Source of the DNA: Roseicyclus marinus
Lineage (GTDB): Bacteria; Pseudomonadota; Alphaproteobacteria; Rhodobacterales; Rhodobacteraceae
DNA: 64,000 nucleotides
Reading direction: 5' to 3'
Assembly (NCBI RefSeq): GCF_030163795.1
Contig: NZ_JASJOF010000002.1
Location: 310,001 to 374,000 of the forward strand
Positions 1 to 64,000 of the stretch are shown here, in pieces; the first letter of the stretch is position 1, and each line of letters starts with the position of its first letter. Position numbers and translations under genes: made by a program. The notes under the pieces are model-generated. The model was given only the letters and a program-made list of their open reading frames with translations, had not been told where the DNA came from and made no database searches.

Positions 1-98
1 TCGCGGTGGCGGCACCAGAGCGCCAGGACGGCAAGGGCCGGATCGACCTCGCCCAGATGGGCGAGCGCGCGGGCGGCGCGGTTGGAATGGGTCGTCAC
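1..98 (-). CDS. VWA-like (DUF2201-type) protein, N-terminal fragment
   Basis: Only the first 32 codons lie in the window and the gene continues past the left edge. It would start at a GTG that overlaps the stop of the MoxR gene in a GTGA arrangement, which implies translational coupling. The visible N-terminus (MTTHSNRAARALAHLGEVDP) resembles the VWA-like/DUF2201 putative metallopeptidases usually encoded directly after MoxR-type AAA ATPases. The assignment rests on this short N-terminus and on position. No catalytic or MIDAS residues can be seen here. Confidence 0.5.
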   Translation of the reverse strand, partial: MTTHSNRAARALAHLGEVDPALAVLALWCRHR

Positions 99-1198
99 GG
101 CAACCCTGCCGCCTGCCGTTCGGCGGCATAGGCGGCGTAATCGGGGCTGTCGGCAAAGACATCTTCCCAGCCCTGTTCGAGCGCGCGGCCGATCAGCATC
201 TCGAAGCCGAAGGCAGCCAATTCACTCACAGGTAATCCACCGTAGCCTTGCCCGCCAAGCCCACGCAAATCGGACAGAATCTCGATGCCTGTGGATAAGT
301 TTGCGCGGGTGGTCGCGCCGACCATCCCATAGACCAGCGCCGTCAGGCCATGGAGGGTTCGGGGATACATCACCACACGATCCTTGCGCGGAGTTTCCAT
401 CATTGCGTCAATCTGGACCGTGGCCGCGATTTCATCGGCCAGCAGCGCGAATTCGGCGGCAGGCGCCGCCCCCACCGTGCCCGCGATCATCACGGAGCGC
501 GTGGCGCGGTCGGGAATGGCGTGCATGATCTGGCTGACCCGTGTCCAGCTGCGCGGGGTGCAGGCGATCATCTGGCCCCGGCGCAAGCTGTCCTCGGTCG
601 TCTCGAGCAGGTCGGGCCGTGTGCGGATGAAGGCCGCGACGGCGGGATGGATGCCTGCGGGGATGGCATAGTGTTTCAGCCAATCCTCGGGATTTGCCTG
701 CACGATCATGTGGATGAGCCGGTCCGATAGCGCCGTGCCCATGTCATAGGCGATGGCGCCATCTTCGATCCGGTTGCCTGCGGCGATGATCATGACGCTG
801 TCGGGCAGGCGGTGGCGACCCACGCGGCGTTCCTGCAAGAGGCCGTAGACGGTGGGTTGCAGGGCGGGGGCTGCGGCGGTCAGTTCGTCGAGGAACAGGA
901 TCGCGGGGGCGTCGGTGTCGGGCAGATCTTCGGGGCGGTACCAGATGGTTTTCGCCGCCTCGTGGTCGAAATAGGGGAGGCCGCGCAGATCCTGCGGTTC
1001 GATGGTCGTCAGGCGCAGGTCGAAAAGTTCCGCGCCGATGCGATGGGCAAGGGTCTGGACCACTTCGGTCTTGCCGACACCGGGCCGGCCATGCAGCATC
1101 CAGCTGGCCATCAGGCCCCCGGCTTTCTGCGCCTCCCACCCGGCCTCCAGCACCTTCAGCGCCTCGCCCGCCGCAACCGTCGTCGCATTCACGCTCAT
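95..1198 (-). CDS. MoxR-type AAA+ ATPase
   Basis: A 367-residue AAA+ ATPase of the MoxR/RavA-like group, chaperone-like ATPases that usually act on a partner VWA-domain protein. Walker A is GRPGVGKT (about residues 37-44) and Walker B is LFLDE (about 101-105). An AAGNR segment after it fits sensor 1. There is no signal peptide, so it is cytoplasmic. It overlaps the upstream membrane-protein gene by 4 bp (ATGA) and the downstream VWA-like gene by 4 bp (GTGA), so the three genes form one coupled unit. The substrate is unknown. By family precedent it would remodel or activate the product of the partly visible downstream gene. Confidence 0.85.
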   Translation of the reverse strand: MSVNATTVAAGEALKVLEAGWEAQKAGGLMASWMLHGRPGVGKTEVVQTLAHRIGAELFDLRLTTIEPQDLRGLPYFDHEAAKTIWYRPEDLPDTDAPAILFLDELTAAAPALQPTVYGLLQERRVGRHRLPDSVMIIAAGNRIEDGAIAYDMGTALSDRLIHMIVQANPEDWLKHYAIPAGIHPAVAAFIRTRPDLLETTEDSLRRGQMIACTPRSWTRVSQIMHAIPDRATRSVMIAGTVGAAPAAEFALLADEIAATVQIDAMMETPRKDRVVMYPRTLHGLTALVYGMVGATTRANLSTGIEILSDLRGLGGQGYGGLPVSELAAFGFEMLIGRALEQGWEDVFADSPDYAAYAAERQAAGLP

Positions 1199-1881
1199 GC
1201 GGTGGCCGCCCGTTTTTCAAGCGCTGCCGCCAGCCGCGCATGGGCGGAGACGGCGCGGGCCTCTTGCGCGATGTCGCGGATGTAGAGGTCATCGCGGTGA
1301 TTGACGGCCAAGAGGTCACGCTCGGTCAGATCGGCATCGAAAAGATCCGCGAGTGCGGCGCGGTCGCCCTCATCGAGCGACAGGAGCCGGGGGGCGGGCC
1401 GGTCGGTCTGGACCGAGACGAGCGTCAGGGGGGCGATGCGTGCCAGTTCGGATTGTTCGATGACAAGGCGCAAGTCGCCATCGGTCAGGGCATGGCGGGC
1501 GGCGATCTTGCGCAGGGCGGCGCGGGCGCGGAAGGCGAGCGTGTCGAGGCGGCGCGCGGCCGTATCCGCATCGACGGCGCGGGCGCGGCCCGCCTTGGAC
1601 AGGCGCAGCACCTTCATCTCGACGAAGGCGATGACGATGAGCATGGCAAGCGGGGCCTGCGTGACGGGCAGCGCCAGATCGCGCGACAGGAGCGGGATGG
1701 CGACAAAAGGCAAAAGCGCCGAGAGATAGCGGAGGATCTGGATTTCCACGATCATCCGGAGCCAGAGCCGAAAGCCCCCGCGGCGCGGCACGAGCTGCAC
1801 CCGGCCCAGGAACTTCTTGGGCAGGCTGCGGGTTTCCAAGACGCCGCGGTTGGAAATGGTCGTGTCGCTGGCGATCAACAT
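1195..1881 (-). CDS. predicted two-helix membrane protein, MoxR operon
   Basis: A 228-residue protein I do not recognise by name. Two hydrophobic stretches (about residues 49-66 and 74-90) look like transmembrane helices. They are followed by a roughly 135-residue charged, Ala/Arg-rich cytoplasmic domain probably made of helices. The ATG start has an AGGA about 4 bases upstream. It is the first gene of the minus-strand operon and its stop overlaps the MoxR ATPase start. By position it may anchor or be a client of the MoxR/VWA pair; that is inference. No enzymatic motif is visible. Confidence 0.6.
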   Translation of the reverse strand: MLIASDTTISNRGVLETRSLPKKFLGRVQLVPRRGGFRLWLRMIVEIQILRYLSALLPFVAIPLLSRDLALPVTQAPLAMLIVIAFVEMKVLRLSKAGRARAVDADTAARRLDTLAFRARAALRKIAARHALTDGDLRLVIEQSELARIAPLTLVSVQTDRPAPRLLSLDEGDRAALADLFDADLTERDLLAVNHRDDLYIRDIAQEARAVSAHARLAAALEKRAATA

Positions 1882-1989
1882 GGGTCCTAGCCTAGCGCAT
1901 TTGGAGAGGCCGCCAATGGCCCTGCTTTCGTCTTTGGGTCCGATGCGCTAGGTCTGGGGTCGCCGTGTCCGAAGAGGAGTGTTTTTCGC

Positions 1990-3366
1990 ATGACCCGCAT
2001 CCCGCCGCTGAGCTGTTTCAAGGCCTATGACATCCGTGGACGTCTGGGCGACGAGCTGAACGAGGAGATCGCCTATCGGATCGGGCGGGCCTTTGCAGAG
2101 GTGATGACGGCGCGGCGCGTGGTTCTGGGGCGCGACGTGCGCCCGACGTCCGAGGCCTTGGCAGCCGCCGTGGCGCGCGGGCTGGTCGAAGCAGGGGTGG
2201 AGGTGCTGGACCTTGGCCTGTCGGGGACGGAAGAGACCTATTTCGCCACCACCCATCTGGAGGCGGATGGCGGCATCTGCGTCACGGCGAGCCATAACCC
2301 GATGGATTACAACGGGATGAAGATGGTGCAGCGCGGATCGGCCCCGATCGGCAATGCCGAGGGGATGGCCGCGATCAAGGCCTTGGCCGAAAGCGGGGAA
2401 TTCGCGGCCCCCATGGCGGGCGGGCGGGTGACCTACGCGAGCGGCACCCGGGCGGCCTATGTCGCGCGGCTGATGGAATTCGTCGATGTCGCGGCGCTGA
2501 CGCCGCTGAAAGTGCTGGTCAATGCCGGCCATGGAGCGGCCGGCCCGAGTTTCGACGCGCTGGCGGATGCCATGGCCGAGGCGGGCGCGCCGATCGAGTT
2601 CGTGCGGGTCTATCACGATCCCGACGGCAGCTTTCCGGCGGGCATCCCGAACCCGCTTCTGGACGAGAACCAGCCCCTGACCGCGGGACCGGTGGTGGAC
2701 CATGGCGCGGATATGGGCGTGGCTTGGGACGGCGATTTCGACCGCTGTTTCTTTTTCGACAACGAGGGCGGGTTCGTCCCCGGCGAATATGTCGTGAGCC
2801 TGCTGGCCGAGGCGTTCTTGGTCAAGGAGCCGGGGCAAAAGATCGTCCATGACCCTCGCGTGATCTGGGCCACGCAGGAGATCGTGGCGGATCTGGGGGG
2901 CCAGGCGATCCAGTCGAAATGCGGCCATTCCTTCATCAAGCAGGTGATGCGCGACACGGGCGCCGTCTATGGCGGAGAGATGTCGGCGCATCACTATTTC
3001 CGCGATTTCATGGCCTGCGACAGCGGCATGATCCCGATGCTGTTGATGATCGAACTGGTTTGCCGCAAGGGGCAGAGCCTCAAGGAATTGCTGAGCGAAC
3101 GGCGCGCGGCCTATCCCTCCTCGGGCGAGGTGAATTTCCGCGTCGCCGATCAGAAGGCGGTGATCGCGGCGATCGAGGCGGAATATGCCCCCAAGGCGGA
3201 GGCGCGGGACGAGACCGATGGGTTGTCGCTGTCCTTCGGGGATTGGCGGTTCAACTTGCGGGCGTCGAACACCGAGCCCTTGTTGCGGCTCAACATCGAG
3301 GCACGCGGCAAGCCCGATCTGGTGGCTGCGAAACTGGCGGAATTGACCGCGTTGATCGGGGGCTGA
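1990..3366 (+). CDS. manB: phosphomannomutase (ManB/CpsG type)
   Basis: A 458-residue alpha-D-phosphohexomutase interconverting mannose-6-phosphate and mannose-1-phosphate, the step before GDP-mannose for polysaccharides. The phosphoserine loop is TASHNP (Ser about 101), the metal loop is DGDFDR (about 247-252), the sugar-specificity loop is GEMSAHHYF (about 329-337) and the phosphate-binding loop is SNTEPLLR near the C-terminus. The GEMSAHHYF form is the one in E. coli CpsG/ManB, which favours PMM over a dedicated phosphoglucomutase. A GAAGAGGAG ribosome site precedes the ATG. The glycogen operon in this window has no pgm, so this enzyme could also supply glucose-1-phosphate; that is inference. 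Confidence 0.9.
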   Translation: MTRIPPLSCFKAYDIRGRLGDELNEEIAYRIGRAFAEVMTARRVVLGRDVRPTSEALAAAVARGLVEAGVEVLDLGLSGTEETYFATTHLEADGGICVTASHNPMDYNGMKMVQRGSAPIGNAEGMAAIKALAESGEFAAPMAGGRVTYASGTRAAYVARLMEFVDVAALTPLKVLVNAGHGAAGPSFDALADAMAEAGAPIEFVRVYHDPDGSFPAGIPNPLLDENQPLTAGPVVDHGADMGVAWDGDFDRCFFFDNEGGFVPGEYVVSLLAEAFLVKEPGQKIVHDPRVIWATQEIVADLGGQAIQSKCGHSFIKQVMRDTGAVYGGEMSAHHYFRDFMACDSGMIPMLLMIELVCRKGQSLKELLSERRAAYPSSGEVNFRVADQKAVIAAIEAEYAPKAEARDETDGLSLSFGDWRFNLRASNTEPLLRLNIEARGKPDLVAAKLAELTALIGG

Positions 3367-3369
3367 GCG

Positions 3370-3756
3370 ATGGCCAAGCGCCCCGAGGCGGCCCATGTTC
3401 TGGCGATCACGTTCCTGTATTACAAGGACTTGCCGCGCGCCTTTGCCTTTTACCGGGACGTGCTGGGCCTGAAGCTTGCCATCGATCAAGGCGATCTGGC
3501 CAAGATCATGGAGATTGCCCCCAACGCCCATGTCGGCCTTGTCGACGAGGCGCGCGGCATGAACAACTGGCAGGCGGAAAAGTGCGTCCAGCTGTGCATC
3601 CGGGTCGCAGATGTCGACGGCTGGCACGCCTATCTGGCGGCGCAGGGCGTCGCGGCCTTGTCGAAGATCTTCGTCAACGACACCATCGGAATCCGCGCCT
3701 TCGTTTTTCGGGACCCCGAGGGCTACCAGATCGAGATCCAGCAGGCGACCCGTTGA
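3370..3756 (+). CDS. VOC-superfamily (glyoxalase-like) protein
   Basis: A 128-residue single-domain protein of the vicinal-oxygen-chelate fold. It has the usual pattern: a FYRDVLGLKL segment after the first strand, a central HVGLVDE with a possible metal-ligand His, and a C-terminal FRDPEGYQIEIQQ with the conserved metal-ligand Glu. It begins 3 bp after the manB stop, so it is probably co-transcribed with it. The family covers glyoxalase I, ring-cleavage dioxygenases and antibiotic-binding proteins, and the substrate cannot be told from sequence. Confidence 0.75.
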   Translation: MAKRPEAAHVLAITFLYYKDLPRAFAFYRDVLGLKLAIDQGDLAKIMEIAPNAHVGLVDEARGMNNWQAEKCVQLCIRVADVDGWHAYLAAQGVAALSKIFVNDTIGIRAFVFRDPEGYQIEIQQATR

Positions 3757-3851
3757 GTCGTCTGCCCCCTGCCTTGGCACCATCGCACCGGCGCGCTAAG
3801 CCTTGATCCGCGACACCGCCCGACGACCGACACACCACCCCGGAGAGACCG

Positions 3852-4781
3852 ATGCCCGATAGAAAATTGCTGGATGAAACCGCCTCGGGCGTCTTCACCA
3901 TCGCGGCGACACCCTTCCTGCCCGATGGCGCGCTCGATCTCGACAGTATCGACAGCATGGTCGATTTCTACGAGGCGCGTGGCGCGACGGGCCTGACGAT
4001 CCTTGGGATCATGGGCGAAGCGGGCAAGCTTTCAGCCAAGGAAAGCAGCGTCGTGATCGAACGCGTCACCAAGCGGGCAAGCGTCCCCGTGGTGGTCGGC
4101 GTCTCGGCCCCAGGGCTGGCGGCGATCAAGGCGATGGCCGACACGGCGATGGACAAGGGGGCGGCTGGCGTCATGGTGGCCCCGCCCGCCACACTTCGGA
4201 CGGACGACCAGATCATCGGGTATTTCCAGATGGTTTCCGAGATCCTCGGCAAAAGCCCATGGGTCTTGCAGGATTTCCCGCTGGTGACCGAGGTGCAGAT
4301 GTCGACCCGCGCGATCCGGACCATTTTCGACAGTTGCCGCAATTGCGTGATGCTCAAGCACGAGGATTGGCCGGGGCTCGAAAAGATCTCGACGCTGCGC
4401 CGTCAGGAGGCCGAGGGCGCGCGGCGGGTGTCGATCTTGTGCGGGAATGGCGGCATGTTCCTGCTGGAGGAGGTGCTGCGCGGCGCAGATGGCGCGATGA
4501 CGGGATTTGCCTACCCCGAGATGATGGCCGAGGTCGTGCGCCTGACCAAGGCCGAGGACGAAGGCCGCGCACGCGATATCTTCGACGCCTACCTGCCGCT
4601 GATGCGCTATGAAAGCCAGCCGGGCCTCGGCCTTGCGATCCGTAAGCATATTCTGGCCAAGCGGGGCGCCATTGCACATGCCACGGTGCGGCGGCCCGGC
4701 ACGGTCCTGAGCGCGGACACGCTGGCAGAGATCGAAACGCTGATCGCCCGGCAGGAAACCCGGCTCGCGGCCTTGGGATAG
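3852..4781 (+). CDS. DapA-family aldolase/lyase, atypical active site
   Basis: A 309-residue protein of the dihydrodipicolinate synthase/N-acetylneuraminate lyase family, class I aldolases with a TIM barrel. The Schiff-base lysine is visible in VMLKHED (about Lys169). Two canonical elements are altered: the GTTGE loop reads GIMGE (about 52-56), and the YNxP tyrosine position reads QDFP (about 140-143). It is therefore unlikely to be the lysine-pathway DapA and more likely acts on another 2-oxo acid. A GGAGAG ribosome site precedes the ATG. It stands alone, about 95 bp after the VOC gene, with the IS remnant downstream. Substrate unknown. Confidence 0.8.
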   Translation: MPDRKLLDETASGVFTIAATPFLPDGALDLDSIDSMVDFYEARGATGLTILGIMGEAGKLSAKESSVVIERVTKRASVPVVVGVSAPGLAAIKAMADTAMDKGAAGVMVAPPATLRTDDQIIGYFQMVSEILGKSPWVLQDFPLVTEVQMSTRAIRTIFDSCRNCVMLKHEDWPGLEKISTLRRQEAEGARRVSILCGNGGMFLLEEVLRGADGAMTGFAYPEMMAEVVRLTKAEDEGRARDIFDAYLPLMRYESQPGLGLAIRKHILAKRGAIAHATVRRPGTVLSADTLAEIETLIARQETRLAALG

Positions 4782-4815
4782 GGGAAAAGGCGCGCACTTG
4801 GGGACGGGAAAACGG

Positions 4816-5064
4816 GACGGGTTGTTCTTCGACAAGTATTGGTTGAGCGGCGGCTCCGTCAGTAGCTACGTCAACCGAGTTTTCTCATCATCGCGCGCCT
4901 TCATCCACGTCGCGTCAAAGACTTGCATCCGCTGAACTTGACCTTCTGGGCGTACAACGTCGCGTTGCTGATGCCCTGACCGGCTATCGCGCTGTCCTCC
5001 CCGAGGCCGCCGTCGTCGGTCTGCTTGCCAGCGCCGTTGCCCTCGCCTTCAGGCGCGGCAATGC
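4816..5064 (-). pseudogene. decayed IS3-family transposase OrfA remnant
   Basis: This non-coding gap reads on the minus strand as pieces of an IS3-family OrfA in shifted frames. One frame gives a degraded N-terminal part and then GISNATLYAQKVKFSG, matching the typical GISNATFYxWKxKFGG helix-turn-helix end. After a frameshift near 4920 it continues as MQVFDATWMKARDDEKTRLT, a stop, then LLTEPPLNQYLSKNN, matching the usual MxVSDAxRLKALEDENxRLKKLLAE tail. No orfB, terminal inverted repeats or target duplication is evident. It explains most of the roughly 395-bp gap between the DapA-like gene and the VIT1 gene. Confidence 0.6.
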
Positions 5065-5175
5065 GAAGGTCGCAGACGTTCCCGTCGATTGATATGGATC
5101 TTGCCAAGGCCATCAGCGAGATTTTCGGGGTGTCCCATGCGCGAAAGCTGTCTCGTCGCGCGCGGGCCGAATGAC

Positions 5176-5877
5176 CTAGCCGACGGTGACCCCGAACAGC
5201 GATCCGACCAGCGCGGTGGCAGCCATGGCGAGGGCGCCCCAGAACGTAACGCGGACGGCGCCACGCAGCACACCCGCGCCGCCCGCCGTCGCCCCAAGTC
5301 CCCCGAGAATGGCCAAAGACAGCAGGGTCGCACCAGCCACGACAGGCACGATCTGCGACGGGGGCGCCAGCATGGCGACCAAAAGCGGTATCACGGCACC
5401 CAAAGCGAAGGTCATCGCCGAGACAAGGGCCGCCTGGATCGGATGGGCGGTGACCGTCTCGGAGATGCCCAGCTCATCACGGGCGTGGCTGCCGATCGCG
5501 TCATGCGCGGTCAATTGAAGGGCGACCTGCTCGGCCAGATCGCGGGTGAGCCCGCGGGTCTCGTAAATCCGGGTCAGTTCTTCCACCTCGGCCTCGGGGG
5601 TCTCTGTCAGCTCCTTTCGCTCGCGCGCCAGATCGGCGCGTTCTGCATCGGTCTGCGAACTGACGGAGACATATTCGCCCGCAGCCATCGACATCGCCCC
5701 GGCCACCAGCCCGGCAAGGCCCGCGATCAGAACCTCCGGCCGTCCCGCTCCGGTCGCCGCCACACCGACCAAAAGGCTCGAGGTTGAGACGATCCCGTCA
5801 TTGGCCCCAAGCACTGCCGCGCGGAGCCAGCCGATGCGATGGACCATGTGGATTTCGGAATGGGACAGGCGGCTCAT
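5176..5877 (-). CDS. VIT1/CCC1-family iron/manganese transporter
   Basis: A 233-residue membrane protein of the VIT1/CCC1 family, which moves Fe2+/Mn2+ out of the cytoplasm. The N-terminal HxxxxxxxWLRAAVLGANDGI signature leads into TM1, with GAMSMAAGEYVS in the TM2 region. A charged central cytoplasmic helix region (about residues 80-145, Glu/Arg-rich) fits the metal-binding loop, and three hydrophobic segments fill the C-terminal half. Its ATG overlaps the stop of the P-type ATPase (ATGA at 5874-5877), so the two metal transporters are coupled. The neighbouring katG/oxyR genes fit a metal and peroxide-stress setting. Confidence 0.85.
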   Translation of the reverse strand: MSRLSHSEIHMVHRIGWLRAAVLGANDGIVSTSSLLVGVAATGAGRPEVLIAGLAGLVAGAMSMAAGEYVSVSSQTDAERADLARERKELTETPEAEVEELTRIYETRGLTRDLAEQVALQLTAHDAIGSHARDELGISETVTAHPIQAALVSAMTFALGAVIPLLVAMLAPPSQIVPVVAGATLLSLAILGGLGATAGGAGVLRGAVRVTFWGALAMAATALVGSLFGVTVG

Positions 5878-7811
5878 GCTTTGGCTCCTTCGGGGCGGGG
5901 ATGCGGTGCAGCGAGGCCGTCGGGCGAAATGCGCAGGGCGCGCAGCGCGTTCAGGATGACGGCCACATCGATCGCTTCTTGCAAAAGCGCACCTTGAACC
6001 GGCGTCAGATAGCCGAAGGCGGCTGCGATCATACCCAGAACCGACAGGCTGATGCCTGCGGCTACGCTTTCGAGGGCGATCCTGCGCGACCGCCGGGCGA
6101 TCTCGATCCCCGGCGCGATGCGGTCCACGCGATCCACCAGCAACACGACATCCGCAGCCTCGGCGCTGGCGGCGGCCCCGCGTGCGCCCATCGCGACACC
6201 GACATCAGCTGCGGCCAGCGCCGGGGCGTCATTGACGCCGTCGCCCACCATCATCACCGGGCCATTCTTGTGTTCGCTCAGGACAAGCTGGACCTTTTCT
6301 TCTGGCGTCAGCCCGGCCCGGATGCCGTCGAGGCCCAGACCCTGCGTCACCCGTTGCGCCACCTCGGCCCGGTCTCCGGTGGCCAGCAGAATGCGCGCGA
6401 CGCCCTGTCGGCGCAGGGCTTGCAGCATCGCGGGCGCCCCCTCGCGCAGGGGATCGGACATCACCAGATGCCCCGCCAAGCGCCCATCGACGGCGACCGC
6501 GACCATCAAGGATCCCGCGGCCAATTCGGGATTGCCGCCCGACACCCGGCCTACCCGCGCCGCGACGAAGCCGTCGCCGCCCACGATCACCGAACGCCCA
6601 TCGATGACGCCGATAACCCCCTCGCCGGGGACTTCGGTCACATCCTCCGGGATCGGCAGGATCAGCCCGCGCGCCTTGGCGGCGGCCACGATGGCCTGTG
6701 CCACGGGGTGTTTCGACGCTTGGTCCAGCGCTGCGGCGTGGCGCAATAGGTCTTCGGCGTCCATCCAATCGTGACTGTCGATGCGCACGATCCGTGGTCG
6801 CCCGTCCGTCAAGGTGCCGGTCTTGTCGAGGATCAGGGTGCGGATGCGCGCCATGGCCTCCAGCGGTTTGGCCCCCTTCACCAGCACCCCGAAATGCGCG
6901 GCGCGCGACAGCCCCGCCACCAGCGCCACCGGGACGGCGAGGATGAGGGGGCAAGGTGTGGCCACGACCAGCACGGCGACAGCGCGGATCGGATCGCCGG
7001 TTAGCCCCCATGCGGCAAAGGCGATAGCAAGAGTGACAGCCAAAAAGCCCAGCGACCAGCGGTCGGCAAGCCGGGCCATCGGCGCTTTTGACGCCTGCGC
7101 CGCCTCGACCAGCCGGACGATACCGGCATAGGTGCTGTCCCGCGCCTCGCGCAGGGCCTCGAGGTCGAAGGCGTCCCCCGCATTGGTCGACCCGCTCATG
7201 GCCTCGGCCCCGCGCTCCAGCCGAACGGGCAGGGATTCCCCCGTGAGCGCCGATGTATCCACAAAGGCTGTGGCCGAGGCGATCCGTCCGTCCACCGGCA
7301 CCACGTCACCCTGCCGGATCAGAAGCCGGTCGCCGGTGGCGATGTCGTCCAGCTGCACCTCTTCCAAGCCACCGTTGCGGTGGCGCGTCGCGGTGCGTGG
7401 AACACGGGAGAGAAGATCGCGCATCTCGCGACGCGCGCGGCCTTCGGCAAAGCTTTCCAGAAAGGTGCCGCCCGAATACATGACGGCGACGACCGCCGCG
7501 GCCAGCGTTTCGCCGAAAGTCAGGGCCGCCGACATCGAGAGGGCGGCAACGATGTCGAGCCCGACTTCGCCGCGCGCGAGGCTGCGGATGATTTCGACCA
7601 CCAGAGACGCCAGCACGGGCAGGACGCCTGCAAACCAGACTGCTTGGGCGAGGTCCGCGCGCCCGCTGACGTGCAGACCAAGGCCGGTGACCAGGCCCAC
7701 GAGGCCGATTGTCAAAAGCAGTGTCTTGAAGCGGTCTGTTCGAGCGTGATCCACAGGGGGGCATTCTCCACCGGCTGAGGCGTTTGGCCTCGTCTTGTGC
7801 TGGACTAGCAT
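5874..7811 (-). CDS. P1B-type heavy-metal ATPase with TPCP motif
   Basis: A metal-exporting P-type ATPase of about 645 residues. It has TGES (about 190-193), phosphorylated Asp in DKTGTLT (about Asp329), the P1B nucleotide-domain HP dipeptide (SKHPVAQ), and GDGVNDAP in the hinge. The metal-site motif of the membrane helix before the P-domain is TPCP (about 285-288), not the CPC or SPC of Cu or Co pumps. That resembles the variant described for the P1B-5 (Ni/Fe) group, but no hemerythrin-like C-terminus is present. No N-terminal HMA domain is visible. The ATG at 7811 has GGAGG almost abutting it; a GTG at 7754 with better-spaced GGAGAA is an alternative start. Confidence 0.85.
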   Translation of the reverse strand: MLVQHKTRPNASAGGECPPVDHARTDRFKTLLLTIGLVGLVTGLGLHVSGRADLAQAVWFAGVLPVLASLVVEIIRSLARGEVGLDIVAALSMSAALTFGETLAAAVVAVMYSGGTFLESFAEGRARREMRDLLSRVPRTATRHRNGGLEEVQLDDIATGDRLLIRQGDVVPVDGRIASATAFVDTSALTGESLPVRLERGAEAMSGSTNAGDAFDLEALREARDSTYAGIVRLVEAAQASKAPMARLADRWSLGFLAVTLAIAFAAWGLTGDPIRAVAVLVVATPCPLILAVPVALVAGLSRAAHFGVLVKGAKPLEAMARIRTLILDKTGTLTDGRPRIVRIDSHDWMDAEDLLRHAAALDQASKHPVAQAIVAAAKARGLILPIPEDVTEVPGEGVIGVIDGRSVIVGGDGFVAARVGRVSGGNPELAAGSLMVAVAVDGRLAGHLVMSDPLREGAPAMLQALRRQGVARILLATGDRAEVAQRVTQGLGLDGIRAGLTPEEKVQLVLSEHKNGPVMMVGDGVNDAPALAAADVGVAMGARGAAASAEAADVVLLVDRVDRIAPGIEIARRSRRIALESVAAGISLSVLGMIAAAFGYLTPVQGALLQEAIDVAVILNALRALRISPDGLAAPHPRPEGAKA

Positions 7812-7935
7812 GCCTCCGCCCGTGCCATGCACAACACATGTAGCATGGTGCACCGAAAAACGGGCGGCAAGCGGACGGGATTGTGGATGAGATCGCGCGC
7901 CGCAGCCCTGTCCGCCCACCCAAACCACCCAAAAC

Positions 7936-7966
7936 AAAACGGCCCGGAGGTTCCCCGGGCCGTTTC
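7936..7966 (-). terminator. rho-independent terminator of katG
   Basis: Reading the minus strand after the katG stop, ACGGCCCGG and its complement CCGGGCCGT form a GC-rich hairpin with a short loop, followed by TTTTGTTTT. It lies between katG and the P-type ATPase gene and separates their transcription. Confidence 0.8.
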
Positions 7967-8020
7967 GCCTTCGCGTTTCCATGCCGGGCCCTTGCGGCCC
8001 CGGCTTCCTGTTGGCTGCGC

Positions 8021-10330
<2,310 letters not shown>

Positions 10331-10332
<2 letters not shown>

Positions 10333-11248
10333 GAAGAACATCACCCTCAAGCAGCTGCGCTATGTCGAGGCATTGGCCCGTCACGGCCACTTCGGACAAG
10401 CGGCCGAGGTGTGCGCCGTCACCCAGCCCGCGCTGTCGATGCAGATCAAGGAGCTGGAAGCGTCGTTGGGCGCGCGGCTGTTCGAACGGGGCGCGCGGCA
10501 GGTGCGGCTGACCGGCTTGGGCGAGGAATTCGTGACGCGAGCGCGCGATATTCTTCGGGCGGTCGACGAATTGGCCGATGTGGCGCGCACACGCCGCGAC
10601 GGACCGGGTGGACGGCTCAGGTTGGGGGTGATCCCGACCATCGCGCCCTACCTGTTGCCGCGCCTGATCCGTGACCTTGCGGCGCGCTATCCTGGCGTCG
10701 ACCTGCAGGTGCGCGAAACGCAGACAGAGCGGCTGATCGCGGAACTGATCGAGGGGCGGCTTGATACCGCGGTGGTGGCGCTGCCGGTGTCCGAGCCGTC
10801 GCTCGACGAGGTGGCCCTGTTTTCCGAAGGCTTCGTGCTGGTCCGCCCCGAGACGGAAGCGGGTCGCCCGGTGCCCTCGCCCGAGGCGCTTCCGGACATG
10901 CAATTGCTGCTGCTGGAAGAGGGGCATTGTTTCCGCGACCAAGCGCTCGAGGTCTGCGGATTGCGCGGCGGCGCGCGGCGGGCGGGTTTCGACGGCTCGT
11001 CGCTCTCGACCTTGGTGCAGATGGTGGGGGCGGGCATCGGCGTGACGCTGATCCCCGAGATGGCGGTCGCGGTCGAAACCCGTGGCGCGCCGGTCGCCAT
11101 CCAACGCTTCGAGGGCGCGCGCCCCGCGCGCACGGTCGGGATGATCTGGCGACGGACGAGCCCGCTGGCGGGTGACCTGCGCGAACTGGCAGAGGTCGTG
11201 CGCCAATCGGCCGAGGCGATGTATGCGGGGGCCGCAACCTCAGGCTGA
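10331..11248 (+). CDS. oxyR: hydrogen peroxide-responsive LysR regulator OxyR
   Basis: A 305-residue LysR-type regulator. The N-terminal winged helix-turn-helix (about residues 5-65) is followed by the periplasmic-binding-like sensor domain. The two redox cysteines of OxyR are both present: Cys200 in EEGHCFRDQA and Cys209 in LEVCGLRGG, matching Cys199 and Cys208 of E. coli. They should form a disulfide on H2O2 exposure. The gene diverges from katG and its 3-prime end overlaps the convergent racemase gene by 9 bp. Confidence 0.95.
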
Positions 11249-11932
11249 GGCATGGGCGAAGCCCACGATCTCCTCCACCAGCACATCCAACGTATCGAGT
11301 GCCATGACGCCCGGCGCGACGGCGTCGGGGATGAGGGAAAATTCGGTGCAGGCGATGAGCTGGACCGACGCGCCCCGGGCCAAAAGCGCCTCGGAGGCCC
11401 GGCGAAGCGTGGCGCGCGCGGCGGCATCGGGGCCATGGGCCTTGATCGCGCGGATGGCCGACAAAAGCGCCGCGCCATCTTGGGGATGGAGAACCTCCAG
11501 GCCTTCGTCGGCCAGCACACGGTCGAAAAGTCCCACCTGGGCAACGGCGGGCGACGCCAAAAGGCCAACGCGCCCCCCCTGCCCCGCGATACCTCGCGCG
11601 CGGCGGGCGGAGGCAGCGACCATGTCGAGAAAGGGGATCGTGACGGCGGCGCGGATCTCGTCCGCGTAGTGATGGGCGGTGTTGCAAGGCATGGCCAACG
11701 CCCCTGCCCCGGCTGCCTCCAACCGCCGCGCCATGGCGACCAGAACCGGGACCGGGTCCGCACCCGTGCCCTCGATCAGCCGGGCGATGCGGCTGGGAAC
11801 TTGGCTGTTCTGGTCCACGAGAAGCGGCACATGGTCGGCATCATCCGTAGCGGGCACGGCGGCGATGACCTTGTGCATCAGGAGGACGGTCGCCTCCGGC
11901 CCCATGCCGCCAAGAATGCCGATGGTCCGCAT
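11240..11932 (-). CDS. aspartate/glutamate racemase family protein
   Basis: A 230-residue PLP-independent amino-acid racemase. Both catalytic cysteines are visible: Cys83 in MPCNTAH and Cys195 in IACTEFS. The N-terminal GILGGMGPEAT is the family glycine-rich opening. This MGPEAT form is typical of aspartate racemases rather than the MurI glutamate racemase. It starts 3 bp after the stop of the D-cysteine desulfhydrase/L-cysteate lyase gene, so the two are an operon. A role with D-amino acids or a sulfonated aspartate analogue is plausible from that link; the actual substrate is unknown. Confidence 0.85.
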   Translation of the reverse strand: MRTIGILGGMGPEATVLLMHKVIAAVPATDDADHVPLLVDQNSQVPSRIARLIEGTGADPVPVLVAMARRLEAAGAGALAMPCNTAHHYADEIRAAVTIPFLDMVAASARRARGIAGQGGRVGLLASPAVAQVGLFDRVLADEGLEVLHPQDGAALLSAIRAIKAHGPDAAARATLRRASEALLARGASVQLIACTEFSLIPDAVAPGVMALDTLDVLVEEIVGFAHASA

Positions 11933-11935
11933 GGA

Positions 11936-12937
11936 TCAGCCCCGCGCCAGTGCGCCCTTGTAGGCGAACAGGCCCACGGAGCCGCCGGTATGCAGGAAGA
12001 CGACCCTTTCGCCCGGTTTGAAGCGGCCCTTGCGGCACCAGTCGATCAGCCCCGCCGCGCCCTTTCCGGAATAGACCGGGTCGAGCAAGATCCCCTCAAG
12101 CTCCGCGAAAAGGCGGATCGCCTCCAGCGTATCTTCGCGCGGCAGGCCGTAGCCCGCGCCGACGTAATTGGTGTCGGCTACGACATCGTCGCGTTTCACG
12201 ACGCCCGGGCAGCCGAGTTTCTCAGCGGTCTTGCAGGCGAGGTCATAGACCATCTGTTCCTGCTTTTCCTGCGGCGCGCGCGTGCCGATGCCCAGAACCG
12301 GGATGCCCGCGTTGAGCGCGCACATACCCGCAACCAGGCCCGCCTGCGTGCCCGATGACCCGGTGGCCGTCACAAGCCGGTCGATCACAAGCCCGCGGTC
12401 ATTGACCTGACCCAAAAGCTCGAACGCGCAATTGACGTAGCCCAGCGCGCCCGTGGGGTTCGATCCGCCGCCCGGAATCACATAGACTTTCTTTCCCTTG
12501 GCGCGTTCGGCCTCGGCTGCCCGCTCCATCGCGGCCGGCATGTCGGTGCCGCCGGGATGAACCTCGGTGGTGGCGCCGTGCAGGTGGTCGAGCAGCACAT
12601 TGCCGTTCTGGGTATAATCGGGATCCTGATAGCCGGTCCGATCTTCCAGAAGAACGTGGCAGCCCATGCCCAGTTTCGCGGCGAAAGCGGCCGTCTGTCG
12701 GGCGTGGTTCGATTGCGTGGCACCTTGGGTCATGACCATGTCGGCACCCTGGGCCATCGCCTCGGCCATCAGGAATTCGAGCTTGCGGGTCTTGTTCCCG
12801 CCCGTCGACATGCCGGTGCAATCATCGCGCTTGATCCAGATCTCGGGGCCGCCCAAAGCCTCGGACAGGCGGTCCATCCGCTCCAACGGCGTCGGCAGAT
12901 GGGCGAGATGGACACGTGGAAATCGGGCGAGATGCAT
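11936..12937 (-). CDS. D-cysteine desulfhydrase / L-cysteate sulfo-lyase family
   Basis: A 333-residue PLP enzyme of the ACC deaminase/D-cysteine desulfhydrase family. The PLP lysine lies in [11 protein letters not shown] (about Lys49), with [10 protein letters not shown] after it and a glycine-rich PLP phosphate loop (TGSSGTQAG) further on. The same family holds D-cysteine desulfhydrase (pyruvate, sulfide, ammonia) and the roseobacter L-cysteate sulfo-lyase CuyA (pyruvate, sulfite, ammonia), and sequence alone does not separate them. The ATG at 12937 has AGGAG 8 bases upstream. The racemase follows 3 bp downstream. Confidence 0.8.
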
Positions 12938-13119
12938 GGCGCTGGCTCCTGTCGGGACGTCTCGCGCCAAAGTCATGCATGCTTTGTCAGCAATTGACAA
13001 TCGGGCCGCGAAAAAGCACAGCGCGCGCCATCGCAAGCGCCCGCTCTCGCCCTTGCGGCTTGCAGAACTATATGCGCCCTGTCGGCGCAGGAGACGCGGA
13101 CACCATCGGAGGGGACAAA

Positions 13120-14652
13120 ATGACGGATACTTTGGCCGCGCTGATCGGCGCACAGGCGGCGGATGCGCCCGCGATCGGCGCACCGGGGCGCGACTGGTTG
13201 AGCTTCGGCGGCCTGACGGCACAGGCGGCGCGCGTGGCGCGCGAGCTGCACGCCGCGGGCGTGGGGCGCGGCGACCGGGTCGCCATCGTGCTGCCGAACG
13301 GGCCGGAAATGGCCGTGGCCTTCGTCACCGTCGCAGGCGTGGCCACCACTTGCCCATTGAACCCCGCCTACAAGGAAGACGAATTCGCCTTCTACCTCGA
13401 CGACCTGAAGGCCAAGGCCATCATCCTGGCCGAGGGGGAAAGCGGCCCGGCCCATGCGGCGGCCAAGGGTCTCGGCCTCGCGATCATCCGCCTGTCCTTC
13501 GATCCGTCCGAACCTGCCGGTACCTTCGGTCTTGCCGCCGAAACCAGCGCGGGCAGCGCGGATACCGCGGCGCCGGGAGCCGATGACGTTGCGCTCATCC
13601 TGCACACGTCCGGCACGACCTCGCGGCCCAAGATCGTGCCGCTGCTGCAATCCAATGTCGCGGCCTCGGCGCGCCATATCGGGGCCTCGCTGGCACTGAC
13701 GCCTGCCGACCGCTGCCTGAACGTGATGCCCCTGTTCCACATCCACGGGCTGATCGCGGCCGTCTCCTCGAGCCTTGCCGCAGGCGCTTCGGTCTGGTGC
13801 GCACCCGGGTTCGACGCGATGAAGTTCTTCGGCTGGATGGAGGAGGCGCGACCCACCTGGTACACCGCCGTTCCGACGATGCACCAGACGATCCTCGCCC
13901 GCGCGTCGCGAAACGCGGAGACGATCAAGAACGTGCCCTTGCGTTTCCTGCGGTCCTCCTCGGCCTCGCTGCCGGGGCCGGTGATGGAACAGCTTGCCGC
14001 CACCTTCAACGCGCCGGTGATCGAGGGCTACGGGATGACCGAGGCCGCGCACCAGATGGCCTCGAACCCCCTGCCGCCGCGCGCGCAAAAACCCGGATCG
14101 GTGGGCGTCGAGGCCGGGCCGCTGGTGCGGATCGCGCATGAGATCGAGAACCGGCTGGTCGAGGGCGTGGGCGAGATCGTGATCTCGGGGCCGAACGTGA
14201 CGCCGGGTTACGAGGGCAACCCCGAAGCCAACGCCAAGAGCTTTTTCGAGGCCGAAGGTCGCCGCTGGTTCCGCACCGGCGATCAGGGCCAGTTCGACGA
14301 CGAGGGCTACCTGTCGCTGACCGGGCGCCTGAAGGAGATCATCAACCGGGGCGGCGAAAAGGTCTCGCCGCTGGAGGTCGATGGTGTCCTTTCGGCCCAC
14401 CCGGCGGTGGCGCAGGTCGTGACCTTTGCCATCCCGCACCCCAAGCTCGGCGAGGAAGTGGGCGCTGCCGTGGTCCTGAAGGAAGGGGCCGAGGCGACCG
14501 AGGCGCAGATCCGCGAGTTCGCGGGCGAGCGGCTCGCGGGCTTCAAGGTGCCGCGCAAGGTGGTGATCCTGTCCGAGATCCCGAAAGGGGCGACCGGCAA
14601 GCTGCAGCGGATCGGTCTAGCCGAGAAGCTCGGGTTGGTCGCCGAGGCGTGA
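13120..14652 (+). CDS. oxalate-CoA ligase-like acyl-CoA synthetase
   Basis: A 510-residue member of the adenylate-forming (ANL) family, which activates a carboxylic acid with ATP and couples it to CoA. The AMP-binding P-loop is [11 protein letters not shown], followed by [11 protein letters not shown] and [10 protein letters not shown]. The hinge is [15 protein letters not shown], and the C-terminal catalytic lysine lies in [10 protein letters not shown]. The [20 protein letters not shown] and [12 protein letters not shown] segments resemble AAE3-type oxalyl-CoA synthetases, but no frc or oxc partner is in the window. The start is ATG 13120 behind GGAGGGG. It is divergent from the desulfhydrase gene. 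Confidence 0.8.
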
Positions 14653-14663
14653 GGCGGTGAGGT

Positions 14664-14712
14664 TTGGGGGCTCTGCCCCCAAGCCCCCGGAGTTTTTTGC
14701 CAAGATGAGGAA
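14664..14712 (+). repeat. Rhodobacteraceae-type intergenic element, copy 1
   Basis: Directly after the acyl-CoA ligase gene there is a GGGGGC-TCT-GCCCCC hairpin (14666-14680), then CCCCCGGAG, a run of six T (14693-14698) and GCCAAGATGAGGA. A second element with the same order lies at 62776-62829. The hairpin followed by a T-run fits a terminator carried by a dispersed intergenic repeat. Confidence 0.65.
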
Positions 14713-14745
14713 GGGGCCGGGTGCATCGCCCCGGTGAGGGACAGC

Positions 14746-15726
14746 ATGAAGATCTGCATTTTCGGCGCGGGCGCCATCGGCGGCTACATGGGGGCGAAAC
14801 TGGCGGAAGCGGGGGCCGAGGTGAGCCTTGTCGCGCGCGGGCCCCATCTGGCGGCGATGAAAGAGAAGGGTCTGACCCTGATCGAGGAGGGCGAGACCAA
14901 GACATTCGCTGTCAACGCCTCGGACGATCCGGCGGCGCTCGGGCATCAGGATTACGTCATCGTCACGCTCAAGGCGCATTCGGTGCCACCGGTGGTGGGC
15001 AAGATGGCGCCGCTGATCGGGCCGGAGACGACGATCGTGTCGGGCGTGAACGGCGTGCCATGGTGGTATTTCCACAAGGTCGGCGGCCCGCTTGAAGGGA
15101 CGCGGCTGGCCACGGTCGATCCCAGCGATGCGCAGTGGAACGGGTTCGGGCCCGACCGGGTGTTGGGCTGCGTGGTTTACCCTGCTGCCGAAGTCATTGA
15201 GCCCGGCGTGGTCAAGCATATCGAGGGCAACCGGTTCAGCTTGGGCGAGCCCGACGGGTCGAAATCGGAGCGCGCGACGCGCCTGTCGGAGGCTTTGGGC
15301 AAGGCGGGGCTGAAGGCGCCCGTGCGCCCGCGCCTGCGCGACGAGATCTGGGTGAAGCTCTGGGGCAACCTGTCCTTCAACCCGATCTCTGCGCTGACCC
15401 ATGCGACGCTCGACGTGCTGTGCACCGATCCGGGCACACGGGGCGTGGCGCGCGGCATGATGCTGGAGGCGCAGGAGATCGCGGAAAAGCTGGGCGTGAA
15501 ATTCCCCATCGACGTCGACCGCCGGATCGATGGCGGCGCGGCCGTGGGGGCGCACCGCACCTCCATGCTGCAAGATCTCGATGCCGGTCGTCCGATGGAG
15601 ATCGACGCGCTGCTGGGCTCCGTTCAGGAATTGGGACGCGTGACGGAAACCCCCACGCCCACCATCGACACGGTGCTGGCACTGGTGACGCTGCGCGCCC
15701 GGGTCGCGGGGCTTTACGGGTCCTGA
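14746..15726 (+). CDS. panE: 2-dehydropantoate 2-reductase family protein
   Basis: A 326-residue ketopantoate reductase-family enzyme (NADPH-dependent reduction to pantoate in CoA biosynthesis). The N-terminal Rossmann motif is FGAGAIGGYMGAKLAEAG (about residues 5-22). The second-domain catalytic lysine region is WVKLWGNLSFNPISALT. The ATG at 14746 has GAGGGA about 4-5 bases upstream and is preferred over a GTG 12 bases earlier. Several paralogues of this fold act on other 2-keto acids, so the pantoate role is likely but not certain. The stop lies 7 bp from the convergent amylosucrase stop. Confidence 0.8.
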   Translation: MKICIFGAGAIGGYMGAKLAEAGAEVSLVARGPHLAAMKEKGLTLIEEGETKTFAVNASDDPAALGHQDYVIVTLKAHSVPPVVGKMAPLIGPETTIVSGVNGVPWWYFHKVGGPLEGTRLATVDPSDAQWNGFGPDRVLGCVVYPAAEVIEPGVVKHIEGNRFSLGEPDGSKSERATRLSEALGKAGLKAPVRPRLRDEIWVKLWGNLSFNPISALTHATLDVLCTDPGTRGVARGMMLEAQEIAEKLGVKFPIDVDRRIDGGAAVGAHRTSMLQDLDAGRPMEIDALLGSVQELGRVTETPTPTIDTVLALVTLRARVAGLYGS

Positions 15727-15733
15727 GCGGCGC

Positions 15734-17626
15734 CTAGCGCATCCAGACCCGCGCGTAGGGCGGCAACGGCAGGCGGCCGTTGCCGTCGCCCACAGGTGCG
15801 CCAGACAGCACATCGAAAAAGCCCGTCACGCCATGATGTTCCGCCCAGTCGCGGGGCACGAAGCGCCATTCCTCGGAAAAGTTGAAGAGGCAGAGCAACG
15901 GCCCCGTCGGCGCACGGCGTGCGAAGGCGAAAAGGCTGCGATGCCCGGTGTCTAGGATCTCGGTCGGGTTGCGGGCATGGATCTCGGGGGTGGCCGCGCG
16001 GCGGGCCATGATATGGCCGATACCGGTAAAAAGGCGGCCCGGAACGGAGCCGGGATCGGCGCGGGCCTCGGCAACGCGGCCCCAATCCATCACCGGCCGG
16101 TGCAGCCAGCGGCTGTCGTGGGCATGCTCGGGGATGTCCGTGTAGCTGTAATCGTTCAGCATCCCCAGCTCGTCACCCATATAGAGAAGCGGGATGCCGC
16201 CATAGCTCGCGATCAGGGCATGGCCCATCAAGACGCGGTCGATGGCCCGGTCGAGCGCCACGGGATCGCCCGCCGCAAGCGCGCGTTCGATCCCCGCCAG
16301 CGAGGCGCAGGTGCCGCTGATGCGCTTGTCGCCGGTTTCCGGGTCGTGCTGAAACAATTCCCCTTTCGAGAAGCTGCCGGGAAATACGCCTTCGTAGAAA
16401 TCCGACAGGAAGGCGCGGTGGAGCGGGCCGGACAGGCCCACGGCGGCGGCATCCTCATCCGTCACGGCCCAGCCGATATCGTCATGGCAGCGCAGGTAAT
16501 TGGCATAGGTCGCGTTGTTCAGGACGGGTGGGAAATGGGTGGCCATGACATGGCTCATCATCCGCGTGTCGCGGGCGGCCAAGGCCGACCAGATCTGAAC
16601 CATGAGGGAATTGTGATAGGCGAGGTTGCCCTCCTTGCCGTCATGTTCGCCCCGGCCAAGGTAGGGCAACATCTCGGCCGGGCCGACGATGGCCTCCTCC
16701 AGATGGATGACGGCGGGGCAGACGATGCGGGTGACCGCGCGGAGCGCCTGAAGGATCATGTGGCATTCGGGCTCGGATTGGCAGCGCGTGCCCAGCCGCT
16801 TCCACAAGAAGGCAACCGCATCGAGGCGCAGCACCTCCACGCCCCGGTTGGCGAGAAACAGCATGATCTCGGCCATCTCGAGGAAGACGCGGGGGTTGGC
16901 CCAGTTCAGGTCCCATTGATGTTCGTTGAACGAGGTCCAGACCCAGCGTTTCATGTCGGGCTGGTAGAGGAAATTGCCCGGCGCATGGGCCGGAAAGACC
17001 TCGTGCGCGGTCTTGTCGAATTCCTTCGGCAGGGTGTCGTCGGGAAAGGTCAGGTAATAGTCGAGGTAATCGGGATCGCCCGCGCGCGCCCTTTGCGCCC
17101 AGTCGTGTTCGCGAGCGGTGTGGTTGAGCACAAGATCGATGCAGGTGCTGATGCCGCGGGCGCGCGCGGCGGCCAGCGTTTCCTCGAAATCCGCCATGCT
17201 GCCCAAGGCGGGATTGATCGCGCGGTAATCCTGCACCGAATAGCCGCCGTCGCTGTCGCCGGGGCGGGGTTTGAGGCAGGGCATCAGATGCATGTAGGTG
17301 ACGCCCAGATCGGCCAGGTAATCCAGCCTGTCGCGCACGCCTTTGAGGTCGGTGGCGAAGCGGTCGATGTAGAAAACATAGCCGACCATGCCCGGCCGCT
17401 GGAACCAGTCGGGTTCCAGATCGCGCGCGAGATCGAGCCGTTTGAGCGGCGCAGGGCGCGCATCCCATGCGGTGCGCATCGCGGCCTCTAGGTCCGCGCG
17501 GAAACGCGCATAGGCGGGATGCTGGCCATAAAGCCGGTCGAGCATGGGCCAAAGGTCCTCGGCGCTGCGCTGAAGGCGCATGTCGAAGATGTCGGCATCG
17601 GTGACGGATTCGCGCGGTTTGGTCAT
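15734..17626 (-). CDS. amylosucrase (GH13)
   Basis: About 630 residues, the usual amylosucrase length. It transfers glucose from sucrose onto an alpha-1,4-glucan and releases fructose. GH13 landmarks are CIDLVLNHTA (region I), VEVLRLDAVAFLWK with the nucleophile Asp (about 269), HLEEAIVGP with the acid/base Glu (about 310), and RCHDDIGW with the transition-state Asp. LRLDAVAFLWK and HDDIGW closely resemble Neisseria amylosucrase. No signal peptide is seen, so it is cytoplasmic. The start is ATG 17626. The gene diverges from the glycogen operon across a promoter with two LacI-type palindromes, linking sucrose use to glycogen storage. Confidence 0.9.
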   Translation of the reverse strand: MTKPRESVTDADIFDMRLQRSAEDLWPMLDRLYGQHPAYARFRADLEAAMRTAWDARPAPLKRLDLARDLEPDWFQRPGMVGYVFYIDRFATDLKGVRDRLDYLADLGVTYMHLMPCLKPRPGDSDGGYSVQDYRAINPALGSMADFEETLAAARARGISTCIDLVLNHTAREHDWAQRARAGDPDYLDYYLTFPDDTLPKEFDKTAHEVFPAHAPGNFLYQPDMKRWVWTSFNEHQWDLNWANPRVFLEMAEIMLFLANRGVEVLRLDAVAFLWKRLGTRCQSEPECHMILQALRAVTRIVCPAVIHLEEAIVGPAEMLPYLGRGEHDGKEGNLAYHNSLMVQIWSALAARDTRMMSHVMATHFPPVLNNATYANYLRCHDDIGWAVTDEDAAAVGLSGPLHRAFLSDFYEGVFPGSFSKGELFQHDPETGDKRISGTCASLAGIERALAAGDPVALDRAIDRVLMGHALIASYGGIPLLYMGDELGMLNDYSYTDIPEHAHDSRWLHRPVMDWGRVAEARADPGSVPGRLFTGIGHIMARRAATPEIHARNPTEILDTGHRSLFAFARRAPTGPLLCLFNFSEEWRFVPRDWAEHHGVTGFFDVLSGAPVGDGNGRLPLPPYARVWMR

Positions 17627-17716
17627 GGCGGTCAGCAAAATCCCGCCCCAAGCCGCGATGCAAGGCCCTTGACGCCTGCCGGGCGGCGGCAGACACAGGG
17701 TGTGACGAAATTTCTC

Positions 17717-17760
17717 AAAGCGCTTTCAATTCCATGTTGAGAGCGTTAGTTAGCGCTAAC
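17717..17760. promoter_or_regulatory. two LacI-family-type operators
   Basis: The amylosucrase-glgP intergenic region holds a 10-bp palindrome AAAGCGCTTT (17717-17726) and a 12-bp palindrome GTTAGCGCTAAC (17749-17760). Both have the central GCGC typical of LacI-family sites. Their centres are 33 bp apart, close to three helical turns, so bound dimers would face the same side. The second lies 22 bp before the glgP start. Joint control of both directions by one sugar-responsive LacI repressor is inferred; no such regulator is in this window. Confidence 0.65.
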
Positions 17761-17782
17761 GATTGCGCCAGATCGAGGCAGG

Positions 17783-20185
17783 ATGATGACCTATCAGGAG
17801 ACCGGGGCAAAGCCGGGCATGCAGGATGCGATCCTTCGGCACCTGACCTACACGATCGGCAAGGATGCCAGCCATGCCACGCTGCATGACTGGCGGATGG
17901 CACTGTCCTTTGCCGTGCGCGACAGGATCGTGGACAGCTGGTTCTCCTCCACCCGCGCGGCCTACGAGGCCGGGGCGAAACGGGTCTATTACATGTCGAT
18001 GGAGTTCCTGATCGGGCGGCTTCTGGGCGATGCACTGGTGAACCTGCGCGCCGATGCCGAGGCCAGGGCCGCGATCGAGGCGCTGGGCCTCGATTTCGAC
18101 ACGGTGCTGCATGACGAACCGGATGCGGCGCTTGGCAACGGGGGCTTGGGGCGCCTTGCGGCCTGTTTTCTCGAATCGCTGTCGACATTGGCCTGCCCCG
18201 CCATGGGCTATGGCATCCGATATGAGCACGGGCTGTTCCGCCAGCGCTTCGAGGAGGGACGCCAGATCGAAGAGCCCGAGACATGGTTGCAGCAGCGCCA
18301 CGCCTGGGAATTCGAGCGGCCCGAGGCTCTGTATCCGGTCGGCTTCGGCGGCCATGTCGCCGAGCGCGAGGGCCACATGGTCTGGACCCCCGACGAGGCG
18401 GTTCTGGCCGAGGCCTATGACACGCCGGTCGTGGGCTGGCAGGCGCGCTGGACCAACACGCTGCGCCTATGGGGCGCCCGGGCGGTCGATCCACTGGACC
18501 TGCAGCGCTTCAACCATGGCGATTACGTCGGCGCCGCCGCGCCCGAAATGCTGGCCCGCTCGATCAGCCGGGTGCTTTACCCGGACGACACCACGCCCGC
18601 GGGCAAGGAATTGCGCCTGAAACAGGAGTATTTCTTTACCGCCGCCAGCCTGCACGACATCCTGCGCCGGTTCGACAGCGAACATGGCGACATCCGCGCC
18701 TTGGCCGACAAGGTGGCGATCCAGCTCAACGACACGCATCCCGCCATCGCGGGGCCTGAACTTGTGCGTCTCCTGCATGACGAGCGCGGCCTGCCCTTCG
18801 ACGAGGCGGTGGACCTCGCGCGGCGCACGCTGAACTACACCAACCACACGCTCTTGCCCGAGGCGCTGGAGAAATGGCCGGTCGACCTGATGGGGCGCCT
18901 CTTGCCGCGCCACATGATGCTGATCGAACGGATCGACGCCGATCATGCGGCGCGCCATCCGGACCGTCCCGTGCCCATCGTCGCAGATGGCGAGGTGAAC
19001 ATGGGCACGCTCAGTTTCGTGATGGCGAACCGGGTCAATGGCGTGTCTGCGCTGCATACCGAACTGGTGAAGGAAACGGTCTTTGCCGATCTGCACGCGC
19101 TTCACCCGTCGCGGATCGTGAACCAGACCAACGGCGTGACGCCGCGCCGCTGGCTGCACGCGTGCAACCCGCGCCTGTCACAGATCATCACCGACGCCAT
19201 CGGCGAGGGTTGGGTCGGCGACCTCGAACAGCTCTCGCGGCTCGAAGCGCATCTGGGGGACGCCGGGCTGCAAGAGGCGATCACGGGGGCCAAACGCGCC
19301 AACAAGGTCGACCTGTCCAACTGGATCAAGGACACCCATGGCGTCAGCCTCGACCCCGATGCGATGTTCGATGTCCAGATCAAGCGCATCCATGAATACA
19401 AGCGCCAGCACCTCAACATCCTCGAGGCGGTGGCACTGTGGCAGGCGATCCGGGCCAATCCGGGCGCGGGCTGGACGCCGCGGGTCAAGATCTTCGGGGG
19501 CAAGGCCGCACCGGGCTATGTCTTTGCCAAGAAGATCATCCACCTGATCAACGACGTGGCCCGCGTCCTGAACGCCGACCCGGTGACGAGCCCCTATCTC
19601 AAGGTCGTGTTCCTGCCCAATTACAACGTGACGCTCGCCGAGCGGCTTATCCCGGCCTCCGACCTGTCGGAACAGATCTCCACCGCGGGCAAGGAGGCGT
19701 CGGGCACCGGCAACATGAAATTCGCGCTGAACGGCGCGCTGACGGTGGGCACGCTCGATGGTGCGAATGTCGAGATCCGCGATCACGTCGGGCCCGAGAA
19801 TTTCTTTCTCTTCGGCATGACCGCGCCCGAGGTTGTCGCCCGCCGCGCTGTCGATGGCCACGCCGCGCAGGCCATCGCCGCCGATCCCCGCCTTGCCGCC
19901 GCGCTTGAGGCGATCGAACAAGGCGCGTTTTCCAGCGACGATCCGGGCCGGTTCCATGACATCACCGGCAACCTGCGGGGGCCCGATTATTTCCTCGTCT
20001 GTTCGGATTTCAGCGATTACTGGCGCGCCCAGCGCGCGGTGGATGCGGCCTATCGCGACGCGGCCCAATGGACGCGGATGGCAGCGCTCAACACCGCGCG
20101 GTCGGGCTGGTTTTCGTCGGATCGCACGATCCGGGGCTACATGTCCGATATCTGGGGCGCACGATCCGTCGGGCCGGGTGCTTGA
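17783..20185 (+). CDS. glgP: glycogen phosphorylase
   Basis: An 800-residue GT35 phosphorylase releasing glucose-1-phosphate from alpha-1,4-glucans. The PLP lysine motif EASGTGNMKFALNGALTVGT is intact, followed by LDGANVEI. The N-terminal YYMSMEFLIGR and ALGNGGLGRLAACF segments and QLNDTHPAIA are also family hallmarks. Two adjacent ATGs (17783 and 17786) follow GAGGCAGG, and the second has the better spacing. It is the first gene of the glgP-glgB-glgC-glgA-glgX-malQ operon. The two LacI-type palindromes are just upstream. Confidence 0.97.
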   Translation: MMTYQETGAKPGMQDAILRHLTYTIGKDASHATLHDWRMALSFAVRDRIVDSWFSSTRAAYEAGAKRVYYMSMEFLIGRLLGDALVNLRADAEARAAIEALGLDFDTVLHDEPDAALGNGGLGRLAACFLESLSTLACPAMGYGIRYEHGLFRQRFEEGRQIEEPETWLQQRHAWEFERPEALYPVGFGGHVAEREGHMVWTPDEAVLAEAYDTPVVGWQARWTNTLRLWGARAVDPLDLQRFNHGDYVGAAAPEMLARSISRVLYPDDTTPAGKELRLKQEYFFTAASLHDILRRFDSEHGDIRALADKVAIQLNDTHPAIAGPELVRLLHDERGLPFDEAVDLARRTLNYTNHTLLPEALEKWPVDLMGRLLPRHMMLIERIDADHAARHPDRPVPIVADGEVNMGTLSFVMANRVNGVSALHTELVKETVFADLHALHPSRIVNQTNGVTPRRWLHACNPRLSQIITDAIGEGWVGDLEQLSRLEAHLGDAGLQEAITGAKRANKVDLSNWIKDTHGVSLDPDAMFDVQIKRIHEYKRQHLNILEAVALWQAIRANPGAGWTPRVKIFGGKAAPGYVFAKKIIHLINDVARVLNADPVTSPYLKVVFLPNYNVTLAERLIPASDLSEQISTAGKEASGTGNMKFALNGALTVGTLDGANVEIRDHVGPENFFLFGMTAPEVVARRAVDGHAAQAIAADPRLAAALEAIEQGAFSSDDPGRFHDITGNLRGPDYFLVCSDFSDYWRAQRAVDAAYRDAAQWTRMAALNTARSGWFSSDRTIRGYMSDIWGARSVGPGA

Positions 20186-20216
20186 CCTCTGATGGGGCTC
20201 CTGTAGCGTCTTGGAC

Positions 20217-22421
20217 ATGTCGACCGGACCCGACAGCGCCCTGACCGCTCACCTGCCCGACCGGGTGGCGGATGCAATCCGGGCAGGCACTCATGCCGAT
20301 TGCTTCGCTGTTCTGGGCGCGCATGTGCTGGACGGGCAGCGCTGGATCCTCGCCTTCGATCCGGGCGCGGTGGCGATGTCGGCACGCATCGGCGACACGT
20401 CCGTGGAACTGGCATCGGTGTCGGGCGGCGGCGGCCTTTTTGCCGGGATCGCGCCAAACGATGGTCCCTACATCCTGCACGGCACCGGCCCCGATGGCGC
20501 GGTCTGGGACATGGAAGACCCCTACCGCTTTGCCCCCATTCTGGGCGAAATCGATGAATACCTGATCGGCGAAGGCACGCATCATGCGCTTTGGCGGGTG
20601 CTGGGCGCGCATGTGCGCGACCACCAAGGCGTCAGGGGCACCCATTTCGCGCTTTGGGCGCCGAATGCCCGGCGCGTCGCCGTGGTGGGTGATTTCAACG
20701 GTTGGGACGCGCGGCGGCATGTGCTCCGGCCACGCGGCGCGACCGGCGTGTGGGAAATCTTCCTGCCCGGCATAGGCGAAGGCGCAGCCTACAAATTCGC
20801 AATCCTTGGGCCGGATGGCGCGGCCCTGCCGCTCAAGGCCGACCCCGTGGGCTTCGGCTCGCAACACCCGCCCGAAAATGCCTCGGTCGTGCGCGATATC
20901 GCGGGCTATGGCTGGCACGATGGCGGATGGATGGCGGAACGCGCAGCCGCCCATGTCCGGACCGCGCCGATCTCGATCTACGAGGTGCATCTGGGATCGT
21001 GGCGGCGCAAAGCGCAGAACCGCCGGATCAGATACAAGGAAGCCGCCGAAGAACTCGTGGCCTATGCGACCGAGATGGGCTTCACCCATCTGGAACTTTT
21101 GCCGATCAGCGAATACCCCTTCGACGGCTCATGGGGCTATCAGCCCGTGGGGCTGTACGCGCCCACCGTCCGGCACGGTCCCCCGCATGAATTCCGCGAC
21201 TTGGTCGATGCGGCGCATCAGGCGGGGCTGGGCGTGATCCTCGACTGGGTGCCGGGGCATTTCCCGACCGACGCCCACGGCCTTGCCCGCTTCGACGGAA
21301 CGGCGCTCTATGAACATGCCGATCCCAAGGAAGGGTTCCACAGGGATTGGAACACGCTGATCTTCAACTACGGGCGGCGCGAGGTGAAAAACTACCTCAT
21401 CGCCAATGCGCTCTATTGGCTCGAGGAATACCACCTCGACGGGCTCCGCGTCGATGCCGTGGCCTCGATGCTCTACCGCGATTATTCCCGCGATCCGGGG
21501 CAATGGGTGCCCAACAAGGACGGCGGCAACGAGAATTACGAGGCGATCGATTTCCTGCGCGCGATGAATGTCGCAGCCTATGGCGCGCATCCCGGCATCA
21601 TGACGGTGGCCGAGGAAAGCACGTCCTTCCCCAAGGTCTCGGCCCCGGTCCATGACGGCGGGCTTGGCTTTGGGTTCAAGTGGAACATGGGCTGGATGAA
21701 CGACACGCTCCGCTACATGGCCGAGGACCCGGTGAACCGGAAATATCACCACGACAAGGTGACCTTCGGCCTGCATTACGCCTTTTCCGAGAATTTCGTC
21801 CTGCCGATCAGCCATGACGAGGTCGTCCACGGCAAGGGCAGCATGTACACCCGCATGCCCGGCGATCACGCGACCAAACTTTCCAATCTGCGCGCTTATT
21901 ACGGCTTTATGTGGGGCCATCCCGGCAAGAAGCTTTTGTTCATGGGGCAGGAATTCGGGCAGCAGACCGAATGGAACCATGACGCGGAGATCGGCTGGCA
22001 CCATCTGGACGATCCGGGGCACAAGGGCCTGCAGCGGCTGGTGCGCGACCTCAACACCTTCTATCGCGCAACGCCCGCGATGCATGTGAAGGATGCGGAT
22101 GGCGACGGGTTCGAATGGCTGATCGGCGGCGATGCCGACCAATCCGTCATCGCCTGGGTGCGGCGCGGCGATGCGGCCGACAAGCCAGTCGTGATGCTCA
22201 CGAATTTCACCCCCGTCGAACGCCCCGGCTACCGCATCGGCCTGCCCCATGCGGGCGGATGGCGCGAGGCGCTGAACACCGACGCGGCACTTTATGGCGG
22301 CGGCAACCGGGGCAACATGGGCCGGATCGCGGCAGAGGCGGCGCCAAGCCACGGCCAACCGGCCAGCGCGGGCGTCTACCTGCCACCGCTGTCTACGCTG
22401 TTCCTGATACCGGACGATTGA
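20217..22421 (+). CDS. glgB: 1,4-alpha-glucan branching enzyme
   Basis: About 734 residues, full length for GH13 branching enzymes. An N-terminal N1 region and CBM48 module (HFALWAPNARRVAVVGDFNGW) precede the catalytic barrel. The barrel shows EVHLGSWRR, the GLRVDAVASMLYRDY nucleophile-Asp motif, the TVAEEST acid/base Glu motif and LPISHDEVVHGKGSM. It introduces alpha-1,6 branches into glycogen. The start is taken as ATG 20217; an in-frame TTG 6 bases earlier is possible and neither has a strong ribosome site. It follows glgP by 31 bp. Confidence 0.96.
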   Translation: MSTGPDSALTAHLPDRVADAIRAGTHADCFAVLGAHVLDGQRWILAFDPGAVAMSARIGDTSVELASVSGGGGLFAGIAPNDGPYILHGTGPDGAVWDMEDPYRFAPILGEIDEYLIGEGTHHALWRVLGAHVRDHQGVRGTHFALWAPNARRVAVVGDFNGWDARRHVLRPRGATGVWEIFLPGIGEGAAYKFAILGPDGAALPLKADPVGFGSQHPPENASVVRDIAGYGWHDGGWMAERAAAHVRTAPISIYEVHLGSWRRKAQNRRIRYKEAAEELVAYATEMGFTHLELLPISEYPFDGSWGYQPVGLYAPTVRHGPPHEFRDLVDAAHQAGLGVILDWVPGHFPTDAHGLARFDGTALYEHADPKEGFHRDWNTLIFNYGRREVKNYLIANALYWLEEYHLDGLRVDAVASMLYRDYSRDPGQWVPNKDGGNENYEAIDFLRAMNVAAYGAHPGIMTVAEESTSFPKVSAPVHDGGLGFGFKWNMGWMNDTLRYMAEDPVNRKYHHDKVTFGLHYAFSENFVLPISHDEVVHGKGSMYTRMPGDHATKLSNLRAYYGFMWGHPGKKLLFMGQEFGQQTEWNHDAEIGWHHLDDPGHKGLQRLVRDLNTFYRATPAMHVKDADGDGFEWLIGGDADQSVIAWVRRGDAADKPVVMLTNFTPVERPGYRIGLPHAGGWREALNTDAALYGGGNRGNMGRIAAEAAPSHGQPASAGVYLPPLSTLFLIPDD

Positions 22422-22466
22422 AACAGCGCCGCGGGAGGGTGGCGCATCAAAGGGAGGACGACACCA

Positions 22467-23732
22467 ATGGCTGGACCATCCCAAAGGCTCGTGGCGCGAT
22501 CCATGGCTTTCGTTCTGGCAGGTGGGCGCGGCAGCCGCCTGATGCAGTTGACCGACAGGCGCGCGAAACCGGCGGTCTATTTTGGCGGCAAGACGCGGAT
22601 CATCGATTTCGCGCTGTCCAACGCACTCAATTCCGGCATCCGCAAGATGGCCATCGCCACGCAATACAAGGCGCATTCGCTGATCCGCCATTGCCAGCGC
22701 GGCTGGAACTTCTTCCGGGCCGAGCGCAACGAATACCTCGACATCCTGCCCGCGTCGCAACGCGTGGACGAGGTGCATTGGTATCAGGGCACGGCCGATG
22801 CGGTGTTCCAGAACATCGACATCATCGACAGTTATGACGTGGATTACGTCGTCATCCTTGCGGGCGACCATATCTACAAGATGGATTACGAGGTGATGCT
22901 GCGCCAACACGTCGACACGGGCGCGGATGTCACCATCGGCTGCCTGACCGTGCCGCGGTCCGAGGCGTCTGCCTTCGGCGTCATGGCCATCGACGGCAAT
23001 GACAGGATCACGTCCTTCCTTGAAAAGCCCAAGGATCCGCCCGGAACACCGGACAATCCCGACATCACGCTGGCCTCGATGGGCATCTATGTCTTCAGCT
23101 GGCCCTTCCTGCGCGATCTTCTGGCCCGCGATGCCGACGACCCCAATTCCAGCCGCGATTTCGGCGGCGACCTGATCCCGCAGATCGTGGCGGGCGGCAA
23201 GGCCATGGCGCACCGGTTCGAAGCGTCGTGCGTCCGCACCTCGCCCGAGGCCCCCGCCTATTGGCGCGACGTGGGCACGGTCGACGCCTATTGGAAGGCC
23301 AACATCGACCTGACGAGCTTCACACCCGAGCTTGACCTGTGGGACACCAACTGGCCGATCTGGACCTATTCGGAAAGCGTGCCGCCGGCCAAGTTCATCC
23401 ATGACGAGGCCGACCGAAGGGGCAGCGCGATTTCCTCGATGGTGTCGGGCGGCTGCATCATCTCGGGGACCGAGGTGCGGGAATCGCTCCTGTTCACCCG
23501 CGTCTATACGAATTCCTACTCGCAACTCCTGCGCGCGGTCGTGCTGCCCGATGTGGTCGTGGAACGCCACGCGCGGCTCAAGAACGTGGTGATCGACCGG
23601 GGCGTCGTGATCCCGCGCGGGCTTGTCGTGGGCGAGGACCCCGAGGAAGACGCCAAGTGGTTCCATGTCACGACAGGTGGCGTGACACTGATCACCCAGG
23701 CGATGCTGGACGAGAGGGCAGCCGCATTATGA
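22467..23732 (+). CDS. glgC: glucose-1-phosphate adenylyltransferase
   Basis: 421 residues. It makes ADP-glucose from glucose-1-phosphate and ATP, the committed step of glycogen synthesis. The nucleotide-binding opening is [20 protein letters not shown], then the [18 protein letters not shown] segment and the [10 protein letters not shown] metal site. A C-terminal part with left-handed beta-helix-like repeats follows. These enzymes are usually allosteric, and alphaproteobacterial forms typically respond to fructose-6-phosphate and pyruvate. GGGAGGA precedes the ATG. The stop overlaps the glgA start (ATGA at 23729-23732). Confidence 0.97.
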
Positions 23733-25165
23733 CCACGGCACCGGGCCAACCTGCGACGATCAAGGTGCTCTCCGTCACCTCGGAATGCGCGCCGCTGGTC
23801 AAGACCGGGGGGTTGGCGGATGTGGCGGGCGCCCTGCCCGCCGCGCTGGCCCCGCTGGGGGTCGAGATGCGGACGCTTTTGCCCGGCTATCCCGGCGTCT
23901 TGGCGGCGATCCCCAAGGGTAAGGTGGTGCTGGAGGATGCCGATCTCTTCGGCGGTCCGGCGCGGGTCATCGCTGCCGGTGCGGCGGGCCTTGATCTTCT
24001 GGTGCTGGATGCGCCGCATCTCTTCGCGCGTGACGGCGGGCCCTATGTCGACAGCGCCGGGCGGGACTGGCCGGACAACCCCGAACGCTTCGCCGCCCTG
24101 TCGTGGATCGGGGCGCAGATCGCAGGCGGTGCCATGGCGGGCTGGCGGCCCGACATCTTGCACGGCCATGATTGGCAGGCGGGGCTTGCGCCTTGGTATC
24201 TGCGCGCGCGCCATCCGGCGGCGGGCGTCGGCAGCGTCATGACGATCCACAACATCGCCTTTCAGGGCAAGGCGGGCGTGGACAGATTGGCCGCCTTGCG
24301 GCTCGCGCCCGGGGACATGACACAGGATGGCGTCGAATTCTGGGGCGATATCAGCGCGCTCAAGGCCGGCCTTGTCGCCGCGGACCGGATCACCACGGTC
24401 AGCCCGACCTATGCGGGCGAATTGCTGACCCCCGATTTCGGGATGGGAATGGACGGCCTGCTTCGGGCGCGCTCGGGCGTCTTGTCGGGCATCCTGAACG
24501 GGGTCGATCTTGCGGCATGGACGCCGACCTACAAGACGCCGGCGGGAAAGACGCGCCACAAGGCAAGGCTCCGCCGCGAAATGGGTCTGCCCGAAAGCGA
24601 CGGGCCGCTTTGCGTCGTCGTCTCGCGGCTGACGCATCAAAAGGGGCTGGACCTGCTCATCGACGCCCTGCCGCGCCTGATCGACCGGGGCGGACAGCTG
24701 GCGCTTCTGGGCTCCGGTGAAAAGGATCTGGAACAGGCCTTCCTGCGCGCCGCCGACCACCCTCAGGTCGCGGTGCGGCTGGGCTATGACGAGGGACTGG
24801 CACGGCTCCTGATCGAAGGCGGCGACGCGATCCTCGTCCCCTCCCGGTTCGAGCCTTGCGGCCTGACGCAGATGTATGGCCTGCGCTTCGGCACCCTGCC
24901 TCTGGTTGCCTATACCGGGGGTCTCGTGGATACGGTGATCGACGCGACACCTGCGGGCCTGCGCGCCAGGGCGGCCACGGGGATGCAGTTCCACCCGGTC
25001 ACGGCAGAGGCGCTGTCGCGCGCGCTTGACCGTCTGTGCGATCTTTACGCCCGGCCCGATCTGTGGCTGTCGATGCAACGAAACGCCATGCGCCACCCTG
25101 TCGGCTGGGACCAGTCGGCAGCAGATTACCTGGCGCTTTACCGGGGCCTGAGCCGTCAGGATTGA
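23729..25165 (+). CDS. glgA: glycogen synthase (ADP-glucose)
   Basis: A 478-residue GT5 synthase elongating alpha-1,4-glucan from ADP-glucose. The N-terminal [20 protein letters not shown] contains the KTGGL ADP-glucose motif. [18 protein letters not shown] and the C-terminal [22 protein letters not shown] (catalytic Glu and nucleotide site) are all present. The ATG at 23729 overlaps the glgC stop, so it is translationally coupled. glgX begins 2 bp after its stop. Confidence 0.96.
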
Positions 25166-25167
25166 CC

Positions 25168-27243
25168 ATGCCGAACAGGATGACCGCAGGCCGCCCCGCG
25201 CCCTTGGGGGCAACACCCGATGCCCTTGGCGTCAATTTCGCGGTCTTTTCCGCCCATGCCACGCGGATGGTCCTGTGCCTGTTTTCCGAAGACGGGCAGG
25301 AGGTCGCGCGCCTCGACCTGCCCGAACGTGACGGCGATGTCTGGCACGGCCATGTCGCCGGCCTGCGTCCGGGGCAGTTGTACGGCTACCGCGCCCATGG
25401 CCCCTATGCGCCGCAGGACGGCCACAGGTTCAACCCCAACAAGCTTCTGGTCGATCCCTACGCGCGCGCGCTCACCGGCCACCCGGTCTGGCACGATGCG
25501 CTCTATGGATACGACCCGGCCAAGGGACCGGACAGTTTCTCGACATTGGACAGCGCGCCCTACATGCCGCGCGCGATCGTCGTGGACCCGAGCTTCGACT
25601 GGGGCGGCGACCGCCCGCCCGAGACCGCGACCGAGGACAGCGTGATCTACGAGGCGCATGTGAAGGGCCTGACCCGGCTGCACCCGGCAGCCGCCCCACC
25701 CGGCAAATTCGCGGCCCTCGCCTCCGCCCCGATGTTGGCGCACCTGACGGGGCTGGGCGTGACGGCGGTGGAGCTTTTGCCGATCCATGCCTTCGTCGAT
25801 GACAAGTTCCTGCACGACAAGGGGCTGACGAATTACTGGGGCTACCAGAGCCTCGGGTTTTTCGCCCCCGATCCGCGCTACCAGACCGGCGGCGGCATCG
25901 CGGAATTTCAGGCGATGGTCGCGCGCCTGCACGAGGCGGGGATCGAGGTGATCCTCGACGTGGTCTACAATCACACCTGCGAAGGCGACGAGATGGGGCC
26001 GACCCTGTCCTTCCGGGGCCTCGACAATCTCAGCTACTACCGCCTCGCGCCGGACCGGCGGCATTACATCAACGATACGGGCACCGGGAACACGGTGAAC
26101 GTGGATCATCCGATGGTGCTTCGGATGATCATGGATTCCTTGCGCTACTGGGTAGAGGTCGGTCATGTCGACGGGTTCCGCTTCGATCTTTGCGCCACAT
26201 TGGGGCGCACGCCTGCGGGCTTCGATCCGGGGGCCAGCTTTTTCGACGCGATAAGGCAGGACCCTGTGCTCACCCGCGTCAAGTTGATCGCCGAACCTTG
26301 GGACATCGGGCCGGGGGGCTACCAACTCGGGGCCTTTCCGCCGCCCTTCCTCGAATGGAACGACCGGTTCCGCGATACCGTCCGCCAGTTCTGGCGCGGC
26401 GATGCGGGGCTGGTGCCGCGGCTTGCCGACCGGATCACCGGATCGGCGCGGCAGTTCGACCATTCCGGGCGGCCCGCCACGGCCTCGGTCAACCTGCTGA
26501 CCGCGCATGACGGCTTCACGCTTGCCGATGTGGTCAGCTATGCCGAACGCCACAACGAGGCCAATGGCGAAGGCAACCGCGACGGCCATTCCGCCAACTG
26601 GTCCGACAACATGGGCGTCGAGGGGCCGACCGCCGATCCCGCCATCATTGCCGCCCGCGCTCGTCGGCAGCGCAACATGCTGGCGACCCTGATGCTGGCG
26701 CAGGGCACGCCCATGCTGCTTGCGGGCGACGAGATCGGCAATTCGCAATCGGGCAACAACAACGCCTATGCGCAGGACAACGAGATCGGCTGGGTCGATT
26801 GGACCGCCCCCGACGACGACCTGCGCGCCTTCACCGCCGCTCTTATCGCCTTTCGCCGGGCGCAGCCGATCTTGCGCCAGAAGCGGTTCTTGCATGCCCG
26901 CGAACGGGCGGTGGACGGCCTGCCCGACCTGTTCTGGTGGCGCGAAGACGGGCAGGAGATGACGGAGGCCGATTGGCAGGACCCAAGCCGCCGCCTGCTG
27001 TGCGTGGAAAAGCGCACGGCGGCCGGCACGCCGCGCTATGCCGCCTCTGACGCGGCGGTGTTTTTGGTGTTCAACGGCGGCGGCCCGGCCGAGGTGCGCC
27101 TGCCCCCCGCCCGTGCGGGCTGGCATTGGGTGGTCCGGATCGACACCGTAACCGGGACCGGCGCGGTGAGCCGCCCGGTATCGGACAGCCTGACCTGCGC
27201 GGCCGACACCGTTCTGGCCTGCGTGCTCGAGCCCATGACATGA
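25168..27243 (+). CDS. glgX: glycogen debranching enzyme
   Basis: A 691-residue GH13 isoamylase-type enzyme that removes alpha-1,6 branches from phosphorylase-limit glycogen. The CBM48-like N-terminus (PLGATPDALGVNFAVFSAHA) leads to the barrel with VILDVVYNHTCEG (region I), VDGFRFDLCATLGR (nucleophile Asp), LIAEPWDIGPGGYQLG (acid/base Glu) and NLLTAHDGFTLAD. The ATG at 25168 lies 2 bp after the glgA stop. The malQ start overlaps its stop. It works with GlgP and MalQ in glycogen breakdown. Confidence 0.96.
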   Translation: MPNRMTAGRPAPLGATPDALGVNFAVFSAHATRMVLCLFSEDGQEVARLDLPERDGDVWHGHVAGLRPGQLYGYRAHGPYAPQDGHRFNPNKLLVDPYARALTGHPVWHDALYGYDPAKGPDSFSTLDSAPYMPRAIVVDPSFDWGGDRPPETATEDSVIYEAHVKGLTRLHPAAAPPGKFAALASAPMLAHLTGLGVTAVELLPIHAFVDDKFLHDKGLTNYWGYQSLGFFAPDPRYQTGGGIAEFQAMVARLHEAGIEVILDVVYNHTCEGDEMGPTLSFRGLDNLSYYRLAPDRRHYINDTGTGNTVNVDHPMVLRMIMDSLRYWVEVGHVDGFRFDLCATLGRTPAGFDPGASFFDAIRQDPVLTRVKLIAEPWDIGPGGYQLGAFPPPFLEWNDRFRDTVRQFWRGDAGLVPRLADRITGSARQFDHSGRPATASVNLLTAHDGFTLADVVSYAERHNEANGEGNRDGHSANWSDNMGVEGPTADPAIIAARARRQRNMLATLMLAQGTPMLLAGDEIGNSQSGNNNAYAQDNEIGWVDWTAPDDDLRAFTAALIAFRRAQPILRQKRFLHARERAVDGLPDLFWWREDGQEMTEADWQDPSRRLLCVEKRTAAGTPRYAASDAAVFLVFNGGGPAEVRLPPARAGWHWVVRIDTVTGTGAVSRPVSDSLTCAADTVLACVLEPMT

Positions 27244-29105
27244 CCGACGCCATCGCGGCACTGGCCGATGCCATGGGCATCTTGCCTCGCTACACCGACC
27301 AGATGGGCGGCACGCGGACGACCGAGCGCGACACGGCGCTGGCCCTACTGGCCGCGATGGGCGTGGAGGTCACGACCGAGGCGGAGGCAGAAGACCGGCT
27401 TGCCGCGCATCGCGACACCGAGGCACGGCGCCGCCTGCCCCGTTTCCTGATCCTGACGCCCAACGCCACGACCCGCCTGCCCGCCGATCCTGGCGATTGG
27501 GGCGTGACGCTCGAGGACGGCGCGCAGATCGAGGGGCGTGGGCGCGACCTGCCCCCCCTGCCCCTTGGCCGCCATGTCCTGCGCGCGGGCGGGATGGAAA
27601 CGACGCTCCTGACCGCCCCCGCCAGCCTGCCGCTGCCGCCGCGCGGTTGGGGCGTGACCGCACCGCTCTGGGGCCTGCGCCCACCTGAATGCGCAGGCTT
27701 CGGCGATTACCACGATCTGCGGGAAACCGGCCTGTCGCTTGCGCGCGCGGGCGCGGGGTTTCTGGGGATCAACCCGATCCACGCGGGCTTTCCGACCGAA
27801 CCCGCATGGTTCAGCCCCTATTCGCCCAGCCACCGGCGGCGACTGAACCCGCTGCACATCGGCACTGGCGCGGGCCTGTCCACCGGAGCCTTGGTAGACT
27901 ACGCCGCCGAAATCCCCGCCAAGCGCCGCGCCCTGCGCGCTGCCTATGACGCCTTCACCGGCGATGCGGACTTCGACACTTTCTGCGCGGAGGAAGGCGC
28001 GGCGCTCACCCTCTTCGCCACCCATCAGGCCCTGTCCGAGCATCATGGCGCGCTCTGGACGGACTGGCCCGCGCATCTTCAGGATCCCGCAACTGCGACC
28101 GGCGCGGTGCCCACCGACGCGATCCGCTATCACCAATGGCTGCAATGGATGGCCCATCGCCAATTGACCGATGCGCAGGCGGCCCTGATCGCGGCGGGGA
28201 TGCGGCACGGGCTTTATCTTGATCTGGCCGTCGGCACCCATCCCGCCGGGGCCGAGACCTGGGCCGACCGGCACTGGTTCGCGCAAGGTGTCTCGCTCGG
28301 CGCGCCACCCGATCCCTTCGCCCCCGATGGCCAGCGCTGGAGCCTTGCGCCCTTGAACCCCGAGGCGCTGATCGCAGGACATTTCGCCCTTCTCGCCGAT
28401 ACGCTGCGCCAGCAGATGCGCTATTCCCGGCTGATCCGGATCGACCACATCCTCGGTTTCGACCGCGCCTTCTGGGTGCCCGACCAACCCGGCCTGCCCG
28501 GGGCCTATGTGGCGATGCCCCGCGCGGCCATGCTCGCCGTGATCTTGATCGAAGCCGCCCGCGCAGGTGCGACCGTGATTGGCGAGGATCTGGGCAATAT
28601 CCCCGACGGGTTGCAGGGGGCACTGGCCGAAGCGGGTATCCTCGGCTGTCGCCTGATGCAGTTCGAGCGGGACACGCCCCCCGAAACCTACCCCGCGCCC
28701 ACGCTTGCGGCCTTCGGCACGCATGACCTGCCGACCCATGCCGGTTGGGCGGATGGTGCCGATATCCGGGCGCGCCATGCCATCGGCCGGATCGGGGACG
28801 AGACCCTGACCCGTGGCCTTGCCGCCCGCGCGGACGAGGCGCGCGCCCATGCCGCCATGACAGGCGGGGAGGATGCGTCGTCCATGCACCGCGCGCTGGC
28901 CCGCGCCGGGTCCGCTCTGGTCGCCGTTCAGGCCGAGGATGTGCTGGAGATGGCCCAGCAGACCAACCTGCCCGGCACCATCGACGAATACCCCAACTGG
29001 CGGCGAAAACTGCCCGTGGCAGGTGCCGACCTTGGCGATGATCCGCGCCTCCGGGCCATCGCCGGGGTGATGCGTGATGCGGGGCGCGCGCCGACCGGGG
29101 CTTGA
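27240..29105 (+). CDS. malQ: 4-alpha-glucanotransferase (amylomaltase)
   Basis: A 621-residue GH77 enzyme that disproportionates malto-oligosaccharides left by debranching. Motifs include RIDHILGFDRAFWVP (nucleophile-region Asp), VIGEDLGNIPDGL (acid/base Glu), TFGTHDLPT-type FGTHDLPTHAGW, and the C-terminal NLPGTIDEYPNWRRKLP signature. The ATG at 27240 overlaps the glgX stop. It is the last gene of the glycogen operon, in the position where related bacteria often carry pgm. Confidence 0.94.
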   Translation: MTDAIAALADAMGILPRYTDQMGGTRTTERDTALALLAAMGVEVTTEAEAEDRLAAHRDTEARRRLPRFLILTPNATTRLPADPGDWGVTLEDGAQIEGRGRDLPPLPLGRHVLRAGGMETTLLTAPASLPLPPRGWGVTAPLWGLRPPECAGFGDYHDLRETGLSLARAGAGFLGINPIHAGFPTEPAWFSPYSPSHRRRLNPLHIGTGAGLSTGALVDYAAEIPAKRRALRAAYDAFTGDADFDTFCAEEGAALTLFATHQALSEHHGALWTDWPAHLQDPATATGAVPTDAIRYHQWLQWMAHRQLTDAQAALIAAGMRHGLYLDLAVGTHPAGAETWADRHWFAQGVSLGAPPDPFAPDGQRWSLAPLNPEALIAGHFALLADTLRQQMRYSRLIRIDHILGFDRAFWVPDQPGLPGAYVAMPRAAMLAVILIEAARAGATVIGEDLGNIPDGLQGALAEAGILGCRLMQFERDTPPETYPAPTLAAFGTHDLPTHAGWADGADIRARHAIGRIGDETLTRGLAARADEARAHAAMTGGEDASSMHRALARAGSALVAVQAEDVLEMAQQTNLPGTIDEYPNWRRKLPVAGADLGDDPRLRAIAGVMRDAGRAPTGA

Positions 29106-29175
29106 CCCCGGCGCAAATCTTGGGACGATCTGGCCCATCAGGGAAAAGACCCGAACAAAAAGGGGGGTGGTCGCG

Positions 29176-30318
29176 ATGAAGTTTAAGGGTTTGGTGCTGT
29201 CGGCCTCGGTGCTGGCTCTGGCGCTGGCGGGGGCCGCGAAGGCCGAAACGAAGATCGGCATGATCACGACGCTCTCGGGCGGCGGTGCAGCCTTGGGCAT
29301 CGACGTGCGCGACGGGTTCCTGCTGGCCATCGAACAATCGGGCCGCGACGATATCGAGGTCATCGTCGCCGATGACGAACAGGCCCCCGACGTGGCTGTG
29401 CAACTGGCAGACCGGATGGTGCAATCCGACGATGTGGACCTTCTGACCGGGATCATCTGGTCGAACCTCGCCATGGCGGTCGTCCCCTCGGTCACGGCGC
29501 AGGGTCTGTTCTACCTCTCGCCCAATGCGGGGCCCTCGCAGCTTGCAGGCCGGGGCTGCCACCAGAATTACTTCAACGTCGCATGGCAAAACGACAACCT
29601 GCACGAGGCGGCGGGCGCCTATGCCAACAGCGCGGGCTATGCCAACAGCTTCATCCTCGCGCCGAACTATCCCGCAGGCCAAGACGCGCTCGCAGGCTAC
29701 AAGCGCTTCTACGAAGGCGGGCTTGCAGGCGAGATCTACACCCAGCTCGGCCAGACCGATTACGCCGCCGAGATCGCCCAGATCCGCGCCTCGGGTGCGG
29801 ACAGCGTGTTCTTCTTCCTGCCCGGCGGCATGGGGATTTCCTTCTTGCGCCAATATGCCGACAGCGGGCTGGATATCCCCGTGATCGGTCCGGCATTCTC
29901 CTTTGACCAGAACATCCTGCAGGCGGTGGGCCCCGCGGCACTGGGTGTGCGCAATACCGCGCAATGGTCGCCCGATCTGGACAACCCGACCAATGCCGCC
30001 TTTGTCGAGGCCTTCACCGCCGAATACGGGCGCATCCCCTCGCTCTACGCCAGCCAGGGCTTCGACACCGCGAACCTGATCCTTTCCGCGCTCGATGACG
30101 GCCACCCGACCGAAAGCCCCGATGCCTTCCGCGAGGCGCTGCGGGCGGCCGATTTCGCCAGCACGCGGGGCGATTTCGCCTTCGGACCCAACCATCACCC
30201 GATCCAGGACATCTATGTCCGCGAAGTGGTGCAGGACGGCGATATCTTCACCAACCGGATCATCGCCACCGCGCTGGAAGATCGCGGCGACGCCTTTGCC
30301 GGCGAATGCCAGATGTAA
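29176..30318 (+). CDS. branched-chain amino acid-type ABC substrate-binding protein
   Basis: A 380-residue periplasmic binding protein of the LivJ/Leu-Ile-Val family. An N-terminal signal peptide (MKFKGLVLSASVLALALAGAAKA, cleavage near 23) precedes a mature chain starting ETKIGMITTLSGGGAALG. The ATG at 29176 has AGGGGGG upstream. It leads a LivJHMGF-type set. Family members bind Leu/Ile/Val, other amino acids, urea, amides or aromatic acids, so the ligand is not determinable here. It begins 70 bp after malQ and may be transcribed separately. A strong hairpin separates it from the permease genes. Confidence 0.88.
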   Translation: MKFKGLVLSASVLALALAGAAKAETKIGMITTLSGGGAALGIDVRDGFLLAIEQSGRDDIEVIVADDEQAPDVAVQLADRMVQSDDVDLLTGIIWSNLAMAVVPSVTAQGLFYLSPNAGPSQLAGRGCHQNYFNVAWQNDNLHEAAGAYANSAGYANSFILAPNYPAGQDALAGYKRFYEGGLAGEIYTQLGQTDYAAEIAQIRASGADSVFFFLPGGMGISFLRQYADSGLDIPVIGPAFSFDQNILQAVGPAALGVRNTAQWSPDLDNPTNAAFVEAFTAEYGRIPSLYASQGFDTANLILSALDDGHPTESPDAFREALRAADFASTRGDFAFGPNHHPIQDIYVREVVQDGDIFTNRIIATALEDRGDAFAGECQM

Positions 30319-30339
30319 ACGCCGCGCGACGACCTGACC

Positions 30340-30369
30340 GGGGCCGGTCCTTCGCGGGCCGGCCCCTTT
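30340..30369 (+). promoter_or_regulatory. intercistronic hairpin after binding-protein gene
   Basis: GGGGCCGG (30340-30347) and CCGGCCCC (30359-30366) form an 8-bp perfect stem with an 11-base loop, followed by TTTG. It sits between the solute-binding-protein gene and the first permease gene. Such hairpins act as partial terminators or 3-prime stabilisers that keep binding-protein expression above permease expression. Confidence 0.65.
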
Positions 30370-30388
30370 GCTTGAACCGGGGTTTTCC

Positions 30389-31312
30389 ATGTCCACGATC
30401 CTGATCGTCGAACAGGTGCTGAACGGCTTGCAGTTCGGCGTGATGCTGTTCCTGATGGCCGCGGGCCTGACGCTGATCTTCGGCGTGATGGGCCTGATCA
30501 ATCTGGCGCATGGATCGCTCTACATGGTGGGGGGCTTCGTCGCGGCGGTGGTCGCGGGCCTCACCGGCTCTTTCACGTTGGCGCTGATCGCCGCGATGGC
30601 CGCCGCAGCCATGGCAGGCGCGCTGATCGAGATGACGGTCATCCGCCGCCTTTATCACACCGACCATCTGGACCAGGTGCTGGCGACCTTCGCCCTGATC
30701 CTGATCTTTTCCGAAGGCACGCGGTGGGCTTTCGGCTCCTTCCCCCTCTACCTGTCGCGGCCCGAGGCGCTGGCGGGGTCCGTCACGCTGCCCTTCGGCA
30801 TCGAATACCCCCTCTACCGGCTTGCGTTGATCGGGGCGGGGCTGGCGGTGGCCGTGGGCCTGTGGCTCCTGATCGCCAAGACTCGGCTGGGCATCCAGAT
30901 CCGCGCGGGCGAAAACGACCGCGAGATGATCGCGGCCTTGGGCGTCGATATCCGCACGCTCTACACTTTCGTCTTCGCCCTTGGCGCGGCACTGGCGGGG
31001 CTTGCGGGTGCGCTCGTGGGCGCGATCCAGTCGGTTCAGGTCGGCATGGGAGAGCCCGTGCTGATCCTCGCCTTCGTCGTCATCGTCATAGGGGGCATCG
31101 GCTCGATCAAAGGGGCCTTCGTCGGCGCGCTGATCGTGGGGCTGACCGATACGCTGGGCGGCATCTTCCTGCCCGAACTGTTCAAGCTGGTGATGGAACC
31201 CGCAGCCGCCACGCAGGTCGGTGCCTCGCTCTCCTCCATGGCGATCTACCTGTTGATGGCGATCGTCCTGATCTGGAAGCCCACGGGCCTTTACGGGGCG
31301 CGCACCGCATGA
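30389..31312 (+). CDS. branched-chain amino acid-type ABC permease (LivH-like)
   Basis: A 307-residue inner-membrane permease of the LivH family, with about eight hydrophobic helices. The NGLQFGVMLFLMAAGLTLIFGVMGLINLAHG opening is the typical LivH motif area, and the conserved GSIKGAFVGALIVG coupling region lies near the C-terminus. The ATG at 30389 follows the hairpin and a G-rich GGGGTTTTCC. It overlaps the next permease start (ATGA at 31309-31312). Confidence 0.92.
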   Translation: MSTILIVEQVLNGLQFGVMLFLMAAGLTLIFGVMGLINLAHGSLYMVGGFVAAVVAGLTGSFTLALIAAMAAAAMAGALIEMTVIRRLYHTDHLDQVLATFALILIFSEGTRWAFGSFPLYLSRPEALAGSVTLPFGIEYPLYRLALIGAGLAVAVGLWLLIAKTRLGIQIRAGENDREMIAALGVDIRTLYTFVFALGAALAGLAGALVGAIQSVQVGMGEPVLILAFVVIVIGGIGSIKGAFVGALIVGLTDTLGGIFLPELFKLVMEPAAATQVGASLSSMAIYLLMAIVLIWKPTGLYGARTA

Positions 31313-32292
31313 GCCGGGAATGGATCGTCAACGCCGCCCTGATCGCGGGGCTGATCGCCGTGCCGCTCTGGGCGCATCTGTCGGGCGAACCCTTTACCAT
31401 CACGCTGGCCACCCGCGCCGTGATCTTTGCACTTGCCGCCGTGGGTCTGAACCTCGCGCTCGGGCTGGGCGGCATGGTCAGTTTCGGGCATGCCGTCTTT
31501 TTCGGGCTGGGCGGCTATTCCATGGGCATCCTTGCCCATCACGCGCAGAATTTCCTGCCGCTTTATGACGGTTTGTTCCTGATCGAGGGCACGAAATCCA
31601 TGCCCGTGATCTGGCTCGTGGCGATCCTCGTCTCGGCCCTTGCCGCGCTTTTGATCGGCCTCCTGTCGCTTCGGACCTCGGGCGTTTATTTCATCATGAT
31701 CACCTTGGCCTTCGGGCAGATGTTCTACTATTTCGCCATCTCCTGGCGCGCCTATGGCGGTGAGGACGGTCTGTCGATCTGGGTGAGGAACGGGTTTCCG
31801 GGGCTGAACACGCTCGACCCGATCCAATTCTACTGCCTGTGTTTCGCGCTGTTGTGCGCGGCGCTCTGGCTGTCGGCCCGGATCGCGCGCTCGCCCTTCG
31901 GGCTGGTCCTGAACGCCGCGCGGCAGGTGCCCGCGCGGGTGGAAACCGTGGGGCTCGACGGGCAGCGGGCGAAACTCGTGGCCTTCGTCATCTCGGGCGC
32001 GATCACGGGATTGGCCGGCGCGCTCTTTGCCGATCTCAACCGCTTCGTCAGCCCAACGATGTTCAGCTGGCACATGTCGGGCGAGATCATGATCTTCATC
32101 ATCCTCGGTGGCGTCGCACGGCTTTTCGGGCCAGTCGCGGGGGCGGTTCTGTTCGTCGCGATGGAACATGTGCTGGGCGATCTCTGGGATCATTGGCACA
32201 TTCTTCTGGGGGGCCTCCTTCTGGTCATCGTCTTGTTCGGACGCGGCGGGGTGATCGGTCTTCTGGCCGGAAAGGCGCAGAGCCATGACTGA
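31309..32292 (+). CDS. branched-chain amino acid-type ABC permease (LivM-like)
   Basis: A 327-residue second permease of the LivHM heterodimer. The ALAAVGLNLALGLGGMVSFGHA segment and the SGAITGLAGALFADLNRFVSP region near residue 225 are LivM hallmarks. About nine hydrophobic segments are visible. It is coupled to the upstream permease by a 4-bp overlap, and its 3-prime end overlaps the livG-like start by 8 bp. Confidence 0.92.
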   Translation: MSREWIVNAALIAGLIAVPLWAHLSGEPFTITLATRAVIFALAAVGLNLALGLGGMVSFGHAVFFGLGGYSMGILAHHAQNFLPLYDGLFLIEGTKSMPVIWLVAILVSALAALLIGLLSLRTSGVYFIMITLAFGQMFYYFAISWRAYGGEDGLSIWVRNGFPGLNTLDPIQFYCLCFALLCAALWLSARIARSPFGLVLNAARQVPARVETVGLDGQRAKLVAFVISGAITGLAGALFADLNRFVSPTMFSWHMSGEIMIFIILGGVARLFGPVAGAVLFVAMEHVLGDLWDHWHILLGGLLLVIVLFGRGGVIGLLAGKAQSHD

Positions 32293-33034
32293 TCCGGTTC
32301 TCGAGGTGCGCGGCTTGACCAAGCGTTTCGGGGCGCTGGTGGTGTCGGACGGCATCGACCTGACGCTGAAACGCGGCGAGATCCACGCCGTCATCGGCCC
32401 GAACGGGGCGGGCAAATCGACCCTCATCGCGCAGATCTGCGGCGGCCTTGCCCCCGATGCGGGCACCATCCGCCTCAAGGGCCGCGATGTGACCGCCCTG
32501 CCCACCCGTACCCGCGCGCGGATGGGGCTTGCGCGCACCTTCCAGATCTCGGCGCTGGCGATGGAGGATACGGCGCTTCAGAACGCGCTTCTGGGGGCGC
32601 TGGGCGCTGCGGGAACGCCGTGGCGGTTCTTCGGCCCCGCCCTATCGGACCCAGCCCTGCGCAAGGTGGCCGAAACCGCGCTCGACCGCGTAGGCCTGTC
32701 GGACAAGGCGGGGCATCGCACCGCGGAACTCTCCCACGGTGAACGCCGCCAGCTCGAAGTCGCGGTGGCCCTGACGCTACGGCCCGCCGCCTTCATCATG
32801 GACGAGCCCATGGCCGGTCTCGGGTCCGAGGGCGGCGCGCGGATGACCGCGCTTCTCGACAGGTTGCGGCACGAGGCCCCGATCCTTCTGGTGGAACACG
32901 ACATGGACGCGGTCTTTGCGCTCGCCGACCGGATCAGCGTTCTGGCGGGCGGCCGCGTCATCGCCAGCGGCCCGCCTGACGCGATCCGCACAGATACCGC
33001 CGTACGCGAAGCCTATCTGGGGGACGAGGCATGA
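32285..33034 (+). CDS. ABC ATP-binding protein (LivG-like)
   Basis: A 249-residue ATPase subunit. Walker A is GPNGAGKST, the signature is LSHGERRQLE, Walker B is AFIMDEPMAG and the switch histidine lies in LLVEHDMD. GEIHAVIGPNGAGKSTL is typical of the LivG subgroup. Its start lies 8 bp inside the permease gene and its stop overlaps the livF-like start, so the transporter genes are tightly coupled. Confidence 0.93.
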   Translation: MTDPVLEVRGLTKRFGALVVSDGIDLTLKRGEIHAVIGPNGAGKSTLIAQICGGLAPDAGTIRLKGRDVTALPTRTRARMGLARTFQISALAMEDTALQNALLGALGAAGTPWRFFGPALSDPALRKVAETALDRVGLSDKAGHRTAELSHGERRQLEVAVALTLRPAAFIMDEPMAGLGSEGGARMTALLDRLRHEAPILLVEHDMDAVFALADRISVLAGGRVIASGPPDAIRTDTAVREAYLGDEA

Positions 33035-33717
33035 GCCTTCTGACGCTCGAACAGGTGACCGCCCGCTACGGCGCCGCGCAGGCGCTTTTCGGCGTAGACC
33101 TCAGCCTCGACGAGGGCGAGGTGCTGGCGCTCATGGGCCGCAATGGGATGGGCAAATCGACGACGGTCAAGACGATCTGCCGGATGCTGCCCGCCGAAGG
33201 GCGGCTGGTGTTTGACGGCCATGACCTAGCGCGACTGTCGAGCCATCAGGCGGCGCGTCTGGGCATCGGCCTTGTCCCCGAGGGGCGGCGCTGCTTCCGC
33301 GACCTGACCGTTGCGGAAAACCTGATCGTGGCGGCCCGTCCGGGGCATTGGGACATGGCGCGTATCGGCGCGCTGTTTCCCCGGCTCGCCGAACGGCAGG
33401 GGCAGCGCGCGGCGACGCTGTCGGGCGGCGAACAGCAGATGCTCGCCATCGGCCGCGCGCTCATGACCAATCCCCGTCTCCTGATCCTCGACGAGGCGAC
33501 CGAGGGGCTCGCCCCCCTGATCCGGGCCGAGATCTGGGCCGTGATCGCCCGGCTCAAGGCCGAAACCGGGCTTGCCATCCTCGTCATCGACAAATCGCTC
33601 CGGGAATTGCGGCAGGTCGCCGACCGCGCCGCGATCCTTGCGCGCGGTCAGGTGGTCTGGACCGGGGCGATGGACGCCCTCGATCACGAGACTTCCTTGC
33701 GCCACGTCGGCGTCTGA
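33031..33717 (+). CDS. ABC ATP-binding protein (LivF-like)
   Basis: A 228-residue second ATPase subunit. Walker A is GRNGMGKST, the signature is LSGGEQQMLA, and Walker B is LLILDEATEGLAP. The usual LivF switch region VEQN reads VIDKS here, so the switch histidine is not obvious and the LivG-like partner may carry the dominant site; this is inference from inspection. It is the last gene of the five-gene transporter set. Confidence 0.9.
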   Translation: MSLLTLEQVTARYGAAQALFGVDLSLDEGEVLALMGRNGMGKSTTVKTICRMLPAEGRLVFDGHDLARLSSHQAARLGIGLVPEGRRCFRDLTVAENLIVAARPGHWDMARIGALFPRLAERQGQRAATLSGGEQQMLAIGRALMTNPRLLILDEATEGLAPLIRAEIWAVIARLKAETGLAILVIDKSLRELRQVADRAAILARGQVVWTGAMDALDHETSLRHVGV

Positions 33718-33819
33718 CAGGCCCGACGGCGCTCGCCTGCACATTTTTTCACCAAACGCCCAAGCCGCACACACGCAAGGCGCGAAGATGGCGGGAATCG
33801 CTTGACCGACCCCCAGCCC

Positions 33820-33840
33820 GAACCAATCGTGGAATGGTTC
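33820..33840. promoter_or_regulatory. candidate GntR operator
   Basis: A perfect inverted repeat GAACCA-N9-TGGTTC lies 37 bp upstream of the gntR start. A further TTGGTTC copy follows at 33854-33860. The spacing and position fit autoregulation by the GntR protein encoded next, which would also control the coupled peptide-transport operon. The assignment is by position only. Confidence 0.45.
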
Positions 33841-33877
33841 GCTCCTATGCGGCTTTGGTTCAACTCGAGGTGGAAAA

Positions 33878-34612
33878 TTGCGCGACGAGCTTCCACGATC
33901 CGACCCGGCGGCCGACAACGCCTCGGTCGCGCGCAAGCATATCCGCGAGCTGATCCGCACCGGCGCGCTTGAGGCCGAGGGGAAGCTTCCGACCGAACGC
34001 GATCTTTGCGCCCGGTTCGGCATCAGCCGCCGCTCGGTCCGCCGCGCCCTCGACGCGCTCGAAGCCGAAGGGCTGGTCTGGCGGCGTCAGGGAAAAGGCA
34101 CCTTCGCGGGCCAGCCACCCGATCCCAACGGGCACCTTGCGGCCCGGATCGCGCCCGATGCCGACCCCCTCAGCGTGATGGAGGCACGTCTGGCGCTGGA
34201 GCCGGAACTGGCGGCGCTGGCCGCCCGCCGCGCCACGGGCGAGGATGTGGCGCGGATGCGCGCGCTGGCCGAACGCGCGGGCCACGCCCGCGACGCGGAT
34301 GCCGCCGAACTCTGGGATGGATCGCTCCACCGCATGATCGCGCGGATCGCAGGCAACCCGATCCTCAACACCGCCTTCACCCTCATCAACGAAGTGCGGC
34401 AGGAACAGCGCTGGCAACAGGAACGCCAACAGGCCCGCTCGCCCGAACGGGTGGCCGAATACGCGCGTCAGCACGACAGCATCATCGCCGCCATCGACGC
34501 CCGCGACGAAGAGGGCGCGCGCGCCGCGATGCGCGCCCACCTATCCGCGCTCAAGGCCAATCTGGAACGCCTGCGCGACCAAGACATGACAGACCGGGGG
34601 ACGACGGAATGA
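33878..34612 (+). CDS. GntR-family regulator (FadR subgroup)
   Basis: A 244-residue regulator. The N-terminal winged helix-turn-helix includes the LPTERDLCARFGISRRSVRRAL recognition region (about residues 37-58), and an all-helical FCD ligand domain follows (about 85-235). The start is a TTG preceded by GAGGTGG at good spacing. No upstream ATG fits the domain boundary. Its stop overlaps the dppD-like start (ATGA), so it is the first gene of the peptide-transport operon and is probably its local regulator. The effector is unknown. Confidence 0.85.
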   Translation: MRDELPRSDPAADNASVARKHIRELIRTGALEAEGKLPTERDLCARFGISRRSVRRALDALEAEGLVWRRQGKGTFAGQPPDPNGHLAARIAPDADPLSVMEARLALEPELAALAARRATGEDVARMRALAERAGHARDADAAELWDGSLHRMIARIAGNPILNTAFTLINEVRQEQRWQQERQQARSPERVAEYARQHDSIIAAIDARDEEGARAAMRAHLSALKANLERLRDQDMTDRGTTE

Positions 34613-35613
34613 CCGACGCACCGCTTCTGGAACTGGAAAAGCTGACCATCGCGCTCAAGGGCGTGGATCAGCCCATCGTCGACGATGTGGGCTTCACTCT
34701 GTCGCGTGGTGAAACGCTCTGCATCGTGGGCGAAAGCGGCTGCGGCAAAAGCCTGACCTCGCTCGCGCTGATGGGCCTGTTGCAGACCCCGCCGCTCCGG
34801 GTGACCGGCGGCACGGCACATTTCGCGGGCGAGGATCTCTTGTCCATGGGCACCGCCCGCCTGCGCCAGATCCGCGGCGGCAAGATGGCGATGATTTTCC
34901 AGGAACCGATGACCTCGCTCAATCCCGGCCTCAGGATCGGCGAACAGATCGCGGAATCCGTGCGCCGCCACAAAGGCCTGTCACATCAGGATGCCCGCGC
35001 CCGCGCGCTGGAAATGTTGCGCCGCGTCCGCATCCCCGCCCCGGAAAAGCGGCTGGACGAATACCCCCACCAACTGTCGGGCGGGATGCGCCAGCGCGCC
35101 ATGATCGCCATGGCGCTGGCCAATGACCCCGAGCTTCTGATCGCCGACGAACCCACCACCGCGCTCGACGTGACGATCCAGGCGCAGATCCTGCGACTGA
35201 TGCGCAGCCTGCAACAGGAAACCGGTGCCGCCATGGTTCTCATCACCCATGACCTCGGCGTCGTGGCCGAAATGGCCGACAAGGTCGCGGTCATGTATGG
35301 CGGCCGCATCGTCGAGGCGGGCAGCGCCGAACAGGTTTTCACCGATCCCCAGCATCCCTACACGATCGGGCTCATGTCCTCGATGCCGTCGCTGGGCGCG
35401 CGCGCCGGTCGGCTCGTCACCGTGCCCGGCACCGTGCCGCAACCCGCCCAGATGCCGCCCGGCTGCCGCTTCGCCACCCGCTGCCCCTTTGCGACATCGG
35501 CCTGCACGCTGGTGCCCTCCCTGACCGATCTGGGCGGGGGCCACCGCGTCGCCTGCGCCCATGCGCCCCTCACCGCCCTCGAGACCCCGGCCCTGCGGAG
35601 CACCGGCACATGA
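34609..35613 (+). CDS. oligopeptide ABC transporter ATP-binding protein (DppD-like)
   Basis: A 334-residue ATPase of the Opp/Dpp family. Walker A is [18 protein letters not shown] is the Q-loop, the signature is [15 protein letters not shown], Walker B is [12 protein letters not shown] and the switch is ITHDLG. The C-terminal extension has the [14 protein letters not shown] cysteine motif that forms an iron-sulfur cluster in DppD relatives. It is coupled to gntR and to the next ATPase gene by 4-bp overlaps. Confidence 0.93.
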
Positions 35614-36689
35614 CAGCGATCCTCTCGACCCGAGACCTCCGCAAGGACTTCGTGACCGCCAAACCGCTCTTTGGCGAGGCGACGGTCGTGCGCGCCGTGG
35701 CGGGCGTCTCGCTCGACATCGCCGAGGGCGAGACCTTCGCCATCGTGGGCGAAAGCGGCTGCGGGAAATCCACGCTTGCCCGGCTTCTCCTGCGCCTGAT
35801 CGACCCCACGGCAGGCGAGGTCTGGTACAAGGGCGAGGATCTGGCCAGCCTTCCGCCCGCCCGCCTCCGCGCCCTGCGCCGCGAGCTGCAATTCATCTTT
35901 CAGGACCCGTTTTCCTCCCTCAATCCGCAGATGACCGTCGGTGCCCTGATCGAAGAACCGCTGCGCACCCATGGCATCGGCACGCCGCCCGAGCGTCGGG
36001 CCAAGGTGGCCGATCTCTTGACCCGCGTGGGCCTGCGCCCCGAACATGCCGACCGCTACCCGCACGAGTTTTCCGGCGGCCAGCGTCAGCGGATCGGCAT
36101 CGCCCGCGCGCTGGCCTCGGGGCCGTCCGTCCTGATCGGGGATGAACCCGTAAGCGCGCTCGATGTCTCGATCCAGGCGCAGGTGGTGAACCTGCTTGAG
36201 GATCTGAAACAAGATTTCGGCCTGACGCTTATCGTCATCGCCCATGACCTCGCCGTGATCCGGCACATGGCCGACCGTGTGGCCGTCATGTATCTGGGCG
36301 AGGTGGTGGAATGCGGGCCTGCCGCCGATCTCTACGCCAACCCGAAACACCCCTATACCGAGGCGCTTCTGGCCGCGATCCCGGTCGCCAGCTACGGCGC
36401 GCGCGCCGCCCGCACCATGGTCGAGGGCGATCCCCCGAACCCAATCTCGCCACCGCCGGGCTGCCGGTTCCACCCGCGCTGCCCCTATGCGACCGACCTG
36501 TGCCGCAGCGAACGGCCCGCGCTCACCGATCTGGGCGCGGGACGCAGCGTCGCCTGCCACCGCGCGGCGGACCTGTCGCTCGACGGTCTGGACGATGTGG
36601 CCCAATCCCGCACACCCGCCGCCCGCGACCGCTTCGCGCTCTACGCGCGGGCGATGGCGGACAAACCACACCAAAAAAGCCCGGAATAG
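35610..36689 (+). CDS. oligopeptide ABC transporter ATP-binding protein (DppF-like)
   Basis: A 359-residue second ATPase subunit of the peptide transporter. It has [21 protein letters not shown], the signature FSGGQRQRIGIARAL and Walker B VLIGDEPVSALD. The C-terminal CRFHPRCPYATDLC cluster motif is present. Walker B has Gly where Ala or Cys is usual, which is a mild variation. Its start overlaps the dppD-like stop, and the binding-protein gene follows after 37 bp. Confidence 0.93.
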   Translation: MTAILSTRDLRKDFVTAKPLFGEATVVRAVAGVSLDIAEGETFAIVGESGCGKSTLARLLLRLIDPTAGEVWYKGEDLASLPPARLRALRRELQFIFQDPFSSLNPQMTVGALIEEPLRTHGIGTPPERRAKVADLLTRVGLRPEHADRYPHEFSGGQRQRIGIARALASGPSVLIGDEPVSALDVSIQAQVVNLLEDLKQDFGLTLIVIAHDLAVIRHMADRVAVMYLGEVVECGPAADLYANPKHPYTEALLAAIPVASYGARAARTMVEGDPPNPISPPPGCRFHPRCPYATDLCRSERPALTDLGAGRSVACHRAADLSLDGLDDVAQSRTPAARDRFALYARAMADKPHQKSPE

Positions 36690-36726
36690 GGCGATTTCAC
36701 CCCTCAACAGACGGAGAAAAGAACTG

Positions 36727-38238
36727 ATGGCACTCAAGAAAAACCTCGCGCTCGCGCTGGCCTTCGGGCTGGTGGCTGGCGCCGCTCAAGCGCAGGACCT
36801 GCGCATCGGGCTTCAGGACGACGCCGATGTGCTCGACCCTGATCAGGCGCGCACCTTCGTCGGCCGGATCGTGTTTGAATCGCTCTGCGACAAGCTGGTC
36901 GACATCACCCCCGATCTGGAAATCATCCCCCAACTCGCCACGGCCTGGGAATTTTCCGAGGACGGCATGACGCTGACCATGTCGCTGCGCGAAGGCGTGG
37001 TCTTCCATGACGGCACGCCCTTCAATGCCGAAGCGGCGATCTACAACCTCAACCGCAGCCGCACCCTGCCCGAAAGCCGCCGCGCCTCCGAGGTCAGCTC
37101 GATCTCGGACATCGAAGCGGTGGACGACAGCACGATCCGCATCACCCTGTCGGCCCCCGATGCGACGCTTCTGGCGCAGCTGTCGGACCGCGCGGGCATG
37201 ATGATCTCGCCCGCCGCCGCCGAGGCCGCTGGCCTCGACTTCGGCCTGAACCCGGTCTGCTCCGGCCCCTACAGCTTCGTCGAGCGCATCCAGCAGGACC
37301 GTATCGTCCTGTCGCGTTTCGCCGATCACTGGAACGCCGATGCCTATGCCTTCGAGACCGTGACCTTCCTGCCGATCCCCGACACGACCGTGCGTCTGGC
37401 CAACCTGCGCGCGGGCGATCTGGACATGCTGGAACGTCTGGCCGCGACCGACCTCGCCTCGGCCTCTTCCGACGCGGCGCTGGAAACCGCACAGGCGACC
37501 TCGCTCGGCTATCAGGCAATCACGATCAACGTCGGCAACGGCGAGAACGCGAACGGCCCGCTGGGCACCGACGCCCGCGTGCGTCAGGCGCTGTCGCTGT
37601 CGATCGACCGTTCCGTGATCGCACAGGTGGTCTTCGAGGGCGCTGTCGCCCCCGGCAACCAGCCCTGGCCGCCGACCTCGCCCTGGTACAACGCCGATTT
37701 CCCGATCCAGGACCGTGACGTGGAGGCCGCCCGCGCCCTTCTGGCCGAAGCCGGCTATCCCGATGGCGTCGACATCAGCGTGCAGGTCGCCAACAACCCC
37801 GTGCAGCAGCAGGTCATGCAGGTGGTTCAGGCCATGGCCGCCGAGGCGGGTATCCGCATCTCGCTCGAGGCCAAGGAATTCGCCACGCTCCTCTCCGACC
37901 AGTCGGCAGGCGCCTATACCGCCAGCCAGGTCGGCTGGTCGGGCCGCGTCGATCCCGATGGCAACATCCACCAGTTCGTGACGACCGACGGCGGCATCAA
38001 CGATGCGGGCTATTCCAACGCCGAGGTTGACGGCTTCCTGAACGGGGCGCGGGTCTCCAACGACGTGGCCGAACGGCGCGCGGCCTATAACGGGGCCTCG
38101 GCCATCCTGATGCAGGATCTGCCCATCGTCTACCTGTACCACCCGGTCTGGATCTGGGCGATGGAAGCCGGCATCGACGGCTTTGTGCCCTACCCCGACG
38201 GCATGATCCGCCTTGCCGGCGTGACCATGGCCGAGTGA
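36727..38238 (+). CDS. peptide ABC substrate-binding protein (family 5)
   Basis: A 503-residue periplasmic binding protein of the DppA/OppA family. The signal peptide MALKKNLALALAFGLVAGAAQAQ (cleavage near 22) is clear. The family opening (QDDADVLDPDQA, later LREGVVFHDGTPFNAEA) and the late SLSIDRSVIAQVVFEGAVAP segment are present. GGAGAAAAGAACTG precedes the ATG. The ligand could be a dipeptide, a gamma-glutamyl compound or glutathione-like; the downstream GGT homologue makes the latter attractive but unproven. Confidence 0.9.
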   Translation: MALKKNLALALAFGLVAGAAQAQDLRIGLQDDADVLDPDQARTFVGRIVFESLCDKLVDITPDLEIIPQLATAWEFSEDGMTLTMSLREGVVFHDGTPFNAEAAIYNLNRSRTLPESRRASEVSSISDIEAVDDSTIRITLSAPDATLLAQLSDRAGMMISPAAAEAAGLDFGLNPVCSGPYSFVERIQQDRIVLSRFADHWNADAYAFETVTFLPIPDTTVRLANLRAGDLDMLERLAATDLASASSDAALETAQATSLGYQAITINVGNGENANGPLGTDARVRQALSLSIDRSVIAQVVFEGAVAPGNQPWPPTSPWYNADFPIQDRDVEAARALLAEAGYPDGVDISVQVANNPVQQQVMQVVQAMAAEAGIRISLEAKEFATLLSDQSAGAYTASQVGWSGRVDPDGNIHQFVTTDGGINDAGYSNAEVDGFLNGARVSNDVAERRAAYNGASAILMQDLPIVYLYHPVWIWAMEAGIDGFVPYPDGMIRLAGVTMAE

Positions 38239-38252
38239 GCCAAAGCTGAACC

Positions 38253-38283
38253 GGCGCGCGGGCGGCACCCCTGCCCGCGCGCC
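38253..38283 (+). promoter_or_regulatory. strong intercistronic hairpin
   Basis: GGCGCGCGGGC (38253-38263) and GCCCGCGCGCC (38273-38283) form a perfect 11-bp stem with a 9-base loop between the binding-protein gene and the dppB-like gene. There is no following T-run. It is more likely an mRNA-stabilising or attenuating element than a full terminator. Confidence 0.65.
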
Positions 38284-38311
38284 ACCTCCCTCCAACCTGC
38301 GGAGACGCCCG

Positions 38312-39256
38312 ATGCTCGCCTTTCTCGGACGACGCCTGCTGATCGCGATCCCGACGATCATCCTGATCTCGATCTTCGTCTTCACGCTTCAGAAACTGCT
38401 GCCGGGCGACCCCGTCTTGGTTCTGGCGGGCGAGGAACGCGACCCGGCGGTGCTGGAATACCTGCGCGAGCAATACCGGCTGAACGATCCGATCATCGTG
38501 CAGTATTTCCATTGGGTCGGTAACGCGCTGCAGGGCGATCTGGGCATTTCGCTGCGCACCCAGCAGCCGGTGCTGGAACTGATCGGACAAAAACTGCCCG
38601 TGACCATTCAACTGGCCGTCATGGCCCTGATCGTGGCCATCGCCATCGGCGTGCCCGCAGGCGTGCTGTCGGCCTACAAGAAAGGCACATGGATCGACTG
38701 GGTCGCCAATGTCGTGGCGCTGTCAGGGCTTTCGGTGCCGAACTTTTGGCTCGGGATCATGCTGATCTTGCTCATTTCGGTGAAACTTGGATGGCTGCCC
38801 GCCTCGGGCTACCAACCGTTTTCCGACGATCCGCTGGAATCCATCCGCACCATGCTGATGCCCGCCTTCGTGCTGGGCACGGGGCTGGCCGCCACGCTGA
38901 TGCGCCATACGCGCTCGGCCATGCTGAGCGTCCTGAAATCCGACTATATCCGCACCGCGCGCGCCAAGGGTCTGGCCGAACGCGTCGTGCTCATCAAACA
39001 CGCCCTGCGCAATGCGCTCGTGCCCATCGTCACCGTCACCACGCTCCTTTTCGGGGAATTGCTGGCGGGCGCGGTCCTGACCGAACAGATCTTCACCATC
39101 CCGGGTTTCGGCAAGCTGGTGGTCGATGCCGTCTTCAACCGCGATTACGCCGTGGTGCAGGGGATCGTTCTGTGCACCGGCGTCGCCTTCATCTTCATGA
39201 ACATCCTTGCCGATGCGGCCTATCGCATCCTCAACCCGCGCATGAGGGACGAATGA
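38312..39256 (+). CDS. peptide ABC permease (DppB-like)
   Basis: A 314-residue inner-membrane permease. It has an N-terminal helix after MLAFLGRRLLIAIPT, the LPGDPV segment typical of DppB, and the EAA-type coupling loop near DYIRTARAKGLAERVVLIKHALRNALVP. It overlaps the dppC-like gene start by 4 bp. It pairs with DppC to form the transmembrane channel. Confidence 0.93.
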   Translation: MLAFLGRRLLIAIPTIILISIFVFTLQKLLPGDPVLVLAGEERDPAVLEYLREQYRLNDPIIVQYFHWVGNALQGDLGISLRTQQPVLELIGQKLPVTIQLAVMALIVAIAIGVPAGVLSAYKKGTWIDWVANVVALSGLSVPNFWLGIMLILLISVKLGWLPASGYQPFSDDPLESIRTMLMPAFVLGTGLAATLMRHTRSAMLSVLKSDYIRTARAKGLAERVVLIKHALRNALVPIVTVTTLLFGELLAGAVLTEQIFTIPGFGKLVVDAVFNRDYAVVQGIVLCTGVAFIFMNILADAAYRILNPRMRDE

Positions 39257-40131
39257 GCAGTATCGCCACCAATCCCGCAGCACCCGAGACCCTGCCGCGC
39301 CGCCAAAGCCGCGTCTGGCGCAAGTTCCGCTCGAACAAGGCTGCCGTTCTGGGCGGCATCATTGTGGGCTTCTTCGTGATCGTGGCGCTCCTGGCCCCGT
39401 TCCTGCCGGTGCCGGGGCCCGCCGTCACCGATTGGGGCGCGGTGCGCCAAGGCCCGTCGGCGGCCCATCCTTTCGGCACCGACGAGATCGGGCGCGACGT
39501 GATGTCCCGGATGATCTGGGGCGCGCGCGCCTCGCTCACGGCGGGCGTCATCTCGGTCGCCATCGCGGTCCTGATCGGCGTGCCCCTCGGCGTGCTCTCG
39601 GGCTACCTGCGCGGCTGGACCGATGCCGCCATCTCCCGCGTGACCGAGGCGCTTTTGGCCGCGCCTTTCCTCATCCTCGCCATCGCGCTCGCGGCCTTTC
39701 TCGGGCCGTCGCTGACCAATGCGATGATCGCCATCGGCCTCTCCGCCGTGCCGATCTTCATCCGCCTTGCGCGCGGCCAGACCATGGCCGTCATGACCGA
39801 GGATTACGTCGAGAGCGCGCGCGCCGTGGGCCTGACCCATCTGGCGCTCATCACCCGCTACATCCTGCCCAACATCTTCCCCCCGATCCTCGTGCAATCG
39901 ACGCTGACCATCGCCACCGCGATCATCGCCGAGGCGTCGCTCTCCTTCCTCGGCCTTGGTCAGCAGCCCCCCGCGCCCAGCTGGGGCTCGATGCTCAACG
40001 TGGCCAAGAATTTCCTCGAACAGGCGCCGTGGATGGCGCTCTACCCCGGTGCCGCGATCTTTCTCGTGGTGCTGGGCTTCAACCTGCTGGGCGACGGCTT
40101 GCGAGATGCGCTCGACCCGCGTGACCACTGA
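39253..40131 (+). CDS. peptide ABC permease (DppC-like)
   Basis: A 292-residue second permease. A DppC-type cytoplasmic N-terminus (RRQSRVWRKFRSNKAAVLGG) precedes the first helix. HPFGTDEIGRDVMSRMIWGARASL and the EAA loop EDYVESARAVGLTHLALITRYILPN are family hallmarks. The ATG overlaps the dppB-like stop. The GGT-like gene begins 49 bp downstream. Confidence 0.93.
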   Translation: MSSIATNPAAPETLPRRQSRVWRKFRSNKAAVLGGIIVGFFVIVALLAPFLPVPGPAVTDWGAVRQGPSAAHPFGTDEIGRDVMSRMIWGARASLTAGVISVAIAVLIGVPLGVLSGYLRGWTDAAISRVTEALLAAPFLILAIALAAFLGPSLTNAMIAIGLSAVPIFIRLARGQTMAVMTEDYVESARAVGLTHLALITRYILPNIFPPILVQSTLTIATAIIAEASLSFLGLGQQPPAPSWGSMLNVAKNFLEQAPWMALYPGAAIFLVVLGFNLLGDGLRDALDPRDH

Positions 40132-40180
40132 TGCGCGCGTTCTGCGCGACCACTGATTTCAGAGAGAGACGGACAACATC

Positions 40181-41971
40181 ATGACCTTCACCACCCGCCC
40201 CGAGATCACCGGTACCTTCGGTGTCGCCACCTCGACCCATTGGATCGCCTCGGCGGTCGGCATGAAAATCCTCGAACAGGGCGGCAATGCCTTCGATGCT
40301 GCCGCCGCCATGGGCTTTGTCCTCAACGTGGTGGAGCCGCATCTGAACGGCCCGCTTGGCGACATGCCCCTCATGATCCGCACCGCCGGGGCCCCGGCGC
40401 CGCGCATGATCTGCGGTCAGGGCACGACGCCCGCCGGCGCTACCATCGCACATTACAAATCCGAAGGGCTGACGCTGATCCCCGGTTCAGGGTTGCTCGC
40501 CACGGTGATCCCCGGCGCCTTCGGGGCCTTCATGCTGATGCTGCGCGACCATGGCAGCCTGCCGCTCCGCCACATCCTTGAGCCCGCGATCCACTACGCC
40601 CGCCACGGCCACCCGATGCTGCCGCGCGTGGCGAACACCATCGCGGGCCTTGCCGATTTCTTCCGCGACGAATGGCCGACGTCCTACGCAACATGGCTGC
40701 CGGGCGGCAACGCGCCTGCGGCAGGCGCGCTGTTCTGCAACCCCGATCTCGCCGACACATGGGAACGCCTCGTGACCGAGGCGGAAAAAGCCACCGGCCG
40801 CGAGGCGCAGATCGAGGCCGCGCGCCATGCCTTCTACGAAGGCTTCATCGCCGAAGCCATCGACAGCTACATGGCTGAGGCCTGCGTGATGGATGCCGCC
40901 GGCGGGCGGCGCAAAGGCGTCCTCAACGGGCAGGACATGGCGACATGGCACGCCAGCTACGAGGATCCGCTGTCCGTCGACTATCAGGGCTGGACCGTCT
41001 GGAAGGGCGGCATGTGGACCCAAGGCCCGACGCTCCTGCAATCCTTGCGGATGCTCGAAGGGATCGACGTCGGCGCGATGGACCTGCGCGGGGCCGATTT
41101 CGTCCATACCGTGACCGAGACGATGAAACTCGCCTTCGCCGACCGCGAGGCCTATTACGGCGATCCCGACCACACCGACCTGCCGGTGGATACGCTCCTG
41201 TCCCGCGACTATGCCGCCCAGCGCCGCGCGCTGATAGGGGATCGCGCCTCGCGTGACCAGCGGCCCGGCCAGATCGCGGGGTATGAGGCATGGGCGCGCG
41301 CCGCCGTGGAACGCGCGGGTCGCGACATGGCGACAGGGCCCGGCGTCGGAGGGGGCGAACCCACCATGGCGCATCTGACCGAACGGCGCGGCGATACCGT
41401 CCATCTCGATGTGATCGACCGCTGGGGCAATTCGGTCTCGGCCACGCCCTCGGGCGGCTGGCTGCAATCCTCGCCCGTGGTTCCGGGCCTCGGGATGCCG
41501 CTCAATTCCCGCGCCCAGATGTTCTGGCTCGACGAGGGCCTGCCCACCTCGCTGGCGCCCGGCCGCCGCCCGCGCACGACGCTCTCCCCCTCCATGGGCC
41601 AGGCGCCCGACGGCACGGAACTGGCCTTCGGCACACCCGGCGGCGACCAGCAAGATCAGTGGCAGCTGATCTTGTTCCTGCGCCTCGTCCACGGGCAGAT
41701 GAACCTGCAAGAGGCGATCGACGCGCCCCTGTTCCACACCGGGCATTTCCAGTCGTCCTTCTACCCGCGCGGCACGCGGCCGGGTCACCTGATGGCCGAA
41801 CCCGCCTTCGGCGAGGCCGTGCTTCAGGCGCTCCGCGACAAGGGCCACGAGGTCGAGGTCTCCGAACCTTGGGCGGTCGGGCGTCTCACCGCCGCCTCCC
41901 GCGATACCGGCGGCATGCTCAGGGCTGCGGCGACCCCGCGCCTGATGCAGGCCTATGCCATCGGACGCTGA
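40181..41971 (+). CDS. gamma-glutamyltransferase homologue lacking catalytic Thr
   Basis: A 596-residue protein of the GGT (Ntn-hydrolase) family, which normally cleaves gamma-glutamyl bonds after self-processing at a threonine. The N-terminal GGNAFDAAAAM and LNVVEPHLNG segments, and the C-terminal AFGTPGGDQQDQWQ glycine pair, align well. At the position of the TTHYSVVD nucleophile the sequence is DTVHLDVIDRWGN, so the catalytic Thr is Val (about Val407). It also lacks a signal peptide, unlike periplasmic GGTs. It may be unprocessed and either non-catalytic or mechanistically different. It sits directly after the peptide transporter and 12 bp before a DUF1028 gene. Confidence 0.85.
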   Translation: MTFTTRPEITGTFGVATSTHWIASAVGMKILEQGGNAFDAAAAMGFVLNVVEPHLNGPLGDMPLMIRTAGAPAPRMICGQGTTPAGATIAHYKSEGLTLIPGSGLLATVIPGAFGAFMLMLRDHGSLPLRHILEPAIHYARHGHPMLPRVANTIAGLADFFRDEWPTSYATWLPGGNAPAAGALFCNPDLADTWERLVTEAEKATGREAQIEAARHAFYEGFIAEAIDSYMAEACVMDAAGGRRKGVLNGQDMATWHASYEDPLSVDYQGWTVWKGGMWTQGPTLLQSLRMLEGIDVGAMDLRGADFVHTVTETMKLAFADREAYYGDPDHTDLPVDTLLSRDYAAQRRALIGDRASRDQRPGQIAGYEAWARAAVERAGRDMATGPGVGGGEPTMAHLTERRGDTVHLDVIDRWGNSVSATPSGGWLQSSPVVPGLGMPLNSRAQMFWLDEGLPTSLAPGRRPRTTLSPSMGQAPDGTELAFGTPGGDQQDQWQLILFLRLVHGQMNLQEAIDAPLFHTGHFQSSFYPRGTRPGHLMAEPAFGEAVLQALRDKGHEVEVSEPWAVGRLTAASRDTGGMLRAAATPRLMQAYAIGR

Positions 41972-41983
41972 GGGGGGGCAGAG

Positions 41984-42739
41984 ATGACCTATTCCATCGT
42001 CGCGCGTGACCCCGAAACCGGCCATTACGGCGTGGCCGTTGCCAGCCGCTTCTTCGCCGTGGGCGCGCTGGTGCCCCATCTGCGGGGCGGCAAATGCGCG
42101 GTCGCCACGCAGGCTTTCGTCTCCCCCATCTGGGGGATGGAGGCCGCCGACCGCATGGCAAAGGGCGAGGCCGGGGCCGATGTGCTGGCCGACATGGTCG
42201 CGCGCGACGGCGGCCAGCATATCCGCCAGGTCCACATGATCGACAGCACCGGCCATATCGCAGCCCATACGGGCGCCAATTGCGTCGATTGGTGCGGCCA
42301 TGTGGCGGGCGACGGCGTCTCTGTCGCGGGCAACATGCTGGCAGGCCCCGACGTGATCGCGCAGACGCTTGCCGCCTATCAGGCGCACATGCACCTGCCG
42401 CTCGCCCAGCGCCTGATGACCGCGATGGAGGCGGGCGAGGTCGCGGGCGGCGACAAGCGCGGCACGCAATCGGCCGCACTCGTGATCCACAGGACAGAGG
42501 ATTATCCGTGGCTGTCGCTCCGTGCCGATGACCACATCGACCCCTTGGGCGAATTGCGCCGCCTCTACGACGTGGCCCACGAACGCTTTGTCCATGTCGC
42601 GGACGCCATGCCGACGCGCGACAATTTCTCGGGGACGACCGACCGCAGCGGCATCGACGCGGCCATCGCCGCCGAGGAGGCGAGACGCCGCGCCGCAGGT
42701 CGCGTCAGCCGCTCCTTCGCCACCGATCTGGGGGCCTGA
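41984..42739 (+). CDS. DUF1028 family protein
   Basis: A 251-residue DUF1028 protein. The MTYSIVARDPETGHYGVAVASRFFAVG start is the domain's signature, and the ATQAFVSPIWG and GVSVAGNML segments are also typical. The family has been placed in the Ntn-hydrolase superfamily. If the initiator Met is removed, Thr2 would be a candidate N-terminal nucleophile; that is inference. It lies 12 bp after the GGT-like gene in the GntR-peptide transporter operon, suggesting a hydrolase for the imported compound. The C-terminal region is helical and Ala/Arg-rich. Confidence 0.85.
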   Translation: MTYSIVARDPETGHYGVAVASRFFAVGALVPHLRGGKCAVATQAFVSPIWGMEAADRMAKGEAGADVLADMVARDGGQHIRQVHMIDSTGHIAAHTGANCVDWCGHVAGDGVSVAGNMLAGPDVIAQTLAAYQAHMHLPLAQRLMTAMEAGEVAGGDKRGTQSAALVIHRTEDYPWLSLRADDHIDPLGELRRLYDVAHERFVHVADAMPTRDNFSGTTDRSGIDAAIAAEEARRRAAGRVSRSFATDLGA

Positions 42740-42803
42740 GACCGGTACGGGTGGCACTCACCGGCCTTTGCCTTAGGTATCCTTGCCAAAAGGAAGCGCC
42801 GTC

Positions 42804-44075
42804 ATGATCGCCACTCGTACCTTCGCCCGCCTGACCGGGACAGCCCCGGACGACCTGCCTGATGAGGAGGCAAGGAACGGCCTCATCCATGTGGCCTCCC
42901 TGACCCTGACCAAGACGGCCGATGCGCTGATCGACCCAAAGCTGGTTCTGTCGTGGCTTATGTCCGCCCTCGGCGCGCCGGGCGCGATGATCGGCGCGCT
43001 GGTGCCCCTGCGCGAGGCGGGCGCGCTCTTGCCGCAACTCGCACTGGCCCGCTACGTGGAGTCCAGCCCCCAACGCAAACGGATCTGGGCAACGGCGGCG
43101 GCCCTTCAGGGGCTTGCCGCGCTCGGCATCGCCCTTGCCGCCCTGACGCTCGACGGCGCCGTTGCGGGTGGCGCGATCCTCGCCTGCCTCGGACTGCTCG
43201 CCATGGCGCGGGCGGGCGCATCGGTCAGCCAGAAAGACGCGCTCGCGCGCACCATCGCCAAGGGTCGGCGCGGCACCGTCACGGGCATCGCTGGATCGGT
43301 CGCGGCAACAAGCGTGCTGGCCGTGGGCGCGCTTCTGGCCACGGGTCTTTTCGAGACGGCGATCACCCCCCTTGCCGTGCTGGTCGCTGTGGCGGGCGCG
43401 GCCTTTCTGGTCGCCGCCGCGATCTTTCTGCGGCTTCGCGAACCGTCCCGAACGCCCGAAGACGCGGACAGGGATGGCGGGCTCTCCGCCCTCGTCGAAC
43501 CGATCCTCAGCGATGGCCAGTTGCGGCTTTTCGTGGCCTCGCGTGTCGCGCTGGCGGTCACGGCGCTGGCCCCGCCCTTCATCGTGCTCCTGTCGGCCAG
43601 CTCGGCACAGGCGTCGCTGGGCGACCTCGGGCCGCTTGTCATCGCCTCGACCTCGGCCTCCATCTCGGCGGCCTATGTCTGGGGACGGCTGTCGGACCGC
43701 TCCAGCCGCCAGACCCTGATGGCTGCGGGCGCACTGGCCGCGCTGGTCTTCGCGGCCATCGCCACCCTTGCCCTGAGCTTCGGCGGCCTTGGCGGCGCTT
43801 GGGGCGCGGCGGGGGCGATCTTTGCCGCGCAGATCGCCTACGAGGGCGTCCGCGCGGGCCGCAAGCTGCACCTCACCGACATGGCCGAGGATGCGTTCCG
43901 CGCCCGCTACACCGCGCTTTCGAACACGCTGGTCGGCGTGGCGCTCTTGGCGGGCGGTCTCTTCGGACTGGTGGCGGACCGGTTCGGCCCCGCCGTCGTG
44001 TTGCTGCTTTTCGCGGCAATCGCGGCCATCGGCGTTGCGCTGGCCCGTGGTCTGGACGAGGTTCAGACCGACTGA
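42804..44075 (+). CDS. MFS-type transporter
   Basis: A 423-residue membrane protein with about ten or more hydrophobic segments and an MFS-like organisation, including the loop motif VWGRLSDRSSRQTL between helices of the second half. The N-terminus is a soluble stretch of about 30 residues. The ATG at 42804 has AAAGGAA 8 bases upstream; a TTG at 42783 is less likely. It precedes eutB by 50 bp in the same direction, so it may import ethanolamine, but that role is position-based. The substrate is not evident from sequence. Confidence 0.75.
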   Translation: MIATRTFARLTGTAPDDLPDEEARNGLIHVASLTLTKTADALIDPKLVLSWLMSALGAPGAMIGALVPLREAGALLPQLALARYVESSPQRKRIWATAAALQGLAALGIALAALTLDGAVAGGAILACLGLLAMARAGASVSQKDALARTIAKGRRGTVTGIAGSVAATSVLAVGALLATGLFETAITPLAVLVAVAGAAFLVAAAIFLRLREPSRTPEDADRDGGLSALVEPILSDGQLRLFVASRVALAVTALAPPFIVLLSASSAQASLGDLGPLVIASTSASISAAYVWGRLSDRSSRQTLMAAGALAALVFAAIATLALSFGGLGGAWGAAGAIFAAQIAYEGVRAGRKLHLTDMAEDAFRARYTALSNTLVGVALLAGGLFGLVADRFGPAVVLLLFAAIAAIGVALARGLDEVQTD

Positions 44076-44125
44076 CCACCGCTTGCCCCTTGCCCGCGAC
44101 GCGGCAGAAGTGCTCAGCTTGCGCC

Positions 44126-45502
44126 ATGGCCTATCACATCGACCTGAACGGCACGCGCTACAACTTCCCCTCGCTCAAGGGGCTGCTCGCCCGCGCCTCG
44201 CCCGAACGCAGCGGCGATGCGCTGGCCGGTCTCGCCGCCGACGGCCCGCTGGAACGGATCGCCGCGCAGCATTGCCTGGCCGATGTGCCCCTGTCCGATT
44301 TCCTCGCGGACGTGCTGGAGGTCGAGGGCGATGGCGTCACCGCCCTCATCATGGCGCAGCATGACACCCGGGCCTTTGCGCCAGTCGCCTCGCTCACCGT
44401 GGGGGGCTTTCGCGACTGGCTCCTCGATCCCGCCACGACGGGCCAAACGCTGGCCCGCCTCGCCCCCGGCCTGACGCCCGAAATGGTCGCCGCCGTCTCC
44501 AAGATCATGCGCGCCCAAGACCTGATCGCCGTCGCCGCCAAGGTCGAGGTCGTCACGCGCTTTCGCTCGACCATCGGCCTGCGCGGCCGCCTGTCGACCC
44601 GCAACCAGCCCAACCACCCGACCGACGACAGCCGGGGCATCGCGCTCTCGGCGCTCGACGGGCTTTTGATGGGCGCGGGTGACGCGGTGATCGGGGTGAA
44701 CCCCGCCACCGACAGCCTGCCCGATTACATCCGCATCTGCGAGGTTCTGGACGCAATCCGCACCCAGCTTGAGATCCCCACGCAAACCTGTTGCCTCGGC
44801 CACGTCACAACCGCCCTCGCCGCGATGGAGGCCCGCGCGCCCGTCGACCTCGTCTTCCAATCCGTCGCCGGCTCGGACAAGGCCAACGCGGGCTTCGGCG
44901 TGACCCTCTCCCTGCTGGATGAAGCCGCCGAGGCCGTGGCGTCCCTGAACCGCGCGCCACCCGGCGCGAACCTGATGTATTTCGAAACCGGTCAGGGCGC
45001 GGCGCTGTCCGCCGATGCCCATCACGGCATGGACCAGCAGACGATGGAGGCGCGCGCCTATGCCGTGGCCCGCCGCTACCGCCCGCTTCTGGTCAACACG
45101 GTCGTGGGCTTCATCGGCCCGGAATACCTCGCCGATGGCAAGCAGATCACCCGCGCGGGGCTCGAGGATCACTTCTGCGGCAAGCTTCTGGGCCTGCCGA
45201 TGGGCGTCGACGTCTGCTACACCAATCACGCTTGGGCCGATCAGGACGACATGGATATTCTCCTGACGGCGCTTGCCACGGCCGGCGTGAATTTTGTCAT
45301 CACTGTGCCGGGCGGCGACGACATCATGCTCAATTACCAAAGCCTGTCCTTCCATGACGCGGCCTATATCCGCGACACGCTGGGACGGCCGCCCGCCCCC
45401 GAATTCGCCGAATGGATGGCCCGGCACGGGATCGGCACGCCAGACGCCGACCTGCCCCCGCTCGATGCCGCCCTGTCGCACCTGCGGCTGCCCGCAGCAT
45501 GA
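44126..45502 (+). CDS. eutB: ethanolamine ammonia-lyase large subunit
   Basis: A 458-residue catalytic subunit of the B12-dependent lyase converting ethanolamine to acetaldehyde and ammonia. STRNQPNHPTDDSRGIAL and LLMGAGDAVIGVNPATDS are EutB signatures, and MYFETGQGAALSADAHHG contributes the active-site region. The start is ATG 44126. The stop overlaps eutC (ATGA). No microcompartment shell, eutA reactivase or eutG is present, so the enzyme should work free in the cytoplasm. Confidence 0.95.
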   Translation: MAYHIDLNGTRYNFPSLKGLLARASPERSGDALAGLAADGPLERIAAQHCLADVPLSDFLADVLEVEGDGVTALIMAQHDTRAFAPVASLTVGGFRDWLLDPATTGQTLARLAPGLTPEMVAAVSKIMRAQDLIAVAAKVEVVTRFRSTIGLRGRLSTRNQPNHPTDDSRGIALSALDGLLMGAGDAVIGVNPATDSLPDYIRICEVLDAIRTQLEIPTQTCCLGHVTTALAAMEARAPVDLVFQSVAGSDKANAGFGVTLSLLDEAAEAVASLNRAPPGANLMYFETGQGAALSADAHHGMDQQTMEARAYAVARRYRPLLVNTVVGFIGPEYLADGKQITRAGLEDHFCGKLLGLPMGVDVCYTNHAWADQDDMDILLTALATAGVNFVITVPGGDDIMLNYQSLSFHDAAYIRDTLGRPPAPEFAEWMARHGIGTPDADLPPLDAALSHLRLPAA

Positions 45503-46248
45503 GCCCGAAGCCCCCCAGCCCCCGCGACGAAATCCGCGCCCTGACCGAGGCGCGGCTGACCTTCGGCCCCCGCGGACGGGCCATTGCCACGCCCGAAGCG
45601 CTGGCCTTCGCGCTCGACCATGCCCGGGCGCGGGCGGCGGTCGCGGCGGAACTGGACCTGCCCGCCCTGGCCTCGGCCCTCGGCCGGCTCGGGATGGCCC
45701 ATCGCACCGTGACCAGCGCGGCGGGTGACCGCGCGACCTTCATCCGCCGCCCCGACCTCGGCCGCCGCCTCCCCGAGACCGAGGCGGCGCAGCTTGCCGA
45801 TGCCTATCCCTGCGACGTCGCTCTGGTGTTGGGTGACGGGCTTTCCGCCACAGCGGTGGCGCTGAACGGCGTGGCCTTCCTGTCCGCGCTCTTTGACCGG
45901 CTGACCGCGATGGGCCTGCGGCTTTCGCCCGTCATCCTCGCCCGGCAGGCGCGCGTTGCGCTGGGGGACGGGATCGCTCGCGCCATGGGGGCGCAAACCG
46001 TGGTGATGGCGCTTGGCGAACGGCCCGGCCTGTCAGCGGCCGACAGCCTTGGGGCCTATGTCATCCACCTGCCCCGCCCCGACACGCCCGACAGCGCGCG
46101 CAACTGCATCTCGAACATCCGCAACGCGGGCCTTCCCGTGGCCGAAGCCGCCGATCAGGCCGCGCGCCTGATTGCTGCGATGCGCGCCACGGGCCAAAGC
46201 GGCGTCGATCTCAGCCGCGCCATGGCGGCAGGCACGCTCCCCCGCTGA
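45499..46248 (+). CDS. eutC: ethanolamine ammonia-lyase small subunit
   Basis: A 249-residue EutC subunit. LVLGDGLSATAVALNG contributes the cobalamin-binding part, and PDSARNCISNIRNAGLP is the C-terminal EutC hallmark. Its start overlaps the eutB stop, giving 1:1 translational coupling for the (EutB-EutC) complex. The C-terminus ends a few bases from the convergent TauE-like gene with no obvious hairpin between them. Confidence 0.94.
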   Translation: MSPKPPSPRDEIRALTEARLTFGPRGRAIATPEALAFALDHARARAAVAAELDLPALASALGRLGMAHRTVTSAAGDRATFIRRPDLGRRLPETEAAQLADAYPCDVALVLGDGLSATAVALNGVAFLSALFDRLTAMGLRLSPVILARQARVALGDGIARAMGAQTVVMALGERPGLSAADSLGAYVIHLPRPDTPDSARNCISNIRNAGLPVAEAADQAARLIAAMRATGQSGVDLSRAMAAGTLPR

Positions 46249-46255
46249 CAGCCCC

Positions 46256-47005
46256 TCAACCGGTCAGCCCCTGCCAGATCAGCCGCAACGAGATCAGCAC
46301 AAGGATCACATCCAGCGCCCGCTTGAACCCGTGATCGCTGATCCGGTTCAGCACGAACCGCCCCATCAGCGTCCCTGCCAGCCCCGCCGCGATCAGGGCC
46401 AAGATCACCATCGCCCAAGGCCCGAAGGCAAATCCCAAAAGCCCGAAGATCACCACCTTCAACCCGTGCTGCACCGTCATCAGCGTGGCATGGGTCGCCA
46501 CATGGTCATGGCGCGGCAGGGACAGCGATTTGGTGTAATTCGCGACGAACAGCCCCGTCGCGCCAAAGAACATCGTCAGGAAACTCGACACGCCCCCCGT
46601 CAGCCACGGCCAGCGCGACAACCAGCGCGGCGGCTTGGCAAAGACCGAATAGATGACAAAGGCCCCGACCCCGATCTGGACGACATTGGGCGGCAATTCC
46701 ACAACCACCGCGCCGCCGACACCTGCCCCCACCAGCGATCCGATCAAGAAACCGGGGATGACGGCCGCCCAGCTGATGTTGCGCCAAAGCATGATGGCCC
46801 GGCCCCCGTTCGACCCCAGCTGGACCACCCCGTGAACCGGGATCAGCGCCGCAGGTGGCACGAGACTTGCCATGATAGCCAGCAAGAGCCCGCCGCCGCC
46901 GATGCCCATCGCCACGGTGATCAGCGAGGCGATGAAGCTGAAGACCATGAGAACCCAGAATGACAGCTGCGACAGCCCTTCGGGCAGGACAAAAAGAAGA
47001 TCCAT
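46256..47005 (-). CDS. TauE/SafE-family permease
   Basis: A 249-residue membrane protein with about seven hydrophobic segments and the family's repeated pattern: FIASLITVAMGIGGGGLLLA in the first half and FLTMFFGATGLFVANY in the second. Members export sulfite, sulfoacetate or other organosulfonates, or import small anions. A substrate link to the cysteate-lyase-type gene 34 kb away is possible but weak. A promoter-like element lies upstream. Confidence 0.82.
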   Translation of the reverse strand: MDLLFVLPEGLSQLSFWVLMVFSFIASLITVAMGIGGGGLLLAIMASLVPPAALIPVHGVVQLGSNGGRAIMLWRNISWAAVIPGFLIGSLVGAGVGGAVVVELPPNVVQIGVGAFVIYSVFAKPPRWLSRWPWLTGGVSSFLTMFFGATGLFVANYTKSLSLPRHDHVATHATLMTVQHGLKVVIFGLLGFAFGPWAMVILALIAAGLAGTLMGRFVLNRISDHGFKRALDVILVLISLRLIWQGLTG

Positions 47006-47049
47006 CGCTCAGGGGTCTCCGGGGAATGGCGGCGCCGCATCGTTGGCTG

Positions 47050-47078
47050 CATACTGTTGTATACCGTTACGAAGTCAA
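47050..47078 (-). promoter_or_regulatory. candidate promoter of the TauE-like gene
   Basis: On the minus strand TTGACT (47078-47073) is followed after 17 bases by AGTATG, within TATACAACAGTATGC. It lies 45 bp before the start of the TauE-like gene. The -35 is good and the -10 is only fair. Confidence 0.35.
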
Positions 47079-47243
47079 GCCCCCGCCGCGCAGCCGCGAC
47101 ACCACCCCGCCCGACGCAACGGGCGCGCGACAGCCGCGCACGATCACCCCACGCCGGCATTGCACTTGGGCCACGTCTCTTTCGATGTTCCGCAAACTCC
47201 TTGCCTTGATTGGGGAAACGAGGGACAAGATATCAACCAAAGA

Positions 47244-47285
47244 GCGGGCCAACCCGCACCCTCCGGGCAGTAGTTCCGGGCAGTA
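47244..47285 (+). repeat. 5-prime-UTR hairpin and 11-bp direct repeats
   Basis: Just before the first glycosyltransferase gene there is a GCGGG-CCAA-CCCGC hairpin (47244-47257). An 11-bp direct repeat TCCGGGCAGTA follows, present twice with a 13-bp period (47262-47272 and 47275-47285). The second copy runs into AAAAAAGGGA, which serves as ribosome site for the GTG start. Function unknown; the repeat could be a regulatory leader or a slippage product. Confidence 0.5.
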
Positions 47286-47300
47286 AAAAAGGGACAATCC

Positions 47301-48110
47301 GTGCAACTCGACCGTCGCCCCGTCGCCTCCCTCTGGATCGGGGAAAAACTCCAATATCTCAATCAGCTGTGCCTCGTGTCGCATCTACGCCATGGGCATC
47401 CGGTCACGCTCTACTGCACCGATACCGTGCAAAATGTGCCCGAGGGCATCGTGGTGCGCCCCGCCTCTGAAATCATGGACATTCCCATGGATATCGTGGC
47501 CGAAACCTCCGCAAGCTTCCTGTCCAACGTCTTCCGCTACAAGATGATCCGCCAGACGGGCGCGATCTGGATCGATTGCGACGCCTTCTGCCACCGGCCC
47601 TTCCCCGACGATCAGGACTGGATCTTCGCAGGCCACGGCATGCGGGGTGCGCTCAATTGCGGCGTCGTGGGCCTGCCGCGCGACTGCGAACTGATGGACC
47701 GGCTGCTCGATTATTACGACAACCTGCCCGACGCTCCGCCGTGGTGGAACAAGCAACAGCGCAAGAAGCTGGAAAAGCAAAAGGACGCGCCCCACGCGGT
47801 CAAGATCTACCGCACCGAACGCACCGCCTTCGGCCCGCAGGCCTTCACGTGGTTCGCCCAGCAGACCGGCGATTTCGACCGCGCCATGACACCCGATGTC
47901 CTCTATCCGGTGCCCTTCCAGCTCAACGACATCTTCTACGACCCCCATGGCCGCGTCGAAGGCTGGTTCACCGACGCGACCCTGTCCGTCCATCTCTATA
48001 CCAACGGCACCAAACCGTGGTGGCGGCGCAACGTGCCGCTCGAAAACTCCTATGCCTGGCGCATGTGCCAGGAGGTCGGCATCGATCCTGCACAGGCGTT
48101 GGAAGACTGA
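47301..48110 (+). CDS. glycosyltransferase-like protein with DxD-type motif
   Basis: A 269-residue protein opening with MQLDRRPVASLWIGEKLQYLNQL, and a IWIDCDAFCHRPF motif (about residues 90-102) that fits the DxD metal/nucleotide-sugar site of sugar-transfer enzymes with a DXD-containing capsular/GT32-like fold. The later PFQLNDIFYDPHGR and LSVHLYTNG segments match that class. The start is GTG with AGGGA 8 bases upstream. It is the first of five glycosyltransferase-like genes in a row. Confidence 0.65.
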   Translation: MQLDRRPVASLWIGEKLQYLNQLCLVSHLRHGHPVTLYCTDTVQNVPEGIVVRPASEIMDIPMDIVAETSASFLSNVFRYKMIRQTGAIWIDCDAFCHRPFPDDQDWIFAGHGMRGALNCGVVGLPRDCELMDRLLDYYDNLPDAPPWWNKQQRKKLEKQKDAPHAVKIYRTERTAFGPQAFTWFAQQTGDFDRAMTPDVLYPVPFQLNDIFYDPHGRVEGWFTDATLSVHLYTNGTKPWWRRNVPLENSYAWRMCQEVGIDPAQALED

Positions 48111-48138
48111 CATCAAAGGCGCAAAGGAGGCAGTTTCC

Positions 48139-49263
48139 ATGCCCACCCCCGAGCCGCATCTCGATTTCGATCCGGACCGACCGATCAACTGGACCCCCGT
48201 GGTCCATCGCGACGTTGTCATGGTGCCGTGGGGCGACAACCCGCCCGGCGGCGCCAAGCGCGCGGCGGGCCTGTTTGATGCGCAAAACCGCTTTCTTCCC
48301 GAAGGCCATTGCTGGCGTTACCCGTTCGATCCGATCACCGTGGAACCGGTCCCGCCCTTGGCCGAGGGGCGGATCGAACGGCTCGAAGGGCGCTGGATGT
48401 TCGGCGGCCTGTTCTACGGGCATTTCGGCCATTTCCTCGTGGAAACGACCTCCCGCCTCTGGGCGACGGGGATGTTGGACGATCTCGACGGGCTGGTCTT
48501 CTACCCCAAACGGCTCCTGACCCATGAACGGCGCATGTTTCGCGAAACCATGCCTTTCTTCGAACTGTGCGGCCTGACCACGCTGGAATTGCGCGTCCCG
48601 CAAAAACCCGTCGTGATCGACGAATTGCTGACCCCGCCCCCCGGCTTCGGCATGGGCGAGATGATGGCGGGCCGCCCCGACTACCGCGACTGGATGCGCG
48701 CGAACATGGGCCGCGCCATCGCCCCCAACGGACCCGAGGCGATCTATGTCTCGCGCTCGCGCCTGCCCTCCAAACGCGGCTCCATCCTGATGGAGGATCG
48801 TCTCGAAGCACTTCTCGAGGCCGAGGGCTACACGATCATCCACCCGCAGGAAGAAACGCTCGAACGCCAGATCGAGATCTGGAAAGCCGCCCGCCGCGTC
48901 ATCGCGCTCGACGGATCAGCGCTGCATTTCGGGGCCATGCTGCTGGCCGAGGGCACAGAGGTCGCGATCCTCAACCGCGGTCCCTCCCAGAACATCGAGG
49001 ATTACATCCTCCAGTTCCGCGCCTTCGCCGGCATCGACCCGCTCCGGATCGACGCGCTCACCGGCTACTTCCATCCCGCCGACCAGCGCGTCGTGAAACG
49101 CGAGGTCATGGCCACCCTCGATTTCGAGGCCGTCGGTGCCGCGCTGCGCCGGGGCGGCTTCATCCGCTCCGACGCCGCATGGCAGAACCCCACCCGGGAC
49201 GAGATCCTTGCCGCCGCCGCCAAGGAGGCGCCGGATGGCACCCTCGACTGGACCGAGATCTGA
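48139..49263 (+). CDS. GT61-family glycosyltransferase
   Basis: A 374-residue protein of the GT61 (DUF563) family. It has the GHFGHFLVETTSRLW motif in the first third, then EAIYVSRSRLPSKRG and the LDGSALHFGAMLLAEGTEVAIL acceptor/nucleotide region. AGGAGG precedes the ATG at about 9 bases. Such enzymes transfer sugars onto surface or capsular glycans. It follows the first glycosyltransferase gene by 28 bp. Confidence 0.78.
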   Translation: MPTPEPHLDFDPDRPINWTPVVHRDVVMVPWGDNPPGGAKRAAGLFDAQNRFLPEGHCWRYPFDPITVEPVPPLAEGRIERLEGRWMFGGLFYGHFGHFLVETTSRLWATGMLDDLDGLVFYPKRLLTHERRMFRETMPFFELCGLTTLELRVPQKPVVIDELLTPPPGFGMGEMMAGRPDYRDWMRANMGRAIAPNGPEAIYVSRSRLPSKRGSILMEDRLEALLEAEGYTIIHPQEETLERQIEIWKAARRVIALDGSALHFGAMLLAEGTEVAILNRGPSQNIEDYILQFRAFAGIDPLRIDALTGYFHPADQRVVKREVMATLDFEAVGAALRRGGFIRSDAAWQNPTRDEILAAAAKEAPDGTLDWTEI

Positions 49264-49273
49264 GGACCCCGCC

Positions 49274-50134
49274 ATGCCCAAGGACTTCGCCTGCGCACTC
49301 ACCCATGTCCGGCACGAGGATGCCTTCCTCGAGAAATGGATCGCCCATTACGGCGCGATCGTCGGGCGCGAAAACCTCCATGTCGTGATCGACGGCGACG
49401 ATTGGGAGCCAACGGTCGACCTCACCGGCATCCAGACCGAGGTGATGCTCGACGCGCCCCGCCGCCGCATCCAGAACGACCGCTTCATCGCCAAACAGAT
49501 GTCGGGCCGCGCCAACACGCTGCGCAAACGCTACGAACATGTCATTCGCGGCGATTGCGACGAATACGTGGTGATCGACCCCGAGGCCGGTCTCGACTGG
49601 CCCGAGGCCTTGGCCGAACTGGGCGAAGACGGCTACATCTTCGCGCTCGGCGTCGACGTGGTGCAGGGGCCGGGCGAAACCACACCCGTCGACCCGGCCC
49701 TGCCGATCCTTGGCCAGCGGCGGCAGGGCTTTGTCGCGGATGTCTATTCCAAACCCTTCGTCATCTCCCGCTGGGCCAATTGGTCGGGCGGCGCGCACAG
49801 GCTCTTGAACCGCAACGTGCGGATGAGCGCGCATTTCACGCTCTTCCACATGGCGCTCTGCGACCAGACCATCGCCCGCGCCCGGATGGAGGCGCGCGGC
49901 GGCACCGCCCAGCACGCCAGCTTCGTCGACCACCAGACCCTCCGCCTCAACGCCATCGCCGAAGCCGCACCTGCCCCCCTCGACTATGCCGAGGCGCGGG
50001 CCATCGGGCTTGCGCAATTCCCCGTCGAAGCGGACGGCAGCCCCGCTACCCGCCCGCGCAAATCCACCGATCCCCGCGCGACCGACAAGGGCCTGCCGGT
50101 CATCATCCCCGACCGGTTCTTCGGGCTGGTCTGA
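49274..50134 (+). CDS. glycosyltransferase family 2-like protein
   Basis: A 286-residue protein of the Glyco_tranf_2_4 type. HVRHEDAFLEKWIAHYGAIVG near the N-terminus is the family's partner-recognition opening, and IRGDCDEYVVIDP (about residues 91-104) is the DxD-like donor site. ADVYSKPFVISRWANWSGGAHRLL is a downstream acceptor-side motif. It starts 11 bp after the GT61 gene and 3 bp before the next GT2-like gene. The substrate is unknown, but the cluster suggests a surface polysaccharide or glycan. Confidence 0.72.
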   Translation: MPKDFACALTHVRHEDAFLEKWIAHYGAIVGRENLHVVIDGDDWEPTVDLTGIQTEVMLDAPRRRIQNDRFIAKQMSGRANTLRKRYEHVIRGDCDEYVVIDPEAGLDWPEALAELGEDGYIFALGVDVVQGPGETTPVDPALPILGQRRQGFVADVYSKPFVISRWANWSGGAHRLLNRNVRMSAHFTLFHMALCDQTIARARMEARGGTAQHASFVDHQTLRLNAIAEAAPAPLDYAEARAIGLAQFPVEADGSPATRPRKSTDPRATDKGLPVIIPDRFFGLV

Positions 50135-50136
50135 CC

Positions 50137-51018
50137 ATGGGCCTGCCCCCCCTCACCGTCGCCACCATCGCGCGCGAGCCGCTGCCCGTGCTCGACCGCT
50201 TTTTGCGCTGGCATCTGGCGCAGGGGGCCGCGCGGATCATCCTCTTTCTCGACGATCCGGACGACCCCGCGCAGCACCGGCTGACCGGCGACCCGAGGGT
50301 CGAGATCCGCCTTTGCACCCCCGATTTCTGGGCAGGTCTGGGGCTGGAACCCGACGCCCGCTTCACCCGCCGCCAACGCGCGGTGATGGGCATGGCCTAC
50401 CGCGACGTGGCCGAGGGCTGGGTGATGATCCTCGACGCGGATGAACTGATGTGGATGCCGGGCCGCACCCTGCCCGAGGCGCTGGCGACCCTACCCCCCG
50501 ACGCCCTGTCGCTCCGCGTCGCGACCGCCGAACAGGTGACGCTGTCCGATGGGATGGAGGCCTTCCGCCTCCCCATCCCGCGCGCCACGGTGAACGAGAT
50601 CTACGGCGCAGACGCCGATCTGTTCCGCCCCCGCTTCGGCCTTGTCGGCCATCCCGAGGGCAAATCGATCCACCGCGCGGCCCTTCCCGGCCTGCGCCTG
50701 AAACTGCACTGGGCCGAAACCGAAACCGGCGAAACCCTCCCCGGCCCACTCTGGGGCGCGGCGGACAATGCCTATCTCCTCCATTACTTCGCACCCGGCT
50801 ACGCGCCTTGGCGCGCCAAGATGGATTGGCGCGCGGGCGCACATGGCTTCGCCGGACCGCTCAAGGACCGTCTTTCCGCCATCGCCGCCCTGCCCGACCC
50901 CGAACCGGGCTACCGCGCGCTTTATGACCGCATCCACCACCTGACCACGGCGGAAGCCGCGGCGCTCGATGCGGCGGGCGGGCTCTTGCGCGCCGCCCCG
51001 CCCCTGCCCCTCGCCTGA
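50137..51018 (+). CDS. glycosyltransferase family 2-like protein
   Basis: A 293-residue GT2-like protein. The MGLPPLTVATIAREPLPVLDRF opening and RIILFLDDPDD fit the family, and WVMILDADELMWMP (about residues 94-107) is the DxD site. The C-terminal KSIHRAALPGLRLKLHW segment follows. It begins 2 bp after the previous gene's stop, consistent with co-transcription and coupling in the glycosyltransferase run. Confidence 0.7.
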   Translation: MGLPPLTVATIAREPLPVLDRFLRWHLAQGAARIILFLDDPDDPAQHRLTGDPRVEIRLCTPDFWAGLGLEPDARFTRRQRAVMGMAYRDVAEGWVMILDADELMWMPGRTLPEALATLPPDALSLRVATAEQVTLSDGMEAFRLPIPRATVNEIYGADADLFRPRFGLVGHPEGKSIHRAALPGLRLKLHWAETETGETLPGPLWGAADNAYLLHYFAPGYAPWRAKMDWRAGAHGFAGPLKDRLSAIAALPDPEPGYRALYDRIHHLTTAEAAALDAAGGLLRAAPPLPLA

Positions 51019-51022
51019 GCCG

Positions 51023-52213
51023 ATGGCACAGACCCACGCCAGCATCCTTTCGATGATGAAGGACGAAGGCCCGCGCCTTCTGGAATGGCTCGCCTATCAC
51101 CGGCTGATCGGCTTCGACGCGATCTGGATCTACACCAACGATTGCCGCGACGGCACCGACACGATGCTCGACCGCCTCGCGGCGATGGGGCTTTGCCGCC
51201 ATTGCGCCAACGTGGTGCCATCCGGCAAGAAACCCCAACCCCATGCCCTGACGCTGGCCGAGAAAAACCACGCCCTTCTCGACACCGACTGGCTTTTGCC
51301 CATCGACGCCGACGAATTTCTGCACATCAAGACAGGCGACGGAACGCTTGCGGCCTTGCTTGCCGCCTGCCCCACCGGGACCGAAGGCATCGCAGCCAAC
51401 TGGCGCATGATGGGGTCGAATGGGATCGCGGCATGGTCCCCCGACCCGATACTGCCCCGCTTCACCCGTGGCGCGCCCGAGGATTTTCGCCGCGGCTGGG
51501 GCGTCAAGACGCTCTTCAAACCCTATCCGCATCTCAAACTCGGCATCCACCGCCCCGGCGTGAAAGGGGCCGCGCATCACCCCGACCGGCTGGAAAGGCT
51601 GCGCACCCGGCACTGGGTCAACGGATCGGGGCTGCGCCTGCCGCCCAGCTTCATGGCCGATGGCTGGCGCGGATCGGCTGCAACCTACGGCTACGATCTG
51701 GCCGAGATTGCCCATTTCGCCGTCCAGAGCCGCGAGGCGTATCTCCTGCGCGGCGACCGGGGCAACGTGAACCTCAAACCGGACAAATACGACGCGACCT
51801 ATTTCGCCGTCTTCGACCGGAACGAGGCGGCGCTGCCGGGCCTCTCCGCATGGTCGGACAGGATCGCGGCGCTCGTTGCCGATTGGCTGACCGACGCGAC
51901 CTTGCGCCGCCTGCACGACCAGAGCCGCGATTGGCACCACATCCGCCTTGCCCAATTGCGCGCCACCCCCGGTCATGCCGGGCGGATGGCGGAACTCGCA
52001 CGCGCCGCCGATACGCCCATCGCGGCACTTGATGGCATCCTTTTCGTCCAACCCCTCGCCCCGGAGGGCAAGGCGCTGGTGGGCAAGATGCGCGCGGCGG
52101 GCATTCCCGACGCCGACATCGCCCGCCAGATCGCCGCGCGCGTGGCCCAACTGGAGGTCGAGCGCGACGCGCGCGAGGTGGCCGAGCTTCGCGCCATGGG
52201 CCTCCGGTCCTAG
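51023..52213 (+). CDS. glycosyltransferase family 2-like protein
   Basis: A 396-residue protein and the longest of the GT2-like set. THASILSMMKDEGPRLLEWLAYHR is the Glyco_tranf_2_4 N-terminus, IDADEFLHIK (about residues 93-102) the metal site, and KPYPHLKLGIHRPGVKG a later motif. A helical C-terminal extension (about residues 320-396) is not seen in the neighbours. It follows by 4 bp and ends 15 bp from the convergent DUF1178 gene. Confidence 0.72.
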   Translation: MAQTHASILSMMKDEGPRLLEWLAYHRLIGFDAIWIYTNDCRDGTDTMLDRLAAMGLCRHCANVVPSGKKPQPHALTLAEKNHALLDTDWLLPIDADEFLHIKTGDGTLAALLAACPTGTEGIAANWRMMGSNGIAAWSPDPILPRFTRGAPEDFRRGWGVKTLFKPYPHLKLGIHRPGVKGAAHHPDRLERLRTRHWVNGSGLRLPPSFMADGWRGSAATYGYDLAEIAHFAVQSREAYLLRGDRGNVNLKPDKYDATYFAVFDRNEAALPGLSAWSDRIAALVADWLTDATLRRLHDQSRDWHHIRLAQLRATPGHAGRMAELARAADTPIAALDGILFVQPLAPEGKALVGKMRAAGIPDADIARQIAARVAQLEVERDAREVAELRAMGLRS

Positions 52214-52228
52214 GGCGGCTTGTCGGGC

Positions 52229-52669
52229 CTAGTTGGTCTTGTCGGGCGGCAGGATCGGCAGGGGGGCGATGGGGATACCCTCCTCGATCAGGGCGCGCGC
52301 CTCTTCGGGCTTGGCCTCGCCGTGGATGGGGCGCGCATCGGCCTCCCCCAGATGCATCGCCCGCGCCTCGGCGGCGAAACGCCCGCCCACATAGGTCGAG
52401 TTCTTCGCCAGATGCTCGCGCAAGGCGCGCAACATCTGCTCGGCGGGATGGGCGGGTTCCGACAGGGGCCGGGCGGGCGCCGGGGCCGCAGGTTCCGGCG
52501 CATCGGTCCCGGACACGCGCGGGGCCATCAGGGCCTTCGACACCTCGGTCCCGCCGCAGATCGCGCAAGACACCAGCCCCTTCTCGGCCAGCGCGTCATA
52601 GGCGGCAGCCGATTGGAACCAGCTTCCAAAGCTGTGGTCTTGCGAACATTTCAGCGTGTAGCGGATCAT
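52229..52669 (-). CDS. DUF1178 family protein
   Basis: A 146-residue DUF1178 protein. The IRYTLKCSQDHSFGSWFQSAAAYDAL opening with two CxxC-like pairs (Cys8, and CAIC near residue 35) suggests a small metal site. The rest is Pro/Ala-rich up to a conserved ENSTYVGGRFAAEARAMHLGEA-like part. Function unknown. It follows the Nudix gene by 42 bp in the same direction and is probably co-transcribed. Confidence 0.85.
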   Translation of the reverse strand: MIRYTLKCSQDHSFGSWFQSAAAYDALAEKGLVSCAICGGTEVSKALMAPRVSGTDAPEPAAPAPARPLSEPAHPAEQMLRALREHLAKNSTYVGGRFAAEARAMHLGEADARPIHGEAKPEEARALIEEGIPIAPLPILPPDKTN

Positions 52670-52711
52670 GATCTGTCAAAGCTATGCGGTTGCGAGCCGG
52701 GATCAAGCGCC

Positions 52712-53206
52712 TCAACGCAGCGCTTGCGGATCGAAGGTTTCGATCATCTGTTTCAACTCGGCCTCGTCCACCCTCTGCGCGGCCTTCTTGCGGCTCATCC
52801 ACTTGACCTTGCGCTGGCCCGCCTCGGGAAAAACCTCATCCACCTGCGAGATTTCCATGGGAAAGACCAGGACCACGCAAGGGATCGACAATTCCTCGTC
52901 CAGCCACTTGGAGTAGGAATAAAGCCCCAGCACAGTGTCATGCACCCGGCCCCGCAACCCCGCCTCTTCCCAGGCTTCCTGCGCCGCCGCCTCCGACGGG
53001 CGCATCCCGTCCATCGGCCAGCCCTTCGGGATGATCCAGCGCCCGGAATCAAGCGAGGACATCAGCATCACCTCCACCCCGCCCTTCTTCTTTATCCTGT
53101 AGGGCAGCACGGCGAATTGCGTCCGCGTCTCGCGCTTGGCGGCGGACGGAATGCGCAACGGCGCTTGGATGGTGGGTTTGCGGACCATGGCGCAGGGGTA
53201 TCGCAT
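52712..53206 (-). CDS. Nudix hydrolase
   Basis: A 164-residue Nudix hydrolase, probably acting on nucleoside or inositol diphosphate-type substrates. The Nudix helix is present but degenerate: KGWPMDGMRPSEAAAQEAWEEAG (shown to the core positions) keeps Glu-Glu metal ligands while the first Glu and the Arg of GX5EX7REUXEEXGU are Met and Gln. This WPMDGM form recurs in alphaproteobacterial homologues. The ATG at 53206 has AAGGGGG 8 bases upstream; an ATG at 53188 lacks one. Confidence 0.82.
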   Translation of the reverse strand: MRYPCAMVRKPTIQAPLRIPSAAKRETRTQFAVLPYRIKKKGGVEVMLMSSLDSGRWIIPKGWPMDGMRPSEAAAQEAWEEAGLRGRVHDTVLGLYSYSKWLDEELSIPCVVLVFPMEISQVDEVFPEAGQRKVKWMSRKKAAQRVDEAELKQMIETFDPQALR

Positions 53207-53291
53207 GGCCGCCGCCCCCTTGCCAAGCCCGGCTTGACGGCCACCGCCCCGGCCATACTTTCCAAGGCGACGCCCGACCGGAGAATGCCAG

Positions 53292-53828
53292 ATGAACCGC
53301 CGCAGCCTGATCGCCACCCTTACCGCCCTCCCTGTCCTCGGGCTGGCCCGCGCGGGCGTGGCACAAGAAAGCTTTCGCTTCGACTCCATCGATGGCGGCA
53401 CCTATGACATGGCCGAATGGCGCGGGCGGCCCGTTCTGGTGGTCAACACCGCCTCGCTCTGCGGCTACACCCCCCAATACGACGACCTTCAGGCCCTCCA
53501 CGACGATTACGGCCCCCGCGGCCTTGTCGTTCTGGCCGTCCCCTCCGACGATTTCCGGCAGGAATTGTCCAGCGACGAGGCCGTGGCCGAGTTCTGCGAG
53601 GTGAACTTCAACCTCACCCTCCCCATGACCACGATCACCTCGGTGCGCGGGTCGGGGGCGCATCCCTTCTACCGCTGGCTGCGCGACACCTACGGCTTCG
53701 AACCGGGCTGGAATTTCAACAAGGTGCTGCTCGATGGCGAGGGGCAACTGGTCCAGACCTTCGGCTCGAACACCCGCCCCACCAGCCGCCGCATCCTTGG
53801 CGAGGTCGAGGCGCTGATCGGCGCGTGA
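53292..53828 (+). CDS. exported glutathione peroxidase
   Basis: A 178-residue glutathione peroxidase with a leading signal (MNRRSLIATLTALPVLGLARAGVAQ). The paired Arg and hydrophobic core suggest Tat or Sec export to the periplasm. The peroxidatic residue is Cys57 in NTASLCGYTPQY, so it is the Cys form and not selenocysteine. The conserved Gln (FRQEL) and Trp-Asn pair (GWNFNK) complete the catalytic tetrad. It reduces peroxides using thiols. Its stop overlaps the start of the HDAC-family gene (GTGA). Confidence 0.88.
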   Translation: MNRRSLIATLTALPVLGLARAGVAQESFRFDSIDGGTYDMAEWRGRPVLVVNTASLCGYTPQYDDLQALHDDYGPRGLVVLAVPSDDFRQELSSDEAVAEFCEVNFNLTLPMTTITSVRGSGAHPFYRWLRDTYGFEPGWNFNKVLLDGEGQLVQTFGSNTRPTSRRILGEVEALIGA

Positions 53829-54964
53829 CCAGCCCGCTGTTCCTCGGCTCCGAGATCTATCGCTGCTCCAGCTACGGCGGCTGGCACCCGCTTCGCGTGC
53901 CGCGCGTCTCGACCGTGATGGATCTGGCCCGCGCCATGGGCTGGCTGCCCGCGGACCAATACCGCACCAGCCCCCGCGCCAAGCCGCGGGCGCTGACGAT
54001 CTGGCACACACCCGAATATGTCGCGGCCCTCGAACGGGCCGAGGCGGAACAGGCCGTGACCGACCCGATCCGCGACCGCCACGGGATCGGCACCAACGCC
54101 AACCCGATCTACCCCGAAATGTTCCGCCGCCCCGCCACCGCTGCCGGTGCCTCGCTTCTGGCGGTTGAATTGCTGGCCCATGGCGGCACGATCTACCATC
54201 CCGGCGGCGGCACCCATCACGGCTTTCCCGACCGCGCGGGCGGCTTTTGCTACCTCAACGATCCCGTCCTCTCGATCCTGTCGCTGCGCCGCGCGGGCGC
54301 GGCCCGCATCGCCTATGTCGACATCGACGCCCATCACATGGACGGCGTCCAATACGGGCTGGCGGGCGATCCGCAAACCCTCCTGATCTCGGTCCACGAG
54401 GAACGCCGCTGGCCCTTCACCGGCCCGATCGAGGATGACGGGGGCGGCAATTGCCTGAACCTGCCCGTGCCGCGCGGGCTCAACGACACCGAAATGGCCG
54501 CGATCCGCGACCGGCTCATCCTGCCCGCGCTGGCCGCGTTCCAACCCGATGCCATCGTCTTGCAATGCGGCGCCGATGCCGTGACCGAAGATCCGCTGTC
54601 CCGCCTCACGCTCTCGAACAACGCCCATTGGGATATCGTCGCATCCCTCAAGGCGTTCGGCTGCCCGCGCCTCTTGGTTCTGGGGGGCGGCGGCTACAAC
54701 CCGTGGTCCGTCGGACGCCTCTGGACCGGCGTCTGGGCCACGCTCAACGGCCACGAGATCCCCGACCGCCTGCCCGAGACAGCCGAACAGGTGCTGCGGT
54801 CCCTGCGCTGGGAAAACCCGCCCAAACTGGGCCGCAACCCGCCCGATCACTGGTTCACCACGCTCCGCGATGCCCCACGCCCCGGCCCCATCCGCCCCGA
54901 AATCGCGGCGCGGATCGATCACCTGACCCTGCGGCCTGCCGCGCGCGGACAGTTATCCGACTGA
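53825..54964 (+). CDS. histone deacetylase/AcuC-family enzyme
   Basis: A 379-residue metal-dependent deacetylase. The active-site His pair lies in GGGTHHGF (about 131-132), zinc ligands Asp168 and His170 in DIDAHHMDGV, and the third Asp in LQCGADA (about 260). GGGGYNP supplies the late active-site loop. It would deacetylate lysine or polyamine-like substrates, with AcuC (acetyl-CoA synthetase control) as one option. The start is GTG overlapping the peroxidase stop. No signal peptide is seen, so it is cytoplasmic. Confidence 0.87.
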   Translation: MTSPLFLGSEIYRCSSYGGWHPLRVPRVSTVMDLARAMGWLPADQYRTSPRAKPRALTIWHTPEYVAALERAEAEQAVTDPIRDRHGIGTNANPIYPEMFRRPATAAGASLLAVELLAHGGTIYHPGGGTHHGFPDRAGGFCYLNDPVLSILSLRRAGAARIAYVDIDAHHMDGVQYGLAGDPQTLLISVHEERRWPFTGPIEDDGGGNCLNLPVPRGLNDTEMAAIRDRLILPALAAFQPDAIVLQCGADAVTEDPLSRLTLSNNAHWDIVASLKAFGCPRLLVLGGGGYNPWSVGRLWTGVWATLNGHEIPDRLPETAEQVLRSLRWENPPKLGRNPPDHWFTTLRDAPRPGPIRPEIAARIDHLTLRPAARGQLSD

Positions 54965-54976
54965 AAAACTCTGGAA

Positions 54977-55005
54977 TTGACATACCCGATTCTTTTTGTC
55001 AGTTT
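54977..55005 (+). promoter_or_regulatory. candidate hemP promoter with TGACA dyad
   Basis: TTGACA (54977-54982) is followed after 17 bases by CAGTTT (55000-55005). TGACA and TGTCA form an inverted repeat around the spacer (54978-55001). The -35 is consensus, the -10 is weak. An iron-responsive regulator site is plausible for a haem-uptake gene but no Irr or RirA consensus is matched. Confidence 0.4.
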
Positions 55006-55048
55006 CTCCGGGACACAGACGCGCAACAACAACCCCGGAGCCCGCGCC

Positions 55049-55234
55049 ATGAGCTTTCACGGACACATCACCGACACCGCCGAGGCAAGCCGCACCGCGC
55101 CGCCCAACCGCACCCTGCCGGTCTACGATGCCCGCCGCCTGACCGACGGCGACGGCACCGCGATGATCGTGCTCGATGACAAGACCTACCAGCTGCGCAT
55201 CACGCGTGCGGGCAAACTGATCCTGACCAAGTAA
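55049..55234 (+). CDS. hemP: hemin uptake protein HemP
   Basis: A 61-residue HemP-family protein. The C-terminal half carries the family hallmark: VYDARRLTDGDGTAMIVLDD followed by the short beta-rich ending YQLRITRAGKLILTK. The role is poorly defined but tied to haem-iron acquisition. The ATG is preceded by CCGGAGCCCGCGCC. No haem receptor or transporter lies beside it in this window. It is preceded by a consensus -35 promoter. Confidence 0.85.
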   Translation: MSFHGHITDTAEASRTAPPNRTLPVYDARRLTDGDGTAMIVLDDKTYQLRITRAGKLILTK

Positions 55235-55320
55235 GGCTTGGCGGGACTGCTGCGCAGGGTGCGCCCTCGGGCGCATCCCGCAAAACTTCCCCCTGATATT
55301 CACGCGACAGTCGGGCGGCT

Positions 55321-55815
55321 TTGCGATACGATCGCCCCTGTCCCGCCCGATGCCCCGCCGATCCCCGGCGCCGCAGGACCGGACCCCACGCGGGAGCCAC
55401 CTCCATTTCCGAACTCATCCAACTGATCTATTCCTCGCGCCCCTTTGGCTATGACGAAGCGACCCTGTCGGGCATCCTGCTCGATGCGCGGCAGGCCAAT
55501 GCCCGCGACGGCATCACCGGCGCCCTGATCTGCCGACGCGACATCTACCTGCAATTCCTCGAAGGTCCGGCGCCCGAGGTCCGCGCCGCCTACGACCGCA
55601 TCCGCCGGGATGACCGCCATATCGACCTGCGGCTCCACCAATCCGAGACCACCAGCCAACGCCTCTTCGGCGCTTGGGCCATGCTGCACGATCCCGCCCA
55701 AAGCCTGATGTGGTCGCCCGAGGATCTGTCGGACACCGCGCGCGAGCGGCTCCACCCCGCCGACCTGCGCCGCATCTTCGAAGGCCTCGCCAGCACGACC
55801 CAGACGTCAGGCTAG
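55321..55815 (+). CDS. BLUF-domain blue-light sensor protein
   Basis: A BLUF (flavin blue-light) domain: Tyr in LIQLIYSSR, Asn in ARQANARDGITGAL and Gln in YLQFLEG match the flavin-switch Tyr, Asn and Gln. A WAM segment (about residue 125) supplies the Trp/Met region. The domain is followed by a short tail. Only TTG at 55321 is a conventional in-frame start and gives a basic leader before the domain. An ATT at 55405, behind GGGAG at 8 bases, would start MISELIQLIY and fits the domain edge. The true start is undecided. No output domain is fused. Confidence 0.8.
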   Translation: MRYDRPCPARCPADPRRRRTGPHAGATSISELIQLIYSSRPFGYDEATLSGILLDARQANARDGITGALICRRDIYLQFLEGPAPEVRAAYDRIRRDDRHIDLRLHQSETTSQRLFGAWAMLHDPAQSLMWSPEDLSDTARERLHPADLRRIFEGLASTTQTSG

Positions 55816-55880
55816 CCCCCCGGCGGACACGCACCGCATGCCTGGTGGCACACACAGAGAAAAACCCGATCATCCGGGCT

Positions 55881-55920
55881 AAACGGGATCCGTTTCCCTC
55901 CGTTGTGTGGCAAACACAAC
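55881..55920 (+). promoter_or_regulatory. two stacked dyads before the GAF gene
   Basis: Two perfect inverted repeats lie back to back: AAACGG-GAT-CCGTTT (55881-55895) and GTTGTGT-GGCAA-ACACAAC (55902-55920). The second ends directly against the AGGAG ribosome site of the GAF gene, so it can be an mRNA hairpin controlling access. A similar TGGCACACACA stretch lies about 55 bp upstream. The first is an operator candidate. Functions are inferred. Confidence 0.55.
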
Positions 55921-55931
55921 AGGAGACCCTC

Positions 55932-56753
55932 ATGAACCGCCCGGAATTCCTCCCAGCCCGGCTCCCATCAAACGAGACAGTCCGGCTCGCCGCCGTCAAG
56001 CGCACCGGATTGATGGGCAGCGAAGCCCTATCGCGCTTCGACATCTACACCAAACTTTTCCGCCATATCGCAGGCGTGCCGGTGTCCTATACCGGCCTTC
56101 TGGACGAGGCGCGGCAGTACTTCCTGTCCGAGAACTTCACCGGCTGCCTGCTTGGCGCAACCGAAGTCGCCCGGCAAGAAACCATCTGCCAGCACGCCTT
56201 GCTCGATACCCGGCCCGTCATCGTGCCCGACATGCGCATTCACCCGACCTTCGCGGGCCATCCGCTGGTCCACGACGATCCGCCGTGGGTCTTCTGGGCG
56301 GGCTTTCCGCTGGTGACGCAGGAAGGCTACGTTTTGGGCACGATCTGCGCGGTGGACCACGTGCCACGCACGCTTACGCAAGAACAGGTGGACCTGCTGA
56401 CCGGCGTGGCGGCGGACCTGACCCTGTCGATCCAGTTGCAGACAGACCAACAGGAACGCATCGCGGCAGCTTGCGGAGCGGTGCTGACCTCCCTTCAGGA
56501 TGCGGGCATCGAGCAGCTGTCCACGGCCCGCGCCTTCCTGAACCTTTGCCGGAGCCTGCCCGTTACACCAGAACAGCGCGCGCACCTTGTCTCCTCGGGC
56601 CTCGCCGTCGAGATCGATGGCAGCCTGTCCCTGACCGAAGCCGGCAATACTCTCAAGACGGGCAACGGGCTCGGGCCGGCTGAATACAAGACAAGAACGT
56701 CTCCTCTCAAGGACATGCAACTCATCGATGCGATGTTCGATCTGATCTCCTAG
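55932..56753 (+). CDS. GAF-domain protein
   Basis: A 273-residue protein with a single GAF sensor domain (about residues 30-180), seen in the FDIYTKLFRHIAGVPVSYTGLLDE opening and FWAGFPLVTQEGYVLGTICAVDHVPRTLTQEQ. A C-terminal helical region (about 185-273) has no recognised output domain. It has no chromophore-binding Cys at the phytochrome position I could be sure of. The ATG follows AGGAG at 6 bases. It precedes a small gene by 14 bp, and a BLUF gene lies upstream. Probably a small-molecule or redox sensor. Confidence 0.75.
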   Translation: MNRPEFLPARLPSNETVRLAAVKRTGLMGSEALSRFDIYTKLFRHIAGVPVSYTGLLDEARQYFLSENFTGCLLGATEVARQETICQHALLDTRPVIVPDMRIHPTFAGHPLVHDDPPWVFWAGFPLVTQEGYVLGTICAVDHVPRTLTQEQVDLLTGVAADLTLSIQLQTDQQERIAAACGAVLTSLQDAGIEQLSTARAFLNLCRSLPVTPEQRAHLVSSGLAVEIDGSLSLTEAGNTLKTGNGLGPAEYKTRTSPLKDMQLIDAMFDLIS

Positions 56754-56767
56754 GTGAAAGACCAGCC

Positions 56768-57082
56768 ATGTATTCCAAGATTTATTCTCTCTCCTTCCAA
56801 TCCCTCGAAGCCGCCAAGATCGCGGTCGGTCATCTGTCGACGGAAGTCGGCGGTGCCATCGCGTCCGCCAATATCGCCAGCCTCAACATCCTCCTGCACA
56901 AGGAGGGCAAGGTGACCATGGTGGTGCGCTTCGACTCGCTCGAAGATCTGAACCAGTTCTCCAAGGATCAGACGCCGCTCCTTGCCGGGCTTCAGGATGT
57001 GTTCAAGCTGCGCGAGATCAGCCAGAACACCGCCGTCTCGGTCTATGTCTTCAACCGCGAAGCGGTCTCGACCGCGGCCTGA
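56768..57082 (+). CDS. small uncharacterised protein paired with GAF gene
   Basis: A 104-residue protein I do not recognise. It has an alternating beta-alpha pattern (KIYSLSFQSLEAAKIAVGHL, NILLHKEGKVTMVVRFDSLEDLNQF, VFKLREISQNTAVSVYVFNREAV), compatible with a small ferredoxin-like dimeric alpha/beta barrel. There is no signal peptide. It begins 14 bp after the GAF gene and is followed by a bidirectional terminator, so it is the likely end of that transcript. A role as partner of the GAF protein is inference. Confidence 0.7.
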   Translation: MYSKIYSLSFQSLEAAKIAVGHLSTEVGGAIASANIASLNILLHKEGKVTMVVRFDSLEDLNQFSKDQTPLLAGLQDVFKLREISQNTAVSVYVFNREAVSTAA

Positions 57083-57131
57083 GCATGCGCGCAACGCGAT
57101 GCCACGGACCAGCATCGCGGCCTTTGAACCG

Positions 57132-57165
57132 AAAAAGGCCCCCGGAACACACTGGGGGCCTTTTG
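57132..57165. terminator. bidirectional rho-independent terminator
   Basis: AAAAGGCCCCC (57133-57143) and GGGGGCCTTTT (57154-57164) form an 11-bp perfect stem with a 10-base loop. A-runs and T-runs on both sides allow termination in either direction, between the GAF-linked gene and pntB. Confidence 0.85.
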
Positions 57166-57181
57166 CAATTCTCCGACGCGC

Positions 57182-58690
57182 TCAGCTGATCTTGGGCAGC
57201 AGCTCGTCCAGCGACTTCTTCGCATCGCCGTAGAACATCCGGGTGTTCTCCTTGAAGAACAGCGGGTTCTCGATCCCCGAATAGCCCGTCCCCTGCCCAC
57301 GCTTGGACACGAAAACCTGCTTGGCCTTCCAGACTTCCAGAACCGGCATCCCCGCGATGGGGCTGTTCGGGTCGTCCTGCGCCGCCGGGTTCACGATGTC
57401 GTTCGAGCCGATGACGATGACCACATCCGTATCGGGGAAGTCCTCGTTGATCTCGTCCATCTCCATCACGATGTCATACGGAACCTTCGCCTCGGCCAGA
57501 AGCACGTTCATATGGCCCGGCAGACGCCCCGCGACGGGATGGATGGCGAAACGCACCTCCTTGCCGGCCGCGCGCAGCTTGCGGGTCAACTCGCTGACCG
57601 ATTGCTGGGCCTGGGCCACCGCCATGCCGTAACCCGGCACGATGATGATGCTGTCGGCCTCGTTCAACGCGCTTGCGACACCATCGCTGTCGATGGCGAT
57701 CTGCTCGCCCTCGATCGCCTGCTGCTCGCCCGTCGCGCCGCCGAACCCGCCAAGGATCACCGAAACGAAGCTGCGGTTCATCGCCTTGCACATGATGTAG
57801 GACAAGATCGCCCCCGATGAGCCGACCAACGCGCCCACCACGATCAACAGGTCATTGCCGAGGCTGAAGCCGATGGCCGCTGCCGCCCAGCCCGAATAGC
57901 TGTTCAGCATCGAGACCACGACCGGCATGTCCGCGCCGCCGATCCCCATGATCAGGTGATAGCCGATGAAGAAGCCCAAAAGCGCCAACAGAACCAGCGC
58001 CCAGGTGCCCGACCCGCCCATGTACATCGCCAGCAATACCAGCGACCCCGCCGCGGCGGCTGCGTTCAGCATGTGACCGCCGGGCAGCTGCTTGGCCGAA
58101 GTGTCGATCTTGAACGGCAACAGGCTCGATGCGCCCGACAGCTTCCCATAGGCCACGACCGACCCGGTGAAGGTCACGGCACCGATCCAGATGCCCAGCA
58201 CCAGCTCGACCCGCAGGATGCCGATCTCGACGCCGGTCTTCTTGCCGATCAATTCCCCGAAATTCGACAGCGTGCCGAGCAGCGCATAGGCCGCAGGCGA
58301 CAGCGGCCCCTCGGGCTGCGGGAACGGCAGACCCGCCTGTGCGAAGACAGAGGCGACATTGCCGATTTCCACATGGGCGTTGATGCCGACGAACACCGCG
58401 GCCAGACCGACCAGCGAATGCATGATCGCCACAAGTTCCGGCATCTGCGTCATCTGCACCTTGGTCGCCAGTTGGTAGCCCACGGCTGCCCCGCCCGCGA
58501 TCAGGATCAACGACATGACCCAAAGGCCCGATCCCGGCCCGATCAACGTGGCCACGACCGCGATCGCCATACCGGCGATCCCGTACCAGACCGCGCGCTT
58601 GGCGCTTTCCTGCCCCGACAAACCGCCCAGCGACAGGATGAAAAGAACGCCCGCGACCGCATAGGCCGCAATGGTGAATCCGAAATCCAT
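57182..58690 (-). CDS. pntB: NAD(P) transhydrogenase beta subunit
   Basis: A 502-residue PntB. It has about nine transmembrane helices in the N-terminal two-thirds and a C-terminal NADP-binding domain with the [10 protein letters not shown] and [22 protein letters not shown] motifs. [20 protein letters not shown] completes the NADP site. It joins PntA to move hydride from NADH to NADP+, driven by the proton gradient. It follows pntA by 19 bp and is terminated by the bidirectional hairpin. Confidence 0.96.
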
Positions 58691-58709
58691 CTCTTCTACC
58701 CCTGCCCGC

Positions 58710-60290
58710 TCAAGATTTCTGGAACATGGCGAGCATGCGCCGTGTCACGAGGAATCCGCCGAAGATGTTGACGGCGGCCATGAAGATGCCCAGCGCCGCC
58801 AGAACCGTGATCAGGATCGAGGACGATCCGATCTGCATCAACGCACCCAGAATGATGATCGACGAGATCGCATTCGTCACCGCCATCAGCGGCGTGTGCA
58901 GCGAATGGGCCACGTTCCAGATCACCTGGAACCCGATGAAGACCGACAGCACGAAGACGATGAAATGCTGCATGAAGGTCGCGGGCGCGATCAGGCCCAC
59001 CCCCAACAGCAAGGCACCGCCCACGGCCAGAAGCGTCACCTGGTTCTTGGTCTGCGCCTTGAAGGCCGCGATTTCATTCGCGCGCTTCTCCTCGGGCGTC
59101 AGCTCCTTGGGCTTCTCGCGCTTCTGCGCCGCGATGGCCGCGACCTTGGGCGGCGGCGGCGGATAGGTGATCTCGCCCGAGAAGACGGCGGTCGCCCCGC
59201 GGATCACGTCATCCTCCATGTTGTGCACGACCGTGCCGTCCTTGCCGGGCGTCAGGTCGGTCATCATGTGGCGGATGTTGGTGGAATAGAGCGTCGAGGA
59301 TTGCGCCGCCATCCGGCTGGGGAAGTCGGTGTAGCCGACGATGATCACCCCGTTGTCGGTGACGATGCGCTCGTCCTTCTGCGTCAGTTCACAATTCCCG
59401 CCGCGCTCTGCGGCCAGATCGATGATGACCGAACCGGGCTTCATCGCCTCCACCATGTCCTTGGTCCACAAAACCGGCGCGGGCCGGCCCGGGATCAGGG
59501 CGGTGGTGATGACGATATCCATGTCCGGCGCGATCTCGCGGAACTTGGCCAGCTGCTTGGCCTGGAACTCCGGGCTTTGCGGGGGCGCATAGCCGCCCGT
59601 CGCCGCGCCATCGGGCAATTCGTCGTCCGAAAACTCGAGGAACACGAATTCCGCGCCCATCGATTCGATCTGCTCGGCCACTTCGGGCCGCACGTCGAAG
59701 GCATAGGTGATCGCGCCCAGCGAGGTCGCCGTGCCGATGGCGGCAAGACCCGCAACACCCGCACCCACGACCAGCACCTTGGCCGGGGGAACCTTGCCCG
59801 CCGCCGTCACCTGGCCGGTGAAGAAGCGGCCGAAATTGTTGCCCGCCTCGATCACCGCGCGATAGCCCGCGATATTGGCCATCGACGACAGCGCGTCCAT
59901 CTTCTGCGCGCGCGAAATGCGCGGCACCATGTCCATGGCGATGATGTTGGTCCCGGCGGATTTCGCCGCTTCCATCAGCTTTTCGTTCTGTCCCGGATAG
60001 AAGAACGAGATCACAAGCTGGCCTTCGCGGAACTTCTTGGCCTCCGCCGTGGTCGGCGGGCGCACCTTGGCGACGATGTCGGCCTCTTTCCACAGCGCGG
60101 CGGCGGTCTTGACCACCGTGACGCCCGCGGCCTCGTAGGCGGCATCGGTAAAGCCCGCGGCCCCACCGGCACCGGCCTCGATCACGCAGTCATAGCCGAG
60201 TTTCTGAAGCTGGAGCGCGCTGTCGGGGGTCATCGCCACCCGTGCTTCGCCCGGCTCGATCTCCTTCGGAGCCCCTATCTTCACAGTCAT
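58710..60290 (-). CDS. pntA: NAD(P) transhydrogenase alpha subunit
   Basis: A PntA of about 526 residues with the soluble NAD-binding domain first ([19 protein letters not shown], then the [22 protein letters not shown] dinucleotide fold). An acidic/proline linker (YPPPPPKV) leads to C-terminal transmembrane helices. The subunit is fused, not split into PntAA and PntAB. The ATG at 60290 is abutted by AGAGGGG with no spacing. A GTG two codons later (60284) would give MKIGAPKE with about 6-base spacing and may be the true start. It is upstream of pntB in one operon. Confidence 0.95.
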
Positions 60291-60367
60291 CCCCTCTTTG
60301 CCGTGACGGACTAGTCGAAAGCCCCATAGCAACACAGGGCGCGGTCCACAACTGGGCAAGGCGCGAC

Positions 60368-60395
60368 AGTATATTGCGCATACAATGGCATACAA
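60368..60395 (-). promoter_or_regulatory. pntA promoter with direct repeats
   Basis: On the minus strand TTGTAT (60395-60390) is followed after 16 bases by TATACT (60373-60368), a sound -35/-10 pair about 80 bp upstream of pntA. The sequence TTGTATGC occurs twice with a 10-bp period across it (plus-strand GCATACAA at 60378-60385 and 60388-60395), so a regulator may bind there on one helix face. Confidence 0.5.
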
Positions 60396-60509
60396 ATTGC
60401 GAAGATTTCAGGGGCCCCTCCGCGTGACGGACAGGGCCGCAAAGCGCGCGCTTGCAGCCCGTCCCCGTCGCGTTAGGCTGGATCCAGTCAGACGGGGGAG
60501 GATACGGGG

Positions 60510-61271
60510 ATGGATCACGCGGGACGCCATGCGCTGGTGACGGGCGGCGGCACGGGCATCGGGCTCGACATCGCGCGGGCTCTGGCCGCAGCCGGGGCCG
60601 AGGTGACGATCACGGGCCGCGATCTCGACCGGCTGAAGGCCGTCGCCGCCGGAACCCCCCGCCTGCACCCCCTCGCCATGGACGTGGCCGATGAACCCTC
60701 GGTGCGCGACGGCATCGCGGCAGCCGCAGGCGCACGCGGCCCCATAGCCATCTGCATCGCCAATGCCGGCATCGCCGAAGGCGCACCCTTCCACCGCGAA
60801 ACGCTGGATCAATGGCGCCGGGTCATGGCGACCAATCTCGACGGCGTTTTCCTGACCTTTCAGGGCGCGCTGGCCACCTTGGGCCGCGAGGATTGGGGCC
60901 GGATGATCGTCATCTCCTCCATCGCGGGCCTGCGCGGCCTGAAAGGGGCCAGCGCCTATACCGCCTCCAAACACGGCGTCATCGGCCTGATCCGGGCGCT
61001 CAGCGAGGAAAACATGGGCTCGCGCATCACCTTCAACGCGCTCTGCCCCGGCTATGTCGACACCGCCATCGTCAGCCGCAACGCGACCGAGATCGCCGCC
61101 CGCCAAGGCATGACCGAGGCCGAGGCCCGCGCCTACATGGCTCGCGGCAACCGCCACAAGACCCTGTTGCAGACCGACGAGGTGACAGGTGCCGCGATGT
61201 GGCTCTGCTCGGAGGCCGCGCGCAGCGTGAACGGGCAGACGATCCAGATCGCGGGCGGACAGGTGGCATAA
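60510..61271 (+). CDS. short-chain dehydrogenase/reductase
   Basis: A 253-residue classical SDR. It has the cofactor motif TGGGTGIG (about residues 11-18), the NAG segment CIANAGIAEG, Ser in VISSIAG, and the catalytic YTASK tetrad. Likely an NAD(H) alcohol or 3-hydroxyacyl oxidoreductase. LCPGYVDTAIVSRNA resembles 3-hydroxybutyrate dehydrogenase-type enzymes, but the substrate is not settled. GGGGGAGGA precedes the ATG. The next gene, 189 bp downstream, is unrelated DUF3422. Confidence 0.85.
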   Translation: MDHAGRHALVTGGGTGIGLDIARALAAAGAEVTITGRDLDRLKAVAAGTPRLHPLAMDVADEPSVRDGIAAAAGARGPIAICIANAGIAEGAPFHRETLDQWRRVMATNLDGVFLTFQGALATLGREDWGRMIVISSIAGLRGLKGASAYTASKHGVIGLIRALSEENMGSRITFNALCPGYVDTAIVSRNATEIAARQGMTEAEARAYMARGNRHKTLLQTDEVTGAAMWLCSEAARSVNGQTIQIAGGQVA

Positions 61272-61460
61272 CGGCAACGCCCCGGCCGCGCGACCACGCT
61301 GCGTTGCGGCGGAAAATCCAGCTTTGTCCGTCGCTTGTCCTGCACGCGCCCGGCCCGTATGCGATTGCATTCCGGCAAACCACGAATTTTATTGTGTTTT
61401 TCCCGTTTACTTGGCCAAGGTTTCTTATATCTGGCATGGTGTTCTCCAGAGGGCCGCACC

Positions 61461-62744
61461 ATGCCGATCGAAGACCACCCGCTGCGCTACCGCCTCGCCA
61501 ACGAATTGCACGCGCGCCCCTTTCCGAATGTGGCCGCGCCCGCGCAGGCGATATTCCTCGCGGTCAAGCAACCGAAAGATGCCGCCAAGCGCGACCGCGG
61601 CCTCGACCGCGCGCATCTTCTGGCGCTGCTCGACCGGTTCGGCGCCGATCACCCCGCGCCCGATGCCACGCATTTCTTCGGAGATCTGGGCAAATTCCGC
61701 CTCAAGTGGGAACAGCACACCGAATTCGTGACCTATACCGCCTTCCTGCCCGCAGGTGACGCCCGACCATTCGACCCCTCGGCTTGGGAAGTGTTTCCCG
61801 AGGAATGGCTGGCCAAGGCGCCGGGCGTGCGGATCACCTCGGCCCAGATCCGGATTGAGACCTCGCAGGGCGATGATCCCGCACTGGCCGAGAAACTGGC
61901 CGAATGGATGGTCCCCGAAAGCCTCGCCGTCAGCAATGTGCTGGACGAAACCGCCGTGATCGCGGGCGATTTCCGCATCGACAGCAACGGCCACATGCGT
62001 TTTGCGGTGTTTTGCAAGGAAGGCACCGACAGCCGCCGGGTCGGGCGCATCGTGCAACGCATCTGCGAGATCGAGACCTACAAATCCATGTCGATGCTCG
62101 GCCTGCCCATGGCGCGCGACATCTCCACCCGCATGGGCGAAATGGACGAAAGCCTTGCCGAACTGGTCAATGCGATGACCGGCCATCTCGCCAAACCCGA
62201 CGAGACCTTGGGCCAGCTTCTGGCGATCTCGGCGGAACTGGAGAAATTGCAGACACAAAGCGCCTTTCGCTTCGGCGCGACCGGGGCCTACGAGGCGCTG
62301 GTGAACCAGCGGATCGAGGTCCTGCGCGAGGTGCGCTTCATGGGCCGTCAGACATTCGCCGAATTCATGATGCGCCGCTACGATCCCGCGATGCGCACGA
62401 TCAAGGCGACCGAACGCCGGCTCCTGTCGATGTCGGAACGCGCGATCCGGGCGGGTGACCTGCTCCGGACACAGGTGGATGTGAACCGCTCCGCGCAGAA
62501 CCAGGATCTTCTGGCCAGCATGGACCGCCGCGCCGACATGCAGCTACGCCTGCAAAAGACGGTCGAAGGGCTGTCGGTCGTGGCGATCAGCTATTACGCG
62601 GTGAGCCTTGTGGTCTATCTCATCAGCCCGCTCGCCGAACCCCTGGGCACGTCGAAGACCGTCCTGACAGCCGCCGCCGTCGTGCCGGTCGTGCTGGCGG
62701 TCTGGGCCATGGTCCGCTCGATCCGGCGATCGATGGAAAAGTAA
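61461..62744 (+). CDS. DUF3422 family membrane-anchored protein
   Basis: A 427-residue DUF3422 protein. The HPLRYRLANELHARPFP opening and IVQRICEIETYKSMSMLGLPMAR are family marks. The N-terminal part is soluble and partly helical, and two transmembrane helices near the C-terminus (about residues 370-390 and 400-420) anchor it. The architecture is reminiscent of small CorA-like or membrane-linked regulatory proteins, but no function is established. AGAGGG precedes the ATG at 7 bases. A Rhodobacteraceae-type intergenic element follows. Confidence 0.82.
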   Translation: MPIEDHPLRYRLANELHARPFPNVAAPAQAIFLAVKQPKDAAKRDRGLDRAHLLALLDRFGADHPAPDATHFFGDLGKFRLKWEQHTEFVTYTAFLPAGDARPFDPSAWEVFPEEWLAKAPGVRITSAQIRIETSQGDDPALAEKLAEWMVPESLAVSNVLDETAVIAGDFRIDSNGHMRFAVFCKEGTDSRRVGRIVQRICEIETYKSMSMLGLPMARDISTRMGEMDESLAELVNAMTGHLAKPDETLGQLLAISAELEKLQTQSAFRFGATGAYEALVNQRIEVLREVRFMGRQTFAEFMMRRYDPAMRTIKATERRLLSMSERAIRAGDLLRTQVDVNRSAQNQDLLASMDRRADMQLRLQKTVEGLSVVAISYYAVSLVVYLISPLAEPLGTSKTVLTAAAVVPVVLAVWAMVRSIRRSMEK

Positions 62745-62775
62745 GGCCTTCGCCCGCTAAGCGGTCGACTGGTGC

Positions 62776-62829
62776 GAGGGGGCTCTGCCCCCTCGCGCTC
62801 CCCCGGGATATTTATGAAACAGAGAAGAG
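62776..62829. repeat. Rhodobacteraceae-type intergenic element, copy 2
   Basis: GAGGGGGC-TCT-GCCCCCTC (62776-62794) is followed by CCCCCGGGATATTTAT and AACAGAGAAGAG, the same order as copy 1 at 14664-14712. It lies between DUF3422 and the convergent acyl-CoA synthetase gene and can serve as terminator for either. Confidence 0.65.
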
Positions 62830-62830
62830 A

Positions 62831-64000
62831 TCAGGGCCGGTGTCTGAGCGCCCGGCGCAGGATCTTGCCGGTCGCGGTCATCGGCAGGCTGTCCGCGCGG
62901 ATGATCTTGCGCGGCACGCAATGGGCCGAGACGCGGCTACGCACGATGTCCTTGAGCGCGTCTTCCACGCCTGTCCAATCCGCCCCCTCGCGCAACACGA
63001 CATGGGCGACCACGATCTCGGTCCGCACAGGGTCGGGTTCGCCCACCACGGCGGCCATGACCACGTCGGGATGGGTGGCCAGCGCCTGCTCGATCTCGAC
63101 CGGGCCGATCCTGTAGCCCGCCGAGGTGATCACGTCATCGTCGCGCGCATGAAAGGTGATCTGCCCTGACGCGTCCCGCGTGGCCAGATCGCCGGTGTAG
63201 AGCCAGCCATCGACGATCTTTTTCGCCGTCGCCTCGGGCTTGTTCCAGTAGCGCAGCATCATCACCGGATCAGGTGCGCGCACGCAGACCTCTCCGGTCT
63301 CGCCGGTGCCGACCTCGCCCTTGGCGTCGCGCAAGCTCACGTCATGACCCGGCACGGGCAGGCCCATCGCGCCGGGGACGCGCGGCATCGGACCGGTGCA
63401 GGCGGCCAGCACCAGATTGGCCTCGGTCTGGCCGTAGAATTCGTTGATCGGGCAGCCCAGCCGCGCCTGCCCCCAATCGAGCAGATCCGCGCCCAGCGCC
63501 TCACCGCCCGAGCCCACGGCGCGCAGGCGCAAACCCTCGGGCGGGGCGACCTGCCGCATCAGCCGCAGCGCGGTCGGCGGGATGAAAGCCGCGCTGACCC
63601 GCTCTGCCGCCATCAGGGCAAATCCCGCCTCGGGATCGAACTTGGCGAAGCGATGCGCGACAAGCGGCACGCCGTAGAACAGGCAGGGCAGCGCCATATC
63701 CATCAGCCCCCCGATCCAGGCCCAATCGGCGGGCGTCCATCCCACGTCTCCGTCTTGGGGAAACCCGCCATAGGCCAGTTCGAGGCAGGGCAGATGCCCA
63801 TAAAGGAACCGATGCGCATGCAGCACGCCCTTGGGATCGCCCGTCGTGCCCGAAGTGTAGATCATCACCGCCGGATCCTCGGCGAGGGTGTCGACGGGGG
63901 TGAACCCGGCGCTGGGTGTCGCGGCCAGATCGTCGAAGCCCAGCACCGGCGCGCGCGCGGGCCCGGTCGAAACGATCACCCGCAAATCCGGCAGATCGGG
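62831..64000 (-). CDS. acyl-CoA synthetase, 5-prime end outside window
   Basis: The C-terminal 389 residues of an adenylate-forming acyl-CoA synthetase. The reading frame stays open to the right edge, so the start lies outside. The AMP P-loop MIYTSGTTGDPKG is followed by EFYGQTEANLV, the YTGDLATRD adenylate site, the hinge region around ITSAGYRIGPVEIE, and the catalytic lysine in PMTATGKILRRAL. It activates an acid with ATP and CoA. The ITSAGYRIGP form is common in acetyl- and medium-chain acyl-CoA synthetases. The chain length is unknown. Confidence 0.88.
   Translation of the reverse strand, partial: PDLPDLRVIVSTGPARAPVLGFDDLAATPSAGFTPVDTLAEDPAVMIYTSGTTGDPKGVLHAHRFLYGHLPCLELAYGGFPQDGDVGWTPADWAWIGGLMDMALPCLFYGVPLVAHRFAKFDPEAGFALMAAERVSAAFIPPTALRLMRQVAPPEGLRLRAVGSGGEALGADLLDWGQARLGCPINEFYGQTEANLVLAACTGPMPRVPGAMGLPVPGHDVSLRDAKGEVGTGETGEVCVRAPDPVMMLRYWNKPEATAKKIVDGWLYTGDLATRDASGQITFHARDDDVITSAGYRIGPVEIEQALATHPDVVMAAVVGEPDPVRTEIVVAHVVLREGADWTGVEDALKDIVRSRVSAHCVPRKIIRADSLPMTATGKILRRALRHRP

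Follow-up and report, generated by a model that had tools for sequence, protein, structure and literature searches.

A Dpp-type importer operon of Roseicyclus marinus that encodes a GGT-like protein and a predicted DUF1028 hydrolase

What might an operon do that joins a Dpp-type importer to a gamma-glutamyltransferase (GGT)-like protein and a DUF1028 protein? Such an operon lies in the window analysed here, a stretch of 64,000 nucleotides from Roseicyclus marinus (contig NZ_JASJOF010000002.1, positions 310,001 to 374,000). We consider it reasonably probable that it serves the uptake and cytoplasmic hydrolysis, by two Ntn hydrolases, of a compound that is not gamma-glutamyl in nature. The proposal builds on the observed gene content, the conserved gene order, intact nucleophiles, an altered substrate pocket and the joint variation of DUF1028 and Dpp linkage.

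Layout and limits of the operon

Eight genes on the forward strand encode, in order, an FCD-type GntR regulator, DppD, DppF, a solute-binding protein, DppB, DppC, the GGT-like protein and the DUF1028 protein. By open reading frame coordinates, the GntR/DppD, DppD/DppF and DppB/DppC junctions each measure −4 bp, and gaps of 37, 73, 49 and 12 bp lie at DppF/binding protein, binding protein/DppB, DppC/GGT and GGT/DUF1028. The earlier note had described eight tightly packed genes of these families on one strand, and junctions of −4 to +73 bp bear this out; its start for the unit, 33820, moves to 33878, where the first reading frame begins at a predicted TTG start codon. The regulator (33878..34612, +) exceeds the Pfam cut-offs for GntR and FCD (FadR subfamily). 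The importer has the five components of a Dpp/Opp-type system by Pfam, including an SBP_bac_5 binding protein and oligo_HPY ATPases. Its DppD/OppD-type ATPase (34609..35613, +) matches ABC_tran and oligo_HPY, with OppD as top NCBIfam model, below that model's cut-off; the DppF/OppF-type ATPase (35610..36689, +) matches PRK11308 exactly at the NCBIfam cut-off (408/408 bits). The family 5 binding protein (36727..38238, +; SBP_bac_5, 283 bits) has an N terminus that by eye resembles a signal peptide, and the permeases are of the DppB type (38312..39256, +; BPD_transp_1, BPD_transp_1_N) and the DppC type (39253..40131, +; BPD_transp_1, OppC_N).

The unit may not end with DUF1028 at 42739, because genes for an MFS protein (42783..44075, +; MFS_1), possibly co-transcribed, and for the EutB and EutC subunits of ethanolamine ammonia-lyase (44126..46248, +; EutB and EutC profile matches) follow in the same orientation, the first of them 43 bp downstream of DUF1028, with 50 bp between MFS and eutB. 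A pattern scan of the unit's ends gave no promoter or terminator there: it found two promoter-like sites (1.2 expected) and two terminator-like sites (6.1 expected). An operon running through MFS, EutB and EutC could degrade an ethanolamine amide, as the short gaps would allow, and the order DUF1028-MFS-eutB-eutC recurs in genome G005, with eutBC also behind DUF1028 in G004 and G008. However, eutBC adjoins the operon in four genomes of a single genus (this genome, G004, G005 and G008; loci L005/L033, L007/L034 and L068) and in none of the other loci inspected, and the MFS gene stands beside it only in this genome and G005 (tblastn and gene tables). We regard such an extended operon for an ethanolamine amide as improbable.

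Catalytic residues of the two Ntn-type proteins

The GGT-like protein (40181..41971, +; 596 residues, by eye without a signal peptide) belongs to the GGT superfamily (PF01019, MEROPS T3; 369 bits against a cut-off of 27). Its closest solved relative is LmbA2991, with 54.0% identity over 587 columns; the match to 6J3A (E 4.5e-186) scores 623 bits, and the next different solved protein 178 bits. LmbA2991 chains also take Foldseek ranks 1–3 against its AlphaFold model (pLDDT 85.8; TM 0.88–0.91).

The earlier note had taken this protein for a GGT fold without its nucleophile. Alignment rules this out: Thr406, which follows Asp405, shares its column with the N-terminal residue of the small chain in mature GGTs, with E. 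coli Thr391 and with Thr421 of LmbA2991, which is mutated in 6J3I; this column holds Thr in 40/40 clade members. The small chain would therefore begin with Thr, as in the superfamily at large, and its predicted first residues are TVHLDVIDRW. Asp405 and Thr406 (codons at 41393..41398, +) form the LmbA-type processing pair, the expected autoprocessing point and nucleophile, and cleavage between them is predicted from the sequence.

The pocket is another matter. We take Arg114, Asn411, Gln430 and Asp433 of E. coli Ggt to be the residues of its gamma-glutamyl pocket; at these positions, all 40 of the 40 clade members carry Gln, a gap, Arg and Met, respectively. The protein also scores 252.4 bits against TIGR00066, the NCBIfam model of true gamma-glutamyltransferases, whose equivalog cut-off is 357.85. 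A gamma-glutamyl peptide, one kind of substrate that the earlier note had suggested, appears disfavoured and is judged unlikely, given the altered pocket residues. A system that imports and recycles glutathione, or some other gamma-glutamyl peptide, would fit the GGT family, and a Gsi model is the top NCBIfam match of both the binding protein and DppC, but the Gsi scores lie far below their cut-offs (GsiB 198/594, GsiC 285/463 and GsiD 288/484 bits) and the pocket replacements are universal in the clade, so that this reading seems very improbable.

Relatives offer one possible reading of what the pocket might hold instead. Arg at the Gln430 position is common to the GGT-like protein, LmbA2991, three YwrD-type proteins and HpxW, an oxamate hydrolase. 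The passages of PMC5519988 on LmbA2991 of Streptomyces lincolnensis describe an enzyme that autoprocesses at Asp-Thr, the roles of Asp420 and Thr421 being established by mutation, and that cleaves a C–C bond by an Ntn-hydrolase mechanism; it hydrolyses a pyrroline intermediate, with oxalate as the co-product, as demonstrated with Ant6. By homology, the GGT-like protein might hydrolyse a C–C bond in the LmbA manner, or a C–N bond of the oxamate type, by way of an oxalyl-Thr intermediate; in that case the operon would catabolise an alpha-keto or oxalyl compound. Against this, the same passages give LmbA2991 a lower activity than Ant6 and no known native substrate, so its C–C activity may be incidental, and the loci inspected gave a single hint of a ring-cleaving partner, one gene of the Glyoxalase/dioxygenase superfamily, on the opposite strand of locus L006, with a relative in L007. 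We hold the oxalyl chemistry to be possible, although doubtful.

The DUF1028 protein (41984..42739, +; 251 residues) scores 234 bits against PF06267 (cut-off 26.2). Its Thr2 (codon at 41987..41989, +) is the predicted nucleophile once Met1 is removed: the residue is Thr in 79/79 relatives, comprising 47/47 close ones (at least 50% identity in this set) and 32/32 distant ones, with matches shorter than 500 bases or containing stops omitted. His84, Cys100 and Asp183 occur in 47/47 members of the close clade and in 2, 3 and 2 of the 32 distant relatives. The predicted structure (pLDDT 82.7) best matches 2IMH (TM 0.76–0.87), followed by HslV and the proteasome, and together with the sequence points to a predicted Ntn hydrolase. 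The one solved member of the family, SPO2555, is called uncharacterised in review PMC9140057; the literature searched yielded no characterised member, and the term DUF1028 itself had no match in it.

Could DUF1028 be the sole hydrolase, beside an inactive or modified GGT-like protein, as the earlier note had proposed? GGT genes are found without DUF1028 and DUF1028 genes without GGT, as separable roles would allow, but the Asp-Thr autoprocessing pair and the nucleophilic Thr are intact; a non-catalytic step for the GGT-like protein is hardly credible.

Linkage of the genes across genomes

The gene-order search that the earlier note had called for shows recurrence: of 28 public loci that were collected through their DUF1028 genes, 20 hold the complete eight-gene order. 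In a second sample of 292 Rhodobacterales genomes, 34 of 39 close DUF1028 genes (at least 54% identity) adjoin a close GGT gene, and 34 of 76 close GGT genes adjoin DUF1028; of the 77 GGT rows, one (G129, 34%) fell outside the close group. The two genes co-occur in 36 of the 292 genomes, whereas a close GGT is present in 76 and a close DUF1028 in 39 (Fisher p 2e-21, a value that ignores kinship). Of the 34 DUF1028-adjacent GGT loci, 16 were inspected: all have Dpp genes as neighbours, the close set at 15 of them and a different set at L133.

The remaining 42 GGT genes have no adjacent close DUF1028 gene. All were inspected: 12 lie beside a close Dpp set and 30 do not. Neither DUF1028 nor the Dpp genes are therefore needed for GGT function. 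An orthologous binding protein at E 1e-100 was found in none of the 30 genomes with a non-Dpp GGT gene, against 10/10 control operon genomes. The neighbours of these 30 loci, one of which (L124) offers no more than about 2.4 kb of sequence ahead of GGT, include an FmdA/AmdA cluster (5), AbrB (4), TauE (4) and TamA/TamB (4); no single shared partner emerged from neighbour clusters and Pfam searches of their representatives. Because close GGT genes elsewhere adjoin Pot-type ABC, MFS, TctA/TctC and TauE genes, peptide is an uncertain description of the cargo. Neighbour contexts rest mainly on tblastn, since gene calls are partly wrong in this high-GC DNA.

Such scattering, which the earlier note had named as evidence against a single unit, is thus seen in part, and it would suit a reading in which a mobile Dpp operon carries the GGT-like and DUF1028 genes as unconnected cargo, with no substrate in common. 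Two observations speak against that reading and leave it unlikely. First, DUF1028 linkage and Dpp linkage shift together on the GGT tree (same direction in a mean of 6.6 of 9 independent pairs, opposite in 0, median p 0.016; the reverse test gave 6.7 of 10 pairs in the same and 0.3 in the opposite direction, with a median p of 0.031). Second, replacement of the close GGT does not leave DUF1028 without a GGT-family neighbour: at L004, L012, L104, L105 and L106, the same DUF1028 clade adjoins a Dpp set and a GGT-family gene of a branch that we presume to be YwrD-type (best solved match 2NLZ). In the actinomycete Nonomuraea (L150), Dpp genes likewise adjoin an LmbA-like GGT gene. Close DUF1028 genes stand alone at L107 and L108, and within the genus 6 of 13 genomes, some incomplete, carry one. 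A GGT-DUF1028 fusion in Jannaschia (H80) was not found; there the GGT gene is followed by DUF1028 matches split over two frames. Sulfitobacter and Tritonibacter, culturable relatives, have copies of these genes on plasmids.

The locus set was limited to stretches of 8000 bases or more whose GGT reaches 44% identity or above; it comprised 91 loci, or 90 once the locus studied here was added and identical proteins were removed. The L013 GGT was omitted from the alignment because its reading holds a stop, treated as a gap in the tree, and L061 was counted as DUF1028-linked though its DUF1028 spans two frames.

Proposed pathway and comparison with known systems

Conserved order and shared linkage changes uphold the earlier note's single uptake-and-processing unit, shorn of its gamma-glutamyl substrate and non-catalytic GGT. 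In the pathway that we favour, the Dpp-type ABC importer, under control of the FCD-type GntR regulator, would take up a small compound resembling an amide or peptide, on which both Ntn hydrolases would act in the cytoplasm. The GGT-like protein, made as a single chain, would cleave itself between Asp405 and Thr406, and Thr406 would form an acyl-enzyme with the non-gamma-glutamyl substrate; DUF1028 Thr2, exposed by methionine removal, would further hydrolyse the compound or its product. We infer the activity of both enzymes, their cytoplasmic location, the order of steps and the substrate class.

More speculatively, and with rather low probability, the operon could show where LmbA2991-type enzymes naturally work, namely in a widespread catabolic route in which two successive Thr Ntn hydrolases cut an imported compound and one of them breaks a C–C or oxalyl bond; DUF1028 would thereby gain a first function. 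The intrinsic role of LmbA2991 is called unclear by its authors (PMC5519988). Because the operon ties both kinds of enzyme to one importer, the binding protein's ligand gives a way to test what each of them does.

Among known systems, LmbA2991 (6J3A, 6J3I) is nearest, sharing full-length homology, the Asp-Thr pair, the Thr nucleophile and the same altered pocket residues; the gene here differs in standing in a Dpp operon with DUF1028, and the activity of its product is predicted. E. coli Ggt shares the PF01019 fold, the Thr nucleophile and Gly483-Gly484, but the GGT-like protein is 30% identical to it, appears to lack a signal peptide and does not keep the four pocket residues. HpxW (PDB 5HFT) resembles it in fold, Thr1 and the Arg at the Gln430 position, at 35% identity, the small chain alone being compared. 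SPO2555 (PDB 2IMH) shares PF06267, the position of the Thr nucleophile and the modelled fold with the DUF1028 protein, at about 30% identity. The importer matches Dpp/Opp/Gsi-type ABC systems in its two ATPases, two permeases and family 5 binding protein, whereas the Gsi, Dpp and Nik equivalog cut-offs are not reached, and no ligand is therefore assigned.

Operon layout and flanks

Eight genes on one strand encode an FCD-type GntR regulator (33878–34612), the ATPases DppD (34609–35613) and DppF (35610–36689), a family 5 binding protein (36727–38238), DppB (38312–39256), DppC (39253–40131), a GGT-like protein (40181–41971) and a DUF1028 protein (41984–42739). The junctions measure, in order, −4, −4, 37, 73, −4, 49 and 12 bp, bearing out the same-strand GntR–Dpp–GGT–DUF1028 cluster of an earlier note. 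A Liv-type ABC set lies upstream (29176–33717; its binding protein was identified by profile scan, its other genes by sequence reading), and an MFS gene, eutB and eutC lie downstream (42783–46248). Four genomes of a single genus (the window's, G004, G005 and G008) have eutB and eutC behind the operon, and in two of these a matching MFS gene intervenes. Downstream of another copy of the operon, on the opposite strand, is a Glyoxalase/dioxygenase-superfamily gene (L006:10779–11510), with a relative in locus L007.

Nucleophile and pocket of the GGT-like protein

The earlier note held that the GGT-fold protein lacks its nucleophile. This is wrong, because Thr406, in the sequence RGD-TVHLDVIDRW, aligns by phmmer with residue 1 of the mature small chains of GGTs in the PDB and matches Thr421 of the Streptomyces lincolnensis homologue LmbA2991. 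LmbA2991 is the best solved relative (6J3A, E 4.5e-186, 623 bits, against 178 bits for the next different protein), and the position changed in its Thr421Ala mutant, 6J3I, is exactly Thr406 (both entries identified by their PDB titles). Part of the LmbA2991 study (PMC5519988) describes self-cleavage between Asp420 and Thr421, a small chain beginning TCHLDVVDRW, loss of activity upon every tried substitution of Thr421, and hydrolysis of a pyrroline C–C bond (~37% of Ant6 conversion), with the oxalate co-product demonstrated with Ant6.

Thr406 is present in 40/40 clade members (the window, nine operon loci and 30 orphan loci, in which the GGT has neither an adjacent DUF1028 nor a close Dpp set beside it). 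In the same alignment, the columns of Arg114, Gln430 and Asp433 of the E. coli enzyme hold Gln, Arg and Met in 40/40 members and that of Asn411 falls in a gap, the same pattern as in LmbA2991; in E. coli these four residues bind the gamma-glutamyl group. Arg at the Gln430 position also occurs in HpxW and in three proteins of the YwrD-type branch of the family. The one further PF01019 protein of the window's genome, which shares 38% and 39% identity with two YwrD-type proteins, likewise does not keep Arg114 and Gln430. The GGT reading of Puniceibacterium antarcticum (L013) contains a stop.

The uptake-and-processing system proposed for a gamma-glutamyl-like or other peptide-derived compound is partly supported: we read the region as an uptake-catabolic operon in which both Ntn hydrolases look active. 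Gamma-glutamyl chemistry is unlikely, the pocket residues being replaced in 40/40 members. An oxalyl or C–C type reaction is possible, given the kinship with LmbA2991.

The DUF1028 protein

The predicted structure of the DUF1028 protein (pLDDT 82.7) best matches 2IMH, the DUF1028 protein SPO2555, followed by HslV and proteasome subunits. A review (PMC9140057) describes SPO2555 as so far uncharacterised with an N-terminal Thr, gives its SCOPe placement as a seventh subfamily, and questions whether that subfamily is a discrete one. Thr2 is found in 47/47 close and 32/32 distant relatives, as are Gln43, Gln82, Gly97, Gly116, Asn117, Leu119 and Gly155; His84, Cys100, Asp183, Glu190 and Arg193 are found in 47/47 members of the close clade and in 2, 3, 2, 9 and 12 of the 32 distant proteins. 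Both the GGT-like and DUF1028 proteins are predicted to be, and look like, active Ntn hydrolases.

A family 5 binding protein match lies near distant DUF1028 genes in 10/21 loci (L002, L040–L059; flanks of at most 1.5 kb per side). The window's genome has a second DUF1028, 39% identical, with a GntR gene adjoining on one side and a Dpp-type transporter set on the other (G000:C19, L067:8776–15916); beside the corresponding Dpp-type set of the related genome G005 (L081) is an M20-type peptidase gene. Plasmids of Klebsiella variicola and Aminobacter carry RidA then DUF1028, with an acetylornithine-deacetylase-type gene near; the K. variicola row (L145:6301–9822) runs FAD oxidoreductase, RidA, DUF1028, acetylornithine-deacetylase-type gene, and DUF1028 matches occur in 110 Klebsiella plasmid records. 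On a Jannaschia plasmid (L061:13785–14451), DUF1028 matches in two frames follow an intact GGT, and the DUF1028 gene looks broken.

Distribution, linkage and other settings

Scanning public genome contigs for DUF1028 yielded 28 loci, a sample conditioned on that gene, and all eight genes occur in the window's order in 20 of them. Three loci are cut by contig ends (L005, L015, L028), L019 has its ATPases shifted downstream, L004 and L012 carry a YwrD-type GGT behind DUF1028 in place of the close GGT, and L027 and L029 lack a close GGT. Among 13 genomes of the genus, some of them incomplete, a close DUF1028 was found in 6.

Among 292 Rhodobacterales genomes, close GGT (cut-off at least 57%) was found in 76, close DUF1028 (at least 54%) in 39 and both in 36, with the two matches at most 19 bp apart in 34 of these 36. 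We inspected 16 of the 34 adjacent pairs (window, L068, L070, L071, L131–L141, L143); the close Dpp set accompanies 15 of them, and L133 has a different Dpp set. All 42 close GGTs without adjacent DUF1028 were inspected as well: the close Dpp set adjoins 12 of them but not the other 30. An orthologous binding protein was found at E 1e-100 in 0/30 of these orphan genomes and in 10/10 control operon genomes. Five close DUF1028 genes are without an adjacent close GGT: three (L104, L105, L106) have a YwrD-type GGT and a different Dpp set as neighbours, and two (L107, L108) stand alone, with GGT and Dpp on another contig of the same genomes (L099, L097). Across 385 alphaproteobacterial genomes, GGT (E 1e-120) was found in 76 and DUF1028 (E 1e-40) in 48.

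To control for kinship, linkage was mapped on a GGT tree of 91 proteins (quick IQ-TREE, SH-aLRT only), for which part of the loci were sampled because DUF1028 is present. It implies at least 14 changes in Dpp linkage and 13 in DUF1028 linkage. Where independent pairs differ in DUF1028 linkage, Dpp differs the same way in a mean of 6.6/9 and the opposite way in 0 (median p 0.016, range 0.008–0.125); where they differ in Dpp linkage, DUF1028 does so the same way in 6.7/10 and the opposite way in 0.3 (median p 0.031, range 0.008–0.219).

The Dpp link extends beyond Alphaproteobacteria: a locus of the actinomycete Nonomuraea (L150) reads binding protein–DppB–DppC–DppD–DppF–GGT (GGT 54%). Its GGT overlaps a TauE gene, and the 21.8 kb available show no DUF1028 match. 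On plasmids, Paracoccus (L064) and Phyllobacterium (L066) also have Dpp and GGT without DUF1028. TauE/SafE-type permease genes lie directly downstream of LmbA-like GGTs in two phyla (L120 and L150 by Pfam scan; L115, L116 and L126 by BLAST cluster), a neighbour that might point to a product that is acidic or contains sulfur. Further GGT neighbours are Pot-type ABC (L148), MFS (L147), TctC (L151, L152) and TctA with TauE (L120). In Rhizobium, an M81 (MlrC-type) metallopeptidase gene adjoins the GGT on a plasmid (L065) and lies near it in a second locus (L019:2376–3830). Acetamidase/formamidase family genes occur near GGTs without DUF1028 (L111 and L125 by Pfam scan; L064 by annotation; L113, L119 and L124 by BLAST cluster).

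What is new here is a setting for two families without a known physiological role; the frame itself, an importer with its hydrolases and a regulator, is of an already known kind.
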